Assembly: GCA_964017145.1 (NCBI GenBank) | Contig: OZ024843.1 | Location: 1,479,001 to 1,543,000 of the forward strand | DNA: 64,000 nucleotides | Source of the DNA: Agrocybe praecox | Taxonomy: Eukaryota > Basidiomycota > Agaricomycetes > Agaricales > Agrocybaceae | Reading direction: 5' to 3' | Part shown: in pieces, positions 1 to 64,000 of the stretch | How the letters are laid out: the number at the start of each line of letters is the position of its first letter | Numbering within the stretch: the first letter of the stretch is position 1 | The notes under the pieces: generated by a model | Databases searched by the model: none | The model's input: the letters and a program-made list of their open reading frames with translations, nothing else | Told to the model about the DNA's origin: nothing | Program-made: the position numbers and the translations under genes

Positions 1-1118
1 TTTTGCTGATAATAGCATTGTAGTGCCTCTCTACTGACCCATATGTCCGCATTTTTTATGTTGAAAAATTTGAAATCAAATGAAACATTCAGCAGACTAA
101 CTTGATTAACAAAATAGATTGTGTACAAAATGACAATGCTGTTGGTGTTCTGAAATATTACAATAATGCTCAAATCATCCAAATTGACTATATGGGGCGA
201 GACCAAAGAAAAAACCCTTATTCACATTTGTAATGTGAGCTCACTTAGGTTGTTCACCCATATATAGCTGATGTCACACAATATTGGTACAATGTGTACA
301 AATTCACAGTGTGATTCAAATAACATGCTCTTGAACCTTGTGAAAATGTATTATTAATTAGCAATAACTTGTAAATCAGATGCAACATAATTTCTTATGA
401 GTCTATAAGAGTGCAATTCATTAATAATATTAATAATGTTCAAATCACACATGTAGAACTAAATAGAGCTGTTTTGTTTTTTGTTTTTTAAGAGATGGTT
501 GTGTACTTTATATTATTTTTATAAGTCTGATAAAAACAAAATATTAGAGCAAGATATTCTGAAACAAATACTGGATATACAAAAAAAATGGTGATATAAT
601 ACAAAATTAAATAATATGGCCCAAATTGGGGCTCACAATAAATAACAGAATATGAAGCAGAAGATTTATTAATCAATAGCAACATTATGATAGAGTAGTG
701 TTGGTGTGAGAGATATAATATATTTACTATGTACTGTGCCATATCCCTCCATTCACTGGCTTTGTAGGATGATGCTTGAGCAAGCACCGTCTCCTTTAGC
801 TGTTTTGGCAGATGGACTTTTGTTATCGCATAACATGTCTTGCAATTCAACTATTAATCTTGATGCTTAGGCAGCTCTGCATCTGTATCAGAGCATCCTT
901 GTGCATGCCTGCTGTCTTGCATGGGCTAAGGCCAGAGATTCAAAGCCTCTGTAGATATGCCTGGAAATAACCCCTAGGTTGGACGACAAAATACAGATGA
1001 GAACCTGCAGTAAGATATATAGTAAGTGTTTTGTTTGTAATAACAAAGCTCAATAAACTCATGTTGATGTGCATAAGGAAGAGCATTATGTGCATCTCAA
1101 TGGGTTAAGAAAGAAATA
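1..1118. other. AT-rich sequence without a recognisable gene
   Basis: Very AT-rich sequence with many short homopolymers. The longest open frame, about 120 codons on the minus strand near 488-850, has low-complexity composition and no recognisable motif, so I do not call it. I see no RNA gene or clear repeat boundary before the Tc1 terminus at 1119. Confidence 0.6.
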
Positions 1119-2713
1119 CAGTGGGGGACAAAACCGTTACAATGTTTTGTACATTTCAAGTAAACCAGAAATAACTTGGGAACCAGGCAAGCTAGAACCT
1201 TGAAATTTTAAATGTAGATAGCCCTGGATGTTATCTACCCAAACATATGTCAATGATTATGTAAGCACAATTTTTTCCCACACTACAAATTATTTAAAAG
1301 TTCAAGTACATTGTAACGGTTTTGTCCCTCTCAGCCAAATCACCTGACTTTGTTGATTACACCCAAATAAGTGCAAATAAAATCATGTGATTGGTTGGGA
1401 AAATGTATATATACTCTTGTACAATGCTTGTGGCCCCTCACAACTCATTATTTCACTATGCACTGCATTACTACTGCCCAATGCACCCACGTCATTCATC
1501 TTTTTACCCAAGGTCATTCTGCTCACCAAATTGAAGCTATTACTGGTTGTTCTATTGCCTATATATCCTGTATCTGCAACAGATACTGCTCTGACCTTCC
1601 CAAGTCCACTGGTGGTCGTCCTTGCAAGCTTTCACCATCCAATATCAAATATGCCATATGCCTTATCTCTTCTCACAAGGCTGAAAATGCTGTTGAGGTT
1701 GCCAAAACCTTGAAAGACATTACCAACCAGTCCCTATCATCAAAGACTGTTTGCAGAGCACTTCGGAGCACTGGATTAAAGGCTGTAGTCAAGAAGAAAT
1801 GGCCTTTTCTCTCCAAACGACATAGGAAGGAACATATGGACTTTGCAATGAGCCATATACACTGGACTGTTGATAACTGGAAGCGTGTTGTCTACACAGA
1901 TGAGACCAAAGTCAATTGTTTGGGGTCAGATGGGAGGAAGTGGGTGTGAAAAATGCCAGGAGAGGGGCTTAGTGATAGGCTGGTAGAGGGCACAGTCAAA
2001 TTTGCAGGAGGGAATTTGATGTTTTAGAGCTGTATGTTTTGGGAAGGAGTTGAGTATGGGACCAAGATTGATGGGAGGATGGATGCTGACCTCTATGTGT
2101 CCATCCTGGATGATGAACTCCAGCAAAGCCTTGCATATTACAACAAGAACCCAGAGGATGTCATTTTTCAGCAAGACAATGACCCCAAGCACAAGAGCAA
2201 AAAGGCCATGAACTTGCTAAAAGACAGTGGTATAGAAGTCATGGTGTGGCCCCCTCAATCAGCAGACCTTAACCCAATTGAACACCTTTGGGTTCATCTC
2301 AAGGCAAGGCTTAGAGACTATGAAACAGCCTCTTCTAGCATAGCAGAACTTTAGGAAAGAACACAGAAGACATGGAATGAAATTCCAGCCTCTGTGTGTC
2401 AGAATTTGATAGAAAGTATGCCTAGAAGAGTTGCAGCTGTTGCTAAGGCCAAGAGAGGCTATACCAAGTACCAAATAGTGTAAATAGTATATAATTTTCA
2501 AGAGAGACAAAACCGTTACAATGTACTTGTACTTTTAAATAATTTGTAGTGTGGGAAAAAATTGTGCTTACATAATCATTGACATATGTTTGAGTAGATA
2601 ATATCCAGGGCTATCTACATTTAAAATTTCAAGGTTCTAGCTTGCCTGGTTCCCAAGTTATTTCTGGTTTACTTGAAATGTACAAAACATTGTAACGGTT
2701 TTGTCCCCCACTG
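1119..2713 (+). mobile_element. Tc1/mariner element, copy A (1,595 bp)
   Basis: The ends read CAGTGGGGGACAAAACCG and its reverse complement, and both are flanked by TA (1117-1118 and 2714-2715), the usual Tc1/mariner target duplication. The terminal inverted repeat arms are long, about 215 bp each (1119-1335 and 2501-2713). Each arm carries a second, inverted copy of the GGGACAAAACCGTTACAATG motif at its inner edge (1309-1335; 2501-2524). The interior holds one transposase reading frame with three internal stops. An inverted copy of identical length lies at 33667-35261, and every frame I compared between the two is identical. Confidence 0.95.
1458..2483 (+). pseudogene. Tc1-type DD34E transposase with three in-frame stops
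   Basis: One uninterrupted phase of 342 codons runs from ATG at 1458 to TAA at 2481, the normal length for a Tc1 transposase. An N-terminal helix-turn-helix region is followed by a GGRP AT-hook-like motif, then the catalytic blocks TDETK (first Asp), QQDNDPKH (second Asp) and NPIEHLW (Glu). The second Asp and the Glu have 34 residues between them. Three premature stops interrupt it: TGA at 1947, TAG at 2025 and TAG at 2352. Comparison with Tc1 relatives and with the element at 8992-10053 suggests that all three replace tryptophan (TGG). There is no frameshift. As written it should not give full transposase, so mobility would need help in trans or recoding. Confidence 0.9.
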
Positions 2714-2981
2714 TATGATTACAAACATGATTGGGTTGATAATGAAAATCCAGATTGTTGTAGAGTAACTTGCCAAAATTGCCATTCTTCTTTCTGCACT
2801 TGTTCAGGCTCCTAGGTCCTTTAATGGGTAAATCATCAATAAAGATATTGGCAACATTGGGTATTTGATATTTTAAAATCATTACCATGCATTTCTACAA
2901 CTCAATGGGAGAATTAGTTAAATCAGTAGGGAGCAATGTTATTTGCAGTAACCCTAATGGAGTCATAAAAACTGTCAAGTC

Positions 2982-4735
2982 TTGACTCTTAAAATGTATT
3001 TTTCTAGTGTCAAAGTCTTAAAATATATCAAACACTGTATAGCATTGATAACCAGTAAATCCTTCACAAAGTCATCTACTATTGGTAGCATCCTTGCATC
3101 CTGTATTGTTTTACTTACATTCAAGCAGGAACTTGAGGATGGCAAAAACTCTCATTTCCTGAAATCAACATCTACATAAATGGCCCAAGCTCAGACTGAG
3201 CTCTTTCAATCAATAAGTATTATGTTTTATGTATCTATGTAACAGTGTTGCTTACCAAATTTTCAGACTGTTCAAGTTTGCAAAGTCAATAGGGATACAT
3301 TTGTTGCAAGCATTGTTGGCACTATTAGCAATGATGCTACTGCATGGCAAAAGGTCACTTTAATCAGTGGTTCCTACCACACCACCAACATCTTCAAAAA
3401 TTACAAGATCCTCATCTAACTGCTTTTGGACACTTTTACAGATTTGGTTCAGTGAGTCTTTTTTTGAATTGCATGTAATGAATTTTTACTGAAACTTTGA
3501 ATAGTAGACATCTCACTAATATGAAGCTACAAGACTTGCTGAGATCTATCACTGTTTCAAAACTTGGCCACTCTATACAAAACATCACCTTCATCTCTGG
3601 AAAGATGAAGTTGACCCTACATGATTCAGAAGCAACTGTCCTCAACCTTGTAAAAGCAAAGACTTCTAAACAAGATTGTATCTCAGATCAGATTATCAAA
3701 TACATTAAAGAGCCTAAAGAGCCTGCTCATCTGGCCAGATATTACTGCCAGCTGTGTACTACATTCTTTATGGAGAATTATAGTATGTTCCACTTTTTTT
3801 AAACCTTTTTGATTGATTTTTGACATAAATTATAAAAAAGTTTACTTAGAGCTATCCAAACATCAAGGCTGACAGAGGCAATTTCTTGTGGACACAGTTT
3901 TTGGAGCATGCCAGCATTTTTTAAATGAAGCTTTTGGGTTATCCACATGGCACTGTTTAGGCAATTCAAGGACAGCTACTTTTGCCAGTCAAATAAACCA
4001 GATATCCCGTTGGAAGAAGCTTGAAAACTTGATCAGGCATAGTGTAGTGGTTTTTGAGTCCTTTATACCTGGTGAGTTTGCTTTTTCTTTTTTTCTTTTA
4101 TTATTTATTTATTAAACTTATTTTTTGACAGAGTAAAAGTCTTATTAACTCTTCTCAAAAGATCATGGCAACATCCCTTTGATTATAAGAACTGCTGATA
4201 AGGTCATTGTCACTGTTTGTGCAAATCAGTTTTTCAAAACACAGGATAACAAGGTCCCATCCGTCAAAAATGCTCTTCCTCCACTTTGTCATATTTCTTC
4301 TTTTCCACTATCTTGTCATCATGTTCTCTCCTTTTCTCTATATGCTCGTCACCCTTTGAAAAAGATGGCTTTTGAAAAGTCTCATCCTGCAGTAGATCTA
4401 TTGACATCTCAAAACCTTTTGCTTTCAAGAAGTTTTGTAATAAAGCTCTTTCATCATTTTCATACCTCTTGTCATCCTCCCAACACTATCCAAATCCTCA
4501 TAATAAGTTCCATGGTTATATGATTTTGAAATCTAAAGGTACAGAAAAAGGCCAAAAGGAGCTTTATTGCTTTGATGATGATAAAAATGAAGATATGCCT
4601 GAAATTTCTCTGGCCTCTGCTTCCACCAAGTTTCAGTCTCATGAAGAGGAAACCAGCATGGCTGTTGCTCATCATAAAGACTTAGACCTATATGCATATC
4701 ATCATGACTTGGCAGTCCTCTTCAAAAAAGTATGA
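2982..4735 (+). other. Weak coding remnants, unrecognised
   Basis: Short open stretches on the plus strand (2982-3179, 3260-3480, 3497-3802, 3888-4115, 4179-4735) have protein-like composition, including a CxxC-bearing segment ending near 3770 (ARYYCQLCTTFF). They are separated by stops and AT-rich spacers that might be introns. I recognise no family. They could be an intron-rich gene in decay or a degraded transposon. The stretch 4570-4735 is rich in Asp, Glu and His. Confidence 0.25.
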
Positions 4736-4966
4736 GCCTCATTCCTTTCAAAAAGGCCATTTTTATGATTCTGCTATTCATCCTCCTCCTTCCAACTTTC
4801 TTAACAGGGTAACCGAGGTGTCCTCTGCCAACTTTTACAATTCTCATTGTCATAATCCTCTTTTTTTTCATTGCAACAATCATATTCAATTTTATCAAAG
4901 TCACAATTCTCATACTGCTCACCCTCATGCTGAGTCCTGAAATGCCTTCATTGCTCATAGGAATCT

Positions 4967-5032
4967 TGTCAGGGCAATGTCAGGGCAACACTATAATCAG
5001 TGTGACAAGGCCACCAACAAAGACAAACAAGA

Positions 5033-5078
<46 letters not shown>

Positions 5079-5555
5079 TCAATGATTCTAAGAGATCACA
5101 CCAATGATAGTGGATATCCTAAGAGATTGAAGCTGAGGCTACAGCTACCTACATGTCCAGTATATATACCCTATAGCTATTCTAGAATATTCCTCCATGA
5201 CATCATAAAGAAAGTAAAAGAATAATATAGAATGATGTAGAATGAATGAGGCTGTGCTCATGGGAAATCAAAGTGATAAGTATCTAATCAAATGATAATC
5301 AAGAGATAATCAAAATATGAAGCAGATAAGATATCTACACATCTACAAAAGGGAAAAATGCGAAATAAATAAAGGAAAATAGAGGAAAATAGGAGAAACC
5401 CTGACAGGCAACACTATAATCAGTGTGACAAAGCCACCAACAAAGACAAAGCAAGAAAAAAAAAAAAAAGAGAAAAACATTCAATGATTCCAGAAGATCA
5501 CACCAATGATAATAGATATCCTAAGAAATTAAAGCTACAGCTATAGTGATTGACT
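4967..5555 (-). repeat. Older gypsy LTR fragment, split by a younger LTR
   Basis: The first 11 bases of an LTR (TGTCAGGGCAA, 4967-4977) are separated from its continuation (CACTATAATCAG onward, from 5412) by a complete LTR of the same family. The continuation can be followed to about 5550 and then loses similarity, so this copy is truncated. It is the same family as the LTR at 15219-15679, in reverse orientation. It contains an A-rich stretch where relatives have a GA microsatellite. Confidence 0.8.
4978..5406 (-). mobile_element. Solo gypsy LTR nested inside another LTR
   Basis: A 429-bp unit starts TGTCAGGGC and ends AAACCCTGACA, and is flanked by a 5-bp direct repeat GGCAA (4973-4977 and 5407-5411). 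It contains a (GA)n run near 5038-5075. It is similar over most of its length to the reverse complement of the 3' LTR at 15219-15679. No internal retrotransposon sequence is present, so this is a solo LTR left by LTR-LTR recombination. Confidence 0.88.
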
Positions 5556-6619
5556 GACATATGATACAAACCACTTAGTAGTGATACAGTAACATCCTTT
5601 TTTGTGTCTTATTGCATTATTAGAGCATGTAGGCTCCTCAAATTTTTGGCATATTATACTTTGATACTGTATCTACAACGAAAAAATAAAATTGGTATGA
5701 AAAGTACACTTTTGACATTATAATAAAAATAAATTTCCAAGACAATTTTAGAATATCAATAGAATCCAAATTTATATGGTTATTTGATGCATCAATTCTC
5801 ATTGAATTTCCCTCAAATAAAGTGCAAAATACTTTGTTGTTGCTATTATAAGCTAACAAATATTTTTATATGACCATATGACCCAAATGTGTGTCGATAA
5901 TGTGAAAATAAAGCTATTAATATTATGATTCTCTAATGGCCTTGGGAGAAGTGCTTATAATTATGCATTTACTCAAGCAGAACAGCAGTTTTCAATCCCT
6001 ATCCTTTCTTCCTCTCTTCATATATTCTCACCATGGTTTCTAAATAAAAATATGCTCTCTCCAAGTCTGTTGAACGACGTCTAAATTCACATAATTGTAG
6101 TAGGTCTACCATTATTTTACAAACTATACATATTGAAGGCGAGAATGTGAAGTAGTTTGTATGCACTGTGTTGAGCTTCAGGATGGAGCAAGCTGCAAGG
6201 ATTATGTTGCAACCAGTAGAAGACACAGAGATGTATGACTTGTTGACATAACAGAAATTGAATAGATACTTACCCAATCTTTGTCACAACTAATACAGCT
6301 CCAAAGTAGTTCTATTTGATAACAAAAGACTGAAATCATAAAACAGTTTTAGAAAAAGGAACAAATAATAAAGGGGTTAAGGAAAAATGAAAGTAGCAAG
6401 GCATTTGGTCCAATGCAAGCAGGAAAAAAATAAGTGAGGTAGCATGTACATGTGCTGGCTGTATGAATAATTACGGTTGTTGAAATAGCATAAAATGGTC
6501 AAAAAATGGTATAGGTTAGTAGAAGACAGAATATCAAGTTCATTGAGCTTGGGTATTTTTTGTAAGCATTTAGAATAGATATAAAGCAAACATAATTCAT
6601 CTAAATACCTATATTTCTA

Positions 6620-7740
6620 TTGAGGCATCAGATTAATATCCTTTATCAACCTCACTGGCAGCTTCCTGTTCATAGAGTCAATTTTGAACTGCTGGTTGCT
6701 GAAGCCTATCCAATAGCAAATAAAGAACTCTGCTAAGGTCCTCTCCTTCAGGAAATAACAAGTAAAGGATTTGTGTAACAGATGCAGCTAGTTCCATATA
6801 GCGCTCAGCCCAGAGTATTTCTTATAAAACTTGAAAGTATTCAGCTTCAAAATGATGAAGGACTGGACTGTAGTCATATTCAATGGTTGGATCAATGTAA
6901 TAGGTGTTAATGTACTGTTTGAGTTCATAGAGAAAGCCAGCTGCAATAAGGAATTTCTGGTATGTGTTGATAAAGAAGGTGATTTCTTTTTGACAGTTGA
7001 GAAGCTTTTGAATGTATGGAAGCCATCTATTGTTGTGTGCACTTCTGCTTTGAGTTTGGATGCCTAAATTTCATTCCAGGGCTTTGACATTCATATACTC
7101 TGGGAAAAGCTTATTGAAGGTTGGTTCTGGCAGAATATGCTTCCATTGGATGTCCCTGCAGTTTGAGTAACGATATCCAAACTGAATAGCAGCTAGTTTC
7201 TCCATGGCTGATAGAACTTTGTAACTGGCTTTAAATAAGACAGGGCACTATCTCTGCCTCATATTGTAGAAGATCTTGTCCTATGGACTGACTTATCTTC
7301 ATTTGCACTGGGTTCAATATCCATAGCCTTGTGAGTATCTAGAGCATTAGAAGGTTCAGAGATTTTGGACTTCTTATGGAACTGAGCTGTTATGTCCTGC
7401 ATTAAAGTGTTCTCGGCTGCATCGTTGACATCATTATGAAACTCTGGTTTAACACTTTCTGTAAATTGATCTGCTTGTTCTGGAGGCTTTACAGACTGGT
7501 AGCAATTCAATATTTTGAAATAGGGTAGGAAAAGAAGGATATAAGAGTTCCAAGCCAGTTAAGTTGGTAAAAATTGATGAGGATGTGCTGCTGGATGATA
7601 CAAGGTCTGGAAGTAACTCTGGTGCTTTTATTTTTGCTCTCACTAAAGCCCAGTATCAAGTGAAAAGCTTTATTTGCCTCAGGTAAGCAAATTATGACCT
7701 TTCCTTCTGGATAAATTTTCCTGGTAGGCTCCAATTATGT
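6620..7740 (-). pseudogene. Decayed protein-coding remnant, family unknown
   Basis: On the minus strand a long protein-like frame runs from about 7260 to 6620, with motifs such as FGYRYSNCRDIQWKHILPEP and a Leu-rich C-terminal part. It is broken by stops near 7066, 6817 and 6690. One of these, in the context ALE-stop-NLG, may again be a tryptophan codon changed to TGA. Upstream pieces (7734-7507, 7510-7259) have a Ser/Asp-rich composition. I do not recognise the family. The flanks 5556-6619 and 7741-8751 hold no supportable gene. Confidence 0.35.
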
Positions 7741-8751
7741 CAATGTGAAAAATTTATTCATTTGGGTTTATCAAAAGAGATAATCTTTAAAATATTTCAG
7801 TTAGCTCAGAAGGTTCTAACTACAATAATCTTGAAAAAAAAAAAAGACATATGACAACTGTTCTGAGTTGAAGGGAAAGTACAAGTTAATGTAGACAGTA
7901 ATATTAACGACTCTGATTACATGACAATGGATTTGGTAACATAATTGAAGTGGTAATACAATTTTAGATTGGACAGTGTTATATGAAAAGCTGTGACAGA
8001 AAGTTGAACTTCTATAAGGTGGAATCTTGTTAGCTTTAATTGAGACTAAAGGTTACATACTTGGATTGAGAAGAGAAACTTCTTGCTCAAATAATAACAA
8101 AAGGACAGCAGTGTTTCAGATAGTATATAGTGTATATTCCAAGCTTGTATTTTATACAACTTGAAGATATAAGCAAAAGTACACAGACACAGAGTTTAGT
8201 GTTTAAGTTGGTAACAAAAATAAAATGGAAAAAATAAAATGTTTTTTTTTGTTCCAAATTTTGTGGCCTTTTATAATTTTCTTGAGCATAGCCCCAATTG
8301 TTTCTATGACTTTGAAACAAGTAGAATGTAGGAGCTACATACTCTTTTAAGTAATTAGCATACAGAACTACTGTGCGCTATCATAATGATAGTGTGATGG
8401 TTCACAAGGTTACACAGGGCTGTATATATGGTTGCAAACAGTGCTAAAGCTGTGCATAACTTGTTGAAACAGTGTATTGCTATGCAAAGGGAGGAATAAC
8501 ATTATGCCAATGTGTCAAGACAACTAGTACTATAACAACAAGGAAAAATAGTGTTTTATTATAACATATCATTTCTGTGTTATACATGTATATGTTCTTG
8601 CTTTAAACATACTGGTTTTATATCAAACAAAAAGCATGTTTGATACTATCAACTTTCCCTAGTTGATCACACCAGGCTACTGAGGTACAAGCTTAAGTTG
8701 ACACTGATAAATTATTGATTTGAGATTTTATTTAGACGTTCATTGCCTATA

Positions 8752-10358
8752 CAGTAAGGGACAAAACTGTTCAAATGTTTTTTGAAGTTGGACTTTTAGG
8801 CAAATAACTTTGGACTGAGTGATCCAAATCATTTGAAATTTTACACCAAGGTAGACTAGGATGTTGGTAACAGATGACAATTTGTTTCTTTACATAGTCT
8901 GTTTTCATTCCCACGATATTAATATATTACTAGTACATATACATTTGAACGGTTTTGTCTCTACTCTATTATAATATAGTATTCTAAGATTCTAGTACTT
9001 GGTATAACCCCCCTTGGCCTGTAAAACAGCCTGGATCCTTCTAGGCATACTCTCTATCAGATTCTGACAAACAAAAGCTAGAATATTATTCCATTCTTTT
9101 TGTACCCTCTCCCACAGCTCCCCAATTTCAGAAGGTTGCCTCTCATAGCCTCCAAGTTTAATTTTGACATGATGCCAAAGATGTTCAATTGGATTTAGGT
9201 CAGCTGATTGAGGGGGCCACTCTATGAGTTGTAATCCACTGCTTTGAAGCCATTTCTGGGCCTTTTTGCTCTTGTGTTTGGGGTCATTGTCCTGCCAAAA
9301 AAGGACATCCTCTGATTTTTTGTTGTAATATTCCAGGCTCTGCATGAGTTCATTATTCAAAATGCTGACAAATAGATCAGCATCCATCCTCTCATCAATC
9401 TTGGTCCCATATCTCACTCCTTCTCAAAACATACAGCCCCAGAACATCAAGTTTCCTCCTCCAAACTTGACCGTTTCCTGTACCAGCCTATCGGTCAACC
9501 CCTCTCCCTCTCTTTTCTACACCCACTTCTTCCCATCTGACCCCAAATGATTGATTTTGGTCTCATCTGTCCAGCAAACCCTCTTCCATTCATCCACTGT
9601 CCAGTGTTTGTGTGCTTCTGCATAGTCCATCCTCATCCTCCTATACCTTTTGGAGAGAAAAGGCCATTTTTGCTTTGCCACAGCTTTTATACCAACTCCA
9701 CAAAGTGCTCGGCATACTGTTTTTACAGAGAAGGATGTGTTGGTTATGTTTTGTAATGTTTTGGTGGTATCAGTGGCACTGTCAGCCTTCTGAGAGGTGA
9801 TAAGACAGATAGCATAATGGGTATCAGCAGAAGAAAGCTTGCGTGGACGGCCACCAGCAGCTTTAGAAGTTGATGATCTATATTTGGAGTGAATATTGGA
9901 TATAGAACCAACACTTATGCCAGTGATGGTGGAGATTGAATGACCAGAAAGACCTTTGTCAAGGAGTTCAAGAATATGAGTGAGTTGAGCAGGAGTGAGT
10001 GATCGTGTGAGGGTCTGAGAAAGGTTTTGATGTGGGAGATGGTTGAAGGTTGGGCACAGAGTATATATACATATTCTAAGGCAGTCACATGATTTTATTT
10101 GTACTTATTTGCTTTGATTAAACAAAGTCATGTGCTCAATGTAGAGTAGGGACAAAACTGTTCAAATATATATGTATCAGTAATATATTAATATCGTGGG
10201 AATGAAACTATATTATGTAATGAAACAAATTGTCATCTGTTACCAACATCCTAGTCTACCTTGGTGTAAAATTTCAAATGATTTGGATCACTCAGTCCAA
10301 AGTTATTTTTTTAACAGTCCAACTTCAAAAAACAATTGAATGGTTTTGTCCCTCACTG
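8752..10358 (-). mobile_element. Second Tc1/mariner subfamily element (1,607 bp)
   Basis: The ends read CAGTAAGGGACAAAACTG and, at the other end, a near reverse complement, flanked by TA (8750-8751 and 10359-10360). The arms are about 215 bp and, as in the 1119-2713 element, each has an inverted inner copy of the terminal motif (about 8941-8968 and 10142-10170). The transposase is on the minus strand. The two arms differ from each other at several positions, so this copy is older than the 1,595-bp pair. Confidence 0.93.
8992..10053 (-). pseudogene. Tc1-type transposase with two in-frame stops
   Basis: One phase can be read from about 10053 to the TAG at 8992-8994. It has a helix-turn-helix region (PAQLTHILELLDKGLSGHSI), a GGRPRKLS motif, TDETK, WQDNDPKHKS and NPIEHLW. 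I saw no ATG at the expected N-terminus, so the start may be lost. Two internal stops occur: TAG at 9517-9519 (context KKWV-stop-K) and TGA at 9424-9426 (context GCMF-stop-EGV). Both sit where the 1,595-bp relative or Tc1 proteins have Trp. The first lies at exactly the codon that is TGA in the other subfamily. Confidence 0.88.
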
Positions 10359-10385
10359 TATTGCTGACTGATAATTAGAACAAGC

Positions 10386-11068
10386 TAAAAATAGATCAAT
10401 TATATTTTAAAATTGATCTTATTTAGTCCTGTCTTAGTTGCTATCATTATGTATTGATAGGCTTTTACACAAAAATTTCAAAGTCCAAAGTTATGATGCC
10501 CACTGGGTTTTAGCAGTATCCATACATGTGCTGGCATTGAGTCAGAGCAGTAGGAGCTGGAGCTGTTGAGCTTTGCTCCTTCTGCAATGCTGATGCCTTC
10601 GATGGGGGAGGTGTTTGCCTATCAAGTTAGGTTGGGCCCAAAGAGCTTGTAGCTCATTCTTATAGAGGATGAGCAGTGAGTAATGATGTGGTATTAGATA
10701 AAGATAACTAACATGAGTAGTAAGCTAAAGTAGTTACTATAAACAACTATAAACAAGTATTATATAATGTTTGCGAACAGAGCAAGATTAGATAAGGTAA
10801 CTTCTTATCTAATCTCGGCACAAGATATTAATAGTACTGCTCACAAAGAACAGCAGATGTAAGGAAAATGATATATACATGTTACAAAGTTCACTTGCCT
10901 TATTAAGGTATATGGGTGTGACATCCTTTAAGACCTAAGTTGTTTTGTGTTTGGGTGTGTTAGTGGCTGATTATGACTTAATTATTATCATTTTGTATTT
11001 GAGGCCATAAAATAGTAGCAGTGGACCTTGAATGTGTAAATACAGGCAAGCAAAAAGTCATGTTTTGT
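10386..11068 (+). repeat. Dispersed repeat, probable solo LTR or promoter-bearing element
   Basis: Two blocks (10386-10492 and about 10893-11068) match, with divergence, 25676-25941. The right block shares the landmark GTATTTGAGGCCATA followed by GGCAAGCAAAAAGTCATGT. A TATA-like stretch in the 25.9-kb copy and the lack of coding capacity fit an LTR or a non-autonomous element. Exact termini could not be set. Confidence 0.5.
10493..10884. mobile_element. 392-bp insertion inside the dispersed repeat
   Basis: The related copy near 25.7 kb lacks this segment. Here it is bracketed by a 7-bp direct repeat CAAAGTT (10486-10492 and 10885-10891). No terminal inverted repeat or ORF was recognised. It is most simply a small non-autonomous insertion with its target duplication. 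Confidence 0.45.
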
Positions 11069-11458
11069 ATTTTGCAGTACTTTACTCTGCCCTACGACTA
11101 CCAACCGGATCTGACTAGAAACAAGTGGGTCTGACTGAGTCTGAGCAGAACTGACCATTACCAAGTGTTTCTGACCATACTTTTGGTTGATTATCAGCTA
11201 AAACACACATCCTGGTGGAGTCTAGTGGATTAGCATGCTTTTTGTGCTGGATTCCACTGGAGTCTGGTGGACTCCATTCAGAATCCAGTCAAACTTAGTA
11301 GAAAATTGCCATTTGTATGTTTTATGCAAGGTCACTTATGTTTTTTAAAACATAACATTCACCCAAAACATGAAATTCACATAAAAAAACATTAAAAAAA
11401 AAGCGAAATTTAATTTATTAAATGTATAATATACATAATCTTATATACCTATATAATT

Positions 11459-11622
11459 GGAGAGAAAATAGGGGAAGAAGGGGAAGGGGAGAAATAGAGA
11501 AGAGGAGAGGGAAGGAGGATAAAGAAGAGAGAAGGGAAGAGGGTGGGGAAGAGGGAGAAAGGAGATGGATGGAGGAGGACAGGAAAGGGAGCAGGGGAGG
11601 TGGGGAAAGGGGGCCAGTGGGG
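11459..11622 (+). repeat. Homopurine tract of about 160 bp
   Basis: An almost uninterrupted run of G and A with mirror-like G/A blocks on the plus strand. Open frames here (Glu/Arg/Gly-rich or Pro/Ser/Leu-rich) are composition artefacts. Such tracts can adopt triplex DNA. No gene is called. Confidence 0.7.
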
Positions 11623-11929
11623 GTCCAGACAGAGGCTGCAGAGCACCATGACTAGCAGCCAGCCTGTGGACAGTGGCGGTGAGCGAGGAGACTGTGTGGA
11701 TGCAGCATTGTCTGGTAGATTCATGTATCAATCCTGGCAATATGCACTTTTTTTGATACATCATACAGGGCAGTTGCCCACCCCGGCAGTGATATTGCAG
11801 GCAGAGAGCAGTTGGACTTGCCAAACATCAATAAACATTGCTGCTTTTGATATTTTCGGACAGTAATTATATGTTGCAGGTGTAGTGGTTATGTTTTTTG
11901 TTGCATTATGTCAGATTTATGTTCTAAAT

Positions 11930-12240
11930 ATATTTTATGATTTTTTGATGCCCTTTGCGCACCTGAAAAGGGACGGTATGAGATGGATTGGAAAACATAA
12001 AAGTGGATGACGTGTTATTTATAGACGGACACAGGAAACAGTGTCCCCAAAGTGCCTGAAGCTGTAATTGGGCTCCTGCGCTTCGTTGGGAATCGTTCGA
12101 GGCGCTAAAAAAGTGTAGATATAATGTAGGAATATGTTTTGATTTTTGGGGGCACTTTGCGCCATCAAAAGAGGACGGGAGGGGATGGATCGCGAAACAT
12201 AAAACCGGATGACGTGTTATTTATAGCTCATTTTGACAAT
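11930..12240 (+). repeat. Two diverged tandem copies, period about 202 bp
   Basis: A block containing CTTTGCGC, a GGGACGG or GGACGGG motif, GATGGAT, AACATAAAA and GATGACGTGTTATTTATAG occurs near 11938-12025 and again near 12138-12227. The second copy is diverged. The function is unknown. Confidence 0.6.
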
Positions 12241-12529
12241 TTCAGGTGTTGCGCTATTTTTATATATGAGATCATCATTTTTTGTACATACTATATTTAC
12301 TCTAGATATATATCAGATATAGATTAGATTAGATATAAAAAAAGCGACTTCCTCTGCTTTTGTTTTTGGGTGGCCCTTCCATATCTGGTAGTAATTTCCA
12401 TTTTGGTCAATATTTTCCAAAACATGTAAAATTCTTTGAAAAAAATCCTTTTATTTTGTATGTTATAAAACATAAATATTATCTACGCTACATATTCTTC
12501 CCTCCTGTCTATGTCTGTCTCCCTACCCG

Positions 12530-13343
12530 CTCACTTGTCCCTACCCATTCGTCCCCACACGCTTGCTCATCTAAGTGGCTGCTCATATGTGTCACCTTGG
12601 TCATGGGCGTTCGGTCGTGGGTGCTCCTGCGTGGGTACTCGTACATGTCACCTCGGACATGGGTGCTTGTAAGTGCCTGCTCGTTCTGTCCTCGTTGCCT
12701 GAGCTGTCGTCCTCATTGCTTTAGCCGTCGGCCGTGGTCCGTCGTCCTCCCCGTAGCCGACCTGTGTCGTCCTCGCCATAGCCATGGGCTACATTGCTCA
12801 AGCCGCAGTCGTCACTGTCTTTGCCCTAGCCTTAACCGTCCTCGCCCTAACTGTCTTCGTGGTCAGTCGTAGACGTCGTCCTCATGGTTGTGGTTGTGGT
12901 CATGGTGGTTGTGGTTGTGGTGGTTGTGGTTGTGGTGGCCCAGGTCGTAGTGGTCGTGGTAATGGCTGTCAAGGTGGTTGTGGTTGTGGTTGTGGTTGTG
13001 GTCGCGGTCGCGGTCGTGGTGAGCCTCACACCACACATCTCTGCCCTCTGTCGTATCGCATCCATTCGTCGTTGTCGTTGTCGTCATCCAGAGAAATACC
13101 CACATCCTTATAAAAAGGGGAGGGGCAAGGCGGAGTCACGGACGTTGACGTCGAAGTCGAAGTCATGGTGTGAAGCCCACATCCTCTAGAATGAGGGAGG
13201 GGCGGCTGGGGAGTCGACGGCGGTGGTGATGGTAGTTGATAAGGAAGAAATCAACCATTCAAATGATTGATTTCTTCCAAATCCAGTAGTTTCCCACACC
13301 GGCCCGGTGTATAACCGGGTCGCGCTCATCGTCGCACTCGACG
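12530..13343 (+). repeat. GC-rich dispersed element, copy 1
   Basis: GC-rich sequence with a (GGTTGT)n-like low-complexity run (about 12885-13015), then two CCCACATCC ... GAGG(G)GAGGGGC motifs, then a hairpin (13243-13278) and a CACACCGG ... CATCG tail. The same order is found at 18187-18729. It is cut at 13344 by the gypsy fragment. Open frames on both strands here come from the short-period repeat and are not called as genes. Confidence 0.6.
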
Positions 13344-15221
13344 ATGGAGGTGAAATATTGTCAGGGTGCTACTGGGGCTGTTTTATCTCAGGAAGGTTCA
13401 GATGGGAAATGGCATCCTGTGGCATTTATGTCTAAGTCTCTTTCTGAAGTAGAAAGGAATTATGAGATCCATGATAAAGAGATGCTGGCTATTATCAGAG
13501 CACTAGATGAATGGAGACATTATCTTGAAGGGACTCAACACACCTTTGAGATCTGGACAGATCACAAGAATTTAGAGTACTTTATGACTGCCCAGAAGCT
13601 AAGCAGAAGGCAGGCCAGATGGTCACTCTTCTTGTCCAGATTTGACTTTTCTCTTCATCATAGGCCTGGTAAAAAGTCCTTAAAGCCAGATGCTCTTTCT
13701 AGAAGATCAGACCATAAGAAAGGGGAGAATGACAATGAAAATGTAGTCCTTCTCAAACCTTCCTACTTTAAAATCCAGGCTCTCAAACAGAGTCATACCA
13801 CAGTAGCTGGTCCAGAGACTGATCTTCTTAAGAAGATCAGAAAAGCAAAGGACTTTGATGAGAAAGTGGTGAAGGCAGTTCAGGAACTCAAAAACTCTTC
13901 AATCAAGAAGATAGATGGACAGGAATGGTCAGAGGAGCAAGGGCTTGTTCTCTACAAAGGGAAGGTGTATGTTCCAAAAGACAAAGACCTTAGAAGGAAA
14001 ATTGTAGAACTCCATCATGATACCTATCTTGCTGGACATCCAGGGAAATGGAAGACAATAGAGTTAGTCTCTAGAAATTATTGGTGGCCAGGAATGTCTC
14101 ATTATATTGCAGCCTATACCAGAGGATGTGATAGATGTAATAAGACCAAGACATTCCCTGCTAAGCCTGTTGGCTTTCTGACTCCAACTGAAATTCCCTC
14201 TGATGTCTGGCAAACCATTACTGTGGACTTTATCACTGGCCTACCTGAATGTCAAGGGTACAATGCCATTATGATAGTTGTAGATAGGCTTAGCAAGATG
14301 ATCCACATCATACCTACCACAGATGAGGTCACATCTGAAGGGACTGCTAAGCTCTACAGAGACTATGTCTGGAAACTGCATGGTCTACCTATCAAAATCA
14401 TCTGTGATAGAGGTCCTCAGTTTGTCTCCAAGTTTATGAAAGAGCTCAACTCTATACTGGGTATTCAGACTGCTTCATCTACAGCCTACCATCCTCAGAC
14501 TGATGGACAGACAGAAAGAGTCAATCAGGAAGTAGAACAGTATCTCAGGCTCTTCATAAACCATAGACAGGATGACTGGGTAGAATGGTTGGCCTTAGCT
14601 GAATTCTCCTATAACAACAGAGTTCAAGCATCTACTAGGCAGACACCATTCATGCTCAATAATGGTAGACATCCTAGAATGGGCACAGAACCTCTCAGAG
14701 ACAGCAAAATGGACACTGTAGATACCTTTGTTAAAAACATGGAAGAGGCCAGAAAAGAAGCAGAGTCTGCACTCAAAAAGGCTGCTAATGACATGGCTAG
14801 ATTCTATGATAGAAACAGAGGTGCTCCTACTGAGTACAAGGTTGGAGACATGGTCTGGTTAGATGGCAAGGATTTAAAAACTGATAGGCCTTCCAAGAAA
14901 TTGGATGACAAGAGATATGGACCATACAAAATCACCAAAGTTGTTGGTTCAAATAAGCTGCAGTACTTGGTCAAATGGAAAAACTATCCAAATGAAAAAA
15001 GCAGTTGGGAACCTGCTGAAAATTTGAAGAAGGCAGCCAAATCAATCAAAGAGTTCTATGCCAAGCATCCAGCTGCACCCAGAAGAATTTCTGCTCTTAC
15101 TTTTGATAGACTTTCTTTTTCACCTTTAATTAACTTCACTGAACCTCCTCCTCCTCTGAAACCCTCTAAACTTACTCATACATGTGCACATTGTGGGAAA
15201 TGTGCCTTAGAGAGGGGGTGA
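13344..15221 (+). CDS. Ty3/gypsy pol fragment: RNase H, integrase, partial chromodomain
   Basis: An open frame of 625 codons. It begins in RNase H (TGAVLSQEG, WTDHKNLEYF, DALSRR). Next comes the integrase zinc-binding module (HHDTYLAGHPG ... CDRCNKTK) and the DDE core with DFITGLPE, DRGPQF and HPQTDGQTERVNQ. A GPY/F-like module (KRYGPYKI) follows, and the C-terminus is chromodomain-like (LVKWKNYP, SSWEPAENL), as in chromoviruses. Between GPY/F and chromodomain the usual linker and first chromodomain strand are missing: VVGSNK runs directly into LQYLVKWK, which suggests an in-frame internal deletion. The frame is otherwise intact, but the element is 5'-truncated and cannot be autonomous. The ATG at 13344 belongs to flanking sequence. 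Confidence 0.9.
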   Translation: MEVKYCQGATGAVLSQEGSDGKWHPVAFMSKSLSEVERNYEIHDKEMLAIIRALDEWRHYLEGTQHTFEIWTDHKNLEYFMTAQKLSRRQARWSLFLSRFDFSLHHRPGKKSLKPDALSRRSDHKKGENDNENVVLLKPSYFKIQALKQSHTTVAGPETDLLKKIRKAKDFDEKVVKAVQELKNSSIKKIDGQEWSEEQGLVLYKGKVYVPKDKDLRRKIVELHHDTYLAGHPGKWKTIELVSRNYWWPGMSHYIAAYTRGCDRCNKTKTFPAKPVGFLTPTEIPSDVWQTITVDFITGLPECQGYNAIMIVVDRLSKMIHIIPTTDEVTSEGTAKLYRDYVWKLHGLPIKIICDRGPQFVSKFMKELNSILGIQTASSTAYHPQTDGQTERVNQEVEQYLRLFINHRQDDWVEWLALAEFSYNNRVQASTRQTPFMLNNGRHPRMGTEPLRDSKMDTVDTFVKNMEEARKEAESALKKAANDMARFYDRNRGAPTEYKVGDMVWLDGKDLKTDRPSKKLDDKRYGPYKITKVVGSNKLQYLVKWKNYPNEKSSWEPAENLKKAAKSIKEFYAKHPAAPRRISALTFDRLSFSPLINFTEPPPPLKPSKLTHTCAHCGKCALERG

Positions 15222-15679
15222 TATCAGGGTTTCCCCTATTTTCCCCTATTTTTCTATATTTATTTCGCATTTTTCCCTTTCTCAGTTATGCAGATATCTT
15301 ATCTCTTTGATTATCACTCAGATCTTTGATTAGATACTTATCATCCTTATTTCCCATGAGCACTGCCTCAATCACTCCACATCATTCTTCCTCTTGTTTC
15401 ATGATGTCATTGTCTTATTCATCATTCCTTTATGATGTCATTATCTTACTCATCCTTTTGTTTCATGATGTAATGTAGGAATATTCTAGAACACCTGTAG
15501 AGTATAAATACTGTACCTGTAGGTAGCTGTAGCCCCAGCTTCAATCTCTTAGGATATCCACTATCATTGGTGTGATCTCTTAGAACCATTGAGTGTCTCT
15601 CTCTCTCTTCATCTCTCTCTCTCTCTTGCTTTGTCTTTGTTGGTGGCCTTGTCACACTGATCTTAGTGTTGCCCTGACA
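15219..15679 (+). repeat. 3' LTR of the gypsy element
   Basis: Starts TGATATCAGGG next to the purine tract and ends CCCTGACA. It contains AGTATAAATACT near 15503, a likely TATA region, and (CT)n runs around 15595-15630. It is homologous in reverse orientation to the LTRs at 4967-5555. It lies directly against the 3' part of the minus-strand gene 15446-16540. Confidence 0.88.
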
Positions 15680-16540
15680 CTGGTTGTCCTTGCCGCAATG
15701 AGAGCGCTTCGAGGAAGGAGCCTCATCAGTCTCACTGTCTGGCAAGGTACGTTTAGTACCAGCAATTGGTACATCCGGCTCACCACGTTCTGGCACTCCA
15801 GCATCGCCTTTGTCTGGCGAAGTGTCATTTTGAATAATGGGAGGCGGAGGCGGGGTCCAAGTAGGAGATTGAGTGGGTGAAGGTTGACGAGAAAGTGGAG
15901 GAGGTGGGCGAGAATGAGGGGGATGCTGTATCGCTGCGGCATTCAATAACGAGAGGTTGGCAAGAGATTGATGCTGCTCAACGGTAGCAGCAGCTTCTCT
16001 GGGACTATAAGTGACCGCTGCAGGTTGGGCGCTAGTAGTAACTTCCTGGGAAATCGGATTAATGACTGCCTGAGACAAGGCAGTGTTAGCATTCACTTGT
16101 TGAGGGTTCAGGACTGCTGCTGGACCTGACGAGACAGCAGCAGCAGCTCTGAGTTGGGGGTTGGGTTCAGACTGGTTGAGTGCTGTATAAGGAGCCGAGA
16201 CGAGAGCTGGAGTGTGCATCAAAGTTGTACTAGCTGCCTGAGGGTTCAAAACGGGGTTATTTGCGGTCGATGATTGGTCCGAAACCCCGTAATTAGAGAC
16301 GCTGTCGAATAGGATGCTCTCCGATTCTAGCTCGAGAGCATTGAGGGGTAAATGGCCTTCACTGAGGTTGAGGGAGCAAGAGTGGCACTCGTCAACCGCT
16401 GCAAGGGGGTAAGCTCAGAGCACAAATATGTAGAGAAATTCAGTGATACTCACTATAACATTTTTTGAGGAAACTACCGAATAAAGGAACAATGATTTCC
16501 TTGTACCGCTGAAAGACGATTTTTCTGTCGGTGATTTATG
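15446..16540 (-). CDS. Truncated hypothetical protein, 3' end formed by LTR
   Basis: A minus-strand exon (16398 to the LTR border at 15680) encodes an Ala/Gln/Ser/Pro-rich low-complexity protein. It is preceded by a GT-AG intron (16453-16399) and part of an upstream exon reading YKEIIVPLFGSFLKKC. After 15680 the frame continues antisense through the gypsy LTR for about 70 codons to a stop at 15446. The natural C-terminus is therefore lost and replaced by LTR-derived sequence. Tracts such as SRPPPPLSRQPSPTQSP and an acidic/basic KRTLPDSETDEAPSSKR stretch suggest a nuclear protein, but I recognise no family. The upstream start was not located. Confidence 0.4.
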
Positions 16541-17458
16541 CTTTGACAATCACACAAAACACAACCAACAACAAAATCCAGAGAAAGAGTGGGCTAGACC
16601 TAGATAAGACGACTCTCTCCCTGTGAGTTCGGGGGTGGGAATAAAGTTACTTCGTTCCTAAGAAAGGTTTGTTAGTGTAAAGATTGTATAGGTTTAAGGG
16701 TTTGTGATGAGCTTTTGTCCTAGACAAAAGTTTGAGATCGAATGAGAGAGTAGAAATCAAAGTGAACGTGTTCCACTTTGAAATCAGAGTAAACATCGAA
16801 AAAGAAGAGAATAATCGAAGCTTGGAATGTTTTCCAAGCTATAGAATTGACTGCCGAGACTGAAGATTGACTGAATGAATACTGAACTGAAAAATAGCTG
16901 CTTGAATCGGTACAATTGTCCTATGATAGGGGTGTACTTCTTGTCTACTTTACAGGATCTAACTAGCTTTTATACTACAAATCCTGCAAGGCATGAGTAA
17001 TCGATGACAAGTAAGGTTGAAACGAATGACAAAGAATAAGGGGTTAAATGAATAGGCTGACTGAGCGAGTGAGTCAGGAATGACAAAGGAATGGGTTGAA
17101 ACGATGGAAAAGAAGGAGAAAACTGTCCATTGCTCGACGAAATGACTAAGAAATGAATAAGAATGAGTAATAAATAAAAAAGTTGACTAATGCGCAGCAA
17201 AGAATGACCAAGCACATCTTTTTGAATGATAAATCGATCATAGTTGACTTGACAATTAGTGAAATCGACGGATGGAAGGAATTGAGCTATTTCCAGCTGA
17301 TGGATTGCTATATTTGGCGGATGTAACCTTAGCGTAGCTGCGTTGTTGATGTATCAGTTCCCGTGACTCATAGTGACTTGTGATAGGCATGTGACATCGA
17401 ATCATGTGTTTGGAATGATGGTTGCACAGCTGCTTGATGGCCTAGGCTTTGCATGATG
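16541..17458. other. Gap without a recognisable gene
   Basis: Contains many short repeats of a GAATGA(C/A)AAAG kind between about 16985 and 17215. I see no convincing exon. Confidence 0.5.
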
Positions 17459-17947
17459 TCATCGAAGTCTTTTAATAGAGTAGATGGGATGCGACGGATT
17501 TAGATAAGTGGTGAATATGCTGTGCCGTTGTATGATGTAAGCGTAGGCATATCTTATCTTCTGTGTGATGCTGAGGGACACTTGTGATCGTGGAATAGCA
17601 ATGCGTGGCCTTGTGAATAATGCTGGTGCCGAACTTCTGGTTGTCGATACTGCGAAAACTATAATTCCTCGTTCATAATGCACGATTTCCTCGAGGCGAA
17701 TGATTTTTGATGTGTCGTCCGGCTGAATTCTGTACGTAAAACTGACGGTGTCTCCTTCTTGAAAAATATGATCCTCCATGTAATGTGTCGCTAACCAATT
17801 TTCGCGATTTTCGTTTGCATCAAAAACTCCGGCAATTTGAATAAATGGATATATTGAGGCTTTGTTGATTTTCTGAGGTCCGGAAGAATTGCCGACATCC
17901 TTGGACTGTTGAACAAAGGATTGGACAGAAGGGGAAGACATTTTCAA
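17459..17947 (-). CDS. Hypothetical protein, 162 codons
   Basis: An open frame from ATG at 17947 to a stop at 17459. It has a Ser/Gln-rich N-terminus and a mixed alpha/beta-like middle (KASIYPFIQIAGVFDANENR, EGDTVSFTYRIQPDDTS). No family was recognised. It could be one exon of a longer gene shared with 15446-16540, because both are on the same strand in the same GC range, but no connecting exons were seen. Confidence 0.4.
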   Translation of the reverse strand: MKMSSPSVQSFVQQSKDVGNSSGPQKINKASIYPFIQIAGVFDANENRENWLATHYMEDHIFQEGDTVSFTYRIQPDDTSKIIRLEEIVHYERGIIVFAVSTTRSSAPALFTRPRIAIPRSQVSLSITQKIRYAYAYIIQRHSIFTTYLNPSHPIYSIKRLR

Positions 17948-18186
17948 AGGTGAACGCGTAAGACGATGAACGTTGAGAGGAAAGAATGAATCGCCGTGGA
18001 TTGTGGTGACGGTTTCATGACTTGGGCCTGGAATGAATAGATTTCGGAAGAATTGGTGCCTTATTTGTTGCGATAGAGTTGTGATGATAAATTAAAATGG
18101 AGAATTACGAAAAAGGAAATATTGAAATTTAAAAATAAACAATTGATCTCTTATGCAATTTCAGGTTCGTTCATGTTCAATCAAAT

Positions 18187-18729
18187 ATGACGCATGACAG
18201 TGTTCGTACCAGCTCGCTGTTGGTGCCTGCCCGCGTTTGTGCCAGCTCGAGTTCCGTGCTACTTGTTGTCCTCGCGCTAGCTGTTGTTCGTGCTCGCCCA
18301 AGCCGTAGCCACCCTAGCCATACCCATCGTCACCGTCGTTGTATCGTCGTCATCATCATTGTGATGCACCGCTCACATCCCTGTCACGAGGGGAGGGGCT
18401 GGTTGCTTTCGTTATCGTTGTGGTTGGTGTCGTAGGTAGTGGGACAGCAGTGGTAGCGACGATGATTGGTGTTTGTCGTTGTTCGTCGCCATTCGTGTAT
18501 GTTGAGCGGAGGTTTCGTACGTGCCTTATACCTCACCAAGCACTGCCCACATCCCTGCAGTGAGGGGAGGGGCTAGGTGCAGAGTGCCGGCGTGGTGATG
18601 AGCACTGATAAGGAAGAAATGAACGCGCATTGGTTCATTTCTTTCCAAATCAGGCCTTTCCCACACTGGTCCGGCTCATAGCTGGTTCGAGCTCATCGTT
18701 GTGCTTGTCGGCGAGAAGGTCTCTGCAAT
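18187..18729 (+). repeat. GC-rich dispersed element, copy 2
   Basis: Shares with 12530-13343 the GC-rich leader, two CCCACATCC ... GAGGGGAGGGGC motifs (near 18374 and 18548) and a hairpin at 18612-18646. It also shares a tail with CCCACACTGG ... GGTTCGAGCTCATCG. The tail contains GGTTCGAGCTC, close to an RNA polymerase III B box. No protein-coding evidence. Confidence 0.6.
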
Positions 18730-19668
18730 TAGTGATGTGCCGGCCCTGGCTTGGCCCAAAAGCCCCGGCTTTGGCTTTAAAAAATTCAGAGCCAGGCCAA
18801 AAGCCAAAATGGCGGCTTGGCCAGGCTTGGCTTTGGCATAAGCCGGGGCTTTCTCTATTTTTAAACTGATTATATAAGACATCTTAAAAAGGAAATTTTA
18901 TTCAATTTAGGACATCGTCGTCGTCGTTATCTATGTCAATAATGAAAGAGTCCCAACTAGAGAGTCCATTTTCGTCTACCCAGTCAGCATTACCATCATC
19001 ATCTACAATTTCGAGCTCCTCTTCGAGAATGGATGAAGGTGCAGGTTCTTGAAAGAGGAGATCAGATTTCATCAAGCACTTTATTACCTGGAGTGCTTCA
19101 ATGATGTCTGCGCCCAATCTGTTTCGCCGCTTACTAATAGTAATGCCTGCAGAGGAGAATGCCCGCTCGCTTGAAACAGAGGACCCCATAATTGAAAGAT
19201 AGTCCAATGTGAGCGAAGCCCAGACAGGAAAACGAGTTTCGTTCAGCTAAAATTACATTATATAAGCAAAAAAATGACAAAGAAAAACAAAGCACTTACG
19301 CCCCACCATTGAATTGGAGACATATCGTCAGGAACAACATCTACCGTATCAAGATATTGGTTGAACTCATGTAACCATGGACTTGATTCAACACCTGGAG
19401 AGGGAGATGGTACCGAATTGTCCTCGGAGTCTTCAAGATGCGCCATAAGTTTGGCAAGTTTCTTGTTGCCCTTGACAGCAGGCTTTGGTCGACCAGTTTC
19501 TCCGTACATCTCAAGATGACGCTCTTTGAACTATATCCGTAGAATAAGATTTGTACTTGATGTATATGAAAAAAACATACAATTTTTTCGACTGAGGATC
19601 GCACTTCTTGCTGAAGTGATGATGACCAGTGTTTCTTGAAGTGATCCATTTTCGAGTCTGGGTTAAAT
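18730..19668 (-). mobile_element. Truncated hAT transposon
   Basis: The right half of a hAT element. The candidate terminus is TAGTGATGTGCCGG at 18730, followed by a subterminal region packed with GGCTTGG and GGCTTTGG repeats on both strands (18742-18855), then the 3' exons of the transposase on the minus strand. The other end is missing: at about 19668 the sequence switches to an integrase-type gene on the plus strand. Confidence 0.7.
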
Positions 19669-19700
19669 ACAGTGATATTTCTAATGAGAAGTTGGATAAG
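18902..19700 (-). pseudogene. hAT transposase C-terminal part
   Basis: Three exons can be read on the minus strand. The first ends SSVEKI (19700-19580), the second ends SPIQWWG (about 19534-19300), and the last runs from LNETRFPVWASLTLDYL to the stop at 18902. The last exon holds the hAT C-terminal dimerisation block (SSVSSERAFSSAGITIS, followed by KRRNRL), preceded by the conserved WW and RFP positions. The RNase H-like catalytic part and the N-terminal BED finger are absent because the element is cut at about 19668. What remains is a fragment with an acidic Asp-rich tail. Confidence 0.85.
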
Positions 19701-21117
19701 CTTATTCGTCAGTATCAGAAGGAACACCCGGATGCTGGCAGAGCTTACAGTGTAGGATATCTACGTTCACACCATAATATTTGCGTACAACGTCGACGGG
19801 TAATAGAATCAATGAAGAGGGTAGATTTGCTTGGGCAAGGCATGCATGCACGCATTAGCAAAAAGAAGGCTCAGCAGGTGTACTCGGTCCCCCGCCCAAA
19901 CACATTATGGCATATTGATGGCCACCACAAGTTGATTCTTTGGGGTATTGTTATACACAGATTTGCAGATGGATACTCACAAAAGGTATTTCCACCACAT
20001 ATCCTATTTTTCATTCAATGATAGCGTCAAATAGGTCACTGGGATGCATGCAAGTAATAACAACTCAGCTGAAACAGTCCTCAAAATGTTTTGCGAAGCT
20101 GTTGAGAAGCATGGACTGCCTTCACGTGTTAGAGGTGATCAAGGCAGTGAAAATCGTGATGTCTCTATTTTAATGATAATTTTACGTGGAATTAACAGAG
20201 TGAGCTTTATGTGGGGATCATCTGTGTTCAACATGAGGATCGAACATCTGTGGCTCGAGGTTGGAAAGTGATTCGTGCAAGCTTGGCATGCATTCTTTAC
20301 GCACCTAGAAAGGGTCCATTTATTCAACTGAAAGGACAAAAATCATCGATGGATATTGCATTATCTCTTCCTGGATTTAATCAATGAAGACTGTGATAAG
20401 TTTGCCACTGAATGGAATGCCCATCCAATTTTGCGTTCCGGTGGTAACTTCTCACCAAATGTATGTCTTTATTTCTATTCATATTGGTACATATTAACCA
20501 GTAATTTATACTAGGATATTTCATTCATGGGAGAACTCGAACATGGCTTGTACGCAGAAGAGTGCAGCGAGATGAATGAAAGCGAGATAAACATCTTTTA
20601 TGGCTTTAATGAAGATGGCGAGCCAATTGAAGCCACGGACACAGGTGATTCCACAGGTTCATCGGATGAAGAATCTGGTAGTGATCAAGGCATGTGTATC
20701 ACTCCCAAAGAAGACAACACGTGTTTTATGGCCCCCGAAGATGAAGACAACGGCGGTACCGTTATGGAGAATGAAAAAGGAGGCAAATCAATTAATGTAA
20801 TCTTACAGGAAATGAAGAAAACGGAGCATGATGTGTCTGGTCTTGCCATTGATGTTAACTCGGTAAGTCTGGTTGTTTTCACAGTATTATATCGTTACTT
20901 AAGAGATCTACAGATGATTGATGCTAATATACGACATGATCCAGTCCCTGTACCTACAAGAACTTGCCCATTTAATAATACTCAGCTAGCCCTCTTCAAA
21001 GAAGGGCTAAATATTTTGAGACAACACCAAGAGGTTCCTTCCGGTTATGGAATTAGTCCAGAAGAATGGGGACCGTCTGGATATCCAACGATGGAGATAA
21101 TTTCGGTTGGACTTTGA
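19669..21117 (+). pseudogene. DDE integrase-core protein (basidiomycete type), broken
   Basis: Plus-strand exons resemble the integrase-core proteins that are multi-copy in basidiomycetes. They show VQRRRVIESMKRVD, then WHIDGHHK (first Asp) before an intron near 19987-20034. After it come RVRGDQGSENRDV (second Asp), SFMWGSS and RIEHLWLEV (Glu). Two in-frame TGA stops follow (20269-20271 and 20329-20331) inside an otherwise conserved stretch (HAFFTHLERVH, LHYLFLDLINEDCDKF). Further introns lie near 20459-20515 and in 20862-20913. A C-terminal part with an acidic stretch ends PSGYGISPEEWGPSGYPT. The N-terminus is missing at the junction with the hAT fragment. Confidence 0.8.
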
Positions 21118-21355
21118 AAGCAATCATTTCCAATTTCTCTCCCTGATTCTGTATGGCGGCCTCGAGCTGAGGATTGGACATGGGCTTTACATCTTATGTA
21201 CCTGATTTTAGATAATTAAATATATCTTTTCTTTTTGTATTCTTTTTTTTTTGTTCTATAAAAGAAGTCCAAAATAATCGCATTTTACTCAGTCCCCTTC
21301 CATTCATCTCATATTTACGGAGCGTAGCACATTCCTTTACTTATTGTCATCACAT

Positions 21356-22679
21356 ATGTCTCTCTCTCTCGGAAAGTGTCGTGCTACTACACCTGATGCC
21401 CTCTCTGGCTCAAACTCTGATGGTCAGCAGAGCTCCAGTCCTTATGCTCCACAGCAAAAGAAGGCCAGGACAGCCCTGTCTGTCTCAGGTTCACTTTCAC
21501 AGAAAGGCGGCTCAGGTGCTGGCATGGCTGCTGTGACATCTTTGCTCAATTCTGCACGCACTGAAACGTCTGGCAGGCTGAAGAAGGGTAATGCACAACC
21601 TAAATCGAAACCTGCAATGAAGGCCACAGTCTCAGTGAGTTGAATGTTTGTATCATATATTCTGAGCTTAATTATTTCTCCCACAATCCTAGGATGACAC
21701 TTTTTGTGTAGGAAAATTTGTTTTCCTCATTTGTAGTATCGAGATGGTACTCTACAGATTTCTCTTTATATTTTCTCTTATTTAACGAGATTATCCAGGC
21801 GCCGCAGGATAGATCAGCTCTCTGCAGCTCTCTTTATGTCACTCGGGAGCCTGTATCGGTTGGACCAGACGATCTTATTCACTTCATGCAGTATAGGCTA
21901 TGCATCCAGAATGAGGACAGATACAAGTTCAAGAAAAGCGAAGGATTTGAAGAACTCAATGCCAAGTTCAAGGAACTATTCCCAACTGTCTTCACAGCCA
22001 TCGAAGAACACGACTATCTTGATGGCAAAATTTCTCGATGGCTGGTTTGTGCAAAGCGATCAGGTCATGGGAAAGACATCATTGTTCTCTCTGACGATCA
22101 TCATCGTCCCAATTCTATGGACATTTTTGCTGCAACTCAAAATGGCAAAGCTTGGCTCAATTTCAACAAGGGCATATTATTCTTGGGTAGAATAATTTGG
22201 CTATAAATATTCATGCTTAATCTAATCTATCATTTCATAGTTACTCTGGTACCGGTTCCTCTCAGCAGACTCCAGATCCCCGGAACTGGTGACCTCCAGC
22301 GGCAGTTTGAGTTAGAAAATGGCATTTCTTATGACAGCCCTGAACACTCCGATATCAGCGACTCAGAGAGCGACTACACCCGGGGTCCTGTTGCCGGGCC
22401 GTCTACTCAACCGACCAGGGTACTTAGGTCAACATCTGGAGTGCTCAGAACTCGTCCGGATCAGGACAATGATGTTATCTCTATATCTGATGGTTAGTCT
22501 GACTTTCTTTAGCAATTTACAAGAGCTCAATTGAATATTTAGGATCTGATCATGAAGACGCAACCAATGTACAGGAGGATCTCTTGCCAGCATACCTGAC
22601 ATTTCCCGACTCCGAGGAAGAGAAGCTGTTTGCTGATTCTATGGGATTGGATGGTGATGAGAATCCCTGGCACATCTGA
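21356..22679 (+). CDS. Hypothetical multi-exon protein near TE cluster
   Basis: Starts MSLSLGKCRATTP at 21356. A Ser/Lys-rich first exon ends VKATVS-like at about 21633. A very short exon (YRDGTLQ, about 21737-21757) follows, then a main exon (APQDRSALCSSLYVTREP to NKGILFL), then acidic exons with SDISDSESDY and a final exon ending EKLFADSMGLDGDENPWHI at 22679. Splice sites are GT-AG throughout. No family was recognised. The basic N-terminus and acidic C-terminus are like those of the accessory genes at 31915-36428, so it may be an accessory gene of the same kind of element. Confidence 0.5.
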
Positions 22680-23224
22680 GAGGGAATTAATAATTATCTA
22701 AGTGAGATATTATTTATTTCCTTTCTAATCTCCTATCATTGCATATAGATCACCTCCAGAACATTGTGATACAATATACCCCCCCCCTTCCCTTTATATG
22801 CTCTTTACACATCCTGATCCACCATTTCTTGCCTTAATTACACATACCTTCTTTACCTCAGTACATATTCTAGTCTTTCTTTAATACATATGTTTTACTT
22901 TGAATGGAGTGCTCACATCATAAAATATCCCATGATTAAACCATCTCATGATTAAACACCCACAGGTTCCACAGAATTGGCCCACCAGAAGGCCTGACAT
23001 ATATCATAGTCCTTAAATTTCGCTAAGTCCGCTTGCATGGCAATTTCCGCGTGTTACACAACGCGCATCATGTCGGACACGCCCAAGACGCAGCACACTA
23101 TTTATACATTGCGGCATGAGCGCGGCATTATGCCAATTTCAACTGTACCATGCTGATACACGCTGTTAAAAGGATCAAATTAGCAATCAAAGTCTTTCGG
23201 CATCCACGGCATCTTCAGTCGAGT
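22680..23224. other. Gap without a gene
   Basis: AT-rich flank with a C9 run near 22780. No coding evidence. Confidence 0.6.
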
Positions 23225-24180
23225 TGAACAATATATGATGGGCGCAATCTCACATATAAGTCTGGACAATCCGAGATATATGTTGGATAATCCAACATGT
23301 ATGTTGAACAATCAAAAACATATGTTGGATATTCCAACTTGTATGTTAGATAACCAAGGTAACATATGTAAATTCTCAGATATATATATTATATACAAAT
23401 TACATAGTATATATACACAAAATCATTTTTTCGGCGGATGGACAGCCATAACTTGCTACTATTTTCTGGTAATATTAAATATTATTGGCAATTATAATGA
23501 ATAAAAACAACATTGTCTATCTTGAGTGTATCATATATATCTGTGAAATCAAACATTTTGAATTTTTGGTAATACCAGACATTGCATATACATGTCCAGG
23601 AATGCCAGACCATGATAAGCCTGGTAATACCGAACACTATATGTTTAGTTATACTAACCACCCTTTGGACAGTCATATTAAATACACTAAGTTTGATAAT
23701 ACTGACATTACATGTCTGATAACACCAAGGCATCATATGTCTGCTAATGCCCAGACACCATATGTCTGGTATTACAATTTATCAGGCAACATTTTTCTGG
23801 TAATGCTGAGATATCAGATATCTGGTAATACCAAGACACCACATGTCTGGTAATACCGAGACACCACATATCTGGTAATACTGGAATACCACATATCTGG
23901 TAATGCCGAGAGACACCACATGTCTGGTACTACCAGGCAACATATTTCTGGTAATGCCGAGATATCACATATCTGGTAATACCGAGACACTATATGTCTT
24001 TAGTAATACCAACCACTCTTTGTTGAGTCATACTGAACACTATGTCTGATAATACAAATATATTATTTCTGGTAATACTGAGAGATCACATGTCTGGTAA
24101 TACCAATAGCAGATATTTCCAATCTGGTAATGCCAGATACTTATAGTCCGGCAATCCCAAGCACTGTTTACCAAAGAATA
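23225..24180 (+). repeat. Degenerate palindromic minisatellite
   Basis: An array of roughly 25-30-bp units. The first group (23240-23370) is built around TGTTGGATAATCCAACATG. The second (23560-24150) is built around TCTGGTAATACCGAGACACC followed by ACATATC or ACATGTC. Each unit centres on a short dyad (TTGGATAATCCAA or GGTAATACC). Units differ by point changes and small indels, so the array is old. Short ORFs across it are by-products. Confidence 0.8.
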
Positions 24181-25223
24181 CTACACACGGAAAGCTCTAA
24201 CATGTGTTTATTAAAGCATCTATATTTGATAGTCACTAAGGCTTAATTAAAAGATCTCGGGAATGCCAGACATTAGTAACTTATTTTGTGTGGGATTGCT
24301 TCACCATACTGCAAAGCAACAGGACTACTAGTCCTTTATTTGTCTATCTGAATGCACAAATAAGTCTAGGGTATGCTCTATAATTAAAATTCATTGTAGT
24401 CCGGAAATGCCGAACACACATTATATCAAGTACGGACATTCTGAGCTCATAATATATCAGGCTGTGGAATTCCCGGACCTCTTGCCATATATGCCAGCTA
24501 AATCCGCTGGCACGTAGCCTACACTATTTTGTATGGGTCTGGGCCCATCCATATAGTACATGATTAATGCTATTCTAGGCCCACCATATTTAGCCTGTAA
24601 ACTATGCCTATTATGTCACCTTGGTTACTACATTATTGTTAGGTACATATCAACTAGTCTATGTGGTTCTGACTTGTTGCTATGTTTCCAGTCTGTGATA
24701 ATGTTGAATTCAGCAGCAATGTCACTTCAGGTACTGTGGTTGGAGGTGTGATAATTGACTGTGGGGAGGGCAGCTCATGCTGCGAGTGTGCCATTGATGA
24801 TAGTACACAGGCGGACGCTCGTCTTAGATACATATGAGTCAAATGTATCTCCGTTTAAACTGAGTTAAGAATTGAGATATTTTTAAGTCTCGCTCAAGCA
24901 AAACTCGGTCCGCGATCGATCGAGCCATGTTCAAGCCGCGACTCAAAATTTTTTGAGAACATATCCAACCTCAATATTTTCCAAACTATCTTCGCTTTTT
25001 CTGCGTCGAATGACTTCAATCTTTTTCACCTGGACATTGTGTAACTGAGCACCGAGTGCAACCGAGGATGCCGTTCAAGCCGGATGAGAAATGTGAGTTG
25101 ATTTTGATACAATCAACAACTGTCAACGTCATCGACTAATGTGTCGAACTCGATAGACTGGGAAACCTGCTTATACAGAGGCAACACCTTGTCACAAGTT
25201 ACTGGCAGACCCATCCATGGGTG
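24181..25223. other. Gap without a gene
   Basis: Trailing degenerate dyads to about 24480, then AT-rich sequence. No gene or element boundary recognised. Confidence 0.5.
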
Positions 25224-26065
25224 ACTGGTAGTTACCACTTAAGGGTTATGCATCCCCACAGGCCACTACCCACTTGCCCAATGTCATGTATCAGGGTGAC
25301 CGACAGTGACTAGAGGGCCGTAGTCATGTGAAAGTCATGTGATCTGTTGCACAGCCACCAAAAACCAAAATTGTAGAGAAAAATTCAAAAGCTATGGTAA
25401 ATAATTTTTATTACATAATCATCAACAGTTCAGCCACAAAACGCAAAATATCTGCAGAAAGCCGGATACAAATCAAAATAAAAGATTAAAATATTTGTAG
25501 CAAGCTGAAAAAAAATTCTAAAATCATCAAAAAATGTGTACTATACCATTTTAGGCTTGAACTAACCAAATATGTAAAGTGTTCTAAACATAGTTCCGAG
25601 CTATAAATAAATGTGTTACTTACTCAATACTAAAATATTTTAAAAATAGAAATTTTGTGCTAAAAATACATCTGTTCTAAAAATAGATTTGATCTTATTT
25701 GGTCATGTATTAGTCCTATCTATCATGCATGAAAGGCCTTTATCACAAAATCTCAAAGTCCAAAGTCCTCTTGCCTTATTGGGTTGCTTGGATGTGATAT
25801 CACTCAAAAGCCTTGTTTGTTTTGTAACATGCCTGCCCCTGCCTGCTGATGTCATTATTTATTATTTGTTTGTATTTGAGGCCATATAAACAAGTGAGTG
25901 GAGCCCAAACATGTAAATAGAGGCAAGCAAAAAGTCATGTGCATTGATTTTGATCCCATCAATAGCAGACATATGACTATAGTCACAATAGGTCACAATA
26001 GGCCAGCCAGAGGGCTTGGGAAGTGGCCGGTGGGGATGCATAACCCTTATCTGGTAACTACCAGT
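25224..26065. repeat. 49-bp inverted repeat pair around an 842-bp segment
   Basis: 25224-25272 (starting ACTGGTAGTTACCACTTAAG) and 26017-26065 (its reverse complement with about five mismatches) bound a non-coding segment. That segment includes the dispersed repeat also found at 10386-11068. No convincing target duplication flanks the arms. It may be a non-autonomous DNA element, and it lies just upstream of the large gene at 26100. Confidence 0.55.
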
Positions 26066-26099
26066 GCTTCATGCATAAATTTGACAGTAGAGGCTGACC

Positions 26100-29000
26100 T
26101 TGTATCGCTGTAAGGTGTGCAGTTCTGGCCGCCTTTTCGAAAGCTGCCGGGTTAGACGACACGAAGACTCTGCAAGTCATCGCTCATCGCTCCTGGCATT
26201 TCATTCATCTCTCGAAGCTCCCCAAAACTCAGCACAAGGAGGCAATTCCCTTGTTCTCGATGGACTTGTTCACCTCCTTGTTTCGCTCTCGGAGAATCCC
26301 CACCAGTCTGCATACCCCCCTGGTCATCCACTACTGGCAGGTTCAGCACACTTGCCGGGTCCTGATTGCTCTCCATTGCCCTTAACCGGTTTGGACTGGC
26401 ACCTGGATTACAGTGGGGATATGACTGCCGACTTGCCTTATGAACAACAGCTTGCGCAAGATATCGCTCAGCGGACACTCGATTTTTTGAATGGAGATGT
26501 TAGTGAAGATGAGGACGAGAACCCTTATGGGTTGGAAAGCAGTAGTGACGAAGACAGTGCGTAGTATTGATTTTTATGTTATTTATGGTCCGTTCATTCT
26601 CAGAATTACAGGTCCAGACGAAGACAAAACAGTATTGCAAGGTGTTGACTCAGGATCTCTTCCTCGTAAACGTCCTCGAGGTGTCACAACTGATCCTACC
26701 ACGGCTCGTGCTTGGTATCCCTGGCAGGACCGCGTCGTGAGTCCTTTCTCTTCTATAATCTCATATTCTATTCATACTTATTTTGTCTATTTAGACTTGT
26801 TCACTCGATGTTCTCATGCATTTGCCACGTTCTGTATTCTCTCGCAAACAGTTAGATTTATTTTTGTGGTTGCTATGTGTCAACCAGGTTGACGATGTTC
26901 CATCCGTCAAAACTATGAACACCCTCAATAAAACCTTGCAAAACATGGTTGGGATTGACACCATCGAGTACAATGGAAGAATGGGTCATCGTTATCACGT
27001 TAACAGCATAGGTCAAATTCTCGCACAAGTAGGTTTTTTTATTCCAAGCATATAATGACACATGCACTGATTGTTAGGAATTGACTTAATCAAAGAGAAG
27101 AATTTGCCCAAAGACCAAGTTAAAGAACAAGCTGGGGATCTTAGCATCCCCAGACCCTAAGTTTATATACATGATGAACCTGTAAACTACCCACGGTCCA
27201 TCAAGGGATTGTTACATAAGCGTCTATGTATAGAAAAAGGAAATGCATAGTGTGGGGTTTGAACCCAAGAGCTGGTGGGACAGTGTCACGGTGTAACAAT
27301 AGTGTGACTGCTTATGTTGTAGGGTGGACACAAAGATGTGCCCTGACACCATCTCCCCTCTAAAGGTCGACGCCCCGACGACCTGGTCTTACTGGCCACG
27401 ACCGCGACCAAACGGCCGGGCACGACGCGCGGTTTGAACTTCGGAACCGCTAGAAGTATGCTCAACATGAAGGGCACCAACCTCCATTGGTGAGCCAGGT
27501 GCAAGTGACGAGGATGGGCTGGAGCGAGTATCGACAGCCATAGGAGAGGGCGGGGGCAGAGAAGCCGATCCGGATCGGGGTGTCTGCGTAGAAGGAGTAG
27601 GGGTCGCAGTACGAGTAGGAGTTGGAGGCGAGACTGCGACGTTAGGAGGGGCGGCAGTAGCGCCAGAGGAAGGCTTGGCCTTCTTGGCACGAGGGTTGCG
27701 GATGCGACGACGTGCAAGCCGCTTGCCGATGGCAACGAGGGCATCACCGACCTCGCAGGCGGTGCCCCTGATAGTGACGGCACGCAAGCCGGAAGAAGGG
27801 TGTGCCGGGGCAACCGACACCTTTGCGTGCGATGTGTCATGGATCTGGCGAAGGCCAGTCCCCGCGCGCCCAATTACGTGGCCAGCCTGTTCGTCTGCAA
27901 TAGACAGGGTGACAACGGTCTTCTCAAGGGCGGCTTTGGTAGGGGCAGCTGTAGTAGCTGTGCGGACGGATTGAGGAGCGGAGGTCCTGGTAGCTGGGGA
28001 CGTGGTAGGTGCAGCCGGGCGATCCTTCCTAGATGAGCGTCGAGCACGAGGAGTGCGAGCAGAGGGAGAGGATGTAGCCGGGGGAGTGGGTAGGGGAGCT
28101 GTGAGGCTGTTGAGTTTAGACTCAATGGCTGCAAGGCGAGCTTCAACCTTCGCTTCAGTGTCAAAGCTAACCTGTTGGGACCTAAAGAGTAGGGCAAAAC
28201 GGTCCTCAAGAGACATCGTCATGAACCCAGTGAAAGGCGAGGAGGAGTCAGCCATAGAGTATAGTAGGGAGGGCGATTGTAGAGTAGAGTAGACGAGCAA
28301 CTGGGTGCAGAGGGCAGGCAGTTGTTGGGTAGCTTGTTCTTTTGTCAGGAATTGACTTAATCAAAGAGAAGAGTTCGCCCAAAGACCAAGTTAAAGAACA
28401 AGCTGGGGATCTTAGCATCCCCAGACCCTAAGTTTATATACATGATGAACCTGTAAACTACCCACGGTCCATCAAGGGATTGTTACATAAGCGTCTATGT
28501 ATAGAAAAAGGAAATGCATAGTGTGGGGTTTGAACCCAAGAGCTGGTGGGACAGTGTCACGGTGTAACAATAGTGTGACTGCTTATGTTGTAGGGTGGAC
28601 ACAAAGATGTGCCCTGACACTGATACTGTATACATAGGAAATGTGTAATCCTCGAGTGCGCCGTGAGCTACACTTTTATCCAGAGGACGCAGGCACACAT
28701 CTCAGTGAAGCGCGGCAGGGTTCTCGTTGGCTCAATGAGCTCTCGCCGCAAGAGGGTGCTCCCATGATACGCCTCGGTAACGATGATTTTTACACTTTAG
28801 AGCCTACGTTGTTGAAGGATGGAACATACTGTATACCATTTTGGTGGTTCACTCGCGTTCACGCACCCAGTCCAAAGCCTGTTTTCTATTGTCGTGCATG
28901 GCAAATTGAGTCCGTTGTTCATAACGGGGACTCAGGCTGGACTGTACGCCAGGATCATGAGATTGAAATTCCCGAAAGCAAACTTCTCATGAACTTCCCT

Positions 29001-31901
29001 GATCTCTGCCAAAATTTCTCAAAATATGGTGTACCCCATCCTAGTAAAATTCTTGGTATGCTCCATATCTGATATATTTACCCGTTTCTCAGTTATTAAT
29101 TATTTTCAACAGGAGTTTTTGTGGACGAACATGATGCAGACATCAAGCAGTGGACATACACAAACCCCGTCTTGGGAAACCGGTGGCGTAATCTCTCCAA
29201 AGGCCATCGAACATTTGCGCTGCCTTTATGGCTTTACTGTGATGATACATCGGGAAACATGTCCAAAAAGTGGAACGCCCACAATAGCTTTCTATTTACA
29301 CTTGCAGGACTGCCCCGCAAACAGGTCGCAAAGGAATATAACATTCACTTCGCCTGTACTTCTAACATAGCACCTCCTTTAGAGATGATGGATGGGGTGG
29401 TTGACCAACTCGAGTACGTTCATATTCTATTTCACTGCTTTGCGGACTAATAATAAACTTGCATCTGTTTTAGATCTGGACAGAACGAAGGAATCTGGGC
29501 TTGGGACTGTGTTTATAAAGAGCCTGTTCTTATTTTCCCTACTGTCCTGGCCCTGCTCGGCGATAATCCTATGCACAGTGAATTTGCATGCCACATTGGG
29601 CTGGCCGGTAAATATTTCTGTCGATGCTGTTGGGTAAAAGGCAGTGATGCCCAAGATGGCGCAAACCATCCCGGCCAGCCAGCGGACACTGATAGTAATG
29701 CCTCCCGACCCAATAGTCCTGCACAATCTATCAACAGCATGGTTGATGAGCCAGAAATCGGTGAACATGCAAGCAATGGTCACACGAATCACGGCCTTTG
29801 TGAGGGTATGATTGCTATTTTCTTATTCGATGTAATGTTCAATAACATAATCAATTTGTGTCTAGCGTGGCAAACCTCGTTCGAAAGCGGAAACTCGCCA
29901 GACCCTGGCTGGATACTATGAGCGTGCATGCGTTATTGGTAAAAAGACCAAACTTCAAGCCGAGCGCACTGATACTGGGATAAAGGATAAGATGCAAGAG
30001 TTTTTTCTTGACAAGCTCCACACATCATATGCCAAAAAACGCGGCCACAGTGAAAAACAGAGGGCTCTAGATGACGCAATCACTCAACTGCCCGAAGACA
30101 TCACAAGTCCCGTTTGGCGGCTCAAAGGTGAGTTTGTTTTGTTTTGTTATTGCAGTATACTTACCAACCAAATCTGCCAGGCCTTGATCCACATCAAGAT
30201 ACGCCTGTAGAGATATTACATGTTGTTCTTCTGGGCTTTGTGAAATACTTTTGGCATGACTTGGTCAAGAATCAAATTTCGCCAGAGCAGAAGCCTTTGT
30301 TAATCACCCGAATTGACTGCTTTGATGTCAGTGGGCTCGGTATTTCCAAGCTTTCTGGACAGACTCTCGTTACCTATGCCGGCTCGCTCACCGGTCGCGA
30401 TTTCCGTGCTATAGCTCAAATGGCACCTATGGTTATCCAGGATCTTGTTCCCACTGACGTCTTTGAGGCATGGGTTGCCCTGTCCAATTTAATTCCACTG
30501 ATATGGCAACCAGTTATCGAAGATGTGAACATCTATTGTGTAAGTCAGTCTCCTTTATCTAACCCTAATGTTGTGCTGACCGCATTAAAAGGCACTTCTC
30601 GAGAAAGAAATTCACAATTTTCTTATTCGCACAGCACGCTGGACAACTGCGTGGTTCAACAAATCCAAGTTTCACATTATTCTTCACCTTCCAGAACATA
30701 TTCGTCGCTTAGGCCCAGCAATACTGTTTGCGACAGAGGCCTTTGAATCATTCAATGCTGTTATTCGCGCGAAAAGCATCCATAGTAACCGCCTTGCACC
30801 CTCACGCGATATTGCGTTAGCTTTCACTCAAGGCAATCGCATTCGACACCTTTTCAGTGGCGGTTATTTCTTGCCTCTCAATGAACACGCAAACCAATCA
30901 CATACATTCTCAGATAATTGTACCGACTGGAGGACAATTGGCCCTGCCGCTCAGGCAATGCTTGGTGATGACACAGTACCGTTAAGCTACCTGGGCCTAT
31001 TAGACGATTCGCCAGGTCAACCAGGTCAATGCGAACTTGATCACCAGCCAGCACGTGCCGCGTCCGAGACGATAACTGGACAGAAACTACCTCACGCATT
31101 TGTTAATGGTGGGAGGGACAGACTGTTTGCCACCGCAAAACAGCTCTGCCTCAGAAATGGTGATTTGTGCACTGTAGGGCAATCTGTAGTTATTCGACGT
31201 CATGATGTTGGCACCTCCTACATTGCGCGTGTATGTGAAATCATTCAGGAACATGGTTCAACCGAATACACAACAGGGATTGCAAGTGGTGTCTTGGTCC
31301 AGACTATGCAGACTATGCCATGTGATAGTTCGTTGGCCATGCCAAAACTGTGCTTATGTTCTGAGTGGTCATTGATTCGTGTGTCGGTCAGTCTTTTTTT
31401 CTGATATTTTTTTTTTCGCTTTGAAGCTGACCACAGACATATTGCAAATAGGATATTATGTGTACGGTCAATGTCCAGCACCACTGTTTTGGCCAAGGGT
31501 GTCAGGCATCGGGTCTCCAGTACATCTATCAAGAACGTGTTCAGACTACAAATACAACAGCGGCCGTTGAACACACCGGAAACCCAGATGATCTGGTCTT
31601 GAATACAGCTCAAATGCGCGATGCTATTTATGTTCAAAGATTCCGTGTACAACCGACAGCTCCTCTAGACGAACAACTCATCATCGAACAGAGTGTTGCA
31701 CGAGTCATTAATAACAGAAAATCGGGGGCCGAGAAGAAAGCAACTGGGCTTGGTGGACGTGGGCAGCTTCGTGCGAGAAGCACATCACCAATGCCTTTGG
31801 GCCCTTCTGGATTGTCAGTGCCAGTGCCACCCACACGGCCGGGGCGTGGACGACGAGGCAGTCTGCTGCCAGGCCAGGGTATTATAGACTTTTCACAATA
31901 A
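26100..31901 (+). CDS. Large TE-associated agaricomycete protein with zinc finger
   Basis: At least ten exons. Exon borders read: up to 26556; 26612-26736; 26795-27028; 28638 to about 29052; about 29113-29413; then from about 29473, 29867, 30180 and 30591; the last (DIMCTVNVQHHC) ends at 31901. The N-terminus has a C2H2-like finger (YRCKVCSSG ... RRHEDSASH). Conserved blocks follow: VLMHLPRSVFSRKQLDLF, LHFYPEDAG, DEHDADIKQWTYTNPVLGNR, LWLYCDDTSGNMSKKWN, NIHFACTSNIAPPLEMMDGV and ALLGDNPMHSEFACHIG. A C-terminal Cys/His cluster is present. From memory these blocks mark a high-copy agaricomycete family, probably transposon-encoded; I assign no catalytic triad. All introns are GT-AG and no stop interrupts the exons. 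No ATG precedes the finger in frame, so the start is unresolved. Intron 3 contains the 1,548-bp LTR element. Confidence 0.65.
27072..27348 (-). repeat. LTR (3' LTR of the KH element)
   Basis: A 277-bp direct repeat copy. In the minus-strand reading of this sequence, a match to the RNA polymerase III B box (GGTTCAAACCC) lies in the U3 part, followed by CTTTTT. Three differences from the other LTR are all A/T here against G/C there, at least one of them a CpG to TpG change. Confidence 0.92.
27389..28300 (-). CDS. KH-domain protein of the compact LTR element
   Basis: 303 codons from ATG at 28300 (a second Met at residue 16, MADSSSPF, is an alternative start) to the stop at 27389. Residues about 47-66 form a short helical, possibly coiled-coil segment (DTEAKVEARLAAIESKLNSL). 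Residues 70-125 are Pro/Ser/Thr/Arg-rich. Residues about 128-198 fit a KH domain: hydrophobic strand TVVTLSIADEQAGHVIG, the GRAG loop (144-147) between two helices, then RAVTIRGTACEVGDALVAIG. The C-terminus is low complexity and ends GRGRGQ. KH domains bind single-stranded RNA or DNA, so a Gag-like RNA-packaging role is plausible. No capsid, CCHC knuckle, protease, reverse transcriptase or integrase is present. The GC content is much higher than in surrounding sequence. Confidence 0.85.
   Translation of the reverse strand: MLVYSTLQSPSLLYSMADSSSPFTGFMTMSLEDRFALLFRSQQVSFDTEAKVEARLAAIESKLNSLTAPLPTPPATSSPSARTPRARRSSRKDRPAAPTTSPATRTSAPQSVRTATTAAPTKAALEKTVVTLSIADEQAGHVIGRAGTGLRQIHDTSHAKVSVAPAHPSSGLRAVTIRGTACEVGDALVAIGKRLARRRIRNPRAKKAKPSSGATAAPPNVAVSPPTPTRTATPTPSTQTPRSGSASLPPPSPMAVDTRSSPSSSLAPGSPMEVGALHVEHTSSGSEVQTARRARPFGRGRGQ
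28331..28440 (-). promoter_or_regulatory. Predicted TATA box, transcript start and self-complementary primer site
   Basis: On the minus strand, TATATAAA (28440-28433) is followed 29 nt later by AGCTTGTTCTTT (28404-28393). Immediately after the LTR, 28342-28331 reads AAAGAACAAGCT, the perfect 12-nt reverse complement. Complementarity stops exactly at the predicted first transcribed base. This is the arrangement known from Tf1-type retrotransposons, where the mRNA 5' end folds onto the primer site and primes reverse transcription. That it works so here is inference. Confidence 0.7.
28343..28619 (-). repeat. LTR (5' LTR of the KH element)
   Basis: A 277-bp direct repeat copy containing, on the minus strand, TATATAAA at 28440-28433 and the predicted transcript start at 28404. 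An 8-bp palindromic arm pair (CTGGGGAT and ATCCCCAG, 28402-28423) lies at the start site. Confidence 0.92.
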
Positions 31902-31914
31902 TATGGTCATTAAC

Positions 31915-32799
31915 CTATGTATCCCTAAGCTTACATTCTAATTCTGATATTCTATGGTAGGCATGAAAAAGTTTGAAACGTAAACGATTTTTATAGACCT
32001 GTAATTCTATTAGCTTTTGCTCGTACGCTTTCTGTCTTGCAAGGAGTTTCTTCTCAATCCATGTTTTTTGCTTGAGAATGTCTACTGTTTCTGTGGCGAG
32101 ATCTGCGATACTCTGAAGACCAGCGCAAATTGTGTCGGCTCCGAGAGACATCTTTTCAGCATCTTGGTTTGGTGGTTGAGCGTACCGAGACGGCGAGCAG
32201 CATATCAATTCGAAGGCCGGCCACGAAAGACCCTTGACATCAATGTCGTCCTCGAGAGAAAATACTAGAGTTGAATTAGCAAATAATCATTGACATAATG
32301 CCTGGAATATTCATACCTTTAGGACGATGGACAAGAAGATCAGCCACTTCTTGTTCATCCATTTGTTCATCTTCCTCTGTCGGAAAATCATGGGTAGCAC
32401 TGGAATAGTCACTACTGCTGCCTTCATCTTCGGAATCGGAATTGGACTCTATGGGAAACACATCCAGTCCACGAGGATGGAACTCCTCACAGACCATGTA
32501 GGTGTCACTGTCCCGAGCAAATACAGTTGATCCACGAAATTCATTTCCAAAGGGTGAGCTGTGAGTGTGCAAACTATTGTAAATGACTGCAAAATTGGAA
32601 GATAGCAACAAAGAACGCACCAAGGTATAGGTGAATCAGTGGGACACAATCCATACAAGTGATAGCGGCGAGGAGGGAGTCGAGGACTGGGTGTTGCATA
32701 GTCACGCAAGGGTAAAGGAAAGATAGGTTCTCCTGCTATAACACGAGGAAGGATGATATCTTTCCAAGGTGTGTGAGTGGGTGTGGTGTCGGTTGGCAT
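31915..32799 (-). CDS. Small three-exon protein with C-terminal coiled coil
   Basis: Exon 1 starts MPTDTTPTHTPWKD at 32799 and ends at PIPW (about 32622). Exon 2 (about 32560-32318) is acidic (SNSDSEDEGSSSDYSS, PTEEDEQMDEQEV). Exon 3 (about 32264-31915) ends in a basic, heptad-like helix (TWIEKKLLARQKAYEQKLIE to ISELECKLRDT). Introns are GT-AG. It converges on the large gene (stop codons 14 bp apart) and diverges from the gene at 33061. No family was recognised. The tight arrangement suggests that the three genes belong to one unit. Confidence 0.6.
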
Positions 32800-33060
32800 C
32801 TGGGCGGCAAAGTCACGTGAGACTGATTAAACAAGGAATTCTGCGACGCGCAGGTTCGCTCAACTCAAGTTTGACCCGCCTTCTTATATGGACGTTCTGC
32901 ACAATTTGCCTCCGTCCACGAGGGCTTGTCGCGGTCGTGACAAGCGCGTTGTTGAAAAGGAATTCAACAGCTCCAAATGAATCCAAACAGTGGGACGGCT
33001 GGTGGATATAAAAGATGGACTCGGATACAAGTATACTTGGTGAGTTCATTTGCTCAAATC

Positions 33061-36000
33061 ATGTCCTTTAATTTTTCTACAACGACATTTAACCATGGAT
33101 CATCAGTCTCACAATCCACCCAGCCTCAGTTGATACATCATTCTCACTCGGCGCCCTACATGTCTCAGCCTACTCTCAGCTCGACCAATGCAGCAAGCCT
33201 ACCTTCCTCGCATCAGGCCTTGTACACATCTGCTGATGCATCAAACCCCACCTCTCAGCATGTACCCCAGTCATCGTTGGGCCAGGGCAGCCAGCCAGCA
33301 GACAACATTGCACTGACCTTAATGGTAGATAATATCGGAAAGTCGCTCAAGTTGACAAAGCAGCAAACTGCCGAGCTTCACAATATATGCGAGGTTATTT
33401 TGCCAGACCCCAAAAATTTTCTTATTTACTGATGATATTTTTTAGGTCACCCTCAAGTTTCCGGGCTCATGCAACATGTCCGATCTTATCTCTCGTGTTT
33501 ACTCTGTCGGCTGTCAATATAGCAGCGAAAATCGAATGCTCCAGGCCTTTGCAGCTGCGAAGCAGACCAGTGTTCTACCAGGAAATCAATTGAGCAAGTT
33601 GTTACAAGATCTCTCAGTGATGATGGAGGATTTTTTCAAAATTACCCCGGCACAAAAGGTATGTTACAGTGGGGGACAAAACCGTTACAATGTTTTGTAC
33701 ATTTCAAGTAAACCAGAAATAACTTGGGAACCAGGCAAGCTAGAACCTTGAAATTTTAAATGTAGATAGCCCTGGATATTATCTACTCAAACATATGTCA
33801 ATGATTATGTAAGCACAATTTTTTCCCACACTACAAATTATTTAAAAGTACAAGTACATTGTAACGGTTTTGTCTCTCTTGAAAATTATATACTATTTAC
33901 ACTATTTGGTACTTGGTATAGCCTCTCTTGGCCTTAGCAACAGCTGCAACTCTTCTAGGCATACTTTCTATCAAATTCTGACACACAGAGGCTGGAATTT
34001 CATTCCATGTCTTCTGTGTTCTTTCCTAAAGTTCTGCTATGCTAGAAGAGGCTGTTTCATAGTCTCTAAGCCTTGCCTTGAGATGAACCCAAAGGTGTTC
34101 AATTGGGTTAAGGTCTGCTGATTGAGGGGGCCACACCATGACTTCTATACCACTGTCTTTTAGCAAGTTCATGGCCTTTTTGCTCTTGTGCTTGGGGTCA
34201 TTGTCTTGCTGAAAAATGACATCCTCTGGGTTCTTGTTGTAATATGCAAGGCTTTGCTGGAGTTCATCATCCAGGATGGACACATAGAGGTCAGCATCCA
34301 TCCTCCCATCAATCTTGGTCCCATACTCAACTCCTTCCCAAAACATACAGCTCTAAAACATCAAATTCCCTCCTGCAAATTTGACTGTGCCCTCTACCAG
34401 CCTATCACTAAGCCCCTCTCCTGGCATTTTTCACACCCACTTCCTCCCATCTGACCCCAAACAATTGACTTTGGTCTCATCTGTGTAGACAACACGCTTC
34501 CAGTTATCAACAGTCCAGTGTATATGGCTCATTGCAAAGTCCATATGTTCCTTCCTATGTCGTTTGGAGAGAAAAGGCCATTTCTTCTTGACTACAGCCT
34601 TTAATCCAGTGCTCCGAAGTGCTCTGCAAACAGTCTTTGATGATAGGGACTGGTTGGTAATGTCTTTCAAGGTTTTGGCAACCTCAACAGCATTTTCAGC
34701 CTTGTGAGAAGAGATAAGGCATATGGCATATTTGATATTGGATGGTGAAAGCTTGCAAGGACGACCACCAGTGGACTTGGGAAGGTCAGAGCAGTATCTG
34801 TTGCAGATACAGGATATATAGGCAATAGAACAACCAGTAATAGCTTCAATTTGGTGAGCAGAATGACCTTGGGTAAAAAGATGAATGACGTGGGTGCATT
34901 GGGCAGTAGTAATGCAGTGCATAGTGAAATAATGAGTTGTGAGGGGCCACAAGCATTGTACAAGAGTATATATACATTTTCCCAACCAATCACATGATTT
35001 TATTTGCACTTATTTGGGTGTAATCAACAAAGTCAGGTGATTTGGCTGAGAGGGACAAAACCGTTACAATGTACTTGAACTTTTAAATAATTTGTAGTGT
35101 GGGAAAAAATTGTGCTTACATAATCATTGACATATGTTTGGGTAGATAACATCCAGGGCTATCTACATTTAAAATTTCAAGGTTCTAGCTTGCCTGGTTC
35201 CCAAGTTATTTCTGGTTTACTTGAAATGTACAAAACATTGTAACGGTTTTGTCCCCCACTGTATATACTGTCACTTTGCAACCACACGATTAATGATATA
35301 GAAACGCACAGGCAACTATGCGTGTTGTGGGACAGGAACTAATATATAAGGCCACTCGCACCTCCTTCAAGAACCTTGGTGATGAAGTGAATGTATGTTT
35401 TATTATCATCTCGCATCGTTGATATCATAGCACTGAGAATTGTTGATAGAACCTGCTACGTGCCAACCCTAAGCAGTATCGTATGGAAAATATATTTGGT
35501 CACCCTTCGCGTGAGACGATTCTCACATCTGCAGTGAAAAACCAGATGTCTAGTGTTCGAAACAAATTCAGAACTTGCGTGAGTAATTTAATTGTCTAAG
35601 GGACATCTTAATTTAATCTTTATGTTAAGATCCTTGAAAGTTTGGCTGGCAAAAAGATGTGCAGCCTTGAGGTTTTTACGGCCAGATGCTCAAGACAATA
35701 CCATCCAGGGTTGCTCACCAATCAACAAATGCAAAATTATTCTATCCACAATGCTTTACTGGTACGTAATTTGTGTTTATTTCAGCAAGTACTGTAAACA
35801 CTTATTGGTATGTACTATGTAGCGGCGAATCTCTTGGGAGAACAAATCCCTGTTTAAACTTCCTGACGAGGCGTTGACATGCTCGGACGATGAAGGGAGT
35901 AGTGGTACTGGTGCAGACGGCAATGGTTCTCAAGCTCACGCATCCGAGCCTTGCAAACGACAGAAAAGAACGCGAGGTGGAGGAAGAGTCTTGGAGGACC

Positions 36001-36428
36001 AAGATTTTTGGGCGCAGGTAGATTCGTGGTTCAAAGAAAAGTTAGAGGCTTGGGGAAAGGACTTTACGTCGCCTCAATGGAAAGAGTATGTATTTTATTC
36101 ATTTATAATTTTACAACATGCTGACATCTAAGCCAGGTATATCGAAGAGACATTGGAGTTGGAACGCCAACGGCACCACCAAGCTGGTGTAAACAGTAAT
36201 TTTGTCACTTGCGAAGATTCCGAAACATCACTTGATGGCGACAGTCCCAATTCATCATCTTCATATTCAGATGATTTTCCGTTTACTCCATCACCATTCG
36301 ACGCTGTCAACGAGTCCTCGGGCATGAATATGGAAGGACACGGAGAGAGTCAACCTGATTCGGTGGCAAGCACTCTTGTAAATGGATTCTTTAGTGCGAT
36401 GCCGCCTTCCAATTTGCACAGAGGCTGA
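33061..36428 (+). CDS. Multi-exon accessory protein, intron split by a Tc1 copy
   Basis: Starts MSFNFSTTTF at 33061 with a Ser/Gln/His-rich exon ending in a helix (LKLTKQQTAELHNICE). The next exon (VTLKFPGSCNMSDLISRVYS to FFKITPAQK) ends at 33659 with donor GTATGT. The Tc1 copy at 33667-35261 lies 7 bases into this intron. The intron closes at an AG just before 35311, and the reading frame resumes as ATMRVVGQELIYKATRTSFK. Further exons carry NPKQYRMENIFGHPSRETIL, an acidic and basic stretch (DDEGSSGTGADGNGSQ, KRQKRTRGG), DFWAQVDSWFKEKLEAWGKD, and a Ser/Asp-rich end at 36428. The frame is preserved across the insertion. No family was recognised. Confidence 0.6.
33667..35261 (-). mobile_element. 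Tc1/mariner element, copy B (1,595 bp)
   Basis: An inverted counterpart of 1119-2713 with identical length, the same ends (CAGTGGGGGACAAAACCG) and a TA duplication (33665-33666 and 35262-35263). All overlapping open frames I compared match copy A, including the three premature stops. It is inserted in an intron of the 33061-36428 gene without touching the splice sites. Confidence 0.95.
33897..34922 (-). pseudogene. Tc1 transposase, copy B, same three stops
   Basis: The counterpart of 1458-2483. It has the same 342-codon phase and the same premature stops at the equivalent codons (TGA, TAG, TAG). Their presence in both copies shows that they predate the latest transposition. Confidence 0.9.
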
Positions 36429-38110
36429 GTAGTATATAATGTGCTTTTATACACTATAATTCAAACTTTGATGAATGTATTTTGTTGTCTTTTTTTTAAT
36501 GAAATGCGAAGCAGTGCACGGTATGAAGAGTCCAGACGCAAATAGGGGCTTATTTGGTCGGGTTTGGCTGTGCCCTCCATGTGTTGCAGACTGTGCGACA
36601 GTCATGTTTTTTCTTTAAACTCTGATTGTTTCTTCTTCGACGGACCACGTTTGTGTGGCATGGTGCTTGTCCATGATGTGAAAGACTGCGGTTTTTATGC
36701 CAAACTCCCGTGTGTGGGACCATGTTGATTGGCGCAGTCTTTCACCCGTCTCAATGTACTCTGTTGTATTTGGGACTTTCTGACCGTCTCTTTTTCTTGC
36801 AGGCCAGGCTCGTATCAAGTACACTTCAGGTGAGTGACAACTTGTTGTTATGCTTATTTTTTCTGACTGATATATTGTCAACAGGACGAGTCAGTGAGAC
36901 CTATTCATAACAACTAGGATTGCGGTGGTGCGTAGGCTTCAAAACTTCGAAGATTATTATTTGAATATGGGCCTTTGAGGTTCGTAAGTATATATCTCTT
37001 CAATATGTATTATATAGTCATAATATAATCTATTCTACCAATTCTTTGGTATGTACACAAGAGATGCTACGCTATCATTGGCTGGAAATAAAAATTTAAC
37101 AGTGAATCATATAAGGAAATACATGACTGGGGGGGGGGATCAAAGTTCGAGAATAGTTGAAGTCCTGACTGAGGTTTGTATCAAGTCCTTGGTCTGAAAT
37201 ATTCTCAGTCGCGAGGTTCGAACCAAACTGGTGCCGGCATTTTTCGGATTTTCTGGTACCCGGCTCAAACAAATCTGATGTCGGCTGGGACCCAGATTTG
37301 TTTAAACGTGTGACCCGCCTGTGTAGTACAGTAGAAAGAGAAGATAAAGCATTTTGAGAGGTTGCAGGGCCAGTTACCACAGAAGTGACAGTGTGTAATG
37401 TTTGCACTGTTAAAGTGGCAACAGCCAGTTGGTGGTGGGAATAAACTTCAGAGTTATTAATATTGAGAAGTTTGGCCAATGGCCTAACAGCACGTCATGG
37501 TCTGTCATTTGTTGTTGTGTCCGGTGCATTGGTGACCATATTTTGAGTGAATAAATGATGATAAATGAAGATAAAACAGAAAGAAAAAAACTTACAGTGT
37601 GACACAAAGTACAAACTGTACAGTTTATATAATCTACTAATTGCCTACTCAGAAGCTTCGGCTCACGGCTCCGCCTGCAGCTTCCGAGAGCCAAACCCAG
37701 GCCGTAAGCTTTCTAGAAGCTGAATACACAGCCCAGGCCTAGCCTGTACAATACTAATAGTGTGTCTGAAATCTATGACATGCATTAATATCAACTTATG
37801 GAGCAATCTGGCACTCTGTCACCTAAATGTCTGTAGCCTTGACTATGGATAAATACATACCCAGGTGCAAAGAGATATTGTGTGCTTGTTGGTCTCGAGG
37901 TCTATGGAGCTAAGCACAGAACTATGCCCATTTGGGCTTTTTCCTGATGAGTTTCAATGGGTTTGCTCAATGTCTGGCAGGATTTGACTTTCTTTGGACA
38001 TTATTTAGATGTTTGAAAATACCAAGACACATCTTATGAGACAAATTAATATCATTTGTTAGAAAATGTTTATTTATAGAAATACATTTGAATTTTAAAT
38101 ATAAATGACA
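36429..38110. other. Gap, possible hAT terminus, no gene
   Basis: No convincing exon. A possible hAT-type end (reading TAGTATTGTACAGGC on the minus strand) lies at 37756, with GC-rich GGCT/AGCC motifs just inside (37650-37740) as at 18730. Its partner end was not found. A G10 run occurs at about 37130. Confidence 0.35.
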
Positions 38111-40258
38111 TACTGTACTAAATCAGTCAATTCGTCGAGGCCTGTGACCTGTGACTTCAACGACAAAATTTTAGTTTCATCATATTCATCTGCGACCTGT
38201 GACCCTTAAGGTGCTTGCTGTGGGGTTGAGTGTGTATATATGATTTGTACTTTGTATATACTCCGAAACAAAACCCAATCAATGTGATTAGTTCTTTCGT
38301 GGGAGGGATACGTAATACGCATCGTTAATTATGGTTTCTCTCTAAAGATACACTCTCTAATGCAACAGAACGTTTCCTAGGATCGAAGATCACAAGTGTT
38401 TGAGTAGCTTACACACAAAGCGAAGTTCCTCAGAAAGTGTAAACGTAGATTTAATGTGTTTCCACAAGATGTAGTGTGTAGGTAGTTCGCCACTTAGGCT
38501 GGATACTTAATCCAAAGTCTTTTAATCACTTAGAAAGGGGACTTAATCCTAAACAGGCCACTTAGGCGTCACTTAGACTATTTGCCACTTAGGCAGGGAA
38601 CTTATCCCTCGGAACGGGCCACTTAGGCGTCACTTAGACAATTTGCCACTTAGGCAGGGAACTTATCCCTAGGAACGGGCCACTTAGGCGTCACTTAGAC
38701 AATTCTTGCCACTTAGGCGGGTATTAAGCTTTATGTCACTTAAGACAGAGGAAACTTTATCCCAATACATTTATTTAGGTTCCTCGAGAACTCTACAAGT
38801 TAACTCAAGTCGCTCAACTTAACGCCAAGGTGCTCAAATGACACAGTAGGTAGTCTGTTCAATAAAACCAACTCTCGCGGAGATTTATTAGGTACCAAAG
38901 GTCGATCCTAGGAGTTTGCAACTCAATGTGCATTCCTCGAATGTGGACAACTGGGTTCTAGTTTATCTGGGGTGCTACGGTAATTTACAGGCTGCTTATA
39001 TACTGCTAGGTTTCGGAAAATACAGGAATACTTGGAGCGGATCGGAAACGCTCGGAAAATACAGGAAATAATATTATTGGTTAACGCTAGGTAGCTCCAC
39101 TCAATGCATAAGCAACCAGTAGGTACCATGCGTGTTTTTGTATACCCTCGGAAGGGTTTGTATGGTTGGGCAAGTCGCTGACTCGAGCATGACGCTCCGA
39201 GGGTGCTTATTTGCATTAGCCAACGATCATTGATCGACGTCGTAGGGTCCGAAGCATCGGAGTACCATGGTATTGTATGGATCTACAATCCTCGGCTCCA
39301 CAACTGCTGTTTAAGGTAACTGCGCATATCTGAGGGTCTTAAGACCATGTGTAAGTGTTCCTAGGAACTTCTCCTTTTAGGTTTATCAGCGATCTGACTC
39401 AAGCAGACGTCGGCAAGTCCTAATTGACATTACTAGTGCTTGTCTCGTCGTTTGCATAGTGCCCACTATGTTCCTAGGGACCAGTAATGTACTTTGTTAA
39501 TGCTAGGAACAGTCCTACCGCCTTGAGTTAGCGTTCCTAGGAGTGTTGACAGTAGTTTACATGTACTTTCATATGGTAGGAACTTTCCGTTTCCATATTA
39601 GGTAGATGTGGATGCGTCGCGCACTGCGTAATAATAAGTGGCTATAGCGCTGTTAAGCTTATTATTAGCAGGCTCTAGCTTACATTCCTGATGGCTGAAT
39701 ATTATCCTAGGAGCCTTCGATCCTGCTGCATCGCTGTTAAAGTGTTCCACGCATTTCCGAGGAACTACTATAACTAACTCTAGCATTCGTAAGGTTCGTC
39801 CTAGGGTTCGTAGAATGGTTTCCCCTAGCCAAACATGTAGCTATCCTCGCTCTGTACTTATGTAGACTTAATAATAAATGTGTTTATTATGCCGAAAATT
39901 AAGTAGGCTGGATACTTGGTTAAAGTTCAGTCACAGCCGAACACCGGTCGTATCACCGTTCGAAAATTTCGTCCTAACGTTCAGAGAAACATGTGCTCAT
40001 ACCTCATTTGAAAGCATTTTGAGGGTATTTAAAACTTCCAAACCTCTTATTTATGCAAGAATAGCTGAAAATGGGCTGAAAAATCAGGGTTTGTGACAAA
40101 ATGGGGCCAAAATTAACCTAATTTGGCAGAAGCGTGACCAATTTTGAAGGTCTACCAAAAAATCATTTCGTCAGACCATGCTGTGACCTGTGATCAAGGC
40201 CAAATTTCATCATGTCAGAGAGGCCTGTGACTGACAAATTGACCAATTTAGTACAGTA
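38111..40258. mobile_element. Candidate non-autonomous DNA element, 2.15 kb
   Basis: The outer ends TACTGTACTAAAT (38111) and ATTTAGTACAGTA (to 40258) are inverted repeats that extend about 27 bp with a few mismatches. Several GACCTGTGAC-like repeats lie just inside both ends (38143-38205 and 40184-40240), as subterminal transposase-binding repeats often do. The interior has no gene and includes the 61-bp tandem repeat. No clear target duplication was seen, so the boundaries are tentative. Confidence 0.5.
38557..38720 (+). repeat. 61-bp tandem repeat, about 2.7 copies
   Basis: Unit starts at 38557, 38618 and 38679. Each begins GCCACTTAGGCGTCACTTAG and contains a second GCCACTTAGGC. The first two copies differ by only a few bases. 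Confidence 0.9.
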
Positions 40259-40316
40259 TTTGACTTCAGTGAGATGTTATAAAAAATAAATAAAATGAAT
40301 GAAGACAGAGAAAAGA

Positions 40317-40737
40317 CAAGGGGGTACCGGCATTGAAAAAAATGACCCGGGGTCGATTTTTCTGTTAAGCCAAAAATCCTCCCAACTAACTAACTAACGT
40401 AAGCAGAAATTGCCTTATTAGGGTTGATGGCATCAATTCACGTGGTCGGCAAGTGTTATAGATGCCATGTGGCTGTGTCCCAAGACTGGCGGGCCATACT
40501 AGAGCCTTGCTAAAACCTGCTGTACTTTGCAGATAATACCTAAAAACATGTTACACACACTTTTAAAGGTATATAATGGTATACATATGTCATATAAAAT
40601 ACTGAATGGCCCAAAATAGCCCAATAAGTACCTCAAATATGCTATACATAGAGGGGTGTAATTTTATTTTTTCGAGGCCTTCGGCCCAACTAACTACCAT
40701 ACCCCCGGTCCGGAATTCTAATCCCGGTACCCCCTTG
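40317..40737. mobile_element. 421-bp MITE-like element
   Basis: Perfect 14-bp terminal inverted repeats CAAGGGGGTACCGG (40317-40330) and CCGGTACCCCCTTG (40724-40737). The flanks AGAAAAGA (40309-40316) and GGAAAAGA (40738-40745) match in 7 of 8 bases, which fits an 8-bp hAT-like target duplication. There is no coding capacity. Confidence 0.7.
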
Positions 40738-41333
40738 GGAAAAGATAGAAAAAATTATTTGGACTCAAATATGCCATGCAAAGCAATGACCCACTTTAAA
40801 CAAGTAGTATGTCCTATGAGGATTCAGGAAATTGCGACTCGGAAATATTGACAAGTCCGAAGCGACTATGATGACTGGGTGAAATGACAAAAAATGAGCT
40901 TACTAATAATTTTATATAATTAGAAAAAGGGCAGAATATTTCTGTACGTTGCAATAGATGATGACAAGGCATGCTGAGCGCTGTTCCGAATGACGCCAAG
41001 GATTATTCGGTGCTGTCGCAGGCGACGCCCAAGCACAAAATCGGAGCAAGACCCAATCTGGGTAGCTAACTAATATTATTCGGCCAATTTGGATTAAAAT
41101 CCGGAGAGCTGTGCCGTTTTAGGTCGGTGCTGGATCAAAAATGCCAAATCTGGGCCCGTCGCGTCTTATAAGATGAACATTTACCTAGCTTATACGACCA
41201 ACACTGGCGTTCGCCAACGTCTCCCTTGCAAGCCAATTACTACGTTCCCAATCATCATATCTTATAAGATTAATACGGTATCGACTGGGAAATAGAAATA
41301 GAAAGCGACCTCGCGGGCGAAAGTTTCCTATGG

Positions 41334-41618
41334 ATGGCATTCGCAAACTATGGTAGTACTACAGATGGTGTAGACTTTCTCCTTGGGAGGTGTCGAAACG
41401 ACTGCGTAGCACTGGACGAAATGTTGGCCCATCCTCACCTGCAGTGCATACGCAATATCAAAATGATGTTTTTCGTCGCGTACACAGAATCACACAAGTA
41501 CGATGTCATGGAATCATTTCATGCGGAATTGCAAGAATTCGTCCCAACCCAGTTCGCCTTGATTTGCGGGGGAAAAGGCAAAAAGGTAGAGATTGAAATC
41601 ATTGAAGTGGATGATTAA
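41334..41618 (+). CDS. Small hypothetical ORF, possible exon
   Basis: 94 codons with a globular-looking sequence (NYGSTTDGVDFLLGRCRND, MFFVAYTESHKYDVMESFHA). No family was recognised. It may be the last exon of a decayed gene, since 40746-41333 upstream shows nothing else coding. Confidence 0.3.
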   Translation: MAFANYGSTTDGVDFLLGRCRNDCVALDEMLAHPHLQCIRNIKMMFFVAYTESHKYDVMESFHAELQEFVPTQFALICGGKGKKVEIEIIEVDD

Positions 41619-42023
41619 CACTACTTAAAGGCCTTGGAAATTATTATCGTTATCGTAGCAAAACTATCTATTTATCTTCATATTCATATATATCGAACAT
41701 ACTGAACTGAACAAGCGGCGACGCTGCCATGAACCTATTAAAAAAACGAGAGGGGAAACAATTCCCATAGTAAGAACTGATAAATATGCAAGGGGTCCAT
41801 ATTAGTATCTAATTTAATGGCAAGACTCAAGAGCAAAGAAGACCATAGAACAGGATGGGAGAGTGGATTATTTGATACATATCAGTGAATTGTTCTGGTA
41901 TGACTTGGAGGCAGTCCGAATCGATCCGGGCTGTCGGAAGGGGCGTTTGAATGATTCGATTTAATCAGGCCGAAGTCGATGGAAGGGTGGTTAATAGTAA
42001 GACAGCCGTTGATGGTTTCCGAT

Positions 42024-43529
42024 CTAAGCTTTAACCTCGATGACCGGAGCAGGAACGACGTTGACAGATGAGGGCTCCTCGAAAGGTCCAGCCACGCTCT
42101 CGAGGTAGCTCTGCGCCTTGCGATTATACGCCAGGATGAACGGCGTATAGAACTTAAGCGTTGTCCATAAGAAGAAACGCGAGTACTGAGATCCGATTTT
42201 CTCATAGTCGGCTATAAAAGGGAGAGAGAAATTAGTACAGGTACACAAATTGGATAAATATAGAATCCAGGAGGTAATTGGAAACCCTTTAAAGGAAAAA
42301 ACTTACTTCTAAGAGCCGACCGTAGATCCAACCAAGTTTTAGTGGTATCGGTGATGATAGCGTTTACTTCCCATCTAACTGCCTGTTCCGGTACATCAGA
42401 TATAATTTCATACTTGGTAAGAGAGTTCACAGACCTCCATCATATGGTCAGGCTCGTTCACGGTCCAAACCATGATGTTCTTGCCTGCCTTCTTACACTC
42501 GGACCTGAACCTAAATAGCAATAAAACAACATCAGCAATTTATAGTAAACGAGAGCGTCTCACGTACTTTTGTCCATCAGCAGTAGTCAACGATGCGAAG
42601 GACATCGAGAACGCGTCGCAGTCTTTCCAAAAGTACTTTCTTGCGACGTCGGTGCTCTCGCCGATATACGAGCGACGACAGTACGGCAATCTTGCCTTGG
42701 CAAAACCGATGAAGCGAGGGTGCCATAACCCGAGAAGGATACGAGGGGCAAGTACAGTCTCCCAATCAGGTTGTGCAGAAATGATTTCGTGCATGAGGGA
42801 GAATAGTCTGTCGGGGTCATTCTGTACTTTGACGTCCACATTGAAGTTGATGTGCTGGTTCTCGGGCTGTGAGGGGGTAAAGACATTAGAACATCCGAGG
42901 AGAAAGGATAACGTGTCGTAATGATACACACTTGCATAAGCAAAGAAATCGTCTCTGAGAAAGTGGGAATAGCCTGCTTAGGCTCCTTGATGGTCCGGAC
43001 GTGTTGCATCCCGTCCTCTCCATACCAATTTCTCTCCTTGATTTGACCTAAATTTCCCGGACGGAACCAAGGTCAAAAAAGTCCTAGGCAATGATTCGTG
43101 GTCGTCACCTGTTGAATCTGTCGTCCTTCCCAACGCTGCATGAAAATTAGAGATGTATGCATTAATAATTATTGTTGCATGCATACCTGGATCATGGAAC
43201 ATGACTACGACGTTATCGGCCGATACGTGGACGTCTATTGGAGGGTGTAAACAACGAACTCGAATAAATGGATCATTGACAATATTTACCGCTCTCAATG
43301 CCCTCTGCGCCATCTCTCATGGCGGCCTCAAAACTAGCCAGCGTGTTTTCGGGGAATCGTGACGAAGCCTAAACAAAAATAAGCAAGGAAGGCCTTTGAG
43401 ATGTGGCCCAAGCGTACCCCACGATGACCCCAGCAATCTACCGACGTGCCAGAATATTCGTCAGTGGAAGATGGAGTCACGTATGACGACGAACTGACCT
43501 GGCAATATTCTAGAAGATGTGACGGTCAT
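42024..43529 (-). CDS. Glycerophosphodiester phosphodiesterase-like enzyme (PGC1-like)
   Basis: Exon 1 (43529-43499) encodes MTVTSSRILP, and the following exons give DCWGHRGASSRFPENTLASF, then ESDVHVSADNVVVMFHDP. These hold the HRG, E-x-D and HD catalytic and metal-binding residues of the GDPD fold. Later blocks are GMQHVRTIKEPKQAIPTFSE, NVDVKVQNDPDRLF and KNIMVWTVNEPDHMMEV. The C-terminus (FFLWTTLKFYTPFILAY) is a likely membrane anchor, as in yeast Pgc1, which degrades phosphatidylglycerol. The family hydrolyses glycerophosphodiesters or related phospholipids. Many short introns are present. The stop TAG is at 42024-42026. The substrate is inferred only from overall resemblance. Confidence 0.8.
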
Positions 43530-44652
43530 GTTAGAAGGTGGCAAGGAGAAAATGGGGGAGGTGAATGGTATATGGGGGCGGGAGAAGAAGTGGCGAGTTG
43601 GAAGGCATGATTTGGGAATTGAAGCGCGTCTTATAAAGTTGGCGAAATACATGGCCAAAAAAAGAGAAGTAGAATAAAAACTGTGACTTCGGCACCACAA
43701 GAGTCACTCTCTGCAGGGTTGAAGATAAATTGATAACTTTTTTTTTGTTCCGATCCGCTTCCTTACTAATACCAGGCTGTTGGCCTGTCTCCTCTCCTTC
43801 CTTTCCCCAACGGTATATCCACCGCGAAGTCCTTTGCACAAACTTGCTTTTTTTCTTTTCAGATTTACGGGGAACGCATGCTTTTCCAGTCATGATAACG
43901 CTGGGCTGTCCAACCAGGGCAATGTTCCGGGCGGAAGCCATAGCTCTCATGCCAAAATAAGTGGTTTGGATCCGGTATCTCCTTTATTCGACTCGTACGC
44001 GGTGCATCTTTCCACAAAATTCCCGTCTGAAGCTGGCTGCTTTGGTCATCGGATCCTATCAATTCCGCTGCTCAGGGTTACCTTGGGGATGTATTTCGAC
44101 GATTCAGGCGGATGGACGCCTGGTTTCGGTGTGTACGAAGTGGAAGAACATCCCGAGCTGTCACTTATAGATCTTCGCACTAAAATTACCATTTACGGCA
44201 AGCTCCGCAGCTGCCTCCTATGTCGACTCCTCATTCACGTTCGTCCGCTCGTTATGTTCATCCATAACCCAGTAGAATAAATCTACGCGAACGTGTACGT
44301 CTATTTCTATGCATGAACGTTTCGCCCCCAGTTATCAATAGCTGTGTAGTTATTTCCAGCAGGACTCGAGTGCTGTGGCACGCATGTGCGCTCTCGTTAC
44401 CCAAATGTTGTCAGGTTATCCCGCAATTCTACCTAGAAGACAACTAAGCCAAAGGAGCTACGTATAAGACGGAGAACTTTCTTCACATGAGCGAAATCAA
44501 CAGTACTTGCACCAGTGTTCGGCTTTGGACGAGTAAATATCGATATTATCACTTTCAAACAACAGGCGCCAAACTAATATACATGCCAAACCCCGTATTC
44601 TTCCCCGCAAAATGCAGAAGGGAGAACCGAGGACCGTTTACACTGGTTTACA
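43530..44652. other. Intergenic region
   Basis: Upstream of the GDPD-like gene. Overlapping frames at 43780-44280 show no conserved motif and no splice-consistent structure, so none is called. Confidence 0.4.
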
Positions 44653-45246
44653 TCATGATCTCAATCTCGACATTTTCATGAAGTAGATATCTCCATTCGC
44701 TAAAACGATAACCTCACGAACTCGTACAACTATTACATTCAAAATTCCGGATAAGCACAAAGGCAAAATGACGGAACATGACGATTGAAAACACTCATAA
44801 CCATCTGAGCCCGAGTAATTAGGCAAAAGGGTCAAGTTCGTGATTGAGTTCTGAATTGAAGTGAGCTTCGAATGTCGCAACTTTCTCTCCATTGACAAAG
44901 TCTGGGATTTTGCTGAAATTCTTCGCCTTTCTGCCACCTCCCGGTCGATATCCATTTGTTCCAAATGGTTCTCATCTGCATTCCAAAAGGTTTAAATCGT
45001 GGGTAGAGAACGTAGGAGCCTACGTATGACCTTGACGTGATATCAGTCTTGCGAAGACCGATGGCAAATTGAGAGACCTGGAAAACTCAAAAAGTCCGCA
45101 ATGAATAATATGATGCGTATATAGTAAGCACATATGATCGTAAGATAAATTCCTCATGTATGATTCCAACCTCTTCTTTACTGTCCACGACTACGGGGTA
45201 TAGGTGAACAAACCCTATCCTATAGCGCGATCGTAATACTGGGTCC
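44653..45246 (-). CDS. Possible small gene, unrecognised
   Basis: Minus-strand pieces that splice plausibly: SRYRIGFVHLYPVVVDSKEE, VSQFAIGLRKTDITSRS, then ENHLEQMDIDREVAERRR and a basic Ser-rich segment. No ATG was seen before the first piece and the end is unclear. It could be a short fungal gene or 3' exons of the preceding acyltransferase transcript unit. Confidence 0.25.
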
Positions 45247-45267
45247 TTTGAGTAGGCGTGGCACTAG

Positions 45268-46515
45268 CTATGTTGGTCTTCCTACCAGAACCATTCCCTC
45301 ATCTTCCTCGGTCTCTGTTCCTGCCTCACTCGATCCGGTCTTTCGCAGCCCAGACACCGAGGAAGACGCAATCGATGAGCTAGATGCAGTCTTGGTCCCT
45401 AACGATGTCTCCACAGACGGAGATGAAGGACCCGATGAAAGCAGCGCCGCTATTGGTTCTATGGCTTTGGCGCCAGGTTCTGTCGATTTTGACTCTGAGT
45501 CCCGTGATTTCGAAGTACTCTGTTGGGAGTCTGCGGCAGTCGAGGCTCCCTTCTCAGTAGGTACTGTGCGGGAAATTTCGTGCAAGGCTACGAGCATTTG
45601 ATCGCGCACGCGACCAGCAAGTGGACCGACTTCAGTGATGGCCAATCCTTTTGTTGCGATGGGAGGTAGAACTGCATTGTGCAAGGGAGATAGAGTAAGT
45701 AAAACCCCCCTTTTTCCGGCTCTTCGAATGACACCATGAATAAGATAACTCACCTCGAACTTTGATGGTACCCGATTCAAAAATGCCTTTGCGATAGAAA
45801 TGCCAATAATTTTCTGTGACGATAGGGGTGATGGAGATTCCTGCGTTAATGGCGAGATGGAATCCGCCCTTCTTCAAAGAGAGCATGTCAGGAGTTTTGG
45901 ACAAATGTCGAGTGCCTTCAGGGAACATCCACAATGAGGTCTTGTCACGCTTCATCTTTTCACCTGCGGCGTCGATGGAGCGGAATGCTTGGGCACTATT
46001 TCCTCTGTCAATAAATATCGTTCCAGCCATGGTCATGAAAGGTCCTAAGGGCGTAAATTGAAGTGACTTCTTTGCCATAACAGCTGTCTTTTTCTGCATT
46101 AACCTGTGAGGTAGACATGTTATAGTTGTTAGGAGAAAAGTATCCCAAGTAAAACGACTCACCTTCCGATAACAAAAACGTCAAGCATGCTCTGATGGTT
46201 CGCCATGTACACGGTTGGAGAGTCGCGCAGGACGTTCTCCTCGTCTTCAACTTCAATGCTTAAATCCAGAGCCCGGGAGGTGAGGAAATAGAAAACCCGA
46301 GCAACGATGCTGTTCGTATCCGTTGGCCGACCGATAAGGGACATCCCAGCCGCAATGATGACACTGCATGAAGCTACGGTCATGAGGGTACCGACATAAA
46401 CCACAACCCGAGCATAGTAGCGTCCAATTGATCTCGAGACAGCGATTTGACGGACGAGGATGAGTGGAAGGGAAATATAGGCGAGCGGCTTGAAGACTGA
46501 GACGAGAAAGGACAT
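45268..46515 (-). CDS. SLC1: 1-acyl-sn-glycerol-3-phosphate acyltransferase
   Basis: Three exons: 46515-46163, 46103-45754 and 45671-45268. The splice joins read VIGR-LMQKK and VRV-LPPI. The N-terminus has hydrophobic segments (LAYISLPLILVR, VVVYVGTLMTVASCSVIIAAG) expected of an ER membrane enzyme. The acyltransferase motifs are NHQSMLD (NHx4D, catalytic His and Asp) and FPEGTR (substrate binding), with GTIFIDRG between them. The enzyme converts lysophosphatidate to phosphatidate in glycerolipid synthesis. The Ser/Thr/Glu-rich tail after residue about 295 is longer than in yeast Slc1 and looks disordered. Start chosen as the first ATG before the membrane segment. Confidence 0.9.
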
Positions 46516-46776
46516 GATAGTATGAAAAAGAAAGGCACTGCGGTATACGCAGCAGCCTGAGGCGTCTAATATGAATCAGTCGACAGCCTCGATTAGTGGA
46601 AGAAAGAGGCCAAGGCCAGGCAGTAGAAAGTCAAAGGGAGATGAGAAGAGCGAATCAGGACTTTTTGCCGATTTCCAACCGGAGTTCGAATCGTCGCACG
46701 TCCCGGTCCCGCCTGTTTACCCCCTTCCCCATAACTTTTTCCTCGACTATTTTTCACGAGGTTCGCACATCCAGCC

Positions 46777-48103
46777 ATGCCTCCAGCTCCCACATCGGAT
46801 AAATCAACCGCCGCTTCTCGTGGTAGATACCCTCAGTGAAGGAATATCTGCACAGTACTAAATCATCTGCAATTCTCATTCTGTCTCAGGACGAAATGTT
46901 GCGTCCAAACCGCTAATTGCGGCCGCTAAGTCCAAGTCGGTGACACCGGTGTCTGCGAGTGGGAAAGCTTCAAGGACGCCTAGCGAAAGCTCGACTGTCT
47001 CTGTGAAATCAACATCCTCTGCAAGGAGTGGTAAAATCACAAATGCGACTTCAAGCACCAGCCGCACGCCTTCAGAAACTGGCTTCAAGGTCACTAAATT
47101 GAGCTCATCCACGGTGACTCTGCAGTCTACCTGGTCTCCTAAACCAGTATGTCAATATTTAACGTCTGGCTGGCCATTTCCCCCTCATTCACAACTCTTA
47201 AAGATTTCCGAAACCACCAAGGCTTCTGTTTCCGGCCCTCCACTTGCGGCTGCCTCTGCTCCTATTTCCGAACAACCTTTGACAAGCACATCAGATCCCT
47301 TACAGCTTGCTGCACAGGTATACCCATGGATATACATGTCGTCCACGTTAGACGCGTGTTTCGATAATGCAGAAACAGCAGCTATTGTATGTCGTGATTA
47401 TTTGGTCTCTGCAGTTAAATCAACTTAATCCATGCTTCGTCACGCAGAACGATCTCGAGACTCGTGCCAAAGAATTATCCACAGAAGAGTCGGAAATCTC
47501 TGACAAGCGTGAACGTATGGAAGCTGAACGTGCGATTGAGTTCTACGACGAGCTCGGCTCTGATGCCGTACGTTTCTGCAAGCTTTCAACCTGTCGTCGT
47601 GTAATCTCACATTTTTCATGTAGTTCATACAAGAGGCTCCAGCTATTATGAAGCTATTCCATTCTCACGGAGATTCTTGTAATCGTATCGAAACGGAAGC
47701 TTTGAAATTGGCTATGCGAGACACGCCCGACCTTTCTGTGGACGAGCCTTTGAAAGTATATCAAGATATGCTTCAGGAGTTAGGTAGGTGCTTTTGTGCT
47801 TGATATGTCACCTTTAAATTGACGATTCGACCCCAAGATGGACTCTCCGCGCAAGCTACTGATCTGCAGGAATCGATCCTCAAGCTCACTCAGACTGAGC
47901 CTCCGGCGACAGCAAATGAAGGCGTCCAGTCAGAAACAGATGTCTCTTCTGCTCGTTCGCAAGTGACAGGCGTTTTCACTGCATGCCTTCCCGTTTTGCG
48001 AGCACGCCTAGCTAACCTCTCTATGGCTCAGGAGCTCATTGACAGCACTCTGGAGAACGTTAGCCTAGGCTTGCGCATGGAGAGCATGGGCCTCAATGAT
48101 TGA
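46777..48103 (+). CDS. Hypothetical coiled-coil protein
   Basis: Starts MPPAPTSDKSTAASR at 46777. The first intron follows at 46823 and the frame continues GRNVASKPLIAAAKSKS. The N-terminal half is Ser/Thr/Lys-rich and probably disordered. The C-terminal half is helical, with likely coiled coils (ETRAKELSTEESEISDKRER; LSAQATDLQESILKLTQ). It ends LGLRMESMGLND at 48103. I recognise no family. Confidence 0.6.
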
Positions 48104-48857
48104 AGGACATTGGAAGTTATGATCAAACTTTATACCCAAATTACCTCCATGGTGACAGTAACGCTTCTCTGGACATTATTGGCTTGTTGTTGTGGACATC
48201 ATATTATACCCATTCTCATCGTGTTTCTCGCACTGTGCTGTATTAAGTATTAAGCCGTTTCGTTAACGAATATTTTATTTTCAGAGTCGCGCGACAAGCA
48301 AATTCTATGTTTGGATTACACGCGTACGCGACGTGACGACGCGGCATGTCACGTCACAATAAGTCGGCCCGACGCTCTTTTGTCTTTCTACTACGAGGCG
48401 ACTCAACGCCGATTGATGGTTCTTCCCTTCTCTGGTTATGCCACTAATAATTTCACGTCGCAACCAAAATAATCACAATTAAGGTCAAAGAAATACTTGG
48501 ACCGTAATTACTACTTTGAGCTGCTTCCTCTTTTTTGTATTGTCTCTCATGATATGTGAGGGTGTGCAGTGCTCCTGGCCGACACTGGTGAGGTAAACTC
48601 GACACAATAACGTTCCCTGCTTTTGGACACCAAGTTACGGCTCCTCGCTGAAGGTACCACGCTGCGTATCTAACCCGAGAGACCGAAAACTCCATACAAA
48701 AGCAGTATGTCCAAAGTATGTCTCCTTAACCTCCCTCTCTATATCGTCGTTCTTGACGCTCGTGTTACGGTCTTTCTTTTCTCAACTCTCTTTCCTATAT
48801 ATCTTTCTGAAACTCACTCTCATTAAAACATACACACACTATCGTCTTATATCTACC
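48104..48857. other. Intergenic region
   Basis: Contains the putative promoter of the arrestin-like gene, with pyrimidine-rich sequence at 48720-48800. A GTCACGTCAC bZIP-like motif lies near 48348. No gene is called. Confidence 0.5.
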
Positions 48858-50956
48858 ATGTCTGTCGCCACCAATCCTCGACCTCTATCTCTTACATTGT
48901 CATCCCATGTACGAAGCCTCAGCGACACCAGTACCTCTCTTCCACCTCCTCGATACTCGTCTCTGGATGGTGTTTTACCTTCCACCACCTCTCTGGAGGC
49001 TATAAATAATCTCATAAACAATACCGAGATTAACTTGGATGGAGTTTCTCCTCCTATGCGCCCACCTAGATACTCGAGCGTATTTTGCACCAGGTCTCGA
49101 ACTCGCGAAGAACGCTCCCGAGCTCGAAGAGCCGCTCATGGGTCGAACCACGAACAGGATAGAACTGTCTCTGGTTCGTCGGGTCCGCAAGCTTTCCAAT
49201 ATCATATCAAAGGAGGCACAAAGTCCCTTCCGTGGGCGACGCTCAAGGTTTATAGTCGCGCTTCTGCTACCTCTACGTCTAGATCGCAGGTACAAAGGAT
49301 TCCTCGTTTCACAACGAACGACCTTGTCCAAGGATCGCTGGAATTGAATCTAGACACTCCTCAGACTATTAACTCAATCAACCTTACAGTAAGCCTTTCC
49401 CGTCTGCGTTCGTGCCTCCATGTTGAATTTTTTTTCTTTGCTCTAGATGCGCGGTCGGATCCTAACAAGCTCATACGAAGATGGATCTTTCACTTTCTTG
49501 GAACACACGATCGCGTCTTGGAATCGTAATAATGGTGACCCACGCTCGATGCCAGCTATGGTCGAGAATGTTTCTGGTGAAACCTCAAGGAGCCCTTCTC
49601 CCAAAAAATTTGAAGGGAAGCTCTCGGGAGAGTACACTTGGCCATTTACCTTCCCGTTCCCATCCTCTGTTCCCGTTCCTGGACAAGCTGGTAACTTCCA
49701 GATCCCGCAAACCTTTTTGGAAAGGGGCGTCAAAGGCAATGTGCAATACGAATTTGTCCTGAGGATAACTCACGGAATGCTGCGCTCTGATTCCAAGTAC
49801 GTTTTCCATTTATTTATTTTTGAATCAGCATGAGGATTAATTTGAATCTATAGGTTACAAGCCGACGTATCTTACGTCCCTGACATTACTCCTCCGCCTT
49901 CTTCGATCTTGCGTCAACTGTCATACGGGGAAAACTTGGCCATACCAGGTCCTGAGGTCGACCCCGTAGGATGGTTCACTTTGCCCCCAGTCACCATGCG
50001 TGGCAAGATCTTCGGCGAACGAAATGTCAAGTTCCAGTGCACAGTGAGTTATTTCGTATGCTATATTCATCTCGTACTCTTATCGAAACACCCCTCGAAT
50101 CTTAGCTATCACTTGCCAATCCTGTAAGTCTCCTCGTTCGAGTATCTCAGCATATCATCCTAACTCGTGTGTCTCTGCTCGTAGAAATCATACACACGAG
50201 GAACCTTTATTCCCTGCTATATCTCTGTCTACAGCTCCGATACGGAAGCCCTCGAACTGATTGCTACTCCAAAGAACATCGCCGTCCACTTGGTCAGACA
50301 TGTCCAGTACTACCAAGACGCAGGACAGATTACGGGCTCCAACAAAGCGAAACATGGTAGCAGTGCCTCATCTTCATCCGGAGCTGGAAATTCAACTGGA
50401 AATGCTAGTTTGTTAGCTCCAATAGAGCATCACACCGAAATTGACAGAGCAGTATGGTGGACGAGTCAAGATGTCACGGAGACCACGCGCGCAGCTGAGG
50501 CTACTTCCAGACAATTCAGCGGCGAGATTCACTTGGACAAGGATTTGCAGCCTTCGTGTGCATTCCCTTTGCTCGAAGTATCCGTAAGTTTTTATTTTCC
50601 AGAGTTTACGATACCAGTCTTGAATCTCTCTATTCGTAGTACGCAGTAGAGCTTCTCCCCTTCCGATCTTCCGTATTCCAAGCCAGCAAAATCAGAAGCT
50701 CGAGCAACGAGGACGGCAAAGCCAACTCTAAACGCGGCCACTCAGTTACTAACGACATTCGCGGTGAATTCGACGTTTATTCACGACCTTTACTTTCCCA
50801 TCCTGTCGCTATAGCCACCTTACACGGCGAAGGACCTATCCCTATCCCATTCACGAAGCCAAAGCCAAGTAAAGAACGGCGTCATCGAAAAACTCATGAT
50901 AGAGAGTACTCGTACTCCGCAAACGGTCAAATAACAGGTTTCTACCTGTCTTGATT
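48858..50956 (+). CDS. Arrestin-like N-terminal domain protein
   Basis: I chose ATG at 48858 (MSVATNPRPLSL); an upstream in-frame ATG at 48753 would add a hydrophobic stretch atypical for the family. The N-terminus carries two PPRYSS or PPPRYSS motifs (PY-like sites). The arrestin fold follows from VQGSLELNLDTPQTINSINL through RGRILTSSYEDGSF, GEYTWPFTFPFPSS, LERGVKGNVQYEFVLRIT and DVSYVPDITPPPSS. Later exons give VGWFTLPPVTMRGKIF, RGTFIPCYISVYSSD and a C-terminal beta segment. It ends GQITGFYLS at 50956. Fungal arrestin-like proteins are adaptors that link ubiquitin ligases to membrane cargo. A specific cargo cannot be read from the sequence. About seven short introns. Confidence 0.8.
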
Positions 50957-51403
50957 GATTTTTGGGTATGATGATACGTATTATTAATTTTCCCTACTCA
51001 CGACAACTGGACTGTGCTGGCACAAGAACATGTTCTCCCTATACCATGATTTTACGACCTACAGAGGATATTCGCGAAGCCGAGTTATTTCACAGATACC
51101 ACGCAACGAGCACCTAATTTATTACCCTTAATTGTAATTCCTGCCTACATTTTTGTTAGCCTACATTTTGTATCCATATCTTATTCATACCCTGCAATTG
51201 TATTTTTCTGATCTCAAAAGCCTTATTGTTGCCGTTCTCATATGGGACTGCTTGCATCGCGTGAAATATATGTCCAATTGATTAAATATTAGTGTACATA
51301 CGATACAGACAGAACCATTATGACAGGAGATAAACCTAAAATCTAGAAATGCGTATGATGGTCTAACTTTAGCATGACTTTTAATGGGAAATAAATTTAC
51401 ATT
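50957..51403. other. Convergent intergenic region
   Basis: AT-rich 3' flanks of the arrestin-like gene and RCF2, which converge. No further feature seen. Confidence 0.6.
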
Positions 51404-52366
51404 TCAAGCAGCAACGGCTGCTGCTGTTTCATGCTGACCCGGGCGACTGTTCGCTGCGCGAGCAGCTGCAAGCCTATCGCGTTCCTGCTGTTCCAACTGT
51501 GCAATGACGTGTCAGGGAAGAAGACAATGCATAAATCAAATGTACGTACGACATCCTTCCACGAATGATCTATCTTTCCGCCGGCTCGAGCTTCCTCAAT
51601 ACGCCGTGATTGTGTGAGAGCACCCGCAACTATGAGAAGACCGATTGTCAAGCCCTGGGCCCACATACGTGCTTGGACAATCTGCGAGTAGGAAATATGT
51701 CAGAAAGCAATTAATAGGCGATAAAGTCAATCTGAAGCACCTTCTGAGGATAGGTTTGATATCTATGGGAGAGAAGAAACGGAAATAAGACATGCACCTG
51801 AACAACGCGAGACAAAAATTACTCACTTATTCCGGGAGATCACGGCACCAGCAACAGCCAAACTCGAAGCCCAACCGCCAAGAATTAAGCTGTACTGATG
51901 ACGGAACGACCAATCCCCAATCTTTTCGTTTAATGTCATAGCATCCCATCTCTTTGCATTTTGTAGCTCTTTTTCTTCGAGAACTCCTAAGCCTTCACCT
52001 TCCCTAAAAACCGTTGAGTCTGGAGTCAAAAATAATGTCTAAGACAGCAGTTTGGATAGAAAGCCCACCATTGGGATCGGTCATATTCGAGGCCTCGCCT
52101 CTCAGCCTGGATGCTGAGGCATGGTGCGACGACAATGATCACACCGAGCGCTTTCAGGGAAATAGGAAGACGGCGGTAGGCAGAATAATTTTTATGGGCC
52201 CAGTACGAGCCAGCAAGTGCGACAGATCCACTAAAGAGAATTCCCTCGAGTGCACCGCGGCGAGATGCCTTTGCGTGTGCAGCGAGCTGTTCGTCTGTTA
52301 AGATCTGGCAGAGAATGGGGGGGTCAGTGAAGTCCCTGAGTCGATGCTATAAAGAAGTACCTTCAT
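51404..52366 (-). CDS. RCF2: Respiratory supercomplex factor 2 (HIG1-domain protein)
   Basis: Exon 1 encodes only MK (52366-52361), and exon 2 continues ILTDEQLAAHAKASRRG. An N-terminal membrane region (GALEGILFSGSVALAGSYWA; ALGVIIVAPCLSIQAE) is followed by KEIQN-type helical sequence. The HIG1 domain then spans SLILGGWASSLAVAGAVISR and KIVQARMWAQGLTIGLLIVA, with the QARMWAQ motif. The protein ends in an Arg/Ala-rich tail (RDRLAAARAANSRPG). In yeast Rcf2 lies in the inner mitochondrial membrane and modulates cytochrome c oxidase in supercomplexes. Five short introns. The start is supported by the splice that joins MK to ILTDEQ. Confidence 0.85.
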
Positions 52367-52784
52367 GGTTGGCGAGGAGAGAGTTGTGTATGACGAGTAT
52401 CAGGTGGATATCTGGTCTATATAAGAGAAAACAAGTGAAGTCTAGGCTCCAGCCTCCGAGTCCTCCATGATTTCATCATAGCTGGTCGGTTCCTACTATT
52501 AATAGCAACTTGCTCCCGTCATTATCCGATCGCATGTATGTATCCGAGCCGAGTCAATCCGTTCCCACTGTCCCCGCCCGTGTCCATCGTTCATGGAAAG
52601 AACATGTATATTTATTGATCAGACATCTACTACTGATATATCAACTATATGTATGTATTTTCATGGCAAACGCGGATAGAAATCAAAGAGCAAGCATATA
52701 CACGATAAAGAAACATATCCTATTCATTATTCACGGCAGACTAACTGCAGATCCCACAATACACTCAAAACACAACGAAAATAA
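52367..52784. other. Intergenic region upstream of RCF2
   Basis: 418 bp between the NUP98 stop and the RCF2 start. It probably contains the NUP98 3' UTR and RCF2 promoter. No specific motif is supported. Confidence 0.5.
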
Positions 52785-55700
52785 TTAGAAATGGTCCACG
52801 GTAAATGTCCATGTTCCAGTCTTATCATCGAAGCCAATGAAATGTGTTTCTTTCATGTTCTTCAAGCGCTTCAGGTGCTTGATTGCATGAGGCGCATTGG
52901 GGTCCGTAATGGGTTCCCTTGTAGCCTTGTCTACGGCCCAGCACCGTTCCAAGATCAGTTCGGCCTTTACATTGAGACCAGATCCAGGTGGTGGCTTGTC
53001 TCCTTCCTCGCAATCTGGATAGACACTGCACTCCTTGTCGTCGAACCTGATGACTTCTCCTAATAAAGACCCCAATTTTGGTAGACCTGTAAGATCGACC
53101 GGTTCCAAGAAATGGATTTCGCCATATCCCTTGCGTCCAACTATAAGACCCTTAAATGAGGAGAGCTGATCATAGCCAACCTTCTTTAAAGTGGCAAGGT
53201 CAGGTCGCACCCAATAATCACCGTGAACAAGTTCCGTCGCGCTGACTTCTTCTTGTATTTCCGGCGTCTGATTTGTGTCTTTTGCAGCAAGTGGTCCAGA
53301 GTGAGTGGGGTTCTTATTCTGTGGCTGAGATTTAGGCTGGACTACGGGTGATTCGTGCACTGGTCTAACAGGAGTGATTGTCGGATTATCGTACTCCCTA
53401 GCATGTACTGTCATTTGAGGACTGAAAACAATCTTGCCCTTCCTGGAAGCCCCCGGGCTACCTGTCTTTACGAACAAGTCGGAGGGATCAACTTTTTTGT
53501 CCAAGATAACCTTCTTCACACTTTGTCTGCCACCTGTCCCTAACGCTGGACTTCCACTGCGTCCTAAGAAATCAGGTCCGACAGACGATGAAAGAGCATC
53601 TGAATTGCTCAGCGCAAGTGCGCCAGGTTTGCCAGAAGTGAAGGACACAGAGGACTTCAAAGGGGTGTTCATCCCATTCGTTGATGATGCCAAAGAAACA
53701 GATCCATAACCGCGAAGTTTCGAATTTGGAGGAGTATAATTTAAGCCAATCCTTGGAATAGGAGTACGGACTGGCATATCGTAGAAAAATCCCGGCCTTT
53801 TCTTCGGAGAAGCGACACTGGGTTCGAGGTCAATAGAACGAGGACCCGGTGTCAACATAGAAAATATGGGGAGGTTGTCGCTGATGGGTTGTGCAATAGA
53901 AGCAGTCAAGCTTCCTTGAGATGCATTCATCGTGCCGTTGCCAAATAAGCTCGTGTTCATTCCCTGGCCACTAGAAATTGAACCTCCAAGCCCAGGTGCA
54001 GCGGGTTTATTCCCACCAAAAAGCGAATTAGTTTGACCACTCTGGCCAAAAGCATTGCCAAATAGAGATGGCTGCTGCTGTTGCTGCTGCTGATTTGAAT
54101 TTGTCTGCTGCTGGCCTAAGGCACTGTTACCAAACAAGGATGTCGTTGGTTGTGCGGGCTTGTTAAACATATTTCCGAAGAGATTAGGTTGCTGCTGTTG
54201 CCCCTGCTGTTGGGGTTGGTTTTGTTGCAGGTTATTATTGCCGAAGAGATTGTGGGTGGTGTTGGTACCAGTGTTGTTCCCAAATAATGATGGTGTGGTC
54301 GTTTGACCTCCACCAAATACTAATCATCGTTTGAATAAGAATCTTTATATATTCAAGGAGTGACTTACATGATATCGCTTGTGCAGGCTGCTGCTGCTGC
54401 TGCGGTGGTTGGCCAAAGAGGGAATTATTACCACCAAAGAGAGGTTGTGCATTTTGTTGAGGCTGGGCTTGCTGTTGATTATTGCCGAAAGCACCGAAGG
54501 GTGTACTTGTGGTTTGTGTCGTTGCAGGGGTGCCAAAAATCGAGGGCTTAGCGGCAGCATTGTTACCTGCAAAATAAATAAGTACGGTAGAGTGGGATGC
54601 ATTTACTATGCTTACCAAAGGCACCGAAGGCAGATGTTTGGGTGTTAGCTGCTGGTTGAGGATTACCAAAAAGATTCGTGGTTGTAGCAGGTTGTGACTG
54701 TGGCTGTGTAGAGCCAAAGGCAGAAGTTCCCGTCCCTGTACCAAAGGCGCCTGTCCCTCCAGCTAACACACTGGTATGAGCAAAAGTTTGAAACATAAAC
54801 ATAATTTACTCACCTGCTCCCCCTCCTCCAAAAGCTGAGAAAGCCGGCTTATTAGCTGTCGCACCAAACCCAGAGGTACCCCCACCTCCAAAGATACTGT
54901 TTTGCTGCTGTGGTTGTTGTTGCCCAAATGCACCAGTGGAACCAAATGCACCTGCCGGTTGCTGAGGTTGGGTCTGGCCAAAAGCGCCAGTCCCGGAACC
55001 AAAGACCGAGCCGGTGTTCGCAGCGGGTTGGGCGGCTGGTTGACCAAACGCACCAAAAGCATTGGTTGTTGCTCCTGTCGTATTCGTGTTGCCACCAAAG
55101 ATCGAAGTTGTTGGCTGTTGTGCAGGCTGGGCTCCAAACAGACCCGTGGTGGCGGGTTGAGCAGCTGCACCAAAAGCGCTTTGTCCGAAGGCTCCGGTAG
55201 TTGTGCTGGCCGTTTTACGGTTCTGGGCATAATCTTGGACTCGTAGTTCCTGCAAAATTCATTAACATGATAAAGAATGGATCTTTGGAAGCTATCAAGA
55301 CGCACCTCGTGTGAATAACCCACATATTGTGGCATGCATGAAATGGACTGGTACTGTAGCGTCAAGTTATTGTCCTTTTCTGGGGTCGTGGCGTATGCTG
55401 GAGTAGATGTTCCTGTTGTGATGACAGGATTACTTCCAGTGGTGGTGGCTATATCACAATATGTCAGGCATTTAATGATCCAAAAGAACAAAAACTCTAC
55501 TTACAAGTGGTTGTGCCAAATTTGTTGCCACCAAATGTTCCAAATGCGCTGGTTGTAGTTGCTGGTCCAAAGGCCGAGGTGGTGGGAGCTGCAGCAGTGG
55601 TCACTGGTTGTCCGAATGCGCCTGTTGTTGCGCCTCCAAACGCGCTCGCTCCACCACCACTAAACGCGCCAAATCCAGTAGCAGGTTTCAATGCACCGAA

Positions 55701-56061
55701 AGCGCCAGTCGACGCGTTTGCGTTGTTTCCACCGAAAGCACCTGGAAAAGAAATTGAATGATTGGGGACCAAAAATACAAGGGGTCGCGTACCGAATCCA
55801 CCACTGGTCGTGTTGGTCGCTGGGGTCGTGGTTATGTTACCAAACATTGGATTGACTTGCGGTGCTGCTGGCTGCTGAGCCGGTTGTTGACCAAACGCAC
55901 TGGTTGAACCAAAGGCTCCAGGAAAGTTAGTACCGTTTGATGACTCAAAAGGAATGTTGTTATTCACCATTATTGGTAGTGGAACCGAAGGCAGATGGTT
56001 GGCCAAAAGCACTTGGTTGCTGCTGGTTTTGCTGGTTATTGCCCCATGATGATGTGAACAT
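52785..56061 (-). CDS. NUP98: Nucleoporin Nup98 homologue
   Basis: Starts MFTSSWGNNQQNQQQPSAFG at 56061. The N-terminal FG repeats (AFG, TAFG, GLFG-like, LFG) are interrupted by a GLEBS motif in two exons around 55440-55210 (TPEKDNNLTLQYQSISCMPQ, then ELRVQDYAQNRK), the binding site for Gle2/Rae1. A second Gln-rich FG region (LFGNSALGQQQ, NQQQQQQQPSLFGNAFG) follows. The C-terminal autoproteolytic-type domain (about residue 310 of the last exon: GDYWVRPDLATLKKVGYDQL, FIGFDDKTGTWTFTVDHF) anchors the protein to the pore. The stop follows HF directly, so no Nup96 part is fused. Several short introns. It is divergent from RPA2. Confidence 0.93.
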
Positions 56062-56338
56062 CGTGAAGAAGGGGAATGGGAGGAGGTTAAGATGGTGTTA
56101 TCGCTGAGTCCAACACACAACACCTTTTGAAGCCGGACAAGGCAGAAATTCGCCCAAGTCATTTCAGGCTCCGCCAGGTAGCTCATGTCACACGGTACCG
56201 AAGCATCTCATTGGTTCCGCGCACGTGCACAAATTTTTGACTCGCCGGATTGAGACTTCGATCAGGAAAGCTATATCATTAACGTTTTCTAAACCTCTAC
56301 TTTCAACTGAATAGGCTTTGTTGCCGCAGTTATCCAAA
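56062..56338. promoter_or_regulatory. Shared bidirectional promoter of NUP98 and RPA2
   Basis: The two start codons are 277 bp apart on opposite strands, so both promoters lie here. It contains CACGTG at 56222-56227 inside the palindrome GCACGTGC, a bHLH-type (E-box) site. Whether this site is used is not shown. Confidence 0.6.
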
Positions 56339-59300
56339 ATGCCTGACGGTTCAGCCAGAAATGGAAAAGGCAAATCTACCTTTAACACACTTTCTCGCGA
56401 GGAATCCTTCCGTAATCCTCCACAGGAAGGCTCAACATATAATATCTTAAACGAGTTCGTTACACCTCATATTGAATCGTTTAACGCCTTGTTCGATGAT
56501 TCTGGCTTACCATCTGGAGATGGAGACGGTCGAGGCCTGATTAGCCTTGCACTTAAAGACATCGGAGAGCGTGTTGTATTTGACGGACAAGGAGAAGGAA
56601 ATTCAGGGAGTGGCCCGTCAGGATGGGGTAACAGAATGAGGAGTGAGTTGCTACCACTTGGGTAAAAATGACACTCTAATGTTGTTTAGTTTGGATTGAG
56701 CAGGCCACCATTGCAAGGCCCATGGTTCCTGACAAAGACCGAACTGCTAAGGAGCGTAGAGTTTTCCCAACCGAAGTCAGTACTATACATCTGGTTGTGT
56801 GATAAACAAACCTAATAAAATTGACTATCTTGTACCAGGGTCGTGAGAGACTGACGTCGTATCGTGGACGTATGAACATAAAAATATGCTGGACTGATCC
56901 CTCGGGTCAACAGCATGATACTATGAAAGATTGTGGTCTTGTACCTATCATGGTTCGGGTACGACAACAAACATTACCATTTGTACTAAAAAGCACTATT
57001 CTGACAAAGAATCCTGCTGCAGTCTGTTAGGTGCAATTTACGTGCAATGTCATCGGCTGAGTTGGTCCGACATCATGAAGAACCTGAAGAATTTGGAGGT
57101 TATTTCATCATAAACGGCAACGAACGTTTAATTCGATACCTTATTCTACCAAGACGGAATCATGTCATATCTCTCCTTCGACCTTCTTTTGCTAACCGAG
57201 GCCCCTCATATACTCAATATGCCGTCCAGATTCGTTGCGTCCGTCCCGACCAGACTAGTGTAACAAACACTTTACACTATCTTCAAAATGGCAGCGCTAT
57301 GCTGCGATTCACCTGGCGAAAACAAGAATATGTGATACCCATCATGCTCATACTGAAGGCGTTAGTTGGCGCTTCGGACAAGGAGATTTTTGAAGGCATC
57401 ATGATGCAAGACTACGACAATACATTCTTGTCTGACCGCGTCGAACTCCTCCTGCGAAGCTTCAAGATGTTTACGATGCACACCGGAGAACAGTGTTTAG
57501 AATACCTCGGCGACAAGTTCCGTGTTATCTTGAATCTTCCTGAAGACTGGTCGAATGCTGCGCAAGGTGCATGGTTGCTGAAGAAACTGGTGTTAGTTCA
57601 CGTTGAATCTCCACGAGACAAATTCAGGCTACTCCTGTAAGCATGCCTTTCAACTCCAATAAACTACTCTAACTAAAATTGCTAGTTTCATGCTCCGCAA
57701 ACTTTATTCGACAGTGTCTAGTTCATGTTGTGCTGATAATCCTGATTCTCCTCAACACCAGGAAGTCTTACTACCGGGCAGTCTTTATGCCATGATCATC
57801 AAAGAGCGCATGGAAGAGATCTTAAACAATACCAGAAGCGTGATTATGGCCGATGTTAGGAGCGGTATATCTGTGGATTTCAACGATAGTTGGTCGCTTT
57901 TTGCTATTTCCAGAACTATTATGGCTGATCTGTCGACTTTCAGAGAGGTATTTCTTGAAGGCCTTGTCAAAAGTTAATTGTGATATCGGCGCTAAGTTGT
58001 CAAATTTTTTGGCCACCGGCAATCTTGTATCACCAACTGGGCTAGATCTTCAACAAGCATCTGGATTCACTATCATCGCAGAAAAGCTCAACTGGCAGCG
58101 CTATATTAGCCACTTCCGTTGTATACATCGTGGTGCCTTCTTTGCTGAACTCAAGACCACGACGGTCCGAAAGCTTTTACCGGAAGCATGGGGTAAATGC
58201 CTTAAGATATACTGCATAACACGACCATCTAATGTCCCTTTTCAGGTTTCCTCTGCCCCGTACATACCCCTGATGGATCGCCCTGTGGTCTCCTGAATCA
58301 TTTGTCAAGAACATGTCGCATTGTTACCTGTCCTCTTTCTGTCGCACACGTTCCTGGTTTACTTGCTGCTCATGGTATGACCCAAGCATTTACACCGAGC
58401 ATAGATGGCCGAAAGAACGTGTGCGTTCAACTCGACGGGCGCGTTATCGGTTGGGCTCGCCCTGCCATTGCTGCTCAGTTGGCAAGAAATTTGCGCATTT
58501 GGAAAACAGAGGGCAAGATGGACGTACCTCTTGACCTTGAGATTGGTTTAGTACCTGAATCAAAAGGCGGACAATATCCTGGGCTTTTCCTATTTTCGAC
58601 GAAGGCCCGCATGATGCGACCAGTGAAATACCTTGCCAATGGTCGGGATGACCAAGTGGGTCCCTTTGAACAGGTTTATATGGATATTGCTTGTACACCT
58701 GAAGAAGTGGATTTGGGTGTATCTACTCATGTCGAACACGAACCGACCAATTTCTTGTCAATCTTGGCCAACCTCACTCCCTTTTCTGATTTCAACCAAG
58801 TAAGTTGTATACTCATCTCTCAAGAGACGCAGCTAATTGGATGACCTTTCGCAATGTCTAGAGTCCTCGTAATATTTATCAATGTCAGGTATGGCATCTA
58901 CGATTCTGTTCACCCTTTCTCGATGTTGAAGTACTCTCAGATGGGTAAACAAACTATGGGTACTCCTTCAACTGCCTTGCAACATCGGACAGATAATAAG
59001 CTTTACCGTCTCCAAACTGGACAAAGCCCTATAGTGCGACCTGCGTTACACAATACTTACGCCATGGACTCTTTCCCTAACGGCACAAACGCTATTGTTG
59101 CTGTTATTTCATACACAGGTTACGACATGGAAGACGCCATGATTTTGAACAAATCGGCACATGAACGAGGGTTTGGATATGGTACGGTATACAAGTCCCA
59201 AATTGTTGACCTGAAAGACATGCGTGGTGCCTCCAAATCAACCTCCGCTCCTACTCTGCACTTTGGTCTGGGCAAGGATATACCTTTATCAGGAGAAAAA

Positions 59301-60634
59301 GAACACCTCTGTTTAGAATTCTTGGGCCTCGATGGTCTACCCCATGTTGGTACGAAGCTAGACCCTGGCGATTACATCGCCGCCTACATCGACGACACGA
59401 CGGGTCGCACGAAGTTTGTTAAATATAAAGGTGATGAGGTAGGTTACGTGGACCAAGTGCGTCTGTTAGGTATGAAACTTAACCATTTTCCTTATGCGTA
59501 AGGCACGCTAAATGCTCATCAATTTCAAAAGGCAGTGACGCTGGAGACACCGAGCTGCAAAAAATCCACATCACCCTGCGTATCCCTCGCTCTCCTGTCA
59601 TTGGAGATAAATTTTCATCTCGTCATGGTCAGAAGGGTGTTTGTTCTCAGAAATGGCCTGCCGTCGATATGCCATTCAGTGAGAGCGGAATGCAACCCGA
59701 CGTGATCATCAATCCCCATGCCTTCCCCAGTAGAATGACCATTGGCATGTTAGTCGAAAGCATGGCGGGTAAGGCAGGTGCTATGCATGGCCTCGCCCAA
59801 GATGCCACACCCTTCAAGTCAGTCACCTGTTTTTTTCTATTTTCAACAACTTGCTTATTAAGTATTCAGGTTCACAGAAGAGGACACGGCGATAAACTAT
59901 TTTGGAGAACAACTGAAAGCTGCAGGTTATAATTATCATGGGAACGAGCCCATGTACTCGGGCATAACGGGTCAAGAATTTGCGGCAGATATTTATATCG
60001 GAGTTGTATACTACCAACGATTGCGTCACATGGTACTAGACAAGTTCCAGGTCCGTACGACGGGCCCTGTCGATCCAGTAACCCGACAACCAGTCAAAGT
60101 AAGTTTTCTCATGCGATTAGTAAATGTGTTAGATGCTAAAATCACTGAATTCAGGGTCGTAAACGCGCTGGAGGTATCCGCTTCGGAGAGATGGAGCGCG
60201 ACGCTTTGATTGCACACGGAACCTCCTTCTTACTTCAAGACAGATTGATGAACTGCTCAGATTATTCAACTGCGTGGGTATGCCGAACCTGTGGTAGCTT
60301 GATATCTCTCGGTTACGACGACATTAGCCTTGGGGAGATGGTTGTAGGAAACACCGGTTCCTTGAAACCTACAGGCCCGGGTGGAGAATATTGCAGAATT
60401 TGTCGAGCGGCTGCAGAAGAACAAGAAGAACGCGAACGCCAGGCTCTAGCAACTGGACAACATCTGCAACGCCCACAAGCTGATGTCCGCGTAGCCATTT
60501 CTTCCCAAAACGTGCTCAATCGAGCAGGCTCAAAAGGCGGGGACCTCGACGTGGTTGCCGTACCATACGTCTTTAGATATTTATGTGCCGAATTAGCTTC
60601 CATGGGTATCGCTGTATCTCTAGAGGTTCGGTAG
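56339..60634 (+). CDS. RPA2: RNA polymerase I second-largest subunit
   Basis: ATG at 56339 ([14 protein letters not shown]) to TAG at 60632. The spliced protein follows the Rpa135/RPA2 plan. It has a protrusion with [13 protein letters not shown] and [14 protein letters not shown] and a lobe ([11 protein letters not shown]). Next come the fork ([38 protein letters not shown]) and the hybrid-binding domain with [24 protein letters not shown] and [13 protein letters not shown]. The wall follows, then the anchor and clamp with [20 protein letters not shown]. The C-terminal zinc site is WVCRTCG and, after a long Gly-rich loop, YCRICRA. It transcribes rDNA in the nucleolus together with the largest subunit. 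About eleven short introns. At 57030 the acceptor is the CAG before TCTGTTAGG, which keeps the conserved SVRCNL. No disruption seen. Confidence 0.95.
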
Positions 60635-60936
60635 TACATATATGGTAAAATTTCATCCTAGATTTTTACACCAGGATTGCATAACAAAAAAAAATGCGTC
60701 CGCCAACCAATTACAGTTACTACATTTCCTTCGAAGTTAACGTTAACTTACGCGTACACGTACAATTTGAAGAGAGCGGAAGATAGGGGGTGTCAACATA
60801 AATGTGCCCTTACGAAATAAAGAAAGACGAGTTGGGTGTCCTGCATATACGAATAGAAAATACTAACAGCATAAACGCAATGTGGAAAAAAGCAGAAGCG
60901 GTGGTATAGGATATATGAATTAATATAAAGGTAAGA
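60635..60936. other. Convergent 3' region
   Basis: Shared 3' flank of RPA2 and the following minus-strand gene. It contains A-rich sequence near 60685 and 60825. No gene. Confidence 0.6.
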
Positions 60937-63900
60937 CTAAACTTGAACTGGTATCGCTCGAACTCCATGTACGACAGATGAATGGGGGGGAACAACCACG
61001 TTGTCGTTGATATCAACGGCATCGTTCAAGACGGGCAAGTCCTCTGATGGGATTTCCTGAGCTAAAGGAAGGTGTGCAGCTAGCTCAGGGATTATCGAGC
61101 CGCCAAGAAAAAGTTCTACAAGAGAATTTTCTAGCGACGCCTCAGACCCGTCGTATGCAGCGTGCTTCACAACGGAGGGAGAAGGCGAGGGATATGGGAC
61201 GATAGGGGCTTTCTGTTCTCTTGGGATATGGTTGCGGGCCATGAACATATCCAAAATGAGACGGCATTCATCTGCTGTAGTGGCGCTAGCAAAAAGACGC
61301 TGCATGTCCCTAACATCGTTTTCAGGGATGACTGGTGCTGCCGTCGTTACGGGTACAACCGAAGGAACAGGCTTGCGGGCTGGAGGAGGGATAGAAGCCG
61401 TGCGCGTAGGCATTATAGGAGGCACATCGGATAGTACTTCCTTTGGAATAGAAACACGTTCCATAGCTGCATGGCCATTCCCGTTGACGCGACCAGGAGA
61501 TGTCGGCGGAGACCTAGTATATTTCTCGCCCCTGGGAGGTGAAGGCGGCACTTTCGAAGGGGAAGTATGAACGACCGAAGAATATGGCACAGGTGGCGTA
61601 GCGGGAATAATTGGCGAGGCCCTTTCGGATAGAGATTTGTCAATTGAAGAACTTTCCTTAGATATACTAGCATCCTGGTGTAGTTTGCGGGTTACGTTGC
61701 GAATAGATTTATTTTCGTCGGATGATTCCTGCGGCGAAGCTGGCGGGGAAAGTGGTCTTGGAGGCGAAATAGGACGCGGCGGGCGTGGTGGAATAGGCCT
61801 ATTTGCCAATGAAGACAAAGCACCGTTGGATGGCTGGTGGTTGAGGGGGATAGTCCGAGTTGGAATAGGTGCCTGTTTTGAATGTGGTGACTTTAGCCCA
61901 TCTGCAGCGCCTTTCGCCTTCTCTGCATTACCCAAATTTAATTTCGAGATCATCCTTTGTAGGCGACCCGCGCCTTTGGGCTTTGAGTTATCCAATGCCC
62001 CATTACTATAATCTGGCGGGCCATCTGCCAGGAAGTCTATGAGTTCCTTCCCACTCTTTGACACCGGGGTCTCTGGAGGTCCCTCTGCCAAAAAATCCAT
62101 CAACTCGCGTGTTTTTGCTGAAACCGCGTGGGGTTGGTTCGCACGCTTGGCTGGAGGAGAACGGGGAGATGCCTGATGGGCAGGAATAGACAGCTCTTGA
62201 TCATCATCTGAGCCATTCATGATATCGTCCAAGTCCATGGAGTCCCTGTTACGACCTTTCGTTCTTGTGCGTGGTGGGAACCCATTGTCAGAGAATTTGT
62301 TCTGTCTGAAGTCGTTTTTGTGCATGTCGCTGGCCTTGATGAAGGAAGACGGGACGGCTTGCGTGGGTGGACTACGAGCTGTTCTTCTTGGGTTGTCGTA
62401 GGTAGTAGCAGATGTTGACACTGAGCGTGAGCGAGTGGGCAAGACTCCTGAAAATGAGGCAGTCGGGGGAGTCGCGATGCTAGTTTGACGAGCACGGCCT
62501 TTGGTAATAGGCTGCTCTTCGTCGTCCTCGACTATGGAGTCAACGCGGCGAAGTAACTGCCTTTGACTGTTGGGGCGGGAAGCAGGAGGCTGGATATCGG
62601 GCTCTGAATTTGTAGATTGGTGAGTTCCTGGACGCCGAAGCGCGCCCCGTTGCCCTTTCTCTTGTTTGTACACCTGGATGGCAACAAAGTTTAATTCCGC
62701 TTACTAAGCAAATATCGTATGCTGTACAGCTCACTCACCTCCATAGTTTTTAGCCGGTCAGGAGTCAGGGAGACTTTCATCGTTGATGTCGAACGCATTA
62801 AATCATCGAATTCTCGCTGCATGGCTGCGTCCTATCAATGAGACGTCTGAAATGAGCAACTTTTATATCCAAAGGACTATAAACGACCTACTTCTTCAGG
62901 ATCTGTTGACTCTTCATCTAGAAGCTGTTTCGTGTTTTCGCTTCGCAAAGAATCCGACTTCTTATGTGCTCCCTGGGCGTCCGCATCGTTCAAAGCTTTG
63001 CCATTTGTGAACATCTTGATGGCCCTCGCCTTTTCAAAAGACGTTCGTGAGCCAGCTGTGGAGGCAGTCAAAGGATTTGGTGACTGGGCCTCGGTTGACA
63101 ATCGTGCTTTGGTGGTAGAGGAAGAGTTGCTAGCTGTGAAATCATGCTGTGGAGAGGATGTCCGGGTTATTGATAGACGGCGGTCACTGCGTGAGAAGGA
63201 TTTACTCCTCCTTGACTTCGGGGTTTTAGACATAAGTTCTATTTGTTCATAGACTGAATTGGAATTATGAGAAGTCAGAAGTCATCTTAACTGAGTGGCA
63301 ACGCAACACTGACCGTTCATCAGTCTAAAGAGTCCATATATCGAATCATCTTCACATAAGGCAACAAATAGGTCGTTGATGGTCGCAGTTGTCCGACTGC
63401 TATCACGGGCGGCAACTCTGCCAACATTCGAGAGTACATGCCTGGAAAGGACGATTGGTAAAGCGGGAAAACAAAACCGTTCATTAATGAAATACGTACT
63501 CGCACATAGACCTAAACGAAATGGTTGTGAGAATCTATACATTAGGATAACGCCAAAGAAACGCACTCAAGAATCGCTGTTAGATACAATGCTGCTGGAT
63601 CTACTAAACCCTCATTCGGGGGATGACCATGTGTCGTCCCAAACAGTTCATTCAGTCGCGCTTCAGCGGCGGGATCCTCATCCTGCTCATTGAGAGTTGA
63701 GTATGCCTCGCACTTGAGTCGTAGTAGCTGGCAACGACTAATATTAGAGACGAAATGGAACAACAATATAGAACATACCGCGTAAGCCCACTCCAAATGA
63801 AAAGTCCTAGCGTCATCCTCCGTCAAGGCTTTAAAATCCGTCCTTTCCCAATATGCCCTAAGCTCGACTTCCGCCTCCAATAATGCCTCTTTACCCAGAC

Positions 63901-64000
63901 TCGTAGGAAGTAAACTGAGAAGGCTCGCCCTAAGCTTGTCTGTCGAGAGGGAGGACGATACTGTCAGAATTTTGGACAGAAATTCGTCGAGTAGGACATT
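60937..64000 (-). CDS. Protein with H2A-like histone fold and long disordered tail (5' partial)
   Basis: A minus-strand gene running off the window. The first visible exon reads NVLLDEFLSKILTVSSSSLS to EVELRAYWERTDFKAL. The next exons give LLRLKCEAYSTLNEQDEDPA and LVDPAALYLTAILE. A 12-nt microexon (63511-63500) follows, then HVLSNVGRVAARDSSRTTAT and INDLFVALCEDDSIYGLF. Together YLTAILE, the microexon residues and HVLSNVGRVAARD resemble the helix-2 to helix-3 region of histone H2A (YLAAVLE ... AARDNKKT). After it comes a long Ser/Pro/Arg-rich tail with two LMDFLAEGP/LIDFLADGP repeats. It ends VRAIPVQV at 60937. The function is unknown. The H2A resemblance is from memory, not a search. Confidence 0.7.

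Follow-up and report, generated by a model that had tools for sequence, protein, structure and literature searches.

How the RNA of a non-autonomous LTR retroelement enters the particles of its helper is poorly understood. A locus in a 64,000-nucleotide stretch of Agrocybe praecox DNA (the window) raises the question of whether such an element may bring an RNA-binding protein of its own to this step. Window positions 27072-28619 hold a complete LTR retroelement, with its sense strand on the minus strand; an initial annotation had described a structurally complete element with 277-bp LTRs, a CTGAT duplication, a purine tract and a primer site, and all of these are confirmed. The LTRs are direct repeats of 277 bp each with TG...CA ends (5' LTR, 28343-28619; 3' LTR, 27072-27348) that differ from one another at three positions, all transitions, and the target-site duplication CTGAT flanks the element on both sides (27067-27071 and 28620-28624). 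The 994-bp interior reads, on the minus strand from the 5' LTR to the 3' LTR, primer-binding site AAAGAACAAGCT (first 12 nt; 28331-28342), remainder of an 87-nt, C-rich leader (28256-28330), one ORF with its stop codon (27389-28255), and purine tract AGAGGGGAGATGG (27349-27361), which adjoins the 3' LTR on its upstream side and would serve in priming. The locus thus shows features of an LTR retroelement: a pair of near-identical direct LTRs with TG...CA ends, and a primer site after the 5' LTR together with a purine tract before the 3' LTR. An Rfam search of 26500-29200 found no family, a search of the window for tRNA genes found none, and a PHROGs search gave no match.

The ORF, read on the minus strand from an ATG at 28255 to 27389, encodes a protein of 288 aa that consists of an N-terminal helix, a linker, a type I KH domain, a basic stretch, and a disordered tail ending in RGRGQ. 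The initial annotation had reported a single KH ORF of 303 residues that lacks capsid, CCHC knuckle, protease, RT and integrase; the single KH ORF and the lack of the other domains stand, but the start has been revised, the 303-aa version beginning at a TTG 15 codons upstream of the ATG, and the N-terminus from the ATG aligning with the N-termini of Agrocybe and Psilocybe relatives. KH_1 is the sole Pfam family above its cut-off (residues 115-176, window 27728-27913; E = 1.3e-9, 38.1 bits vs. a cut-off of 21.5); the other matches at E <= 1, KH_KhpA-B and CCDC53, are both sub-threshold, and no gag, zinc-knuckle, protease, RT, or integrase family matches the 288-aa protein at this threshold. The protein has one cysteine and therefore no CCHC knuckle. 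With one ORF that contains KH_1 only, the element is without the gag-pol genes of an autonomous Ty3 or copia element. An AlphaFold2 model built from 31 aligned sequences (mean pLDDT 65.5) has ten-residue blocks at 89-97 for residues 11-50 (helix at 16-52) and for residues 111-180, with low confidence for most remaining residues. Residues 111-180 are predicted to follow the order strand-helix-helix-strand-strand-helix, and GRAG in the protein corresponds to the GxxG loop; profile, secondary-structure order and loop are those of a type I KH domain, and the KH fold, for which an HMM search and structure prediction had been proposed as checks, holds by sequence and by prediction. The closest PDB matches, both by predicted structure and by sequence, are the third KH domains of PCBP2 and hnRNP K, which are cellular proteins with several KH domains, whereas the element protein has a single KH domain and is encoded inside an LTR element. 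An open frame of this length says little by itself, since ORFs of at least 288 aa arise in 2 of 2000 base-shuffled interiors; homology to the relatives described below settles, on sequence grounds, that the ORF is real.

The primer site suggests how reverse transcription of the element may begin. Directly downstream of the 5' LTR, 12 nt pair without mismatch with LTR sense positions 216-227 (AGCTTGTTCTTT, 28393-28404 in the 5' LTR), which presumably form the 5' part of the RNA, and position 216 lies 36 nt after the start, at sense position 180, of a putative TATA box, TATATAAA (28433-28440). None of 939 other interior 25-mers equals this match to the LTR complement, the longest reaching 8 nt, whereas base shuffling of the first 25 interior nt gave an equally good match in 9 of 20,000 trials. 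A 78-nt stretch that starts at position 216 and runs slightly beyond the primer site folds into a structure closed by a 12-bp stem (z = -3.1); of 200 shuffles of this stretch, 2 fold equally well. The primer site is thus complementary to the element's own LTR, in the layout of Tf1-like self-priming, and we infer that the RNA starts near LTR position 216. Tf1 and Tj1 are reported to self-prime from a primer site that pairs with the 5' end of their own RNA (PMC4600332), and self-priming is also reported as predicted for Tcn1 chromoviruses and plant TAR copia elements (PMC6317226). The likeness of the KH element to Tf1/sushi, Tj1 and TAR copia lies in a primer site complementary to the 5' end (here presumed) of its own RNA; those elements carry gag and pol, whereas the KH element carries neither.

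Further LTR copies show that the family has been mobile. A search of the genome (59.2 Mb in 347 contigs; copy counts are lower bounds) with the LTR DNA at E <= 10 returned ten matches, corresponding to the element's two LTRs and at least seven further places, one of them in two pieces. Six of these seven are lone LTRs between their own 5-bp duplications: five are 95-100% identical (duplications ACATG, ATGAC, AAATG, TATAC and ACCAG, the last of these LTRs being broken up by another insertion), and the sixth is 72% identical and lies between AGTAC. The seventh is a 97-nt fragment. Target duplications are thus of a fixed size, 5 bp, at the element and at six of the seven further places, and since five near-identical copies lie between different duplications, we conclude that the family has moved. 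The element interior was found at least once in the genome, the one occurrence being that in the window. One LTR copy of the family (L006 and L007, G000:C12:1249002-1249911) is split by an insert of about 625 bp; the insert's perfect 19-nt terminal inverted repeats, TAGTGTTGCCGAAGTTCGG, and the accompanying 8-bp duplication, TACATAAG, form what we take to be the signature of a hAT-type non-autonomous DNA transposon.

Non-autonomous elements often arise by internal deletion, and the element might be what is left, after internal deletion or other shortening, of an autonomous element in which this KH domain stands alongside gag and pol. The initial annotation had named, as a finding that would speak against its reading, that all other copies carry pol. 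With six of the seven further LTR places being single LTRs and the seventh a 97-nt fragment, pol is absent from all of them, and no pol-bearing copy that shares the element's LTR was found in the genome by the LTR search at E <= 10. Moreover, the genome has 17 KH_1 matches, one of them the element, and the KH places found lie in open frames of 119-323 aa, none of them a long open frame together with pol. The protein searches described below covered proteins up to about 770 aa, a limit that leaves room for a parent of this kind among longer polyproteins. We consider internal deletion from such a parent very unlikely.

Three protein searches, the first two of which scored just the roughly 8000 candidates with the most shared words, gave 33, 47 and 39 relatives of the KH protein, 59 of them distinct. 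The named sources are Agrocybe pediades, Psilocybe cubensis, P. cf. subviscida, Dendrothele bispora, Lentinula aciculospora and Collybia nuda, three of which are Agaricales by taxonomy look-up and the remaining three of which we assume to be Agaricales as well; further relatives come from metagenomes, and the set includes fragments and mixed gene models (P0009-P0011 and P0027). The contigs that bear metagenome relatives have a median length of 1502 bases, with 34 of 45 at 1000-1800, a distribution to which we give no weight. A search of viral contigs gave no match. In an alignment of 31 sequences, mean pairwise identity is 72% in the KH domain, 26% in the N-terminal helix, 38% in the linker, 57% in the basic stretch after the KH domain, 31% in the tail and 41% at the C-terminus. 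Lack of conservation of the ORF, another finding that was to count against the initial reading, is not what is seen at the protein level, at which relatives occur in other genera and at which the evidence for dispersal, decay and constraint is likewise drawn.

In P. cubensis, gene models P0003, P0004, P0008 and P0011 lie on contigs of four different sizes, and P0003 and P0004 share 271 of 275 aligned residues; in P. cf. subviscida, P0006 and P0007 share 262 of 266. P0008 differs from P0003 at 44 residues, and 37 of the 44 changes from P0003 to P0008 could be a single C>T or G>A step, as against 1 of 44 in the reverse direction, a pattern that is, to judge from the protein comparison, the mark of a decaying copy. 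Between Agrocybe and Psilocybe, steps of this type are balanced (13 and 16 of 72). Both P0003/P0004 and P0006/P0007 also show, in roughly the same part of the linker, a gap of 23 or 21 residues between the two members of the pair, which may reflect an intron that exists in the prediction only, or else a copy from which the segment was really spliced out. The Psilocybe model P0009, in which integrase and KH seem to be fused, was not taken as a genuine fusion: the KH residue at which P0009 and P0011 start is about the one at which P0010 stops, a pattern that would result if a further element had inserted at this point and gene prediction had merged the parts.

The same relatives could be members of an ordinary Agaricales host family of small KH proteins, one of which was caught in an LTR element by chance and plays no role in transposition. 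LTR elements are reported to take up host genes (PMC5408684), the LTRs around the KH ORF are seen in this genome only and in one copy only, and the Lentinula cluster P0043, with 21 member sequences, could be a conserved host gene. A captured host gene would, however, sit poorly with the genome analysed here, in which no close paralogue of the ORF was found outside the element, the closest of the other KH places being L011, which belongs to a gene with three or more such places and is 35% identical over 72 residues, and with the P. cubensis relatives, which are several, dispersed, and near-identical or decayed, in the manner of transposons. We regard chance capture of a host gene as quite unlikely.

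A helper that shares LTR ends and primer site with the element, for which the initial annotation had proposed a search, was not found: no element in this genome was found to share both. In BLASTN comparisons at E <= 0.1, the element matched none of 15 integrase-tail loci (L049-L063) and neither of two further loci. A search for the LTR-primer junction with up to three mismatches gave 96 matches vs. 126 with a reversed control, and the single exact match was the element itself. Inspection of 10-kb stretches around five places with a recurring near match, TGACAAATGACCAAGCTT, revealed a 1.7-kb, 93% direct pair at one (L044), a 75-nt pair at another (L043) and no pair at the other three, and in none of the five stretches was a second copy of this 13-nt site found. 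Among autonomous elements we sampled six families, a minority of the families, comprising four Ty3 families with primer site TGGAGCCCACC (from 43 integrase-tail places) and two copia families with primer site GTTATGGGCCCC (from 85 RVT_2 places); a fifth Ty3 family, the LTR of which was not reached, was left out. All six have tRNA-like primer sites and no self-primer, the longest complement to their own LTRs near the primer site, in the families that had one, being 5-9 nt and in no case at the interior start. The LTR end of copia L074, GTCAATTTCTAACA, agrees with the element's 3' LTR end, GTCAATTCCTAACA, at 13 of 14 positions and with the 5' LTR end at 12 of 14, and the LTR of copia L073 has CATGTATATAAA in common with that of the element; because shuffled LTRs reach the L074 and L073 local scores in 36 and 17 of 500 cases, the likeness to copia is a lead, no more. 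LTR length (237 and 461 bp for copia; 786-1224 bp for three Ty3 families) was dropped as a pointer to copia, the LTR of Ty3 family A, at least about 500 bp, being bounded at one end only. In the window itself, 16507-17006 is a copy of the Ty3 family A LTR stretch (C4:1495507-1496006, 98%), 13344-15221 is a 625-aa ORF that we read as, presumably, the RNase H-integrase-chromodomain end of a Ty3 polyprotein, and a search of 6000-22000 revealed no direct repeat as long as an LTR. At 52785-54170, the window also holds a 461-aa ORF with FG repeats, the C-terminus of which looks to us like that of a Nup98/Nup145-type nucleoporin.

We conclude, with a probability of about 0.55, that the locus belongs to an Agaricales family of non-autonomous LTR retroelements, that its sole product is a KH protein, that it is mobilised in trans, and that the protein would act in packaging. 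This reading is supported by the LTRs, the target duplications, the self-complementary primer site, the single KH ORF and its conservation across genera, and likewise from the 72% identity of the KH part vs. 26-57% elsewhere and the dispersed, near-identical and decayed relatives in P. cubensis. Counted against it are the restriction of the LTR context to one copy in one genome, the lack of an element sharing LTR and primer site, the tRNA-like primers of the sampled autonomous families, and the CCC content of the leader. In the mechanism that we propose, the element RNA would start near LTR position 216, fold back, and prime its own reverse transcription; the KH protein, which combines a KH domain of the PCBP/hnRNP K kind with basic stretches, a disordered tail and a helix at the N-terminus through which it may oligomerise, would coat the element RNA or its single-stranded cDNA in a nucleocapsid role and carry the RNA into the particles of a resident autonomous LTR element; and the helper's RT and integrase would copy and insert the element. 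It is the domain layout that suggests a protein coating its own RNA for a helper's particle. The initial reading, in which a KH protein as sole product might package the element RNA into helper particles, is thereby supported in part.

A KH protein encoded by a genuine retroelement could instead, in place of packaging or a nucleocapsid role, act on the host or on the fate of the RNA (its export, stability, translation, or evasion of silencing). In cells, KH proteins of the PCBP/hnRNP K type have roles in RNA export, stability, translation and the like, and it is to this type that the closest folds belong. The leader, too, gave no evidence for packaging: its five CCC triplets place it in the top 2% of the window's 87-mers, and as a packaging signal it was rejected, the triplets being no more than its own composition gives. 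However, a helix joined to an RNA-binding domain and basic arms seems to resemble the RNA chaperones of retroelements, of which L1 ORF1p is one, and we consider a role in host processes or RNA fate unlikely.

Trans-mobilised packaging, our preferred reading, sets the element beside two kinds of known system. In the non-autonomous TR-GAG elements of plants, the LTRs enclose a single ORF, which encodes a structural protein that binds RNA, a Gag; the KH element is likewise a non-autonomous LTR element with one ORF for an RNA-binding protein, but it has a KH domain, no gag family at E <= 1 and one cysteine, and is thus not a TR-GAG. TRIM-like elements are reported in fungi, and TRIMs are described there as having no coding sequences (PMC4558846). 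The KH element resembles a TRIM as a very short, complete LTR element without pol, presumably mobilised in trans, and differs from one in its conserved 288-aa ORF. No LTR element coding for a KH protein was found in the literature searched, which took in few subscription papers and is weak evidence of absence. More tentatively, at somewhat less than even odds, the family would be an undescribed class of LTR element across Agaricales, in which a sole KH ribonucleoprotein takes over the RNA recognition of Gag and a self-priming parasite uses the particles of another element.

A parasitic retroelement may, then, use a KH protein where others use Gag. If so, this would add to Gag and the zinc knuckle a further way of recognising RNA, and an element with an RNA-binding protein of its own, built on a cellular-type domain, would make the RNA-packaging step testable. 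It would also suggest that, in the genomes of mushrooms, a group of unnamed gene models labelled "K homology domain" are transposon genes.
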